Positions 1-34,507 of a stretch of 34,507 nt of DNA are shown here, piece after piece. The notes below the pieces were generated by a model. It saw only the letters and a program-made list of their open reading frames with translations. It was not told where the DNA came from and searched no databases. Location of the stretch: the IMG/VR virus record IMGVR_UViG_3300018418_000057, positions 1 to 34,507 of that record. One strand, 5' to 3'. Source of the DNA: a virus. Position 1 is the first letter of the stretch, and the number at the start of each line of letters is the position of its first letter. The position numbers and the translations under genes are program-made.

Positions 1-354
1 ATCTCCCCATTTCCATTTACCAAATCTACGAACGTCAACAAAGGCTAGGTGTCCTCCATTTTTAGCATGGAAAAAAAGATGTGTGTGCTTAATGCTTTCC
101 CTTGGATTTGCCCATTGAAAATGCCCTCCCATACCCATAGTCATCATTAGATTACTTGTTCTATCTGTTTGTGTAGATCTTAACACCAGTTTAATTTCCT
201 TTCCTCTACTTTGGGATTCTATTGTAAAATCCTCACCAAAGTCAATTTCATTCCACTTGTGGTCCGGGTTCTTACTAATGTGAGTAAAGGCTTTATTCTC
301 AGATGCTAGATTTACAAAATCCGAGGTTAATTTCAATTCAGCTAATTCCGGCAT
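1..354 (-). CDS. Fpg/Nei-type DNA glycosylase, N-terminal part (runs off the window)
   Basis: The ATG at 354 opens a frame that stays open to base 1 (118 codons), so the C-terminal part is outside the window. The N-terminus reads MPELAEL, matching the MPELPEVE signature of formamidopyrimidine-DNA glycosylases, in which Pro2 is the Schiff-base nucleophile and Glu3 is catalytic; both are present. Lys52 in SRGKEIKLVL corresponds to the conserved lysine loop, MTMGMGGHF (72-80) to the family's LGMTGxF segment, and DVRRFG (107-112) to the D-x-RRFG motif. The family excises oxidised bases and nicks the strand (base excision repair). The zinc-finger or zincless-finger region cannot be seen. It follows a UvdE-like gene but has its own promoter-like box, which would give a nearly leaderless mRNA. 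Family assignment is firm; substrate (8-oxoG or pyrimidine) is unknown. Confidence 0.82.
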   Translation of the reverse strand, partial: MPELAELKLTSDFVNLASENKAFTHISKNPDHKWNEIDFGEDFTIESQSRGKEIKLVLRSTQTDRTSNLMMTMGMGGHFQWANPRESIKHTHLFFHAKNGGHLAFVDVRRFGKWKWGD

Positions 355-367
355 ATTTAGAATTTAG

Positions 368-381
368 ACAAAACTAAGCAA
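368..381 (-). promoter_or_regulatory. Candidate early/middle promoter (TAnnTTTG-type box)
   Basis: On the minus strand this reads TTGCTTAGTTTTGT and contains TAGTTTTG, which fits the Bacteroidota -7 consensus TAnnTTTG. The identical 14-mer occurs upstream of the DNA ligase gene at 7459-7472, and the 16 bases before it are also similar in the two copies (T-rich, then ..CG..). The box ends about 14 bases before the glycosylase ATG, so the transcript leader would be very short. Inference from sequence only. Confidence 0.5.
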
Positions 382-400
382 AGGAAGCGTACAATAAAAA

Positions 401-1279
401 TTATTTCTTTCCAATTTTGTTGATTACCATTGGCTTGAAAGAAATCGAATTAGCCAAGTAATGCATACACCCATTCAATCCTGTTGGGAGATCTATGATG
501 ACATCTATTTCTAAACCAAAAGTTGGTATTCGATGTCTTAGATAATCAGAGGGTGCTGGGGAAAGGGAAATACCATTCTCATCAACCTCGGAGGATTCAG
601 AATGCATAAAAATAGGTACCTTTCCTTTAACCCAAGTTGAAACCGCTAGAAAGTAAGCCTCCCTAGTAGAAAGGCTACCAGCATTAAACTGATGTGGTAA
701 AAATCTAAAAACTATAGGGATCCCAATCCTGTAAAATATCCCACTTAATAAATCGGTTACAGAAAAAAGGCTTGGCTTCTCGTCATTACACACCGAAAGC
801 TTTTCACCTATTGAACTCTCAAGCCCTTCTATCACATCACAAAATCTTTCCATAGTAGGCTTCCTTGCACCATAAGCGCTACCAATCCTAAGAATTATAG
901 ACGTTTCCCTTACACCAACCTGGTCAAGGAATACAGATAGGGATTTTAAGACTTCTTTTGTGCCAGTTACAACTTCAGGAATTTGACTCCCCAAAAAATA
1001 GTAACTTGGCAGGAAGAAGAAAAGACGATGTCGATTTGACTTCAAAAATTGGAAAACTTCCCAGATAACATCAGATTCCTGGCTACCGTCCTCGATGACG
1101 GAAAAGTCCAAAGGATGGAATCCTTGTTCTACCTCTATACAGGTAACAGATATGCCTCTTTCTTGATTTTCTGAAACTAGTCCCAACACAGTTTCGGCAA
1201 AAATAGACACGTCCTTGGTCTTTGGACCAATTACCTTGCTAGTATAACCTATCCGATTTAAATTCCTGCCTAGTATCAT
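401..1279 (-). CDS. UvdE/UvsE-like TIM-barrel protein with degenerate active site
   Basis: 292 aa from the ATG at 1279; a TTG one codon upstream is less likely. The order of segments follows UV damage endonuclease: a strand ending in RIGYTSK; SIILRIGSAYGARK (128-140, family I.lHiGG.yGdK); LSVCNDEKPSLFSVTDLL (161-178, family L.lENDD...y...dLL); IPIVFRFLPHQFN (187-199, family iPlvfDihHH); TWVKGKVPIFMHSES (215-229, family tW....pk.HlSe); PSDYL (243-247, family HsdyI). The fold therefore looks like UvdE, which cuts 5' of UV photoproducts using three metals. However, most expected metal ligands are replaced: Leu90 for His, Arg131 for His, Cys164 for Glu, Arg192 for Asp, Pro243 for His, Asp263 for Glu; only His226 is clearly kept. 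It is third in a probable late operon behind two small genes. The protein is probably not a metal-dependent nuclease; a DNA-binding or structural role is possible. Confidence 0.6.
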   Translation of the reverse strand: MILGRNLNRIGYTSKVIGPKTKDVSIFAETVLGLVSENQERGISVTCIEVEQGFHPLDFSVIEDGSQESDVIWEVFQFLKSNRHRLFFFLPSYYFLGSQIPEVVTGTKEVLKSLSVFLDQVGVRETSIILRIGSAYGARKPTMERFCDVIEGLESSIGEKLSVCNDEKPSLFSVTDLLSGIFYRIGIPIVFRFLPHQFNAGSLSTREAYFLAVSTWVKGKVPIFMHSESSEVDENGISLSPAPSDYLRHRIPTFGLEIDVIIDLPTGLNGCMHYLANSISFKPMVINKIGKK

Positions 1280-1313
1280 CAAAGTGTTTTAGCAGGCAAA
1301 CGATCAAAAGTTT

Positions 1314-1796
1314 CTAACTTCCAATAGCTTCGATTCCAAGCTTAGTGTTGTTGTATACCGTAGGAGAATTGTAAACACCAGAGGGCATAGTATCTAGTTT
1401 AAAGTGGGATATTATTTGCTTGTGTCCTTTATCCCCGTTATCAATAAATTCAACGGAGTCTGGGATAAGCTCCAAAACCTCCTCGCTATCTTTACCTTTC
1501 GAGTGAACCTGTACGAAGTACTTATAGGACTTGTTATCTGGGGTTCTTTCCGCCCTTACGATCATTCCCGCAACTTTGTCTTTGGAATCTACAGGAATAC
1601 CTATAACTAAATCACCAACCTGAAATTGAGACCCTCTTACATTCCTTTTTTGATTTGGGTCAGGACCAACAGAAACTGAAAGATCCTTGTAGGGTTTATA
1701 CTGAACCTTAAAGATACCATTAGCTCCGCCATATCCATAAGTGTCACCAAATACACCAACATCAAAAAATTCATTTATAGTTTTAATATACCTCAA
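1314..1796 (-). CDS. Hypothetical protein, SH3/KOW-like, with capsid-targeting-like N-terminus
   Basis: 160 aa, apparently starting at TTG 1796: a stop lies four codons upstream in frame and there is no early in-frame ATG. The N-terminus MRYIKTINEFFD resembles the capsid-targeting peptide of T4 internal head proteins (MKTYQEFIAE-like), and INE would fit the prohead-protease rule (I/L)-x-E. Residues about 55-115 read like a small beta barrel: FQVGDLVIGIP, a charged hairpin, then VQVHSKG and ELIPDSVEFID. No enzyme motif is visible. It follows the 180-aa gene by 18 bases, and that gene has a late-type GATATATA box, so late expression is likely. An internal head protein is a reasonable but unproven guess. 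Confidence 0.55.
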   Translation of the reverse strand: MRYIKTINEFFDVGVFGDTYGYGGANGIFKVQYKPYKDLSVSVGPDPNQKRNVRGSQFQVGDLVIGIPVDSKDKVAGMIVRAERTPDNKSYKYFVQVHSKGKDSEEVLELIPDSVEFIDNGDKGHKQIISHFKLDTMPSGVYNSPTVYNNTKLGIEAIGS

Positions 1797-1814
1797 GGTT
1801 TGAATTTATTTTAT

Positions 1815-2357
1815 CTATTTATCTGTTGTTGACTCAGAATTATTTGAATCCAAGACTTCCTGTATTTTTCCAGCAAGTTCATAGTTTTCAGATTTTAAAG
1901 CTCTTTTAAGCATTTTTGTTAGAATTACCTCTTCACTTGATAACTCATCCCCGTTTACTTCCGGTCTAGCATCAACAGTCAAACAAATCCTTTGGGGAGA
2001 AAAGATTACCTCCAATCTAGAATCAACTTTAAATTCCTCCAATTCCGCCTCGGTCAGGTCATCAACCTCAGGATCTTCAAACATTATATCCCAATCTTGA
2101 TTAAACCAGAATAGCATCCAAGGGCCGTAAGAAAACTTAGAAATATCATTATTGATTACAAATCTTAACAAGGCTTTTAGTTCGCTCTTTACATCATTTT
2201 TTGTAAGATCTTCGCTAAAAATCTTTCTTTTCAATCCAGGTATTACCTCACTCCCTTCACCAATACCAAATTTGAAGGCCTTGTGTATTTCGAAAATTGT
2301 GTCCCAGTCTAAATTCTGAATTACCTTTTCTATAAGTTTTCTGAAATCCTTTCTCAT
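1815..2357 (-). CDS. Hypothetical acidic protein with UVR-like C-terminal helix pair
   Basis: 180 aa, ATG at 2357. I do not recognise the N-terminal part, which is mixed helical and acidic. Near the C-terminus, LTKMLKRALKSENYELAGKI followed by QEVLDS looks like the UVR motif (two short helices with ..AL..E.YE.AA.IRD.l) found in UvrB, UvrC and McsA, where it mediates protein-protein contact. Ser/Thr-rich tail. It is the first gene after a GATATATAA box that starts about 25 bases upstream of its ATG, and it is followed closely by the 160-aa protein and the UvdE-like gene. A protein-interaction role is possible; function unknown. Confidence 0.6.
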   Translation of the reverse strand: MRKDFRKLIEKVIQNLDWDTIFEIHKAFKFGIGEGSEVIPGLKRKIFSEDLTKNDVKSELKALLRFVINNDISKFSYGPWMLFWFNQDWDIMFEDPEVDDLTEAELEEFKVDSRLEVIFSPQRICLTVDARPEVNGDELSSEEVILTKMLKRALKSENYELAGKIQEVLDSNNSESTTDK

Positions 2358-2381
2358 ATCATGTCCATTAGGAGCGTATAT

Positions 2382-2391
2382 GTTATATATC
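2382..2391 (-). promoter_or_regulatory. Candidate late promoter box GATATATAAC
   Basis: In the 38-base gap between the clamp-loader-like gene and the 180-aa gene the minus strand reads TTCGATATATAACATA. It matches the GATATATA(A/G) box found upstream of the sheath, neck, repeat-protein and membrane-protein operons, and sits about 25 bases from the ATG at 2357, the usual spacing in this window. Confidence 0.5.
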
Positions 2392-2395
2392 GAAC

Positions 2396-2821
2396 CTACT
2401 TCTTTGTCATATCTAATTGTTCCTTAATTGATTCCATCCACTGTTGATATTTTTCTGGGTAAAACTTCTTAAGGTCCACTAATTCTCTCCTGGATATTTC
2501 AAACCTATTCATAACAAACTTTTCAACATCTGGCGAAGCTTCGTAGTTCGTATTAGCAGCCGAACCTTTTTTGCTTTTTTTAGTTTTCGTAAATATCCAT
2601 CCTGGAATTTTGGTGTAGTGCTTGCTTAGGGTTCCGTGCCACCAATCAACTACAGGTCTTGGTAAGATTTTAGTGTGATTGAATTGGTCTGCCTGTATCG
2701 GGAACTGGATTGACATAATCCTATTAATCATGAAAAAATTTCTCACCTTATCATTTCTAGAAACCTTATCCCAGTCCTGATCTTTTTTGAATATGGTTTT
2801 TACTACGTCAAAAAGCTCCAT
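2396..2821 (-). CDS. Probable clamp-loader small subunit (T4 gp62-like)
   Basis: 141 aa, ATG overlapping the stop of the exonuclease gene (TAATG). The protein is helical and basic. The segment NFFMINRIMSIQFPIQADQ, with VVDWWHGTLSKHY and PGWIFTKTKK after it, resembles the conserved core of divergent gp62-type clamp loader subunits of T4-like phages (a loading subunit that partners the gp44 ATPase and has no ATPase motif of its own). A gp44-like ATPase is encoded 2.3 kb upstream in the same gene block, which supports this. It is shorter than T4 gp62 (187 aa). The match is from remembered family patterns and is uncertain; it could be another replisome accessory protein. Confidence 0.45.
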   Translation of the reverse strand: MELFDVVKTIFKKDQDWDKVSRNDKVRNFFMINRIMSIQFPIQADQFNHTKILPRPVVDWWHGTLSKHYTKIPGWIFTKTKKSKKGSAANTNYEASPDVEKFVMNRFEISRRELVDLKKFYPEKYQQWMESIKEQLDMTKK

Positions 2822-3957
2822 TAATTAAAGTCTTTAAATGGGTCAAACTGGCTGGGAGCATTTTGGGAACTTACCCAATTTGTCCCTTCAATTATCTTAA
2901 CCCTGTCTAACGTTATAGACTTTTTCTCCAAGGATATTCCTCTCTTTAGCTCCTCTATAGTTCCACTAATAACTTCAGAGGGTATAACAGTTTTATCCAG
3001 CCACATAAGTTTATAGTTTCTCCTTAGGTTGTTAGCTGCTTTCTCCCTGTTTTCCTTACTGTCTATATCCTTCAGTAACCTAATGCAATATCCAGCAGTC
3101 CATTCCAAAAATTCATCATCGTCAATTAAATCAGAAAAAGGTAGCTTTGCCCACTTAGTGGTTTGCAAGGATTCCAATACAACTTCTGCCTTTTTTGGGG
3201 TAACCCCCTGGATTTTAGAACCATTTTTTACCTCCCAAATACCAGGTACTGCATCTCCTCTATCACCAACGAGCATCTTTACAAAAACAAAATCCCGGGG
3301 GGATATCTCATTAACATCCACCCTCTTTTTAAACTCCTTAAGCTTTTCCTTATCTGGGTCCATTATGCTTCCCATGTCAAAAACAGATACCTCAGAGTTC
3401 TTATTTAACCATTTCTCTTCCCACCCTTTGGGAACTGAGAGTATATTATTTTTGGAATTAGCGTTCCACACAATTGTCCAATTGTCTTGCTTCCACCTTG
3501 CAAGCTGATGTAGATCTTTGTCACCAGAGATTATGATACAATTTTCACCCTTCGAGGTTAGATAATCAGCCCAGAAATATAACAAATCGTCACCTTCAGC
3601 TCCATTTACCTTAGAAAAAATAAATCCCATTTTTTCCAAATGTTCCCCGTAAGAAGTAAGGAGGTTAAAAAATACGCTCCAGTCAACCTCTTCGTCCTTT
3701 ACCCTATTAGATTTATAACCACCACCCTCAATCTCAACATCCTTCCTCCAGCTTCTACTATCAGCAGCAAAAACTAACCTACCACCAGTTGGGATAGATC
3801 TTAAAGAAGATGTAAGATCAGTTGAAATCTTGCGAATGAACATGGATTGCTCATTGGAAGTTCCGAGGATATCCATGGGATTCTTATTTCCATATCCACC
3901 AAAAACACCAAAGGTCTTATGGAAGATATAATTGCCATCTATAAGTATATTAATCAT
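2821..3957 (-). CDS. rnh: 5'-3' exonuclease / RNase H (FEN-1 superfamily, T4 rnh-like)
   Basis: 378 aa. The metal-binding carboxylates of the PIN-like FEN family are visible in order: LIDGNY (Asp7), FAADSR (Asp66), NGAEGDDLL (Glu121, Asp123, Asp124), ISGDKDLH (Asp146, Asp148), and the helix-hairpin region MLVGDRGDAVPGI (Asp232, Asp235). T4 RNase H (305 aa) removes RNA primers and flaps from Okazaki fragments; the same role fits here beside clamp loader and ligase genes. The C-terminus ends SQFDPFKDFN, a Phe-rich tail that could be a sliding-clamp-binding peptide (inference). Its ATG overlaps the stop of the guanylate-kinase-like gene, and its stop overlaps the next ATG, indicating a translationally coupled operon. 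Confidence 0.88.
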   Translation of the reverse strand: MINILIDGNYIFHKTFGVFGGYGNKNPMDILGTSNEQSMFIRKISTDLTSSLRSIPTGGRLVFAADSRSWRKDVEIEGGGYKSNRVKDEEVDWSVFFNLLTSYGEHLEKMGFIFSKVNGAEGDDLLYFWADYLTSKGENCIIISGDKDLHQLARWKQDNWTIVWNANSKNNILSVPKGWEEKWLNKNSEVSVFDMGSIMDPDKEKLKEFKKRVDVNEISPRDFVFVKMLVGDRGDAVPGIWEVKNGSKIQGVTPKKAEVVLESLQTTKWAKLPFSDLIDDDEFLEWTAGYCIRLLKDIDSKENREKAANNLRRNYKLMWLDKTVIPSEVISGTIEELKRGISLEKKSITLDRVKIIEGTNWVSSQNAPSQFDPFKDFN

Positions 3958-4471
3958 TTCTATAAAAATTTAAATTTCCAAATTCACCAATATCCTTAAA
4001 ATAAGGGTCTGTAATTCTAAAATCATAATCAATAAAATCCTCAAAGTCATTATAATCAGCTTCTAATCTCCTTTCGAGCTTATCTGCATCATTCCTTTTA
4101 GATAACCTAGATCTCCTTGTTTTTTCATCAATATCTAAGTATAGTACAACGGATTCTTTTCTATCCGCAGGCTTCATAGAAAGAAGTCCAGAGGGGGTCA
4201 TAATAAACAGGTTACTAGCATTGAATTCATCCAGGGAGGTAAGATAAATCCACCCGTTAAAAATTACGTATTCATAGTAATTACCAGATCTAATAAACTC
4301 CTGATGTGCGGTATCTGAAGATATAAAATGATAATCTTTACCGCTTACCTCTCCTTCCCTTGGGGGCCTAGTGGTGTGGGAAACACAATACCTAAGTCCC
4401 CTTCCCTGTAGTATTTTTCTTAAGTGATCCTTACCAGAGCCACCTTTACCAACTATTATAAGTCTCTTCAT
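3950..4471 (-). CDS. Guanylate-kinase-like nucleoside monophosphate kinase
   Basis: 173 aa. Residues 8-15 GKGGSGKD form a P-loop whose last residue is Asp rather than Ser/Thr, as in the SGKDT loop of T4 gp1 dNMP kinase. The guanylate-kinase GMP-binding signature follows: SHTTRPPREGE (31-41) and GKDYHFIS (44-51). A lid-like RRSRLSKRND segment comes near residue 115. The family phosphorylates GMP/dGMP (T4 gp1 handles dGMP, dTMP and hydroxymethyl-dCMP). The gene lies in the replication block and overlaps the exonuclease ATG by 8 bases, suggesting dNTP supply for replication. Enzyme class is clear; exact nucleotide is not. Confidence 0.82.
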   Translation of the reverse strand: MKRLIIVGKGGSGKDHLRKILQGRGLRYCVSHTTRPPREGEVSGKDYHFISSDTAHQEFIRSGNYYEYVIFNGWIYLTSLDEFNASNLFIMTPSGLLSMKPADRKESVVLYLDIDEKTRRSRLSKRNDADKLERRLEADYNDFEDFIDYDFRITDPYFKDIGEFGNLNFYRND

Positions 4472-4472
4472 A

Positions 4473-4817
4473 TTATTTCCAAAAAACCTGTATGATGATA
4501 ATCATTAAAGCTAGTAAAAGGCAAACAAATGTTTTTAAATTGACACCCTCACCTAAGATTATCCAACTCCAAAAAGAAACAACAAAAGCACCGATAGAGA
4601 ATTGTATTAATCTTACTTTCCACACACTTTCCCATGCTGCGTATCCTACTCTAGCTCCATAGACAAAAAGTATAGATAGGACAATTCCTAAAATCCCAAT
4701 GTTAAACCAGGTGTTGTTTCTAAACCAATCCCACCTAACTTGAGAAAATTGTTGGAACCAAGCTCCCGACTGTGCTAAAGCAATAATTAAAAAAAATATT
4801 AAACCCTGTTTATTCAT
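4473..4817 (-). CDS. Small four-helix integral membrane protein
   Basis: 114 aa with four hydrophobic segments (about 6-20, 38-56, 70-88, 93-112) and few charges. Features include QSGAWFQQFSQVRWDWF in the first loop, YGARVGYAAWESVWKVRLIQF, and GEGVNLKTFVCLLLALMI before the last helix. The general shape (four short helices, Glu near the fourth) recalls small multidrug-resistance/DMT-type half transporters, but I see no decisive signature. It overlaps the 96-aa gene by 8 bases and is followed by the kinase gene after 1 base, so it is translated with replication genes. Probably an inner-membrane protein of the infected cell; function unknown. Confidence 0.6.
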   Translation of the reverse strand: MNKQGLIFFLIIALAQSGAWFQQFSQVRWDWFRNNTWFNIGILGIVLSILFVYGARVGYAAWESVWKVRLIQFSIGAFVVSFWSWIILGEGVNLKTFVCLLLALMIIIIQVFWK

Positions 4818-5100
4818 CCACTTGGTTCTCTATCAAATCAAACTTTTCTAAGGCTCTACCCTCGTCAGAAATTGCCCAAGCCCATTTACCAAAATCCTCG
4901 TTACCTGGGAATATCTCCCTTTCATTGAGCTGAATTCCAAAAACAATCTTTGGCTTATCTATTTTTCTTTTAAATACCTCGTAAGCAACAGTAATACCAC
5001 TATCTGGTTCTGTTTGCTCATACATAATGGCTTTTTCACCTCTTTTATAAAACTTATAGAGGTAAGTGTTTTTCCGAATCTCTTCTGGTAATAAATCCAT
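4810..5100 (-). CDS. Hypothetical protein between clamp loader and membrane protein
   Basis: 96 aa, ATG overlapping the clamp-loader stop (TAATG). Soluble and mixed alpha/beta: YKFYKRGEKAIMYEQ, then a hairpin VAYEVFKRKI...KIVFGIQL, then EIFPGNEDFGKWAW and a C-terminal acidic helix. The FP-x-x-E-x-FG-x-WAW stretch looks conserved-type but I do not recognise a family. Tight coupling to the clamp loader suggests expression with replication genes. No catalytic motif seen. Confidence 0.6.
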   Translation of the reverse strand: MDLLPEEIRKNTYLYKFYKRGEKAIMYEQTEPDSGITVAYEVFKRKIDKPKIVFGIQLNEREIFPGNEDFGKWAWAISDEGRALEKFDLIENQVDE

Positions 5101-6047
5101 TAGTCTATAAATTTTTGTATCTTAAAAATGAGGGAAAGTAAACTAACAACAGGATCTATTACCAACTGTCTTTGGGCCTGATGATGAGCAACCTCAACTA
5201 CCACAGCAGGTACGATATTTGAGTGAGATGATTTATTCTTCATAATCCATTGAATAAACTCCTCCCCGAGTGCTGCCATTACGTCATCAACCTTTGATGA
5301 GTATTGACCAACGATTATTTGGTAATTTCCTATTGGATCTTTAGATGTAAATATCATATTATAAAGATCCTCGTAAGACCATCCAGAATCTCGTACCCTT
5401 GATATATCTATCTCTTTAACTCCCTCAATCACCCAAGATTGAATACGGTTAAGAGAAGATCTAAGATCTGGGAAGTACTCCTTCTCAAACTCATCAAGTG
5501 AAGCATCATCTATTGAAATAGAAAGTTTGCCCAGAATTAGCTTGATTCGGGATCTCCATTCTGTCCGTATCTTCTCTTCCTCCGCTTGATTTATCGGATC
5601 AAAGTTAATTACCTCAAATCTGCTTTGTATAGCATCTGGTACTTTATTGAGCCAATTACAAGTAGCTATGAACCTTGTATTAGAAGCAAATTTTTCTATT
5701 GTACCTCTAAGAGCCTTATAAAATTGATCGGAAGCACCATCAAACTCATCAAGGACAACAACCTTTTTAGAAGACTTACCATCCATAATGCTCATGGTGG
5801 AACAAAAGTCATTTATCTTTGTTCTGATAGTGTCTACTGAACTCTCATCAGAAACATTTATAAAGATGTGCGGGAGACCGTTCGAAAGTATCTTTGCCAG
5901 AGTGGTTTTCCCACATCCAGGAGATCCTGCTAAAAGTACATTGTGATTTAGTCCCTTATTATCAAATAAAGACCGGATCCTATCAGGGAGGATCATGTGT
6001 CTAATTTCTTTCGGTCTTAACTTCTCAGTAAGGAGTTGGTCTATCAT
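5100..6047 (-). CDS. 44: Sliding-clamp loader ATPase (T4 gp44-like)
   Basis: 315 aa AAA+ protein. Walker A GSPGCGKTT at 41-49, Walker B VVVLDEFD at 96-103, sensor-1 ATCNWLNKVPDAIQSRF at 128-144 with the arginine finger in SRF (Arg143; SRC in most loaders). T4 gp44 is 319 aa, so length fits. It opens and loads the sliding clamp (gp45 type) on primed DNA; no clamp or polymerase gene is in this window. The ATG follows directly on the T-tract of a hairpin that looks like the terminator of the ligase gene upstream. It heads a coupled operon (96 aa, membrane protein, kinase, exonuclease, gp62-like). Confidence 0.9.
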   Translation of the reverse strand: MIDQLLTEKLRPKEIRHMILPDRIRSLFDNKGLNHNVLLAGSPGCGKTTLAKILSNGLPHIFINVSDESSVDTIRTKINDFCSTMSIMDGKSSKKVVVLDEFDGASDQFYKALRGTIEKFASNTRFIATCNWLNKVPDAIQSRFEVINFDPINQAEEEKIRTEWRSRIKLILGKLSISIDDASLDEFEKEYFPDLRSSLNRIQSWVIEGVKEIDISRVRDSGWSYEDLYNMIFTSKDPIGNYQIIVGQYSSKVDDVMAALGEEFIQWIMKNKSSHSNIVPAVVVEVAHHQAQRQLVIDPVVSLLSLIFKIQKFID

Positions 6048-6082
6048 AAAAAAGCTCTTTATCCTTGTACAGAAAAAAGAGC
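6048..6082 (-). terminator. Rho-independent-like terminator after DNA ligase, abutting the clamp-loader ATG
   Basis: On the minus strand GCTCTTT (82-76) pairs with AAAGAGC (6060-6054) around a 15-base loop and is followed by TTTTTT. Stem of 7 bp plus T-tract is the usual intrinsic terminator form. The T-tract runs straight into the ATG of the clamp loader, leaving no leader for a new promoter after it, so the hairpin may attenuate rather than fully stop transcription. Confidence 0.6.
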
Positions 6083-6096
6083 CTTAAGTTTCCCAT

Positions 6097-7443
6097 TTAG
6101 AACAAGTTAGACATGTCGTCTGGGTCGGATTTATCGTTCCTAATTTCTATAAACCTGGGTAAGAAAAGACTTCGATTTTCGTGCTTATCCGTAATTGTTA
6201 CGTTATACTGCACAGCTGCAATCTTACCTATAAGATCATTCGGATTTTCGCTTAGTATTTCTAGATCTTTATCAGTAAATCCAGAACCAATTTTTACGTT
6301 GAGAGTTTTTGATTTATCAGTGCAATCCAGTCCACCTATAAATCCCTCCCTTTTACCCTCGCCTGGATACCACCCAACAACTTCGAGATCACAATCGTTG
6401 ACCTCTTTAAGTTTTATCCAACTTTTACTTCTTTTACATTCATAGAGGTGGTCGTTTTTACATATAACTCCTTCTCCACCTTGATTTACAATGTCTTTAT
6501 AAATGACCAAGGTATCCTCCATAGAATCCACCTCCCACATCTGACCTAACCTAATATTTGATCCCTCTGGTAGAAGGTCCAGCGTTTCTGATAGCTTCTT
6601 TCTCCTTTTAATATAAAGAACAGAGCCCCTTCCTTTTTCGAGTGTTGAATTATCCTCCATATCAAACACATTAAAAAGGAAATTTGCATCTATATTGTCT
6701 GGGGCTGTGCCTTTAAGAATCTGTGTCACCTTTCCCGAAACAGACTTTCTGTTTAAATCTGTTAACTCGCCATCATAGAAAATAGCAGTATGTCCAGCTG
6801 CATCAGAGATAAGGGAAAGATCCTTAGCAATGTTACTAAGCTTAGAGGCATCCAACTCATTAAAAGCACGAGTATAAAAAGAGAATGATCTATCAGGATT
6901 CATCATGGCAATAACACGAACACCGACGTATTTCTCCTCGCAATATATTTTATCCCACTTTTCAATTTCCTCCTGCTTATCCGTAGCTAACATTAAAGAA
7001 GGATCCGGAATGATTTCCTTCCCGACAGCTTTGTTTATAAGCTTTGCGCCAATTCCTACATTCATTCTCTTAGTGAGGATCCTCATAAGCATCTTTCTCA
7101 TTTCGAGATCCTGATCTGGGTATTGCACAAAAGAATGGTCCAGTAAATCTTGCGCCCTTCCTCTCAATAAATCATTGGCTGCTGGAGCATTCTTCAGATC
7201 CTCTATGAGAGAAACAAAGGAATCCCAAAATGAATCGGGATTTGTTGAATAACTTCTCACTGGTTGCTCCTCTGAGAGGTCTAGTTTGTGTAGTTTGGTT
7301 GTTACAAATGGATTAAAACAGATATCCAGAATATAAGACATCTCCTCGGTGAGATTTTGTGAGATCAATCTCTGTTTCTCCTTTTGTGAACCGTTACCTG
7401 TAAGTTCTTCCAGCTGGCAAAATATTTCTAGCTCTTTAAGCAT
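6097..7443 (-). CDS. 30: ATP-dependent DNA ligase (T4 gp30-like)
   Basis: 448 aa (T4 gp30 is 487). Nucleotidyltransferase motifs in order: motif I EEKYVGVRV with the adenylated Lys171; motif III FYDGELTD (222-229); motif IIIa FLFNVFDMED (255-264); motif IV GGEGVICK (322-329); motif V SWIKLK (341-346). Motif I is usually K-x-D-G; here the Asp is Val173 (GTC; GAC would differ by one base), which is odd and might lower activity. The C-terminus ends DDMSNLF, similar to sliding-clamp-binding tails of T4 proteins (inference). It joins Okazaki fragments and acts with the exonuclease and clamp loader of the next operon. It has its own promoter-like box at 7459-7472 and terminators on both sides. Confidence 0.88.
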   Translation of the reverse strand: MLKELEIFCQLEELTGNGSQKEKQRLISQNLTEEMSYILDICFNPFVTTKLHKLDLSEEQPVRSYSTNPDSFWDSFVSLIEDLKNAPAANDLLRGRAQDLLDHSFVQYPDQDLEMRKMLMRILTKRMNVGIGAKLINKAVGKEIIPDPSLMLATDKQEEIEKWDKIYCEEKYVGVRVIAMMNPDRSFSFYTRAFNELDASKLSNIAKDLSLISDAAGHTAIFYDGELTDLNRKSVSGKVTQILKGTAPDNIDANFLFNVFDMEDNSTLEKGRGSVLYIKRRKKLSETLDLLPEGSNIRLGQMWEVDSMEDTLVIYKDIVNQGGEGVICKNDHLYECKRSKSWIKLKEVNDCDLEVVGWYPGEGKREGFIGGLDCTDKSKTLNVKIGSGFTDKDLEILSENPNDLIGKIAAVQYNVTITDKHENRSLFLPRFIEIRNDKSDPDDMSNLF

Positions 7444-7458
7444 ATCAGTGTATTTTAA

Positions 7459-7472
7459 ACAAAACTAAGCAA
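7459..7472 (-). promoter_or_regulatory. Candidate early/middle promoter of DNA ligase
   Basis: Minus strand TTGCTTAGTTTTGT, identical over 14 bases to the box before the Fpg-like gene, with TAGTTTTG fitting the Bacteroidota TAnnTTTG -7 element. It lies between the sugar-kinase terminator and the ligase ATG (about 16 bases away), the place expected for a new promoter. Confidence 0.55.
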
Positions 7473-7485
7473 TAAGAACGCAAAT

Positions 7486-7513
7486 AAAAAAAGAATCCAC
7501 AGCAAAGTGGATT
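7486..7513 (-). terminator. Intrinsic terminator after the HldE-like kinase
   Basis: Minus strand AATCCAC (7513-7507), loop of 6 bases, GTGGATT (7500-7494), then C and seven T's. A perfect 7-bp stem with T-tract 28 bases after the kinase stop codon. Confidence 0.8.
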
Positions 7514-7541
7514 TAATTAGCTAAAAAATTGAGACGGATTA

Positions 7542-8312
7542 TTATATCCTAAACGAAGAATCTGGTACTGCTACCCCCTTTTTATTTACCACATTTGCAC
7601 AAGCGCTATTAGCAAATTCAATAGATTCACCAGTATTACCAGTAGATAAGTACTTCAGCGAAAAGGCAGATATAAAAGTATCTCCAGCACCACTTACATC
7701 GATGGTATCCTGTGGATTTGAACTTGGGTAGATCTCTCCGTTAAACATAGCACCATTGGAACCTAGGGTTATTATAAACTTCTCTGGGTACTTATCCGCC
7801 AGGTCCTTGTTGTTTTCATATTCTATCTCATTCAGTTTAACGAATGTTATTTCCTGTATAAGATCTTCAGACAATTTCTTCTTACTATCCATAAGAACCA
7901 AGCTGCCCTGATTAGCTATTTGCTCTATATGAGATGTGGTAAGAAATCCCTTGTTATAGTCGCTGATTATTACCAGATCAGACTCGTTAATCGTACCTCT
8001 CTTTCTAGAAGACATAAAGGAAAAAGAATCCATTGGAAAACTTTCGCCCTCGTCAACCCGAACAATCATATGGTTACTCTTCTTCTCAACGAACCTAATT
8101 TTCTCTATCTTATTAGCCTGATGCCAATGAACAACCTCTATGTCATCACTTAAAGAATTCAGGTTATCCACGACGTTCCCCGCCATCCCATTATTTTCTA
8201 CAATTTCGATTGGGTTAAAAACAGGAACTGGAGCTTCTGGGCACATTCTACTTACCTCTCCGTAAACAAACCGATCTATACAGAGTTCACCTACTACTAA
8301 AACCTTTAACAT
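7542..8312 (-). CDS. PfkB-family sugar kinase, HldE/RfaE N-domain-like
   Basis: 256 aa. The N-terminus VLVVGELCIDRFVYGEVSR (4-22) and CPEAPVPVF match the start of D-beta-D-heptose-7-phosphate kinase (HldE/RfaE: VLVVGDvmlDrY..G...RisPEAPVPV), followed by a substrate loop NNGMAGNVVDNL (40-51; GG is NG here). Also seen: IISDYNKGFL (115-124), the KLNEIE nucleotide segment with Asn161 and Glu164, and the PfkB signature DVSGAGDTF (205-213) with catalytic Asp211. The family phosphorylates heptose-7-phosphate on the ADP-heptose path to lipopolysaccharide core. It is about 60 aa shorter than typical and lacks the nucleotidyl-transferase domain. Between portal and replication genes, it is an auxiliary metabolic gene; the actual sugar is uncertain. 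Confidence 0.8.
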   Translation of the reverse strand: MLKVLVVGELCIDRFVYGEVSRMCPEAPVPVFNPIEIVENNGMAGNVVDNLNSLSDDIEVVHWHQANKIEKIRFVEKKSNHMIVRVDEGESFPMDSFSFMSSRKRGTINESDLVIISDYNKGFLTTSHIEQIANQGSLVLMDSKKKLSEDLIQEITFVKLNEIEYENNKDLADKYPEKFIITLGSNGAMFNGEIYPSSNPQDTIDVSGAGDTFISAFSLKYLSTGNTGESIEFANSACANVVNKKGVAVPDSSFRI

Positions 8313-8339
8313 AAAAATTGATTTAAGAACCTTACTTAT

Positions 8340-9935
8340 TTATAGTGTGAAACTATCTGAAGATTCCTCCTCACCTCCAGCTTCCTTAGCCTTTTCCTCG
8401 GCCTTTTTCTGCTCCATCTCCTTATACTTCTCGTTTTTCTTATACTCGTCCATCGTAAGTCCAAGATACCTCTTTATTAGGAAATTCTTATCAAAATAAG
8501 GTTCTTCCTCTTCACCAATCTTCTGCTTCATCTCACCAAGATCATTTACAAACTGTGCTCTCTTAGTATAATTCTGAAGCTGTATAAATTCTTCAAAAAG
8601 ATTCTCCCTAACATAAGTTAGGCCTAAATTTGATTTAAAAGATCTGTCCTTAGATAATTCAGGAAAATCAAGACACATTTGTATATACAAGGGTTTCACC
8701 AATATTTCTTGGAAAATAGATCTGAGCCTTGTTAGGAATTTCTCAAATCTAATCTCATCCCTTTCCAATTGGTCGATGCTAATTTGATAATTAGCAGGAG
8801 TTCCGTTTCTGAAAGCAAACCTTGCATATGGTATCTTTGAATCCTGTTTAAGCTTATTGTAGAAATAAATTACGTTATCCATTACATTGAAATCAGGACC
8901 ATTAGGATCTAATGTTTCAATTTGGGGAGATTGCCCATCTTTTTCCGGAAATAAGTAGTTCTTATAGAATTGAACCTTCGGTCTACCATTTACAGTGAGT
9001 TCACCCGAAGAATCGTTTATTTCCATTTCTTCCTTGTAAATAGACATAAGCTGTCCCAATGTCTGCATTGCCTTTTGTTGAGATTGGGAACCCACAGGAA
9101 TTACAAATTTTAGTCTGTATGATGCATTCATAACATTCCATATAACCCTGGTGTTTTCCATGATTCTTAGAATATTATAGGATCTAATTAAACGTTCTAC
9201 ATAGCTTACCCTAGATATAGTATTACCCTTTGCGTAAGAAATATAGATAACCTGCTCGCTTTTAAGATTTCTGGTCATCTTGCTATCACCAGGATACTGA
9301 ATCCATATTTGTTGATACTCACCATTTGGTTGAGGTTGTGTAGCAGGTTGCAATGAAGTAGGGTCTAGCTCTTTAAAACCAACTATTTTTTTACCGTCGG
9401 TGGAATATACGATTTCAAAAGCAAGAAATCCATCTATAAGAAATTGCTTAAAATATTGCCAAGCTAGTATTCCCTGTTGAAAACCAAAAAGCATATACAT
9501 GTTTCTATAGTTTTCGTCTAGTTTATCTATAATATTAGGCTTTAGGTCTATATTAGAAAGAGATGGATACCCAATAAAATTCTTGTCATCATAATTTATA
9601 GCATCGTCTGTAAGTGTATCTAAGATAAAATCAATTTCGCCGTTAAGGGAAAATTTCCTAAGGAAGTCTCTTTTGCCTAAATAGTCCTTATCGAAATATG
9701 CTATATACTTTCTTACCTTAGTATCTTGATAACCAAGAGTCCAATAAAAAGCATTATTCTCAGTGAATCCTGTACCTTGCTCATTAAAGAAATTAGATTC
9801 TGTAGCACCAATAGCTTGGGAGTTACGAATAACCATGTCTTCGTACTCCATACCAAATCTCCCCACCTTGGATAAATTCTTATAAAGATTCCCAAGGAAA
9901 GATCTTTCTGCTACGTAATCTAAAAATCCTGCCAT
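8340..9935 (-). CDS. 20: Portal protein, second tandem copy (gp20-like)
   Basis: 531 aa (T4 gp20 is 524). It aligns along nearly its whole length with the 536-aa protein encoded just upstream: GMEYEDMVIRNSQAIG, GKRDFLRKF, AWQYFKQFLIDGFLAFEIVY, GFKELD, KGNTISRVSYVERLIR, WNVMNAS, GELTVNGRPKVQFYKNYL, RFEKFLTRLRSIFQEILVKPLYIQMC each have a clear counterpart, roughly half the residues being identical. These segments are typical of T4-type portals (clip, stem and wing). The C-terminal tail is Lys/Glu-rich coiled coil. Its ATG follows the first portal stop after 10 bases, so both are co-translated. Whether the two copies form a mixed dodecamer or serve different structures is unknown. Confidence 0.85.
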   Translation of the reverse strand: MAGFLDYVAERSFLGNLYKNLSKVGRFGMEYEDMVIRNSQAIGATESNFFNEQGTGFTENNAFYWTLGYQDTKVRKYIAYFDKDYLGKRDFLRKFSLNGEIDFILDTLTDDAINYDDKNFIGYPSLSNIDLKPNIIDKLDENYRNMYMLFGFQQGILAWQYFKQFLIDGFLAFEIVYSTDGKKIVGFKELDPTSLQPATQPQPNGEYQQIWIQYPGDSKMTRNLKSEQVIYISYAKGNTISRVSYVERLIRSYNILRIMENTRVIWNVMNASYRLKFVIPVGSQSQQKAMQTLGQLMSIYKEEMEINDSSGELTVNGRPKVQFYKNYLFPEKDGQSPQIETLDPNGPDFNVMDNVIYFYNKLKQDSKIPYARFAFRNGTPANYQISIDQLERDEIRFEKFLTRLRSIFQEILVKPLYIQMCLDFPELSKDRSFKSNLGLTYVRENLFEEFIQLQNYTKRAQFVNDLGEMKQKIGEEEEPYFDKNFLIKRYLGLTMDEYKKNEKYKEMEQKKAEEKAKEAGGEEESSDSFTL

Positions 9936-9945
9936 CCTTTATTAC

Positions 9946-11556
9946 TTATTCTTGAGGAGGGGCTTCCTCCGTTGATTCCTCTGCGGGTTCCTGTGCTTCA
10001 TCTTCATCCTTTTCTTCTTCAGCCTTTTTAGCTTCTTCTTCCTTCCTTTTTTGAATCGCCTCCTTATTACCTTTAATATCATCAGCATTCATACCCAGAT
10101 GGGATTCAATTAAATAAGCTAAAGAGAAGAAGGGCTCACCAGAGTCGTCGGTTAAAGTGTACATGCCATCTATTTGCTCCTTCTTTTTAAGCATGGTTTC
10201 TATCTCCTGGTTTATCCTAAACGGATTATCAGAAACAAATTCCAAGCCCAACTGACTCTTGAACAAATAATCCTTCTCCAGCTCGGGGAAGTCTTTACAC
10301 ATCTGTATCCAAAGTGGCTTAACAAGGACATCTTGGAAAATAGATCTAAGCCTAGTAATAAACTTGGCAAATCTTATTTCTTCCTTATCAAGTCCTTCAG
10401 CGCCATTTGAATAATTTCCAATCGATCCGCCGTCAGGACCCTGGAATCTAGAAAAAGGAACCTTCGATTCTTGAACCAGCTTGTCATAAAAGTAAGCAAG
10501 CGGTTGAGGGTCGTTAAGGTTTGGTCCAGCATTATTTATAGGCTCTATAGTTGGAGTACCATTTACACCAGAAGGCATAAGGTAATTTTTGTAGAACTGT
10601 ATTTTAGGTCTACCATCTACAGTTAATTCCCCGCTCTCATCATTAAACCTAATATCTTCTTTGTAGATACTCATCAATTCACCTAAGGTCTGCATTGACT
10701 TTTGAGGTGACCTCGATCCAATTGGTACCGTCATCTTCATTCTAAAAGATGCGTTCATTACAGACCAAATAACCCTGGTGTATTCTATAATTCTTAGAAT
10801 GTTGTAAGGCCTAATAAGTCTTTCAACATAACTAACCCGAGAAACTGTATTACCTTTGGCAAAAGAAATATAAATAACCTGAGAATCATAGAGCATCCTT
10901 CTCTTGTTAATATCATTAGGATACTGATACCAAACATTTAGATATGTTCCGTCTGGCTGTTTTTCAACAGAAGGCATTAGAGTTGTAGCATCTAATTCCT
11001 TAAATCCTATTATCTCCTTACCCTTGTCATTATATACAATCTCAAAGGCAAGGAATCCATCAACCATCAATTGCCTGAAGTATTGCCAAGCACTTATATC
11101 ATCAGTAAAGCCGAACATGTCGTACAGCTTTTTAAAGTTTTCGTCGATTCTATCCTTTACTTTGTCCTTTACGTCAGTTAAGTTTAGGAATGCAGGATGT
11201 GCGAAGAAGTTTTGGGGATCGAAAGTTATAGCTTCATCACAAACGGTATCCAGGATGTACTCAATTTCAGGATTTAAAGCAAACTTTCTTAGATAATCCC
11301 TTTTACCAGCATAATCTTTATCATAATAACTAATAAACTGCCTGGTTGTAGTGTCTTGCCTTCCTAAAGAATAAAGCAAGCTTTCATCGTCAATAGCTTG
11401 CTTTTTCATGAACTCAGCTTCTATCGACCCGATAGCTTGCGAGTTCTTAATCACCATATCACCATATCTCATACCAAAGTTACTAAGAGACTTTACAGAC
11501 TCTCGTATTCTCTGGAATATTGGGCTTCCTTCTTGATTTTCGTTAAATCCGGCCAT
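9946..11556 (-). CDS. 20: Portal protein, first tandem copy (gp20-like)
   Basis: 536 aa. Portal hallmarks include GMRYGDMVIKNSQAIGS near 28-44, GKRDYLRKFALNPEIEYILD, DGFLAFEIVY, KGNTVSRVSYVERLIRPYNILRI, GELTVDGRPKIQFYKNYLMP and TRLRSIFQDVLVKPLWIQMCKDFPEL. The portal is the dodecameric ring at the capsid vertex through which the terminase pumps DNA and to which the neck attaches. The C-terminus ends in a very acidic Glu/Ala-rich coil ending PPQE. A GATATATAA box at 11619-11627, inside the end of the preceding gene, may drive the portal pair. No major capsid, scaffold or protease gene is recognisable next to it, unlike T4. Confidence 0.88.
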   Translation of the reverse strand: MAGFNENQEGSPIFQRIRESVKSLSNFGMRYGDMVIKNSQAIGSIEAEFMKKQAIDDESLLYSLGRQDTTTRQFISYYDKDYAGKRDYLRKFALNPEIEYILDTVCDEAITFDPQNFFAHPAFLNLTDVKDKVKDRIDENFKKLYDMFGFTDDISAWQYFRQLMVDGFLAFEIVYNDKGKEIIGFKELDATTLMPSVEKQPDGTYLNVWYQYPNDINKRRMLYDSQVIYISFAKGNTVSRVSYVERLIRPYNILRIIEYTRVIWSVMNASFRMKMTVPIGSRSPQKSMQTLGELMSIYKEDIRFNDESGELTVDGRPKIQFYKNYLMPSGVNGTPTIEPINNAGPNLNDPQPLAYFYDKLVQESKVPFSRFQGPDGGSIGNYSNGAEGLDKEEIRFAKFITRLRSIFQDVLVKPLWIQMCKDFPELEKDYLFKSQLGLEFVSDNPFRINQEIETMLKKKEQIDGMYTLTDDSGEPFFSLAYLIESHLGMNADDIKGNKEAIQKRKEEEAKKAEEEKDEDEAQEPAEESTEEAPPQE

Positions 11557-11590
11557 TTATAGTAATATGATCTAGTTTTTGTATTAGAGA

Positions 11591-12196
11591 CTAAGCATTT
11601 AATTTCGATCTATAATCATTATATATCCCACTGGTAGATTGACCCTCTATCCTAAAATCGGAAATATATGGGATTCTGACCCAATCCTCATAATCTACAA
11701 CGCTCACTTCTGCTATAAAATCCCTCTTAAAGCCCGTTAAAGATGTTTTCCACCCAGTCCCGCTTAGGAGCCTGTCAAAAGATTGAGTAATATTTCTTAC
11801 CGGAGCTTGAGAGGAGTAAGGAAGCTGGGAATTTTCCTTAAATAGGGGAAAGTACTGTTCCCATAATTTGAATAAAATGTTCCCTCTATAGTCGGGAGGA
11901 ATAACATTAAGATCTAGAGAAATCAGAATATCAGAACCGTTATGTCTTTCCTTCTTTACAAACATGAATATTGGAGACCTATCTATGAATGGATGTTTTT
12001 CAGAAACCATTGTCTTGGTTTTATATGAAGCTGAATAAATTTTCCCAGGTATAAAATTTCCATCAAATTTCATATTACCACCATCACCGCCTGGGCCATA
12101 CTTACCAAAAAAGTATCTGTTTGAATCGGTCGAAACCTGAGAGACCGAACTAGATCCATCCCTCAAATCCTTTATCTGCTCTTCAAAGGATTTCAC
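11591..12196 (-). CDS. Hypothetical virion-assembly protein
   Basis: 201 aa; the GTG start overlaps the TGA of the gp4-like gene (GTGA). Sequence features: acidic helix at the N-terminus, Gly-rich GKYGPGGDGGN near 32-42, then GKIYSASYKTKT, PFIDRSPIFMFVKK, DLNVIPPDYRGNILFKLWEQYFPLF, and a C-terminal VVDYEDWVRIPYISDFRIEG. The G-K-x-Y...Y..KT...P..D..P arrangement with DLNxIP recalls small proteins of T4-like phages placed beside gp4 that are thought to act on packaged DNA ends or the neck, but I cannot assign a family with confidence. Position between gp4-like and portal genes suggests late head completion or neck function. Confidence 0.55.
   Translation of the reverse strand: MKSFEEQIKDLRDGSSSVSQVSTDSNRYFFGKYGPGGDGGNMKFDGNFIPGKIYSASYKTKTMVSEKHPFIDRSPIFMFVKKERHNGSDILISLDLNVIPPDYRGNILFKLWEQYFPLFKENSQLPYSSQAPVRNITQSFDRLLSGTGWKTSLTGFKRDFIAEVSVVDYEDWVRIPYISDFRIEGQSTSGIYNDYRSKLNA
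11619..11627 (-). promoter_or_regulatory. Candidate late promoter box GATATATAA upstream of the portals
   Basis: Minus strand TGGGATATATAATGATT. It lies within the last codons of the 201-aa gene, about 63 bases before the first portal ATG. It matches the other GATATATA boxes but is the only one of the set inside a coding region, so it is less certain. Confidence 0.4.
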
Positions 12197-12678
12197 TTGC
12201 TCTTAAATAAAAAATTCTCATCAACCACGCCGAATTTATAGCCTCTAGCATCTGCCCATCTCTGAGCCGCTTTAAATTTTGCTTGGTTGGTAATCCATAT
12301 TTGCATCTTGTGATTATAAGACTTAAGCTTTTTGAGTGTGCTATTTCCCTCTAGAATCGGTCTCTTAAAGTGCTTTTCTGGCTTTACCTCTATTATCCAA
12401 TCCTGTGTTTGTCCATCATCTTTAAGGACCTGCATATAAAAATCCACATTATACTGATGCTCTTTCTTATCTAATGGATTGTAATAAGGAATTGATATAG
12501 GTTCAGAACTCCATTTAAGGATTTTTTCATTATTGTCACAATAGCGACAAAATCTAAATTCCCACGAGGATCTACATATTATGTTATGAACGTCGCCGAT
12601 ATATTTGTCTGGGTTTTGAGCTACATATAGTCCAGACTTATAATCCCCGTTGGGTTTTATTTTTTTTATATCCGGCAT
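12193..12678 (-). CDS. 4: Head completion nuclease (T4 gp4/gp50-like)
   Basis: 161 aa (T4 gp4 is 150). Strong family pattern: NPDKYIGDVHNIICRSSWEF (22-41; T4 has HPEKYKGDPTKIIYRSLWE), CDNNEKILKWSSEPISIPY (47-65), HQYNVDFYMQV (74-84) and WIIEVKPEKH (94-103). Glu40, Asp79, Glu97 and Lys99 give the E...D...ExK arrangement of T7-endonuclease-I-like nucleases. In T4, gp4 acts on full heads and is needed for joining head to tail. The gene sits directly after the gp55-like sigma gene and overlaps the next gene by 4 bases. Confidence 0.88.
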   Translation of the reverse strand: MPDIKKIKPNGDYKSGLYVAQNPDKYIGDVHNIICRSSWEFRFCRYCDNNEKILKWSSEPISIPYYNPLDKKEHQYNVDFYMQVLKDDGQTQDWIIEVKPEKHFKRPILEGNSTLKKLKSYNHKMQIWITNQAKFKAAQRWADARGYKFGVVDENFLFKSK

Positions 12679-12680
12679 TT

Positions 12681-13040
12681 CTACACATTATACGTATTGT
12701 CATCTCCGGTTATGTATGAAAAAGGAATAGTTTTTGGAGCTTTTGGTGGATGTATTTTTTTCCATCCTTTAGCAAAACCATTTTTAGCTATCTGTGTAAA
12801 GTATGCAAAGGGGTTATTAGATTTTTCTGGATTGAACCTATTCCAATATTTGCAAAGGTCCTCCATAGCAAAAGCCATACAGTCTGCTTTATCATCAGGA
12901 TCCCGGTAAGCCATCTTCTTAGATATACCTTGAACCATTAGGCCAAACATCTCTATAGTCTCAGGTGTGAGTTCACCTTTTTCCTTTGACTCCAATACTG
13001 CAGCCATCAGATCTTTATTCCTTACATAAGCCTTTGCCAT
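12681..13040 (-). CDS. 55: Late-transcription sigma factor (T4 gp55-like), short
   Basis: 119 aa. AYVRNKDLMAAVLESKEKGE, then IEMFGLMVQGISKKMAYRD, KADCMAFAMEDLCKYWNRFN and NPFAYFTQIAKNGFAKGWKK line up with T4 gp55 (YVNNKELLQAI..., [54 protein letters not shown]). This corresponds to sigma region 2, which reads the -10 element of late promoters. T4 gp55 (185 aa) continues to a C-terminal SLDFLF motif that binds the sliding clamp and couples late transcription to replication; the present protein ends at IPFSYITGDDNTYNV with no such motif. It probably reads the GATATATA boxes described here (inference). Confidence 0.8.
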   Translation of the reverse strand: MAKAYVRNKDLMAAVLESKEKGELTPETIEMFGLMVQGISKKMAYRDPDDKADCMAFAMEDLCKYWNRFNPEKSNNPFAYFTQIAKNGFAKGWKKIHPPKAPKTIPFSYITGDDNTYNV

Positions 13041-13091
13041 AACCTTTATACTTATATTATTTTTAGTTTAAACCTCGAGGTTAGTTTCGAC

Positions 13092-13277
13092 CTAAGCCTT
13101 ATCCTCTTCGGTACCATCTTCAGAAGAAATGAGCGTGTCCCCAGTAGGTTCCTTTCCATCTGGGGCGACGCTCATTTTATCTTCGATATTATCGACGAAA
13201 GGCTCTGGAGATTCAGATTGCTCCTCTCCCGTAGGAGCAAAAGACCAAACTTTACTAAGTATTTTTCTTAGTTTTTT
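13092..13277 (-). other. Candidate programmed -1 frameshift and 59-codon extension
   Basis: The repeat protein ends ..TCA AAA AAA AAC TAA. The heptamer A_AAA_AAC (13277-13271) is a canonical -1 slippery site in the correct phase, one codon before the stop. After a -1 slip the frame stays open for 59 codons to TAG at 13094-13092. The extension begins LRKILSKVWSFAPTGEE and contains KMSVAPDGKEPTGD, repeating the xAPxG motifs of the parent protein's C-terminal repeats. The -1 frame has a TGA five codons upstream and no useful start, so it is reachable only by slippage. GAGGAG lies 5 bases before the heptamer (SD-like stimulator), and a 6-bp hairpin ACTAAG/CTTAGT follows at once. A one-base homopolymer sequencing error (9 versus 10 A's) would give the same picture. 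Confidence 0.65.
13129..13175 (-). repeat. Long two-part inverted repeat in the frameshift extension
   Basis: Outer arms ATGAGCGT / ACGCTCAT (8 bp) and inner arms CCCCAG / CTGGGG (6 bp) separated by a 2x2 internal loop, with a 15-base apical loop. No T-tract follows, so it is not a standard terminator. A second hairpin (TTGCTCCT / AGGAGCAA, 8 bp, 7-base loop) lies at 13218-13240. These strong structures in an AT-rich region may act on frameshifting or mRNA stability. Confidence 0.5.
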
Positions 13278-16060
13278 TTTGACTCCTCGCTTTCGTCAAT
13301 GTTATATCCCATTTCTGGGTTAACTTCTAAATCAGTTTCTGCTTCAGTACCAGCTGCTGGTGCTTCTGCTAATTCCTGGTTAGTTTTCATGATATCGGCT
13401 GCTGCTTTTTCTGCCTTGGCAACTTCAACATCATATTCTGCTTTGTGCTCACCACCAGGGGCAACTGATAATTGCTGATCTGTTTTTTCCATATCATCAG
13501 CCTCATCAAGGTTATATCCCATCTCATCGCCAACTTCGTGATGTAATTCCTTGTCAGTACCATCTCCAGGAGCAGATGCCATGTCTGAGTCTGTTTTTAC
13601 CATGTCAGGATTTGACTCTTCAGCTTTAACTGATTTTACCTCATAATCCGCATGAGATCTTCCACCCGGTGCTTCTGCTAATTGCTGATCTGTGTTTTCA
13701 ACATCTCTTTCAGACAACTCCGAATTTCCTTCGGAAGGAGCTGTAGCCATTTCGTTATCTGATGACTCCACTTCCTCTGTATTTTCATTTACGTTATACC
13801 CAATCTTATCAACCAAAGAATCCTTAAGCTTAACGCTATAATCAGTTTCCTTTTCGCTTCCTTCAGGAGCTTCTTCTAAATTAGCGTGGTCTTCTTTCTC
13901 GATATCTTTTTTACCAGCTTCATCTTGATCCTTAGCTGCAGGTGCTTCAGAAGTATTTGCCTTTAGTGTAGAAGCTGGAGTTTTATCCTTTTCAGATGCT
14001 GTTTTGTTCTCCGGAGCTACTGCCATATCCTGAGAAGACTCTTCCAAAGCATCCTCTGTATTTTCTTCAGCAGTTTCTATCGGTGTTTCGTTCTCTTTAA
14101 CCTCCTCTTGAGTTTCATCAGCTTCCTGATTTTCTTCACCAGCAGATTTTAGAGCTTCCTCAATGTCAACGATTTCATCCATTCTGAAATCACCGGTTCT
14201 TCCGTTATCCATTAGTACAGTGTAAGAACCTGACGTACTATCCATAGAAATAATCTTTCCTGTATTTCCGGACTCCTTTACCTTTACGTAATCACCAACG
14301 GTGAATTTTTGATCCTCGTTTAAATCCTCCATTTCAATAGAAGAAGATTCTATTTTTTCGATCTCCTCGTTAACAGCCGACCATTTTTTCCTAAGCGAAG
14401 ATAGCTCCTGCTCAAGCATATGCTTGGCTCTTGCCATTTCCTTAGAGTTTTCGTAAAGTGGGTTGGTAGCCATTGCTTGTGAGATCTTATTGATCTCATT
14501 TTCTACAATAGCGATATTGTCAATAATTTGCTTTCTATCATTAAGCATAATTGACTTAATTCTATTCTCACCGTCCAAGAATTCAGTTAATCCTTCAGAA
14601 ATATCATATTTCATAAGATCCTTAACCATTGAAGTAGCTTGCGTACCATTTACTTGGAATAAAGAATTCTCGTTCATTCCTTCGTTGATCCTGTTAAGAT
14701 AAAGGTTTGAGTTCCATTTAATCAAGTTTACTGATACACCTTCGAAAACTTTAGATTCTAACCTTTTAGCAAAATCAAGCTCAACAACATTTGAGAAGTT
14801 TTCATAAAGATTAATGATGTCAGAAACTGCTTTCGACTCATTAACTCCCAAGCTTCCAGATATTTCTAATGCTATCTGCTTTGCCAATTGAGTTGTGTCA
14901 CTAAAGTTAATCTTATTCTCTTTAGAATAGATTGATACAGAGTCAGACTCTTCCACAATCTTGAAGCTGCTGTTTCCAACATAGAAACTTAGTCCACTTT
15001 CGTTAATTTTAACCATCGGAGAGTAAAATGACCCTAACAAAGTTTTAAATGACTCTGGCAGAGCAGAGTATTCAACATTCGAGAGTCTCTTGATTCCCTC
15101 AGAATTACCTTCAAATACATTACTACCAATAGTAAATACTGTCTTACCACCAGAAACGTGTACTGGAGAATAAACTTTCCTCACAGAAGAATTACCATTG
15201 TTAACCGGTATACTTAGCTTAGACTCTGAGGATTCCATTAAAGAAAGCGTATTAACAAGATTTCTTACCGTCGGGTTAAAAGACCATCTCGAGATCTCTT
15301 TGGACAAAAGTGAAACGGACTTATTCTCTGATATCAACCACTTATTCAGAGATTCTGTTACTGGAGAATAGAAATCAGCACCAGCGTTCTTTTCAATAGA
15401 ATATAAAGCCTTTGAAACCTCAATCTCAGGTCTTAGCGAAGCGACGTTTTCCTTAATTGTCTCTACTGCTGATTTTACTTTGTTATCCCAGTTGAAGTTT
15501 TGTAGCTCCTGGACAAATGCCTCAGCTAATAAAAATTCAGGGGTATTATTGTTCTTTAAAAGATGAGTAAATTTCTCGCAAAGGATTTTTACATTCGGAT
15601 GCTCGTAAATGCCAGTGCCTTTCAAAGATAGAATAGACTCGTATACACCAAGATTATTAACTGCCTGTGAATCAATGAATGCTTTAGCTGAAGGATCCTT
15701 TTCTGCCACCTCCTTAAGACTCTCAGAAATATTAGTAACTTCAACAGAATCATCTTTCTTACCATCTACATAAGATCCAGAATTTTTAGAGGTATTAGAT
15801 CCAATACCACCCCAAGATTCCATTAGTTTTTGAGCTGCTGATTTAGATCTTTCTATTTCTTGCTGTCTTAGCATTTCGATAGGATTTGCAGCGGTTTCGC
15901 CTTCACTTTCCTTTACTACCTGGTCAACAGATTCAAGGATTGCGGATTCATTTACAGATTCCCCATTTTGTATTTTATTAATGTGGGATTCGCAAATCGA
16001 TCTAACTTCAGGGTTAGTGGTTGTTTCCCTAAGAGTTTTTAATTGATTAAGTAAGTCCAT
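13268..16060 (-). CDS. Long repeat-rich probable virion or prohead protein
   Basis: 930 aa from ATG 16060. A GTG 33 bases upstream is in frame but lies inside the promoter box, so it is rejected. Residues 1-500 are helical with Ser/Asn-rich stretches and many (I/L/V)-x-E sites of the kind cut by T4-type prohead proteases. About 505-590 is a coiled coil (MLEQELSSLRKKWSAVNEEIEKIESS). Next comes a KOW/SH3-like barrel KFTVGDYVKVKESGNTGKII...DNGRTGDFRMDEIVDIEEA. The last 300 residues are very acidic and repetitive, including two clear 70-aa repeats (TDQQL.xAPGG...MGYNxDE). Placement beside gp55, gp4 and portal genes and its own late box suggest a scaffold, internal head or other virion role; no family recognised. 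See the -1 frameshift extension, which would give 989 aa. Confidence 0.75.
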   Translation of the reverse strand: MDLLNQLKTLRETTTNPEVRSICESHINKIQNGESVNESAILESVDQVVKESEGETAANPIEMLRQQEIERSKSAAQKLMESWGGIGSNTSKNSGSYVDGKKDDSVEVTNISESLKEVAEKDPSAKAFIDSQAVNNLGVYESILSLKGTGIYEHPNVKILCEKFTHLLKNNNTPEFLLAEAFVQELQNFNWDNKVKSAVETIKENVASLRPEIEVSKALYSIEKNAGADFYSPVTESLNKWLISENKSVSLLSKEISRWSFNPTVRNLVNTLSLMESSESKLSIPVNNGNSSVRKVYSPVHVSGGKTVFTIGSNVFEGNSEGIKRLSNVEYSALPESFKTLLGSFYSPMVKINESGLSFYVGNSSFKIVEESDSVSIYSKENKINFSDTTQLAKQIALEISGSLGVNESKAVSDIINLYENFSNVVELDFAKRLESKVFEGVSVNLIKWNSNLYLNRINEGMNENSLFQVNGTQATSMVKDLMKYDISEGLTEFLDGENRIKSIMLNDRKQIIDNIAIVENEINKISQAMATNPLYENSKEMARAKHMLEQELSSLRKKWSAVNEEIEKIESSSIEMEDLNEDQKFTVGDYVKVKESGNTGKIISMDSTSGSYTVLMDNGRTGDFRMDEIVDIEEALKSAGEENQEADETQEEVKENETPIETAEENTEDALEESSQDMAVAPENKTASEKDKTPASTLKANTSEAPAAKDQDEAGKKDIEKEDHANLEEAPEGSEKETDYSVKLKDSLVDKIGYNVNENTEEVESSDNEMATAPSEGNSELSERDVENTDQQLAEAPGGRSHADYEVKSVKAEESNPDMVKTDSDMASAPGDGTDKELHHEVGDEMGYNLDEADDMEKTDQQLSVAPGGEHKAEYDVEVAKAEKAAADIMKTNQELAEAPAAGTEAETDLEVNPEMGYNIDESEESKKN
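13274..13693 (-). repeat. Two tandem 210-bp (70-aa) repeats coding the acidic C-terminus
   Basis: Copy A (13693-13484) and copy B (13483-13274) each begin TDQQL (the 15 bases are identical) and contain xAPGG, an EV/K-rich helix, a KT(D/N).(D/E)(M/L)A(S/E)AP motif and then EMGYN(L/I)DE. Between copies the repeats have diverged at many positions, so they are old. A third, partial MGYN-like copy (KIGYNVNE) lies upstream. Confidence 0.75.
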
Positions 16061-16082
16061 TCTACTTGTGTTTTTTTGCTTT

Positions 16083-16104
16083 CTATATATCACACCTGTG
16101 ATAT
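16083..16104 (-). promoter_or_regulatory. Candidate late promoter with overlapping dyad
   Basis: Minus strand GTGTGATATATAGAAAGC with the GATATATAG box at 16091-16083, 22 bases before the ATG at 16060. A perfect 8-2-8 inverted repeat, ATATCACA CC TGTGATAT, covers 16087-16104 and overlaps the box, which could be an operator or chance. A second weaker box (AATATATAA) lies near 16118-16126. The rest of this 93-base gap holds a 7-bp hairpin TTCCAAA/TTTGGAA without a T-tract. Confidence 0.5.
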
Positions 16105-16153
16105 TGAAACTTTTCCATTATATATTCTTCCAAATCATATTTTTTGGAAAAAC

Positions 16154-16699
16154 TTATCTTGCTATAATAATTTCAAGCTTTACGTCAATGTCAGTGTGAG
16201 GGTTGCTGAACGTAATTCCTCCGTCTTCATACGGCAGGAAATCCTCACTGAGGTTCCATCCGGTTTTTTCGGAATCTGTTGACCCTAACTTTCCACCAGT
16301 TAGAATCATTAGTTCCCCGACATTATATGTATTTCCTCTATATGTCCAATAGATGTATTTCTTGACTTGAGGGGTACCGTTTGTTGGAGTTGGGACTCCC
16401 GGTATAATAGGTGTCTGGGATCCATAAAGAATCGGATTTCTAGGAGCTGGGTACTTTACCTTAACTGCTATCCATTTAACAAATCCGTTAGAGTCCCCAA
16501 TGTCAGTTTGACTTATCTTTACACTTTTATTCCTTTTAAGGGTTACTTTTAGTCTTGAATAGGAAATTACCTCATCCCGTAAGTCACTAAAGTCAAAAAA
16601 ATTGGTGATATTGTAATCCTCCTCCAGAACAAACTTATCCTTTCTAAAAAGAAATCCCTCAATAGGCTGAGGTGGACATATAATAGGTCTTGTTGCCAT
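16154..16699 (-). CDS. Probable virion protein, paralogue of the preceding gene product
   Basis: 181 aa, beta-rich, Pro/Gly-rich linker near 95-110 (TPIIPGVPTPTNGTPQ). The C-terminal half KYIYWTYRGNTYNVGELMILTGGKL...GWNL...GGITFSNPHTDIDVKLEIII parallels the 224-aa neighbour (LLYWHYNSG..YIMSDMMMLTGQVK...KGWQTL...GGFVFSNPTEYPVKLTILTA). The ATG overlaps the neighbour's stop codon (TAATG), so the two are coupled. No family recognised; a small structural role (neck, baseplate, fibre or decoration) is inferred from context and beta-rich composition. Confidence 0.6.
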   Translation of the reverse strand: MATRPIICPPQPIEGFLFRKDKFVLEEDYNITNFFDFSDLRDEVISYSRLKVTLKRNKSVKISQTDIGDSNGFVKWIAVKVKYPAPRNPILYGSQTPIIPGVPTPTNGTPQVKKYIYWTYRGNTYNVGELMILTGGKLGSTDSEKTGWNLSEDFLPYEDGGITFSNPHTDIDVKLEIIIAR

Positions 16700-17373
16700 T
16701 AGCTTGCTGTTAATATTGTAAGTTTAACCGGATATTCAGTAGGATTTGAAAATACAAATCCACCAGTAGCTGCCCCAGTATATCCAACCTGGTCATCCAT
16801 ATCAGGCAGAGTTTGCCACCCCTTCCAGGAAGCATCAGGTTTAACTTGGCCTGTAAGCATCATCATATCAGACATAATGTATCTTAATCCACTGTTATAA
16901 TGCCAGTAGAGAAGTCTTTGGTCTTCCTCAGCATCAGCATAATAATGAGCTCTTGCCATAACAAGACTTACTTCACCCAGAGTAGTGTCAAAATCCCCAG
17001 GATCCAAATTAATAGAGGTGTCAGGGGAGATCACAAAAGATTGTCTCTGGTATCCTGAAAATGACTGTAAAGGGTGAAAATATTCAGAAAGATCTAATTT
17101 TTCATCTATATCTGCTTGATAGGTAACATTCATCGAAGTCTGAAATATCCTTACCTCGTGTGGATCGTTATAGTTTGAGAAGGTAAGATTTACTCTTCTC
17201 ATAGACCCAGGAGTGTTAGCAATTAACGTATATCTAGTATCAAAAGGACCAGACTGACCTGTCGTTAATGCTGGGTTACTATCGCCATAGCCGAAAGGAG
17301 TGCCTGATCCAGTTCCACCTTTACTAGATCCACCCCCGAAGATTTCTAAATTGTCACCTATATTTGCACTCAT
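16699..17373 (-). CDS. Probable virion protein, first of a paralogous pair
   Basis: 224 aa. Gly/Ser-rich N-terminus (FGGGSSKGGTGSGTPFGYG) and then a beta-rich body: RRVNLTFSNYNDPHEVRIFQ, LDLSEYFHPLQSF, VSLVMARAHYY, LLYWHYNSGLRYIMSDMMMLTG, and the terminal GGFVFSNPTEYPVKLTIL shared with the 181-aa product. Its ATG sits 1 base after the stop of the membrane protein gene. Together with the next gene it forms one of three tandem structural paralogue pairs in this window. Function not recognised; virion component is the best guess. Confidence 0.6.
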   Translation of the reverse strand: MSANIGDNLEIFGGGSSKGGTGSGTPFGYGDSNPALTTGQSGPFDTRYTLIANTPGSMRRVNLTFSNYNDPHEVRIFQTSMNVTYQADIDEKLDLSEYFHPLQSFSGYQRQSFVISPDTSINLDPGDFDTTLGEVSLVMARAHYYADAEEDQRLLYWHYNSGLRYIMSDMMMLTGQVKPDASWKGWQTLPDMDDQVGYTGAATGGFVFSNPTEYPVKLTILTAS

Positions 17374-17374
17374 C

Positions 17375-18163
17375 TTAAAGTCTTGTAGGGTTTATGTCGG
17401 GATTTTCCGGCATTTCTACCACTTTAGGTCTAATACGCGGGTTTATTTTGTTCGCATTTACATTAACTACCTCAACGTTATCCTCCATAATTGAATTTTT
17501 AACCTCCGCATGTTCTTCCACAATTTCTTTTTCGATAGCTTGTGCTCCATAGAAATCATCTTGAGGTGCTTCTTCATAGACAGGTGAAGACATAACATCA
17601 GGTTTAATCATATCTAAAGAAGAATCATAAATTAGAGGTTCGCTTATATCATCAGCATCATCCAACCCGGTGTCAACTGATGAATTCCAAGAATCATCCG
17701 ATGCACCACCATCTATTTCAACTTCCTCTGGTTTAATATAGTCAACCAGTGACTTGATAAAGCCAAGTGCTACGATAGGTAAAATAGCACCAGAAACAAT
17801 TGAAAGCACTCTCTTTTGGAAAACTCTCTCCTCCTCAATCAAGCCAAATAGCTCAGACCATGAACTATAATCACCAAGGTTAACAAATGCATAGTACGTG
17901 TTCCCCATAGCCTGCATTGCTGTTAAAAGTATGAATAGGAACCATACAAGGGATTTGTTCATCTTCTCCATTGCAATCAAAGAAGCAAGGGAAGCTGCAG
18001 CACCAACCTCAAATGCAATAGCTAACGAAATTGCTAACCAAGTAGGATTGGAAAGCTTAAAGAAGTCGATAACGTGGATAGTGGATATCACAGACACCAT
18101 AAGGTACAGAGACACAAAAGTAGTTATGATAAACCCGCTTACCAATTTTGATTTACTCTTCAC
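17375..18163 (-). CDS. Four-helix membrane protein with long acidic cytoplasmic tail
   Basis: 262 aa; the GTG start overlaps the stop region of the 97-aa gene, so the two are coupled. Hydrophobic helices at about 9-31, 42-64, 72-92 and 118-140 (VSGAILPIVALGFIKSLV), followed by a 110-residue Asp/Glu-rich tail with YDSSLDMIKP, VYEEAPQDDFYGAQAIEKEI and a basic end (NPRIRPKVVEMPENPDINPTRL). No transporter or holin signature I can name; four segments and a long tail are unusual for a holin. Expressed from a late-type box with another membrane protein and two probable virion proteins, so a role in lysis, membrane attachment or adsorption is possible. Confidence 0.6.
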   Translation of the reverse strand: MKSKSKLVSGFIITTFVSLYLMVSVISTIHVIDFFKLSNPTWLAISLAIAFEVGAAASLASLIAMEKMNKSLVWFLFILLTAMQAMGNTYYAFVNLGDYSSWSELFGLIEEERVFQKRVLSIVSGAILPIVALGFIKSLVDYIKPEEVEIDGGASDDSWNSSVDTGLDDADDISEPLIYDSSLDMIKPDVMSSPVYEEAPQDDFYGAQAIEKEIVEEHAEVKNSIMEDNVEVVNVNANKINPRIRPKVVEMPENPDINPTRL

Positions 18164-18446
18164 TCTCTTCTATCTTATTTTTAATCTCAGAAAGTGAAAT
18201 TCTCTTCTTATCAAAATCGTCCTCATAAATAAGGAACTGAAACATTACCTGATTCATCTCATGCCTGATCTCAGCCTTTGTAAGTGTGTTGATCGAGTCA
18301 AGTTTGGTATTTAATTCTGTGTTGGATGCTTTGAGCTCCTTTTCAATACGGTCGATGTCTCTGTTTACCCCGCACTGTCTGAAAAAAACCAATACTAGAA
18401 ATCCTAATACTATGAATTGGAAGTTGTCTTTAATCTTTTGTACCAT
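18153..18446 (-). CDS. Small membrane-anchored coiled-coil protein
   Basis: 97 aa. One N-terminal hydrophobic segment (FQFIVLGFLVLVFF, about 9-22) followed by RQCG and then a long charged coiled coil (DIDRIEKELKASNTELNTKLDSINTL...). This layout is like inner-membrane spanins or signal-anchored coils, but no outer-membrane partner with a lipobox is seen. It is the first gene behind the GATATATAG box at 18470-18478 and overlaps the four-helix membrane protein by 11 bases. Function unknown; lysis is one possibility. Confidence 0.55.
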   Translation of the reverse strand: MVQKIKDNFQFIVLGFLVLVFFRQCGVNRDIDRIEKELKASNTELNTKLDSINTLTKAEIRHEMNQVMFQFLIYEDDFDKKRISLSEIKNKIEESEE

Positions 18447-18469
18447 GATTATTTACAATTTTAGTTTTA

Positions 18470-18478
18470 CTATATATC
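18470..18478 (-). promoter_or_regulatory. Candidate late promoter box GATATATAG
   Basis: Minus strand GGTTAGATATATAGTAAAAC, 23 bases before the ATG at 18446. The 14-mer TTAGATATATAGTA is identical to the one upstream of the tail sheath (28976-28988), which makes chance unlikely. It lies just after a strong terminator, as expected for the start of a new transcription unit. Confidence 0.65.
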
Positions 18479-18499
18479 TAACCCAAATCCATATACACT

Positions 18500-18533
18500 A
18501 AAAAATAGGCCTAGATCACTCAAGGCCTATTTT
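18500..18533 (-). terminator. Strong intrinsic terminator closing the 19-21 kb operon
   Basis: Perfect 10-bp stem AAAATAGGCC / GGCCTATTTT with a 12-base loop, followed on the minus strand by more T's. It lies 26 bases after the stop of the 173-aa gene and before the next late box. The symmetrical A/T ends mean it could also stop plus-strand transcripts. Confidence 0.88.
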
Positions 18534-18558
18534 ATATAATGGTTTTGTATAGTGTGCT

Positions 18559-19080
18559 CTAGGCTAATTCAAGCCCCTGTTGAGCTGCGGCGAGTTCTTT
18601 TTCTAAATCCTGAATCTCTCTTGCATCAGCTTTTGCAGATTCCAGGCCTTGTTCAAAAGGCTTCAAAAGGGAAATAAATTCCTTAGCTTCTTTAAGTCCT
18701 TTACCACTTTGCTTAGATATAAAATAGTGACTTGCTTCTAAAGGCAAAGCTTGTAAGTAAAGTATATTGTTCTTAATGCCATCAGATTTTAGATTATCCA
18801 AAACCTTACAAATTTCAATAACGCCAAGAGACTCCTTTTCTTTCCATTCTGCCTCATTTTCCATAAAACTGATAAATCTATCTATGTGATCCATTGATTC
18901 AAACTGGACTGCATAAACTTTGGTAGCTACTCTCTTTTTTGCATTTTCTAGGTTTTCCTCAGCAGCTTTAATCCTTCCCTCATTTAAACGAGAAAGAGCT
19001 TCTTCACCCACTGAATCTGCAAGTTGGTCAGCATCTAGTTCTACTACTTTTGGCTGTGTTTGTTTTTTTGACTTTGCCAT
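18559..19080 (-). CDS. Hypothetical helical protein
   Basis: 173 aa. Basic Lys/Gln-rich start (MAKSKKQTQPK), then almost wholly helical: a coiled coil (EEALSRLNEGRIKAAEENLE), a middle part with VYAVQFESMDHIDRFISFMEN and NNILYLQALPLEASHYF, and a terminal acidic coil (AREIQDLEKELAAAQQG). No motif for an enzyme or for DNA binding. It follows the nuclease gene after 41 bases and is the last gene before the strong terminator. Function not recognised. Confidence 0.6.
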   Translation of the reverse strand: MAKSKKQTQPKVVELDADQLADSVGEEALSRLNEGRIKAAEENLENAKKRVATKVYAVQFESMDHIDRFISFMENEAEWKEKESLGVIEICKVLDNLKSDGIKNNILYLQALPLEASHYFISKQSGKGLKEAKEFISLLKPFEQGLESAKADAREIQDLEKELAAAQQGLELA

Positions 19081-19121
19081 TTGATTTCTTTTTATTTTTT
19101 AGTTATTTAAACAGTAATGTT

Positions 19122-19928
19122 TCACTCGGAGATATCGAAAACATCGAATTCTTCCCGATTATGTTGCAAATATATCTTAAGTCTTTCTCGTAAGTCTTTT
19201 ACAGGATATAGTTTAGGTTTGTCTTGAGGCCCAATGTGGCAAAGGAAACCTCCATGGGTTTCTAATCCGGTTTCTTCCTCTATTATTAGCCTATACAGGC
19301 TAATTTGTATGGAATATTCATTATGAGAATTCTCATAAAGATCCACGAAAGGATGCAAAAGTTTTTTGAATCTACCCTTTGGATGATTATCGTCCTTAAA
19401 TTCCTTATTGGTCTTCCAATCACCGATGAGGAACAAAAGCTTATTTTCTTTCTTGTCCCACATAAGAAAGGGTTGATCCACGGTTCCAGCTAATCTCCAT
19501 TTTTTCGAAAATACCTTTAACTCAGACTCCAGTGGCACAAGGTCTGTAAATCTTTCATCTCTAAGGACTAAGAATTTTTCGACCCTACTCCTAACTTCCG
19601 GGTCTTCTGGCATTTCAGGATCCAATCCTGTCCAGTAATCTTCTATCCACTTATGAACCTTGGTTCCAAGAGCATTTGCAACATTCGCTTTTTCTTGCCA
19701 TTCGGATTTTATAACAGAAACGTCTACACCTCTTTCATCGGCTTTTCTATTAGCCCAATACTCACGATCAAAGGGGACTTTAAACTTTTTAAGAAAGGTA
19801 GTAACAGAATCATATTTGACCCCATCAAAATGATATGTATGAACAGACTCGTTAAAAATAAATCTAGAGTCCTTAAAAATATCTAGCTTCTTTTGATAAT
19901 CCTGTTTTGTCTTCTCTAAATTAAGCAA
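19122..19928 (-). CDS. PD-(D/E)XK exonuclease (RecB/Cas4-like)
   Basis: 268 aa, apparently starting at TTG 19928 overlapping the previous stop; no in-frame ATG occurs early. RecB-like nuclease motifs are in order: GTKVHKWIEDY with His92, PLESELKVFS (Glu134/136), AGTVDQPF with Asp151, FLIGDWKTNK with Asp170 and Lys172, and the QxxxY motif IQISLYR (Gln208, Tyr212). The family cuts DNA ends in repair, recombination or host DNA breakdown. There are no four-cysteine iron-sulphur ligands as in Cas4. It is co-transcribed with an ECF-like sigma factor and a membrane protein. Confidence 0.82.
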   Translation of the reverse strand: MLNLEKTKQDYQKKLDIFKDSRFIFNESVHTYHFDGVKYDSVTTFLKKFKVPFDREYWANRKADERGVDVSVIKSEWQEKANVANALGTKVHKWIEDYWTGLDPEMPEDPEVRSRVEKFLVLRDERFTDLVPLESELKVFSKKWRLAGTVDQPFLMWDKKENKLLFLIGDWKTNKEFKDDNHPKGRFKKLLHPFVDLYENSHNEYSIQISLYRLIIEEETGLETHGGFLCHIGPQDKPKLYPVKDLRERLKIYLQHNREEFDVFDISE

Positions 19929-20382
19929 ATCCCAAATAAGTTATAATTAATTCCAATTTCAAAAAAACAAAAGTAATAGCAGTTACCTCTAATAAAAATC
20001 TTAAAATCCAAAGCCAAGACAAATGCCTAAAAAAGAAGTAATAAATAACCAAATAGGAATCCCCGTTTGTTTCAGGTAGAGGCTTAAGTACGGGAGTAAT
20101 AATCTCTTGCAAATTTAGCTTAGTTAAGTAGTCGTTTACCGATTTAATCTCTTCAAAAACGTAGGCAGGTCTTGCATCGACAGGGAAATCCCTAGATTGT
20201 GTTACCTCCGGCGGTAAATTTACAACAGTGTAAATTCTACCAAGCCAATCATGTCTCAGCCTCAACCGTGTCCAAAAGGGAGAGTTCATGCTCTCATCCT
20301 TTACAGTGGACCTGTATTGGGAGTATACCCTTAACTCCCTAATGATCTTTAATATCCTAAATATAGCTAGTATTCTTCCCAT
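19921..20382 (-). CDS. Hypothetical protein with C-terminal membrane helix
   Basis: 153 aa, ATG overlapping the sigma factor's stop (TAATG). The soluble part contains RLRLRHDWLGRIYTVVNLPPEV, PVDARPAYVFEEIKSVNDYL and LNLQEIITPVLKPLP; the C-terminal 30 residues (WLWILRFLLEVTAITFVFLKLELIITYLGFA) form one or two hydrophobic helices. Pattern suggests a small tail-anchored membrane protein. I do not recognise the family. Coupling to the sigma factor upstream and nuclease downstream may indicate a regulatory link, but this is only context. Confidence 0.55.
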   Translation of the reverse strand: MGRILAIFRILKIIRELRVYSQYRSTVKDESMNSPFWTRLRLRHDWLGRIYTVVNLPPEVTQSRDFPVDARPAYVFEEIKSVNDYLTKLNLQEIITPVLKPLPETNGDSYLVIYYFFFRHLSWLWILRFLLEVTAITFVFLKLELIITYLGFA

Positions 20383-20999
20383 TATTTAAAATCAGATTTT
20401 CCCATAGCATCCTCCATTTTCTTTCGGATTTTAGTACGGGCTCTTCTAATTCTTGTAGCAATAGACCTCTTCTTTATTCCATACTTATCGGCTATATCTT
20501 TGTATTTCATTCCATTAATCTCACGATCAATCATAATATCCCGATAGATAAGAGGAAGGTCTTTGATCTCATCGATGACTTGTTCATAAACATCGTCAAT
20601 ATCATTTCCTCCACAAAGAAATTCCCAGAGAGGGTCGTCTTCTATATCATAAGAAGGGTTTCTTTCCTCAGCTTTCGCCGAAGTGTACTCCATCTCTTCA
20701 GAAGTTTGTGAAATATATCGCTTCCTGCTCTTAAGAAGTAAAAGAGATTCGTTCCTAGCTATATTATAACACCAGGTAGAAAAGTTACCCCTCTCGCGGT
20801 CATATTGATCTATCTTCTGCCATACTTTTGACATTGCATTTAAGAAAGCATCCTCGGCCAACTCAAAGTCTTTAAGAATTCCATAACAGTGGTTTAGTAC
20901 TCCGGGTTTTACCCTTTCATAGAGAGGCCGGAATTCCCTCTCTCCTTTAGTCTGAATGAAGCTTTCAGCTAAAACTTGAATATTCTTTTCTTTTGCCAT
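20382..20999 (-). CDS. ECF-like sigma-70 family factor
   Basis: 205 aa with two sigma domains. Region 2 is at about 25-93: FELAEDAFLNAMSKVWQKID, then RGNFSTWCYNIARNESLLLLKSRKR. Region 4 is at about 140-197: LPLIYRDIMIDREINGMKYK, DIADKYGIKKRSIATRIRRA, RTKIRKKM, a clear helix-turn-helix. A 45-residue acidic linker separates them, and region 3 is absent, as in ECF factors. It would redirect host RNA polymerase to a subset of promoters. It is distinct from the gp55-like factor at 12.7 kb, so the phage carries at least two. AGGAGGT lies upstream but about 35 bases from the ATG, too far for a normal ribosome site. Confidence 0.85.
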   Translation of the reverse strand: MAKEKNIQVLAESFIQTKGEREFRPLYERVKPGVLNHCYGILKDFELAEDAFLNAMSKVWQKIDQYDRERGNFSTWCYNIARNESLLLLKSRKRYISQTSEEMEYTSAKAEERNPSYDIEDDPLWEFLCGGNDIDDVYEQVIDEIKDLPLIYRDIMIDREINGMKYKDIADKYGIKKRSIATRIRRARTKIRKKMEDAMGKSDFK

Positions 21000-21033
21000 T
21001 TTTGATTCCCCCAGTAATTTCCTTTTTTACCTC

Positions 21034-21594
21034 CTATTTATTATTTAATCTAACAAGTTCAATTCCAGCGTCGAATAAAAACTTAAGCGATTCGAGTTTT
21101 CTATATAACTCCTTAAACACTAATCTTTTTACCCCACTCTGAATAATAAGTTTAGAGCATTCAAAGCAAGGAGATACTGTAACATAAAGTGTCGCACCAT
21201 CAGAGCTTTGTGTACTCTTAGCCAACTTAGTAATCGCATTAGCCTCTGCATGTAATACATGAGGTAAAGTGACGTGAGATGAATCTTCGCAGACGTTTGG
21301 AAAACCTGTGGGTGAACCGTTATAGCCGTCAGATATAATAGATTTATCTTTCACAATAAGACTACCAACTTTCATCCTTTCGCAATAAGAATTAGTAGCC
21401 CACACCTTTGCCATTTCTAGATAGACCCTATCCATCTTCCTATCCTTAATGGAATAAAAGGTTTCGTCTATTTCTTTGAAATTATCATCCGAGGTAATAA
21501 CTCTGCTAAGGCTTGGACTTGCTATCCAATAATCTCCTTTTGCTAGATCTTCTTTGGTGAAAAAATCAGAGGGATCAATAAATGCTTCTTCCAT
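21034..21594 (-). CDS. cd: dCMP deaminase (zinc-dependent)
   Basis: 186 aa (T4 Cd is 193). Zinc site: HAEANAI with His115 and catalytic Glu117, and SPCFECSKLI with Cys143 and Cys146. The upstream DGYNGSPTGFPNVCED segment (89-104) is typical of phage-type deoxycytidylate deaminases. It converts dCMP to dUMP for thymidylate synthesis. An N-terminal extension of about 50 residues (DPSDFFTKEDLAKGDYWIAS...) precedes the core. Upstream lies a TATATTTG box next to a perfect 8-bp dyad. It precedes the sigma factor by 34 bases, probably in the same transcript. Confidence 0.9.
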   Translation of the reverse strand: MEEAFIDPSDFFTKEDLAKGDYWIASPSLSRVITSDDNFKEIDETFYSIKDRKMDRVYLEMAKVWATNSYCERMKVGSLIVKDKSIISDGYNGSPTGFPNVCEDSSHVTLPHVLHAEANAITKLAKSTQSSDGATLYVTVSPCFECSKLIIQSGVKRLVFKELYRKLESLKFLFDAGIELVRLNNK

Positions 21595-21626
21595 TCTCGG
21601 TTCAGGATTAAAAAGTAGTTGAGAAA

Positions 21627-21656
21627 CAAATATAACGTTTTCCCACGTTGGGAAAA
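21627..21656 (-). promoter_or_regulatory. Candidate promoter with adjacent dyad before dCMP deaminase
   Basis: Minus strand TATATTTG at 21634-21627 fits TAnnTTTG, 32 bases before the ATG. Immediately upstream is a perfect inverted repeat TTTTCCCA ACG TGGGAAAA (21656-21638), placed where a repressor or activator could bind. A second inverted repeat AAACAATT/AATTGTTT (21668-21689) straddles the stop codon of the preceding gene and might be a weak terminator. Confidence 0.35.
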
Positions 21657-21676
21657 AATGAAGTTATAAACAATTG

Positions 21677-23095
21677 CTAGAAATTGTTTGACGTTGGTCT
21701 AAACGGAACGTCGTTAACAATTGTTAGCGGTGATCTAAGTGCTTGGTATATCGAAGCAAGCAAAGATTTCATCTCCTTTACGTCCTTAGAAGTCATTGTG
21801 TCGGAAGATGCAGGAGTATTTGATGCAGAAGATTCTTTTGACTTTTTTGCTGGTGTACTGCTTGTTGGAGAAGAGGATTCTTTCAGAGCTGCGGTTGCTT
21901 GATTAATTTTTTCCAAAGCATTAGAAGATTTATTAGCACTAGAACCACCACTACCTTCGCTTTCTTTATTAAATGGTTTTGTTACTCTCTCCTTTAGCTC
22001 TTGCGAGGTACTTACAACTTGACTCATAGCATCAGATCCTTTTTTCCTTGCATCTTCTATTTTTGATTTAACCAAAGCTGTTATATCATTTACGCCGGAT
22101 ATACCTGACTTAAGTTTAGATTGTTCTGAAACCAAATCTTGTTTAGGCGTCACCTCAGATTTTTGAGGTACAACTGGTGTTGAGGTCTTGAGAACTTCGG
22201 TATCCTTTATTGTCTCCACTTTAGGAACGCTTGGGTTTGGAGTCTTGAGAACCTCTGTATCCTTTATCGTCTCTACCTTAGGAGCATTCGAGGCCGAAGA
22301 TAACTTTTGAAGATCCTCTTGAGTAAAATATTCTCGGTCTCTTTCGCTGAGGAAATAATCAAATTCATCCTTTAGGTAATCAGGATCAGCCAAAAGCTCC
22401 TGCTGGTCACTTTCGTCTAGGTCATTTTTAGAATACTCTATAAACTCGCTAATAAGCTTTGAGTCGGATGTAATCTTAGAAAGTGCAGCTTGCAATGGGT
22501 TTTGTTGTACAATTCTTCCAAGTTTTATATTTTTTTCTCTCTCTTCCGCAAGCATCATATCCATCATCTGCTGCTCCATAGTCCTAACTTTATTGCCTTT
22601 ATCTAACTTAACAAGCTCTGGTCCACCCTCACCAACAACCGCAATACCATCACCCTCAACAGTACCACCCTGTTTCAGTCCAGGAATTTTTGGTATAACA
22701 TCAGAGAAAACATTTTTTACACCACTACTCAGGATACCTTTAAAATCTATTGGCTCTCCGGATTTTACTTGTGCAATTTGACTAGGTAAATTTGAAATAA
22801 AATTAGAGGAGGATTCAATAAGAGACTTGGAAATACTATCCTTTAAATCGCTGATGAGCTTATCATTCTCAGAAGTTATCGTTTTAGTAAAAGACTCGGT
22901 AAATCCCTTAAAAGCCTTTTCCAAATCTTGCCCGCTGGGCATAGCTCCTTTTTTAATATCACTTGTCAGATTCTTTATACTCTCGGAGGATTCTATATTA
23001 GCCTTAGTAGATTCCTTAAGCTCTTGATAAAGTGAATCAAAATTTGAAGAAAGAGTAGTAAGTTCTCTTAGCAATTTGTCAGATCCGTTTACCAT
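21677..23095 (-). CDS. Structural protein with tape-measure-type Gly-rich motif
   Basis: 472 aa. N-terminal 110 residues are coiled coil with Ser-rich heptads. Residues 143-170 (QGGTVEGDGIAVVGEGGPEL, then VKLDKGNKV) match the short G-G...VGE.GPE.V.l..G motif found near the end of many phage tape measure proteins. The rest is Ser/Thr/Pro/Lys-rich low complexity, with two 19-aa tandem repeats (PKVETIKDTEVLKT). It ends with PFRPTSNNF. Its place after sheath, tubes and hub/chaperone-like genes fits a tape measure or hub component, but it is shorter than T4 gp29 (590 aa) and lacks long hydrophobic segments. Own late box 23 bases upstream. Confidence 0.6.
   Translation of the reverse strand: MVNGSDKLLRELTTLSSNFDSLYQELKESTKANIESSESIKNLTSDIKKGAMPSGQDLEKAFKGFTESFTKTITSENDKLISDLKDSISKSLIESSSNFISNLPSQIAQVKSGEPIDFKGILSSGVKNVFSDVIPKIPGLKQGGTVEGDGIAVVGEGGPELVKLDKGNKVRTMEQQMMDMMLAEEREKNIKLGRIVQQNPLQAALSKITSDSKLISEFIEYSKNDLDESDQQELLADPDYLKDEFDYFLSERDREYFTQEDLQKLSSASNAPKVETIKDTEVLKTPNPSVPKVETIKDTEVLKTSTPVVPQKSEVTPKQDLVSEQSKLKSGISGVNDITALVKSKIEDARKKGSDAMSQVVSTSQELKERVTKPFNKESEGSGGSSANKSSNALEKINQATAALKESSSPTSSTPAKKSKESSASNTPASSDTMTSKDVKEMKSLLASIYQALRSPLTIVNDVPFRPTSNNF
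22185..22283 (-). repeat. Two 57-bp tandem repeats (19 aa each)
   Basis: GTCTTGAGAAC starts at 22185 and again at 22242 (offset 57), each continuing through TATCCTTTAT and a ...TAGGA end. They encode PKVETIKDTEVLKT twice in the linker of the 472-aa protein. High DNA similarity suggests a recent duplication. Confidence 0.8.
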
Positions 23096-23113
23096 TAACA
23101 GATTGGGTTATTT

Positions 23114-23130
23114 TCTGATTATATATCAGA
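23114..23130 (-). promoter_or_regulatory. Candidate late promoter box GATATATAA within a dyad
   Basis: Minus strand TCTGATATATAATCAGA: the box (23127-23119) is 23 bases before the ATG at 23095. The sequence is a 6-5-6 inverted repeat (TCTGAT / ATCAGA), similar in idea to the dyad at 16087-16104. Confidence 0.55.
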
Positions 23131-23142
23131 CATTAACGATTA

Positions 23143-23418
23143 TCACTTATTGTTAAAGCTAAAGACCTCGGTCTGGCCACTCTCCTGGAGTTTTTTCTTG
23201 TTCTCCTCTTCAACAGAGTCGTTTAATTTATCTAGCCAAATCTGATATTCATAAAAAGGAACTGACTCTAGCCAATTAGGATCTATTGTGTGTTCTCTCC
23301 AAAGACGGAACTTGAGATCAAAATAATTCTCTAAAGATATCTGAAATAACGAAAAGAGATCTGAACCCGGAGGGAAAGTAAATTGGAGCGGTGACCTCCC
23401 CAGCACCGCAAGAATCAC
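23143..23418 (-). CDS. gp51/tail-assembly-chaperone-like frame, overlapping the hub gene
   Basis: Open for 91 codons from GTG 23418; the first 101 bases overlap the 3' end of the gp26-like gene in the +1 frame. The non-overlapping part FDLKFRLWREHTIDPNWLES, then VPFYEYQIWLDKLNDSVEEE, resembles small proteins of T4-like phages that lie after gp26 (gp51-like, with a pattern like L..MP.y.r.w....L.EE.E...). No in-frame ATG exists and three TAA codons precede the GTG, so either the GTG starts it or a +1/-2 ribosomal shift in the overlap fuses it to the hub protein, as in tail-chaperone genes of other phages. CCC-T within TTT CCC TCC is a possible +1 site. Role inferred from position and pattern. 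Confidence 0.5.
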   Translation of the reverse strand: MILAVLGRSPLQFTFPPGSDLFSLFQISLENYFDLKFRLWREHTIDPNWLESVPFYEYQIWLDKLNDSVEEENKKKLQESGQTEVFSFNNK

Positions 23419-24385
23419 ATTTTACTCTTACCCTTAGATTTGTTCCTATCTTGATTTTTTCTGCTAATTCAAAATAAGCAGAAAACTCCTCCTTTGTCCA
23501 TTCTTCCAAAGAAGAAACCATAGTCTCTTTGATTTTAAAATAATCAAGACCTCTCCAATCATTAAAATAAAATGGAGCTATTTTTATAAAACTCTTGTCG
23601 ACTTCTTCACCCTTTGCAACACAATCAGCAACAAAAGATGATATTGCTTTTGTTACACCAATTGACGGTGGCGACATTTTTATAGTTTTCCCTATTCTTC
23701 TAATAGGGAAAACAAAACCTCTTTCGGTAGTGGAATAATATTTAAGCAAATCCCGATCTATATCATAATTGCTCAACACACCAGTTCTAAGCTCAATACC
23801 TTCCATCCCAGAGCATCCTTTTGTAGTGCATCCACCTTCAGGGTTTACAATAATCCTGTTTTCCCCCTTAACAAAAGTTAAGTCCCTTATAGCCATGATG
23901 ATAAAGAACCTATCTTCTTGCTTTAGGTCCCGGTAAGACACAAGACCTCCGTTTTCCTCAAACTTAACTTTACAGCATGCCTCAAGAATGAAATTAAGCT
24001 TGTTATCTATATCTAGCATGTCATCCTCATCTATTGTTGAGAATTGTCGTATTTCCCTGACCTCCGCTGGTCTGATAGCTATTCTTGTTGCTTCCGGATA
24101 AAATAATCCCTGAGAGGGTAACATCCCCATCGGGAGGTTTTTCCACCCAAGGTCTAATGGTTTAGATTCGGCCTCTTGCACATAAGGTTGACTTTCAACT
24201 TTACCTTCATGAATGTTACCAAGAGGGTCTTCTGTATTTTCGGGCTGCTTTTCTGGATAAATATTTTCTTGTAGCTCTGTATCCAGATTCAAGCCATCTG
24301 GTTCATCATATTTAATACCACCAGCGATTTCTTTTTCCCTGAGTATTTCTTCTGGAGAAAGGTTATTATCGGACATATTTGACAT
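23318..24385 (-). CDS. Baseplate hub protein (T4 gp26-like)
   Basis: 355 aa. The first 75 residues are an acidic, probably unstructured leader. Then WKNLPMGMLPSQGLFYPEATRIAIRPAEVREIRQF (about 81-115) matches the LPS.G.fY.......iRp...eEi pattern of gp26-type hub proteins, followed by a helical body (LILEACCKVKFEENGGL..YRDLKQEDRFFIIMAIRDLTF). Two Cys pairs, CTTKGC and CDSC, may hold zinc. The C-terminus (IYFPSGFRSLFVISDIFRELF) overlaps the next frame. It follows the second tail tube gene after 67 bases; a variant box GTATATAAA lies just before its ATG. Family recognition moderate; possibly a tail-assembly chaperone instead. Confidence 0.6.
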   Translation of the reverse strand: MSNMSDNNLSPEEILREKEIAGGIKYDEPDGLNLDTELQENIYPEKQPENTEDPLGNIHEGKVESQPYVQEAESKPLDLGWKNLPMGMLPSQGLFYPEATRIAIRPAEVREIRQFSTIDEDDMLDIDNKLNFILEACCKVKFEENGGLVSYRDLKQEDRFFIIMAIRDLTFVKGENRIIVNPEGGCTTKGCSGMEGIELRTGVLSNYDIDRDLLKYYSTTERGFVFPIRRIGKTIKMSPPSIGVTKAISSFVADCVAKGEEVDKSFIKIAPFYFNDWRGLDYFKIKETMVSSLEEWTKEEFSAYFELAEKIKIGTNLRVRVKCDSCGAGEVTAPIYFPSGFRSLFVISDIFRELF

Positions 24386-24452
24386 TTTCTTTATATACCG
24401 TTGGTATAAAAAAACCAGAAATTATAGAAAAAAATTGGAGTTAAGTTCCGTA

Positions 24453-25031
24453 TTAAAGGAATAGGTCGTTCCAGTAATCTGACTTCCATGTAGTATCAAT
24501 GGTATAAAGAGCATCTCCGATATCGTAAGAAAGGTTCATTGGAGTAATTGGCTCTACCAAGAAACAATTGTTCAGTGTTATCCTCCTGAAGACATCACCT
24601 TGTTTATTAAAAACAGAAACTACCATAGAACCAACATAATCTCTTTTAAGACCCATTGCTCCAGTTAATGGATTGTAAATTAAATCAGACCATTGTCTTA
24701 AAACCTTATAAAGAACCATAGAATTGTCCTCATTAAGGTTCACTTCGAAAGACATATTAAACTGTACATCAGATGTAGATGGTTCACCACCAGCATACCT
24801 TCTTTCAGCAAACTTGTAATATTGGGTAACAGCATCAGCTGGCTGTATATCAACTTGTAAGGCAGAAATACTCTTCACTTGCTGAGTAAGTATATTCTCA
24901 CCCTTAAATGTAGTATTAGCAAGATTGATACCGTTAGGTGGAGTTATAAGAACCTCAAACTGGTTTAAGAAAACCGGCTCGTAGTTATTCCTTGCTGCCT
25001 TAGAGTTGTTAAAATGTGGTAAACCTGCCAT
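24453..25031 (-). CDS. 19: Tail tube protein, second copy (gp19-like)
   Basis: 192 aa (T4 gp19 is 163). Ends TTWKSDYWNDLFL, comparable with the ALDYWE end of T4 gp19. It shares with the 184-aa neighbour MAGLPH, NQFEV, Y.FA.R.YAGG.P, RQW.DLIYNPLTGA.G.K.DY.G, VVSVFNK.GDVFRRITL and the DYW.DLFL end, about half of residues overall. Main differences: an extra loop (LANTTFKGENILTQQV) and a less acidic centre. Tail tubes stack as hexamers inside the sheath. Its start is 17 bases after the first copy's stop. A separate initiator or terminator ring role for one copy is possible. Confidence 0.82.
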   Translation of the reverse strand: MAGLPHFNNSKAARNNYEPVFLNQFEVLITPPNGINLANTTFKGENILTQQVKSISALQVDIQPADAVTQYYKFAERRYAGGEPSTSDVQFNMSFEVNLNEDNSMVLYKVLRQWSDLIYNPLTGAMGLKRDYVGSMVVSVFNKQGDVFRRITLNNCFLVEPITPMNLSYDIGDALYTIDTTWKSDYWNDLFL

Positions 25032-25048
25032 TTATGCTTTGTTATATT

Positions 25049-25603
25049 TTATAGGAATAAATCGTCCCAGTAATCAACTGCCCAAGTCATATTAATCTCA
25101 TAGAGCGTAGTACCATTTACGTATTCTAGCTCCATAGGATCAATTGCTTTTAGTGGGAAGCAATCCTTAAGAGTAATTCTCCTAAATACATCACCATTTT
25201 TATTGAAGACAGACACAACGATTGTCCCAGTATAATCTGCTTTAATTCCTTGCGCCCCTGTCAATGGATTGTAAATTAAATCAGTCCACTGTCTCATCGT
25301 CTTAAAGACGTACATTGAATTAGCATCGTCAAGGTTGACAGTAAACTTTAAACCAAGATCCAGAGTTGTTGTATCTGGTTTACCTCCAGCATAGTTCCTC
25401 TTTGCAAACTTATATTTCTGAGATACAAAGCTAGGGTTTTTATCCACATCCAAACCACTTACAGAAACAACTTGTTCTAGTAGCACTGGACCTCCAGAAA
25501 CAGCCGCAGGTGGTATAACATTTACCTCAAATTGGTTAAGGTAAACCGGCTCAAATTTATTAACCGAGTTTATGGAATTTTGGTAATGTGGTAAACCAGC
25601 CAT
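25049..25603 (-). CDS. 19: Tail tube protein, first copy (gp19-like)
   Basis: 184 aa. Starts MAGLPHYQNSINSVNKFEPVYLNQFEVNVIPPAA and ends YEINMTWAVDYWDDLFL, the expected tube-protein ending. Beta-rich throughout. It directly follows the sheath gene (49-base gap), as gp19 follows gp18 in T4. Upstream is a GATAAATAT box close to the late-box consensus, 20 bases before the ATG, which may give the abundant tube protein an extra promoter. With the next gene it forms a tandem pair, the same arrangement as the portals. Confidence 0.85.
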   Translation of the reverse strand: MAGLPHYQNSINSVNKFEPVYLNQFEVNVIPPAAVSGGPVLLEQVVSVSGLDVDKNPSFVSQKYKFAKRNYAGGKPDTTTLDLGLKFTVNLDDANSMYVFKTMRQWTDLIYNPLTGAQGIKADYTGTIVVSVFNKNGDVFRRITLKDCFPLKAIDPMELEYVNGTTLYEINMTWAVDYWDDLFL

Positions 25604-25622
25604 TTAGTCTTGTCCTTTTTTT

Positions 25623-25631
25623 ATATTTATC
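25623..25631 (-). promoter_or_regulatory. Variant late-type box GATAAATAT before tail tube
   Basis: Minus strand CGGATAAATATAAAAAAAGG, one mismatch from GATATATA and close to the T4 late box TATAAATA, 20 bases before ATG 25603. A weak AT-rich hairpin (TTTCAA/TTGAAA, 25637-25652) next to it covers the end of the sheath gene. Confidence 0.35.
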
Positions 25632-25652
25632 CGAATTTTCAATTTTTTGAAA

Positions 25653-28600
25653 TTAAGCGAATTGGATAAATCCTCCAGCAGCGATACCACCAGTTCTTGT
25701 AACAGTAATTCTGTTTATGAACTTCTGAATACCTCTAGCAGGTTCGATAATTACATCAATAATACCGATGTTCTGATCGATAATAGAAGGAGGGTTGTTA
25801 GAAGAATCCATGATTACTTGGTAAGCATAAATACCACCACCAGCTCTAACTCCATCTAAGTAGTTATCTACAAGGGTTTTGATCTCTAGTCTTATAGAAT
25901 CTTCATTGAAATCAAATAGGTAGTTAGCCATGATCTCTTCAACGTCATTCTCAACACTGATGAGAAGGTCCCTCACGTGTACTAAATTAAATGCCGAATT
26001 AACAGTTTGATAAGCTGTTTGGTTACCAAAGACAACTACACCAAGGCCTCTCTTCTTAATTATAGGGTTAAGACCTACTGGCTCCAACCATCCTCTATCT
26101 TCGTCAGTGAAATCATATTCGAGTCCGACAAGGTTTTGTCCTGAGATTACCCCTCTCTTCTGACCTGCTATAATGCTGTAAGGTTCGCCATTAGCAAATT
26201 TTCTAACAAAGTTGTTGGAGATATAAGCTGCAGGAGGAACGTTTACATTTCTATTATTTTCCCTTACCGTTAAGTATGGCGTATAGAAAGCAGCGTATTT
26301 GGCTCCTTGATCTTCAGTAGGTAAACTGAAAGTGTAAGAAGGATTAAGAGATAAGTTACCACCTTCCGAAATATATTGTGCCTTCAGTGAAGGATACGGG
26401 TTAGTTTGTGTTGGTGCATCAGTAAACCTAGGGTCTGTTGACTCCCTAAACTGCTCCATCGAAGGAGCGTTAATTAAAGCAAGAGCCTTCTGTCTCATCA
26501 TTGCCAACTTACTAAGCTGATATTTAGAGTTAGGCAAAATCTGACCACTGAAGGTATCTACGATGTATCTGAACGAGATCACATCCTTAGCAGCAAGTGT
26601 CGCTGCAATGTTTGTGTTGTACATTACATCCAGTAGTTCAGATACTCTAGCATCAGTACCATTTGGCCTGTGGGAATCCCTCATTGTAAACCCATTCAGG
26701 TATGTGAAGTCGAAAGACCTAGTAAACTGAGGTATTGACTTAAACTTCTGAACTTGAATCGGACTCCCCGCATAGTAATAAAGAGGCCTTGCAGTTGTTA
26801 CTTGCACAACGTTTGGTGTTGTTGTTTGAGCAACCGAGGTAACTCTCGTTAACCTATATTGTCTATTACTACCAACGGTTTCACAAATATCCTGGTCAGT
26901 AGATACTATAAGATCACCAACAGATATTGGGGATGATGGTGAAGAAGATATAGTGAAATTAGTCGGATCTATTTGTGTTATCACATCAATAAACTGGTTA
27001 ATAGAGCCTACAGATGAAACTATATCAGTCTTACCCGCAGCTACTGGAAGACCAATATTGTCAGAAGCAAAAGGTTTGCTGCCAGGTAAACCCGTGGAGA
27101 ATGCAGTATAATCTACCAAATTGTCTGGATTTTGTCTAGCAACGTTATCAAACTGCCTAGCATATGCTACAGCAAATTGGTCTCTATCAATTGTGCTTTC
27201 GTATGAAATATAATTAATGGAACTTCCAGTTTCATTTAACCAAATCTGGTCTCCATCCTCAAGTTCACCGTAAAGCAAGTCCTGGTAGAATGCTGTAGAC
27301 AATTGTCCAGTTAAGGCGTTACTAGCTGTTCCACCGGTTACTGAACTAACTGATGTAATATCTAAATAATCAGAAGATGCAAATTGATAATAGTCAGCAG
27401 AAATGTTTCCAGATGTAGCTCCCACCATATTGCTATATGGAGTAACGGAGACACCTTGAGCAGAGTATGATGCAGTATCAAGTGGGTGTGTCCATGTTAG
27501 GAGCACTTCTCCACCCGTTTGAATAACACCAGACACTCTTAGTTTTACTAGGTCATTTTCGGAGAATTGGTTTATAACTGAACCAGTTAACCCAGATAAA
27601 CCAGTAACTCTACCCATAATGTAAGGCGAAGAGGTAGCGCTTGGAGTTGCAAAAGATACCAATTCGTTTTTCTCTGCTGTAGTAAGGGAAGCACCGGTAA
27701 CTCCGCTGTTAGTTACTACATAATGTAAACCTCCATACTTAAGGGAAGGATCATAACCATCGAAAGCTGTTGCTCCTACACCATATGTAGAGGTAGCTCC
27801 AATAGTTAGTAGTGTACCAACATTTATAGAATCCGGTGATGATCCACTAGCACCAGTAGCTGCATCGGTTATTGTCGTAACATTTTGTGAGTATAGGTAA
27901 TCAGCAGTAAGATTCTGATCATAGCTTAAGAAATTAAGTCTTGCATCAACAATGTCCCTATCTGCCGTAAGCTCGTCAATTAAGTGGTGTCCTACAAGGT
28001 CAATCTTATAAGGATTAGTACAGATATCATCCATTGCATCCTCATCAACAGCACAGAATAAACCGGTAGAAGGAGTATTATTGTTAATAAGCGTTTGGAT
28101 GTATTGGTTATTACCATTCAGGTCAACAAAATCTGGGATTAAACATCCTGTGGTTGAAGTAACAATATTCACATCAGGTTGTGATAAGAAATTGTTGATC
28201 TGGCTTTTTATAAATCCATTTCTTGTAAAGTATGAACTCCATTTAGGGTCTAAAGATAGTGTCTCGTAATCAGTCCAATCTCCAGATACTGAGATAACAT
28301 CTATAAAGTAATCCGAAATGTAATCATATGGGTGCATGAAGCTAGGAACGTTGTCCGCTCCATACCAATCTAAGGCAAAAACATCATATCCTTGTAAAGG
28401 TTGAACCGCATCAGTTGATTTCCTAACAATGACACTTATTGCTTCCTTACCAAGGTTAACAAGGTTAAAAAGTCTACCAGTATCTACAGCAGAAAGTGTA
28501 GCTAAGAAGTAATCGGTATCAGCAAACCAAAATCTCTCCTTATTATAGAAGGAGGAATATAGCCTGGAGGTAAGAACCCCGTTAGATTGCTCAGTATCAA

Positions 28601-28949
28601 TCGAATAACCAAAATAGTTAACCACATCAGCTGTAGGGCTATCTATATCATTATTCAAATTCAACAAATTCAGAGCAAATACTGGGCCAGTATTTAAACA
28701 CGCAAATATTGAGCGGTGGAAGTAAGATCCTTTAGCCTCTAAAGTCTTATCTATATCACCAAAAATTGCTACCGCTGTAGTTACATCCGGTAAATACACG
28801 GGAGCATTAAAAGGTCCTTTATTCGAAAATCCCACCACCAATCTTATAGTCTGAGACGTAAGAATGACGTTTTCTGAAGCGTCAAACTCAAGCGTATAGA
28901 CTCCTGATGCTTTAAATTGGGATAAATCCAGTTTGATTTTCTTTGCCAT
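25653..28949 (-). CDS. 18: Contractile tail sheath protein (gp18-like), enlarged
   Basis: 1098 aa, against 659 in T4. N-terminal GVYTLEFDASENVILTSQTIRLVVGFSNKGPFNAPVYLPDVTTA (16-59) is the handshake-type start of sheath proteins. The C-terminal domain from about 790 is typical: DTFSGQILPNSKYQLSKLAM, GLNPIIKKRGLGVVVFGNQTAYQ, VRDLLISVENDVEEIMANYLFDFN, GGGIYAYQVIMDSSNN and VIIEPARGIQKFINRITVTRTGG. Between, residues about 330-700 are Ser/Thr/Gly/Ala-rich beta sequence that is probably inserted surface domains. The sheath contracts to drive the tube through the envelope. Two late boxes lie upstream. It lies between terminase and tubes as in T4. Confidence 0.9.
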   Translation of the reverse strand: MAKKIKLDLSQFKASGVYTLEFDASENVILTSQTIRLVVGFSNKGPFNAPVYLPDVTTAVAIFGDIDKTLEAKGSYFHRSIFACLNTGPVFALNLLNLNNDIDSPTADVVNYFGYSIDTEQSNGVLTSRLYSSFYNKERFWFADTDYFLATLSAVDTGRLFNLVNLGKEAISVIVRKSTDAVQPLQGYDVFALDWYGADNVPSFMHPYDYISDYFIDVISVSGDWTDYETLSLDPKWSSYFTRNGFIKSQINNFLSQPDVNIVTSTTGCLIPDFVDLNGNNQYIQTLINNNTPSTGLFCAVDEDAMDDICTNPYKIDLVGHHLIDELTADRDIVDARLNFLSYDQNLTADYLYSQNVTTITDAATGASGSSPDSINVGTLLTIGATSTYGVGATAFDGYDPSLKYGGLHYVVTNSGVTGASLTTAEKNELVSFATPSATSSPYIMGRVTGLSGLTGSVINQFSENDLVKLRVSGVIQTGGEVLLTWTHPLDTASYSAQGVSVTPYSNMVGATSGNISADYYQFASSDYLDITSVSSVTGGTASNALTGQLSTAFYQDLLYGELEDGDQIWLNETGSSINYISYESTIDRDQFAVAYARQFDNVARQNPDNLVDYTAFSTGLPGSKPFASDNIGLPVAAGKTDIVSSVGSINQFIDVITQIDPTNFTISSSPSSPISVGDLIVSTDQDICETVGSNRQYRLTRVTSVAQTTTPNVVQVTTARPLYYYAGSPIQVQKFKSIPQFTRSFDFTYLNGFTMRDSHRPNGTDARVSELLDVMYNTNIAATLAAKDVISFRYIVDTFSGQILPNSKYQLSKLAMMRQKALALINAPSMEQFRESTDPRFTDAPTQTNPYPSLKAQYISEGGNLSLNPSYTFSLPTEDQGAKYAAFYTPYLTVRENNRNVNVPPAAYISNNFVRKFANGEPYSIIAGQKRGVISGQNLVGLEYDFTDEDRGWLEPVGLNPIIKKRGLGVVVFGNQTAYQTVNSAFNLVHVRDLLISVENDVEEIMANYLFDFNEDSIRLEIKTLVDNYLDGVRAGGGIYAYQVIMDSSNNPPSIIDQNIGIIDVIIEPARGIQKFINRITVTRTGGIAAGGFIQFA

Positions 28950-28975
28950 TATTGTACAAGAGATATTTTTGCCTA

Positions 28976-28984
28976 CTATATATC
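28976..28984 (-). promoter_or_regulatory. Candidate late promoter box GATATATAG before the sheath
   Basis: Minus strand GTTTAGATATATAGTAGGC, 26 bases before ATG 28949; shares the exact 14-mer TTAGATATATAGTA with the box at 18470. A weak 5-bp hairpin (AGCAT/ATGCT) lies between it and the distal box. Confidence 0.65.
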
Positions 28985-29027
28985 TAAACCAAAACCAGCA
29001 TTTTTGTATGCTACTCGGTTAGTAATT

Positions 29028-29036
29028 GTATATATC
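29028..29036 (-). promoter_or_regulatory. Second late-type box GATATATAC before the sheath
   Basis: Minus strand TTCCGATATATACAATTAC, 16 bases after the terminase stop and 78 bases before the sheath ATG. Two boxes in tandem would fit very high expression of the sheath. Confidence 0.45.
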
Positions 29037-29052
29037 GGAAAAAGCAAATTAT

Positions 29053-30849
29053 TTAGAGCAACTGACTGAAAGAGCTATAGAACCCTCCCTCTTTGGTTGA
29101 TGCTCCATCCTCACTATTTTCTTCCATCTTTAGATCTATAAGATCCCGGTAGGTAGATTCACCAAGCTCATCATACAATTCACCAACAAGATCATAAAAA
29201 TCGGAGGATTCAAACATCCCAGAAAGATTTACAATCGTCATTGCTACATCATCGTGTCCAGATTGACTTGAATAAGTTCCCCTAGTGTTAAGACCGAAAG
29301 AGAATAACTCAGGTACAGTCCAAGTAGATTCGTTTATTATTACCCTATTCATCCTCATCTGAGATCTAAGAATCTCACAGTATTTCATCTTGTTTTTCTC
29401 GTTGTACTTTATACCAGGCTTTCTCGTCCTAGCAGATTCTGTGTGCTTTGTGTGTACAAAGATTTCGAGAGGAAAGTCGTCATTTAAAATGAGCTTGTCT
29501 ATAAGCAATTCACCTTTAAAGTTAATCTCTAAAAGTACCCTTACATTTTCTGGATTGAAGAACTTAACAACCAAGGCTTCGAGGATTTTTTTAAAATCCT
29601 CAACCTCAATTTCATTATCCCTATAAATGCCAACCTGTAGAAGCCCGAAAAAGTCAGACTCATCTTGGAAATCATCCATGGCCTCTATTACTTTTTTTGG
29701 CAGAGGTACCACCTTAAAAATATTAAGAACTGTAAAATCCCCCTTTCCGCCACCAGCTAAGTCAATCGAAATAACAAATCTATTATTGAAAAGAGTATCA
29801 GTATTCAAACTGAATTTTGGATGCCATCTAAAATTGTCATACGGAAGTCCAACATCCTCTAGAACATCAATGTCCCTCCATTCATATTCAACCTCGTTTG
29901 CTTTAATTTTTTTAAGCTCGTTAGATCCTAGAAGCAATGTAGAGGAACTTAAAAACTGGTTGCCGTATTCCTGATTAAACAATTCTTGAGAACCTAGGTT
30001 AGCGATTTCTTGTTTTTTCCATTCTTCGTCCCTTCCGGGAACTTGCCACCAATCAACCCTTATAGGATTAAAGCTATTTTCACCATCAACAGCACCTTTA
30101 TAAATTTCATAGAATTTATTCATTCCATTTGGGGTTGATGTAATAATAATTCTAGAAACCTTAGAAGAAGATACTGTAGGATATGTTGATCTAAAAAACG
30201 ATTCTATAAAATTTGGGTGGATATGAGCAAATTCGTCCATATAAAGAAAGTGAATTGTAAAACCAATTGCGGATGTTTTTGTAGTAGTTTTTGCAATTGC
30301 TCTACACCCGTTATCAAACTTCATAGACATCACATTGTTTACTACCATACCAGGTTTTAAGAACCACGGCAGACCTCTTACTATTGCTTTGATCTTATCC
30401 ATCAGTTCTTCTGCAGTAGAACCAACGTTTGCTAAGATCATTGCATTTTTATCGTGATTGAAAAGAAGATACCAAACAAGGACAATAGCTGAAGTAATTG
30501 ATTTTCCAACCTGTCTAGGTGCTAAAAATATATTAAATCTATTAGCTTGATACTCACGGAGAACTGATTCTTGGTAGTCACGAAGTTTTACATAAAAAAG
30601 ACCGTCATCAGTCATGACCCTACAGTACTTAGAAAAATAAACAACATCTTTTGCGCATCTTTCCATCTCTAAAATCTCGTCTTGTGTATACTCATACAAA
30701 AGATTTGACATCTTAAGCTCTGGGTCACCATCATGAAAGGGGTTATCAACAGACTTGTAATCAAGCCCCTCCTCTTCAACCCTAAATAGAAGTTCCTCTA
30801 TTCTTTTGGTACTCCAGTAATTGGAATCTTTCTCTTCTTTTTCGGCCAT
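29053..30849 (-). CDS. 17: Terminase large subunit (gp17-like)
   Basis: 598 aa (T4 gp17 is 610). ATPase: Walker A APRQVGKS at 110-117, Walker B FLYMDEFAHI with Asp205/Glu206, coupling motif ITSTPNG (236-242). Nuclease: ISIDLAGGGKGD with Asp363 and Asp371, Glu441 in LLEINFKG, and HDD (Asp533/534), corresponding to Asp401, Glu458 and Asp542 of T4. It packages DNA by headful and cuts the concatemer. N-terminus has a Lys/Glu leader. It starts 2 bases after the small terminase stop (TAACAATG). Confidence 0.96.
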   Translation of the reverse strand: MAEKEEKDSNYWSTKRIEELLFRVEEEGLDYKSVDNPFHDGDPELKMSNLLYEYTQDEILEMERCAKDVVYFSKYCRVMTDDGLFYVKLRDYQESVLREYQANRFNIFLAPRQVGKSITSAIVLVWYLLFNHDKNAMILANVGSTAEELMDKIKAIVRGLPWFLKPGMVVNNVMSMKFDNGCRAIAKTTTKTSAIGFTIHFLYMDEFAHIHPNFIESFFRSTYPTVSSSKVSRIIITSTPNGMNKFYEIYKGAVDGENSFNPIRVDWWQVPGRDEEWKKQEIANLGSQELFNQEYGNQFLSSSTLLLGSNELKKIKANEVEYEWRDIDVLEDVGLPYDNFRWHPKFSLNTDTLFNNRFVISIDLAGGGKGDFTVLNIFKVVPLPKKVIEAMDDFQDESDFFGLLQVGIYRDNEIEVEDFKKILEALVVKFFNPENVRVLLEINFKGELLIDKLILNDDFPLEIFVHTKHTESARTRKPGIKYNEKNKMKYCEILRSQMRMNRVIINESTWTVPELFSFGLNTRGTYSSQSGHDDVAMTIVNLSGMFESSDFYDLVGELYDELGESTYRDLIDLKMEENSEDGASTKEGGFYSSFSQLL

Positions 30850-30851
30850 TG

Positions 30852-31625
30852 TTAATCAAATAAATCATCTTCTACCTCCAAGCCAGTATCTTCTTCATCC
30901 AAAGAGATGTTTCTGCTTGCATCGATTTCTGCTTTCTTTTTAGCATTTACTACTGCGTTATCGTCAACATCCTCAACCCTTACATCCTCAATTTCAGCCC
31001 CTATAATATCCCTTAAACCCTCCATTAATCCCTTAGTTCCTCTAACCTTAATTCCCCCAGATTCGTTAGTGGATGGGTTATAGACATTCTTTCCGTCTTC
31101 TCCAGGTTCAAGTTGAAATGATCCTGAATTGCTTTTTTCCTCCAATTGGGTAGCTATTGATTTGTAACCATCCTCCATCTTTTGCACATATGTTTGGTAG
31201 TCTTTAGGCATTTGCATAATTTGAGATTGCAATTGTGCAAGAACCTCAAACATTCTTGGATTGGCGTTTCCAAGATCTATTTCTTCAAGTAGCTTGGTTA
31301 TAGCGTGCTGTGCAGTTTTAAGTTGAAGCATCATAGAGGCGATGTTCATCGAATCAATCTTCTTCTTGTATTCGATGTAATCGGTTTGGTCTATGAGGTT
31401 CTCATCAAGATAAAACTTAACTATGGAATCAAGAACTCCCTTAGCATCAGTACCCGTAGTTTGAGTAGCCTCACTAAAGTTCATAAGTTCCGTGGTTTTT
31501 AGCCTAGGAAGCTCATCTGCTGTTACTGCATCAAAATCAAGATTTTCATCTTGCAGTATAGAATCAAGACTTTCTTTTATCTTTTCTTCGACTACCCTTT
31601 CTGGTTTCGGTTTTCTTCTTGGCAT
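30852..31625 (-). CDS. 16: Terminase small subunit (gp16-like)
   Basis: 257 aa, longer than T4 gp16 (164). A basic start (MPRRKPKPERVVEEK) leads to an acidic region and then a central coiled coil at about 80-160: IASMMLQLKTAQHAITKLLE, EIDLGNANPRMFEVLAQLQS, QIMQMPKDYQTYV, which matches the central oligomerisation helices of gp16 proteins. The C-terminal third is acidic with VRVEDVDDNAVVN and ends EVEDDLFD. Identity rests on this helical core and on position directly before gp17. The small subunit recognises DNA and stimulates the large one. Confidence 0.78.
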   Translation of the reverse strand: MPRRKPKPERVVEEKIKESLDSILQDENLDFDAVTADELPRLKTTELMNFSEATQTTGTDAKGVLDSIVKFYLDENLIDQTDYIEYKKKIDSMNIASMMLQLKTAQHAITKLLEEIDLGNANPRMFEVLAQLQSQIMQMPKDYQTYVQKMEDGYKSIATQLEEKSNSGSFQLEPGEDGKNVYNPSTNESGGIKVRGTKGLMEGLRDIIGAEIEDVRVEDVDDNAVVNAKKKAEIDASRNISLDEEDTGLEVEDDLFD

Positions 31626-31639
31626 ATCAATTCTGTTAA

Positions 31640-34195
31640 TTACCTATTTCTTGCGAATTTAGGTAGGATCAATTGTGGTTTAGCGTTATCTATAATATAT
31701 GCTAGTTGTTCATCCCTTACAGTGTTCTGGTTAAGGACAATTGATTGTTTATCAATATCTATCATGTTCTTAAACAGTCTTACATTCGATAAAAGGAGCG
31801 GGGATGTGTAAATCTTGTAAGCGTTATTATCCGTCCCATAGAATGGGTTGTTTACGTTTGTCTCAATATCAGAGGGAGCATCAAAAATGTAAGATTTGGT
31901 TAACGTCCTATAATCTTCGTGCACTTTAACTAAATCTGATGATTGTTGTGCACCTGGATTTGTTGGATCATACGACATTTTCCAGATGTTAATTCCCATC
32001 TGCTTATACTTGTTACTTATATTAACAACCAATCCATACCACTCTCCCTGCTCTGGAGTAAATTGCAATCTGGAATCATACGTAAGATCGTTTAAGATAA
32101 TCTCAATGCTTCCTTGTTGTACATAATTATTATTTGCAGCATCGTTGGTACCAGAATGCACTAAGTCTATCCTCATGCCTTTTAACAAACCAGAGCCATC
32201 GATATAGGTTCCATCAATTAGATTCCTTGCTTGTGCCTTTTGCATTTTCCAATTTGCAGTATTCTTAGCATAAGGAAGATTTGGATTTGCAACAGAAAAT
32301 TTAAACTCATCAGGAGTAGTTAGAACCTTGAATCCTCCCGAATGGTTAGCATCAGTACTAATTGCAACATACCCTTCCGGGTTATCCGAAAATTGCCTAA
32401 ATGGGGTTAAATTGTGTTTATATGGGTGAGAGCTGTATAAAATTTGGTTAGCATCCTCTGAGACTTTTGTGATTGGTGCTGGAGAGTATGGTTTTTTAGC
32501 CAAGCTATCCTCATTAATATAGTTCTTCAAACTAAACCAACAGGTGTAGGATACCTCACCATCGCTCTCCAATAGAGGTCTGTTTTTATACCTAAGTGCT
32601 TCTCGATACTTGTTAGGCTGATATACGAATTCTGAATCAGAAACAAAAGCATCCGACATATCGTAGTAGTTGTTAAACACTATTGTCCAGTTGTTATTGA
32701 GATCATACCCAACTATAGGAAGATTCTTATAGATATAAGACCTGGTTGGGTCCTCTTGTCTTCTTTGCGTACTATCGGAGTATTGCTCTGGCTTAGCTAT
32801 TTTTTGCTCTTCAGCTTCAACCTCTGCACCAAATAGCTTTTCTGTAGTAAGTGCAATTCCATCTAATTCCTCTTTGTAAGCAGGGTCTTTGAAATACGTA
32901 TTAGACTTAGGACTATATTTTTTAAGCTCTATTTTGTAGTAAACCGGAGAATACATGAAATCCCTGAACAAGTAGGTAGAATTTATTTCATAGATCCTAT
33001 TGGTTAAAGGGAAGTAAATAATATCTCTCTTCCTTGGTTGTGAGCCTCTTCCAAAAATGTTTTCGAAATAGGTCTTATCTATATGAATCTCGAACGGTTC
33101 GTCAAACTGGATTCCGAAGGGATCATAATTTGTTCGGTTATCTGGAAATTGATTTGAAGGAACCATTACCTTCACACATTGTTCATCTACAACATCAAAT
33201 AAAGTATACTCCTTCAACACTACGTCTTTACCTCTAGCTTGTGGTTGCACTGAATAATAATTTGTCTCAAACCCAAATACCTTGTTTACAACCAAGCTTA
33301 AATCCTTATACAGGTTAACAGCCTTGTTTATTGCATAGGGATTAAAAGTGTAGTTGCAATCATCAAAAACAACTGGTCTGTTTGACTTCTCATTAGAGCA
33401 ATTTGGTACAGGTCTATTAATAACCAAGTTATCTATTGAACCAGAAGGTCCACTAGGTCCAGTAGCATAGGTAAGATCAAGATCGAAATCAAGGATTACT
33501 ATTGAAGGATCTATAGGTTCATCTGTCTCATAAGCCAGTGTTCCGTCCGTATTTACTACAACGGAAGTAAATCTAAATTCCGGGTAAAATGGTTTTGAAG
33601 GATCAAGCGGAATTGAGAAGATTGTTGAATCGTTGTTGGAGGTATAACCCTGAGAAAATCCAGTTAATGCAGTTCCAACATTAGCCCAAAGGGACCAACT
33701 TTTCCCGTCAACAGAATATCTAAAATCAATTGCAATGTCATTTGGAATAGCTGCTGTTGGATCACCAAGATTTACAGGATCACCCAAAACAGCACCTGCT
33801 GTTTCTATTATCCACCCATTGAAGGCTTGTACATAGTTAAATGGGCTATCCCAAGTGAGAACCCTATAATTACCTATGTATGTGAAATTTAATGAGCTTT
33901 CGAATTGCTGTATTCTTTCAGCATACCAGGTAGCATCAGAACATGGTAAGTAATAGTAAACCCCATCGTCAGCAAGAGCTGTGTGATAACCATTACAACC
34001 AAGTTGCTCAGCACGTGCCATAGCAGCTCCAGTGGTTCCAAAATAGTTATCTGTACTCTGGTGAAAAACCTTGGTAGTATTCTCCAAATTGTCTTGGTAT
34101 CTAAATCTAGGATCCGAAAGATCCCTCTGATCGCCGTTGCCGTTATAAACGGGGATACCTTTTTTTGGAAATCTATTTTCTGGGTAAAAAGCCAT
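31640..34195 (-). CDS. Large neck or virion structural protein (gp14-like core)
   Basis: 851 aa, much longer than T4 gp14 (256). N-terminal 250 residues are beta-rich and end in a collagen-like GPSGPSGS. The central part around 360-420 (IDKTYFENIFGRGSQPRKRD, then IIYFPLTNRIYEI, then YYKIELKKYSPKSNTYF) resembles neck protein gp14 of T4-like phages (P..gD.iYfP.....FEI). About 550-770 looks like a LamG/concanavalin-like carbohydrate-binding fold (VSYTCWFSLKNY, MRIDLVHSGTND, GEWYGLVVNISN, INIWKMSY). Position before the terminases agrees with gp14. The extra domains could be neck fibres or whiskers. Late box 43 bases before the ATG; a 6-bp hairpin (34215-34234) sits in the leader. Confidence 0.6.
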   Translation of the reverse strand: MAFYPENRFPKKGIPVYNGNGDQRDLSDPRFRYQDNLENTTKVFHQSTDNYFGTTGAAMARAEQLGCNGYHTALADDGVYYYLPCSDATWYAERIQQFESSLNFTYIGNYRVLTWDSPFNYVQAFNGWIIETAGAVLGDPVNLGDPTAAIPNDIAIDFRYSVDGKSWSLWANVGTALTGFSQGYTSNNDSTIFSIPLDPSKPFYPEFRFTSVVVNTDGTLAYETDEPIDPSIVILDFDLDLTYATGPSGPSGSIDNLVINRPVPNCSNEKSNRPVVFDDCNYTFNPYAINKAVNLYKDLSLVVNKVFGFETNYYSVQPQARGKDVVLKEYTLFDVVDEQCVKVMVPSNQFPDNRTNYDPFGIQFDEPFEIHIDKTYFENIFGRGSQPRKRDIIYFPLTNRIYEINSTYLFRDFMYSPVYYKIELKKYSPKSNTYFKDPAYKEELDGIALTTEKLFGAEVEAEEQKIAKPEQYSDSTQRRQEDPTRSYIYKNLPIVGYDLNNNWTIVFNNYYDMSDAFVSDSEFVYQPNKYREALRYKNRPLLESDGEVSYTCWFSLKNYINEDSLAKKPYSPAPITKVSEDANQILYSSHPYKHNLTPFRQFSDNPEGYVAISTDANHSGGFKVLTTPDEFKFSVANPNLPYAKNTANWKMQKAQARNLIDGTYIDGSGLLKGMRIDLVHSGTNDAANNNYVQQGSIEIILNDLTYDSRLQFTPEQGEWYGLVVNISNKYKQMGINIWKMSYDPTNPGAQQSSDLVKVHEDYRTLTKSYIFDAPSDIETNVNNPFYGTDNNAYKIYTSPLLLSNVRLFKNMIDIDKQSIVLNQNTVRDEQLAYIIDNAKPQLILPKFARNR

Positions 34196-34237
34196 TATCT
34201 ACAAGATATTATTAACAGACAAAGCTCGGTCTGTATG

Positions 34238-34247
34238 TTTATATATC
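34238..34247 (-). promoter_or_regulatory. Candidate late promoter box GATATATAAA
   Basis: Minus strand TACGGATATATAAACATAC, between the Cys-rich gene and the neck-like gene. Same box as before sheath and membrane-protein operons, with a slightly longer leader (about 42 bases) that contains the ACAGAC/GTCTGT hairpin. Confidence 0.55.
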
Positions 34248-34264
34248 CGTAGAAATAAAAGAGG

Positions 34265-34501
34265 TTAAGATAGGTGATTTTGTATCAGATCGTCGATATA
34301 GGTTTGAACAACCTCTGGGGTAATTGTTTTTGTACATTCAAACATCCTTTCGGTATCCTTTAACCTCGGACACCAATTCCAATCCCCCTTATCAAATTTT
34401 ATTGAGGTATCACTAAAGCAACCATGGCAGACATCGCGGTTTATGATTCTATAGTTTTTAGTAGAAAATTCACACGCGGGATCCGAAAAACCAGATATCA
34501 T
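34265..34501 (-). CDS. Small Cys-rich protein, possibly extending beyond the window
   Basis: 78 aa from ATG 34501; only 6 bases of upstream sequence are available, so the true start could lie outside. Five cysteines occur (10, 25, 28, 44, 56) with DVCHGCF forming a CxxC, plus His26 and DWNWCP. A zinc-binding role is possible. It ends 18 bases before the late box of the neck-like gene. Family not recognised. Confidence 0.55.
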   Translation of the reverse strand: MISGFSDPACEFSTKNYRIINRDVCHGCFSDTSIKFDKGDWNWCPRLKDTERMFECTKTITPEVVQTYIDDLIQNHLS

Positions 34502-34507
34502 TACAAC

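Follow-up and report, generated by a model that had tools for sequence, protein, structure and literature searches.

The window, that is, the whole 34.5-kb virus fragment analysed here, carries a T4-like structural module on the minus strand. Its recognised genes follow one another in transcription order as head-closure-domain protein, large terminase, sheath, two tubes, late sigma factor, gp4-like protein, portal A and portal B:

31640-34195, minus strand: head-closure-domain protein, the first recognised gene in transcription order
29053..30849, minus strand: large terminase (phrog_5989, E 1e-52)
25653-28949, minus strand: tail sheath
25049..25603, minus strand: tail tube 1, 184 aa, the near-ancestral copy, with weak but significant matches to the tail tube families phrog_45 and phrog_3629
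24453..25031, minus strand: tail tube 2, 192 aa, the derived copy, 55% identical to tube 1
12681..13040, minus strand: late sigma factor (phrog_234, E 5.4e-15), syntenic, upstream of the portal pair
12193..12678, minus strand: gp4-like head closure gene (phrog_218, E 4.4e-45), upstream of the portal pair
9946..11556, minus strand: portal A, 536 aa, first in transcription (PF07230, 200.8 bits; phrog_213, E 7e-58)
9936..9945, minus strand: the 10 nt between the stop of A and the start of B
8340..9935, minus strand: portal B, 531 aa, second in transcription (PF07230, 207.1 bits; phrog_213, E 9.5e-58)

The terminase would be the motor that both portals have to serve. The gp4-like head closure gene is also found upstream of the single portal of the phage LR756500, in synteny with the window. 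Among the remaining genes of the window, that at 13268-16093 encodes a 941-aa protein whose acidic C-terminal part contains a repeated motif like (L/M)A.AP(G/E)...; its homologue is present at the equivalent position in LR756500 and in G002, a relative with two portals. The adjoining genes at 16154-16699 and 16699-17373 have no assigned function; the product of the latter shares 26% identity with what G002 has as the counterpart of the former, and the two may be old paralogues. A PfkB-family sugar kinase is encoded immediately after the portals (7542-8312), with a 28% identical homologue in the matching place in G002. At 401-1282 there is a gene for a UvdE-like UV endonuclease.

The two portal genes
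The preliminary description of this DNA recognised two complete portal genes in tandem, of these positions and lengths and about half identical, and it was right: both ORFs are complete and their products share 51% identity and 71% positives over 505 aa (E=0). The sole PHROG match of either product is phrog_213, 'portal protein'. Both clear the cut-off of 22.9 for Portal_T4 (PF07230), A over positions 7-432 and B over positions 9-431 of the 433-position profile, and both match the solved T4 gp20 (E 7e-13 and 4e-16, respectively). In the alignment A and B run through all the T4 domain borders, so that the order wing-stem-clip-stem-tunnel loop-wing-crown appears to be kept in each. AlphaFold2 monomers computed from 31-sequence alignments reached a pLDDT of only 44.8 for A and 43.3 for B, too low for a judgement of the fold. 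A T4-type portal is encoded by a single gene per genome, and every genome of the clade to which the window belongs, hereafter the pair clade, has two; since the family is defined by homology, both A and B remain its members.

Both tails had also been described as acidic or charged. Clade-wide, D and E make up 29% of the last 36 residues in A and 28% in B, i.e., the tails are charged, and acidic on average. The portal tail of single-copy relatives is equally acidic (28% D/E), and this feature is therefore an inherited one. Portal B of the window ends in FTL, and the -TL ending is found in 37 of the 44 B lineages versus 17 of the 44 A lineages. It is also worth mentioning that in the locus L401 the last ~20 codons of A and B (about 4930-4990 and 6557-6617) are nearly identical DNA, with 37 nt exact, and that L194 has 24 nt exact at the ends of both genes, which, as in L401, are otherwise far apart. 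This suggests local gene conversion of the C-terminal tail in L401 and L194.

The two genes are probably co-transcribed. There is no promoter-like site on the coding strand between A and B; a separate promoter for B was considered and rejected, promoter-like sites in the region (13) being fewer than in shuffled sequences (21.1). Matches to the late promoter TATAAATA occur at chance level only.

Distribution of the portal and tail tube pairs
IMG/VR was searched for relatives with five queries derived from A, B and relatives of these, and in a sixth scan with the portal of LR756500. The loci retained were those with portal genes not cut by a contig end, some of them overlapping on one contig, and 44 pair lineages were defined at <93% similarity in A. 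The search for the pair in related genomes, advised in the preliminary description, found both portals kept, adjacent and in fixed order in all 231 loci that hold both uncut (44 lineages). Among the nearest relatives (28 lineages), each of the 84 loci contains exactly one portal; the scan of genome contigs found only four single-copy relatives. No pair-clade contig without one of the copies was seen, save where the contig ends. Decay of one copy in relatives, which had been named as evidence against the retention of both, was looked for as well, and both copies are intact in all contigs save two, of which one has a frameshifted B (L051) and the other a stop in A (L080/L128). The near-complete relatives, of 343-373 kb, carry exactly two portals each, with no third portal elsewhere in these genomes, and the same number was found in contigs of 319 and 430 kb. 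In 65 distinct pairs from relatives the gap between A and B ranges from -1 to 23 nt, and an intervening gene is never present.

Among GenBank phages, 1,089 places were obtained from 1,087 matching records with one copy and 2,142 from 2,140 with the other, and only LR756501 and LR756503 (735 kb) were seen with a second place. That in LR756501 is a 342-aa partial homologue, not a full copy. No second full-length portal was seen in the 2,140 records with a matching portal, and the statement that T4-like phages have one portal holds across the matching GenBank records. As far as titles and abstracts of the open-access literature show, no phage has been described with two portal genes; the pair can be considered a configuration of a known protein family for which no earlier report was found there.

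Some of the huge phages contain smaller portal-like ORFs. The 342-aa ORF of LR756501 (L151, record positions 142302-142820) is 32% identical to the N-terminal half of the phage's own portal; it seems to be devoid of the clip region, and may be a reduced portal paralogue of this 735-kb phage. A 190-aa ORF resembling the portal clip region only is located apart from the full portal in LR756500 (256118-256330, L152) and in the single-portal record G008 (58615-58827). Between 182156 and 262488 of LR756500 (L248-L252) there are also approximately nine copies of an ORF family of 470-650 aa, 43-69% identical, which lie among structural genes and adjoin the tail tube and sheath; the terminase matches are split over three ORFs. 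The whole arrangement resembles the outcome of a burst of mobile elements, or of elements encoded in introns.

A tandem pair of tail tube genes is present in every searched pair-clade genome with a complete region (G001-G003, G005-G007, G022-G025 and G027-G031); the contig of G026 ends inside the tail tube region. A single tube gene was found in eight single-portal sister contigs, in LR756500, LR756501, LR756502, LR756504, LR745206 and Lak, and in G009, while in five single-portal records, among them the 429-kb G008, nothing matched a tube, and these are uninformative on tube number. The doubling of the tube occurs in the portal-pair clade and nowhere else among the genomes sampled. When the 437 ORFs of G002 (373 kb) were compared all against all, the only paralogue pairs above 45% identity were the tubes (56%) and the portals (51%); neither the terminase nor the sheath had a paralogue in this comparison, and the capsid is represented by one main Gp23 gene and one short Gp23-like ORF.

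Phylogeny, constraint and sites of divergence
In a tree of 120 portal proteins, rooted on the 634-735 kb phages, 27 single-copy sisters are followed by the single-copy L219 and L220, and then by A and B. The A clade (44 proteins) has a support of 100, the B clade (44) of 99, and A and B together form one clade with a support of 97. Because the single-copy sisters nest the pair in this way, one ancient duplication on the stem of the pair clade is indicated. Some branches of the tree are long and caused a tool warning; in a smaller tree A and B each form one clade as well. Measured from the duplication, the branch to A (0.666 changes per site) and the branch to B (0.658) are of equal length; had one copy alone acquired a new job, a long branch would be expected for it. 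Among pairs whose dS lies within 0.2-1.2, the median dN/dS of A is 0.019 and that of B 0.015. The two copies are thus under equally strong purifying selection and have diverged at equal rates; two paralogues retained under strong constraint are what a hetero-oligomeric portal calls for. Over 2,080 genome pairs the amino-acid-changing divergence of A and that of B proceed in step (slope 1.03, r=0.96), a correlation that is owed largely to common ancestry and is not taken as proof of contact between A and B, since shared ancestry alone gives high values. The tube tree also shows one duplication, in the same clade. There the derived copy (24453-25031 in the window) is supported at 100/99 on a stem of 0.46, and the near-ancestral copy, with a stem of 0.09, forms a clade of weak support. 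Unlike that of the tube, the duplication of the portal was symmetric.

Differences between A and B were assigned to domains by alignment to the distant T4 gp20, with borders taken from PMC4493910. Fixed differences, 22 sites in all, occupy 16 of the 71 conserved columns in the stem, clip and tunnel loop versus 6 of 95 elsewhere (Fisher p=0.0045); in a denser, more redundant set the fractions are 19/77 and 6/99 (p=0.0008). Two segments of the window are of particular concern:

10508..10753, minus strand: clip domain of portal A, residues ~269-350, aligned to T4 279-358, with the fixed changes M275 and E293
8769..8891, minus strand: channel loop, second stem helix and tunnel loop of portal B, residues ~349-389, with the fixed changes F349, V355, N360, A371 and I387

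With the single-copy relatives as the reference for which copy changed, the fixed changes are reciprocal. A changed in alpha-5 and the clip (S to P at A250, F to M at A275, Q to E at A293), and B in the channel loop, alpha-7 and the tunnel loop (L to F at B349, L to V at B355, D to N at B360, S to A at B371, A to I at B387). The likeness of A to B is lower than that of A to the single-copy portals in stem-2 (0.33 versus 0.42) and in the tunnel loop (0.31 versus 0.40), and exceeds it in the wings. Both copies have preserved the clip tip and the conserved positions of the wing. In T4 the stem, clip and tunnel loop provide the subunit contacts and the DNA channel: the clip sheet is built of strands from two neighbouring subunits, neighbouring tunnel loops are in contact and act as a gate for DNA, and it is with the wing that the portal meets the capsid (PMC4493910). 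Our reading of the sequences is that the capsid contact would have been kept by both copies, with the channel and subunit contacts divided between them.

Interpretation and comparison with known systems
Most likely, A and B come together in a single mixed portal ring, and the tail tube, too, may consist of both its paralogues. The ancestral gp20 gene was duplicated once, in place, and both products would have become obligatory parts of one portal vertex, likeliest of a mixed ring in which, e.g., A and B subunits alternate in the dodecamer. One message would supply both subunits to one ring. The shared wing positions would set A and B against one capsid protein, and the kept clip tip would allow both to meet the one terminase and the neck, while the functions of the channel would be split, A bearing altered alpha-5 and clip contacts and B an altered alpha-7, channel loop and tunnel loop, that is, the DNA valve. 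The tail tube may be mixed likewise, making the axial DNA conduit a structure of paralogue pairs; this wider proposal, of a two-subunit portal with two kinds of tunnel loop and symmetry below 12-fold together with a two-subunit tube, is put forward tentatively.

The preliminary description had left three options unranked: a hetero-oligomer, two particle types, and the use of one copy in another complex. The fixed tandem order, equal constraint, single terminase and sheath, and tube duplication now favour the hetero-oligomer over two particle types, the composition of the ring being what we infer. Two separate homomeric portals, for two particle types or two settings of the life cycle, are quite improbable, even though, with both tubes and portals doubled, there could be one set for A and one for B, and the differences in contact regions could prevent mixing; as a counterpoint to the mixed ring, these fixed differences could equally separate A and B as homomeric rings. 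However, for two full particle types one would expect more duplicated parts than G002 has, its terminase and sheath being without paralogues and its second Gp23-like ORF short, and separate switching of A and B is unlikely given their tandem arrangement, the small gaps and the lack of a promoter sign between them. It is less improbable, albeit unlikely, that one copy is the virion portal and the other serves elsewhere, in an assembly-initiation ring, a scaffold-stage ring replaced later or an inner-head ring. T4 gp20 also initiates head assembly (PMC4493910), the reduced portal-like ORFs of other huge phages (342 aa in LR756501, 190 aa in LR756500) indicate that portal paralogues can take other roles, and the -TL ending is commoner in B than in A; yet the branch lengths and constraint of A and B are equal, and neither copy has lost the conserved wing positions or the clip tip. 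The probability not assigned to the mixed ring, to an accessory role or to two particle types belongs to options not listed here.

A constructive neutral ratchet, in which chance complementation after the duplication created a mixed ring that became locked in with no gain in function, is a claim about the cause. The structure it predicts is the same as in the explanation favoured above, with which its probability overlaps, and it is possible, if on the doubtful side. Fungal V-ATPase rings are a known case of such a ratchet, and symmetric divergence with reciprocal losses of ancestral residues is what it produces, but the simultaneous doubling of the tube and the faster divergence of A and B in the tunnel loop hint at function. 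That the duplication is recent, decaying and functionless, or an assembly artefact, is scarcely credible: set against the two damaged copies noted above are a duplication predating the whole clade, a loss never seen and dN/dS below 0.02 in both copies. Phylogeny and constraint contradict a recent or decaying duplication, and an artefact is ruled out by the recurrence of the pair in contigs from many metagenomes and by copies only 51% identical.

Portals, by which DNA passes into and out of the virus head, are regarded as homomeric 12-subunit rings, and it is a long-standing question why a 12-fold ring is set in a 5-fold vertex, beside a five-part motor and a 6-fold tail. If A and B alternate, the symmetry of the portal would fall from 12-fold, e.g., to 6-fold; a clade with two kept portals and a duplicated tube would allow a direct test of ring symmetry against subunit identity in packaging and DNA retention. 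If the proposal is true, the two-subunit portal would be the first natural hetero-oligomeric portal known to us. The portal pair also makes these phages, a large lineage of huge phages with contigs of 340-430 kb, easy to recognise from their genomes. Judging by relatives, the hosts of the clade are probably Bacteroidota.

Duplicated virion proteins are known from T4, in which gp23 and gp24 have specialised within one particle; unlike gp24, which takes separate vertices, A and B would share one ring. In the tube and sheath of Afp/PVC and in the V-ATPase c-ring, duplicated proteins became joint, non-exchangeable subunits; to our knowledge, none of these cases concerns a portal. The closest known portals are those of LR756500 (45% identical), of LR756501-LR756504 and LR745206 (34-38%) and of Lak (about 35%). 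In LR756500 the upstream genes (gp4-like, late sigma factor and the homologue of the 941-aa protein) are ordered as in the window. All these phages have one full-length portal and, where found, one tail tube, whereas the pair clade has two of each. T4 gp20 (PF07230, PDB 3JA7) resembles A and B in family, length, domain order and place in the structural module, after the head closure genes. It differs in that T4 has one gene and a homododecamer, while this clade has two obligate paralogues that differ in the stem, clip and tunnel loop.
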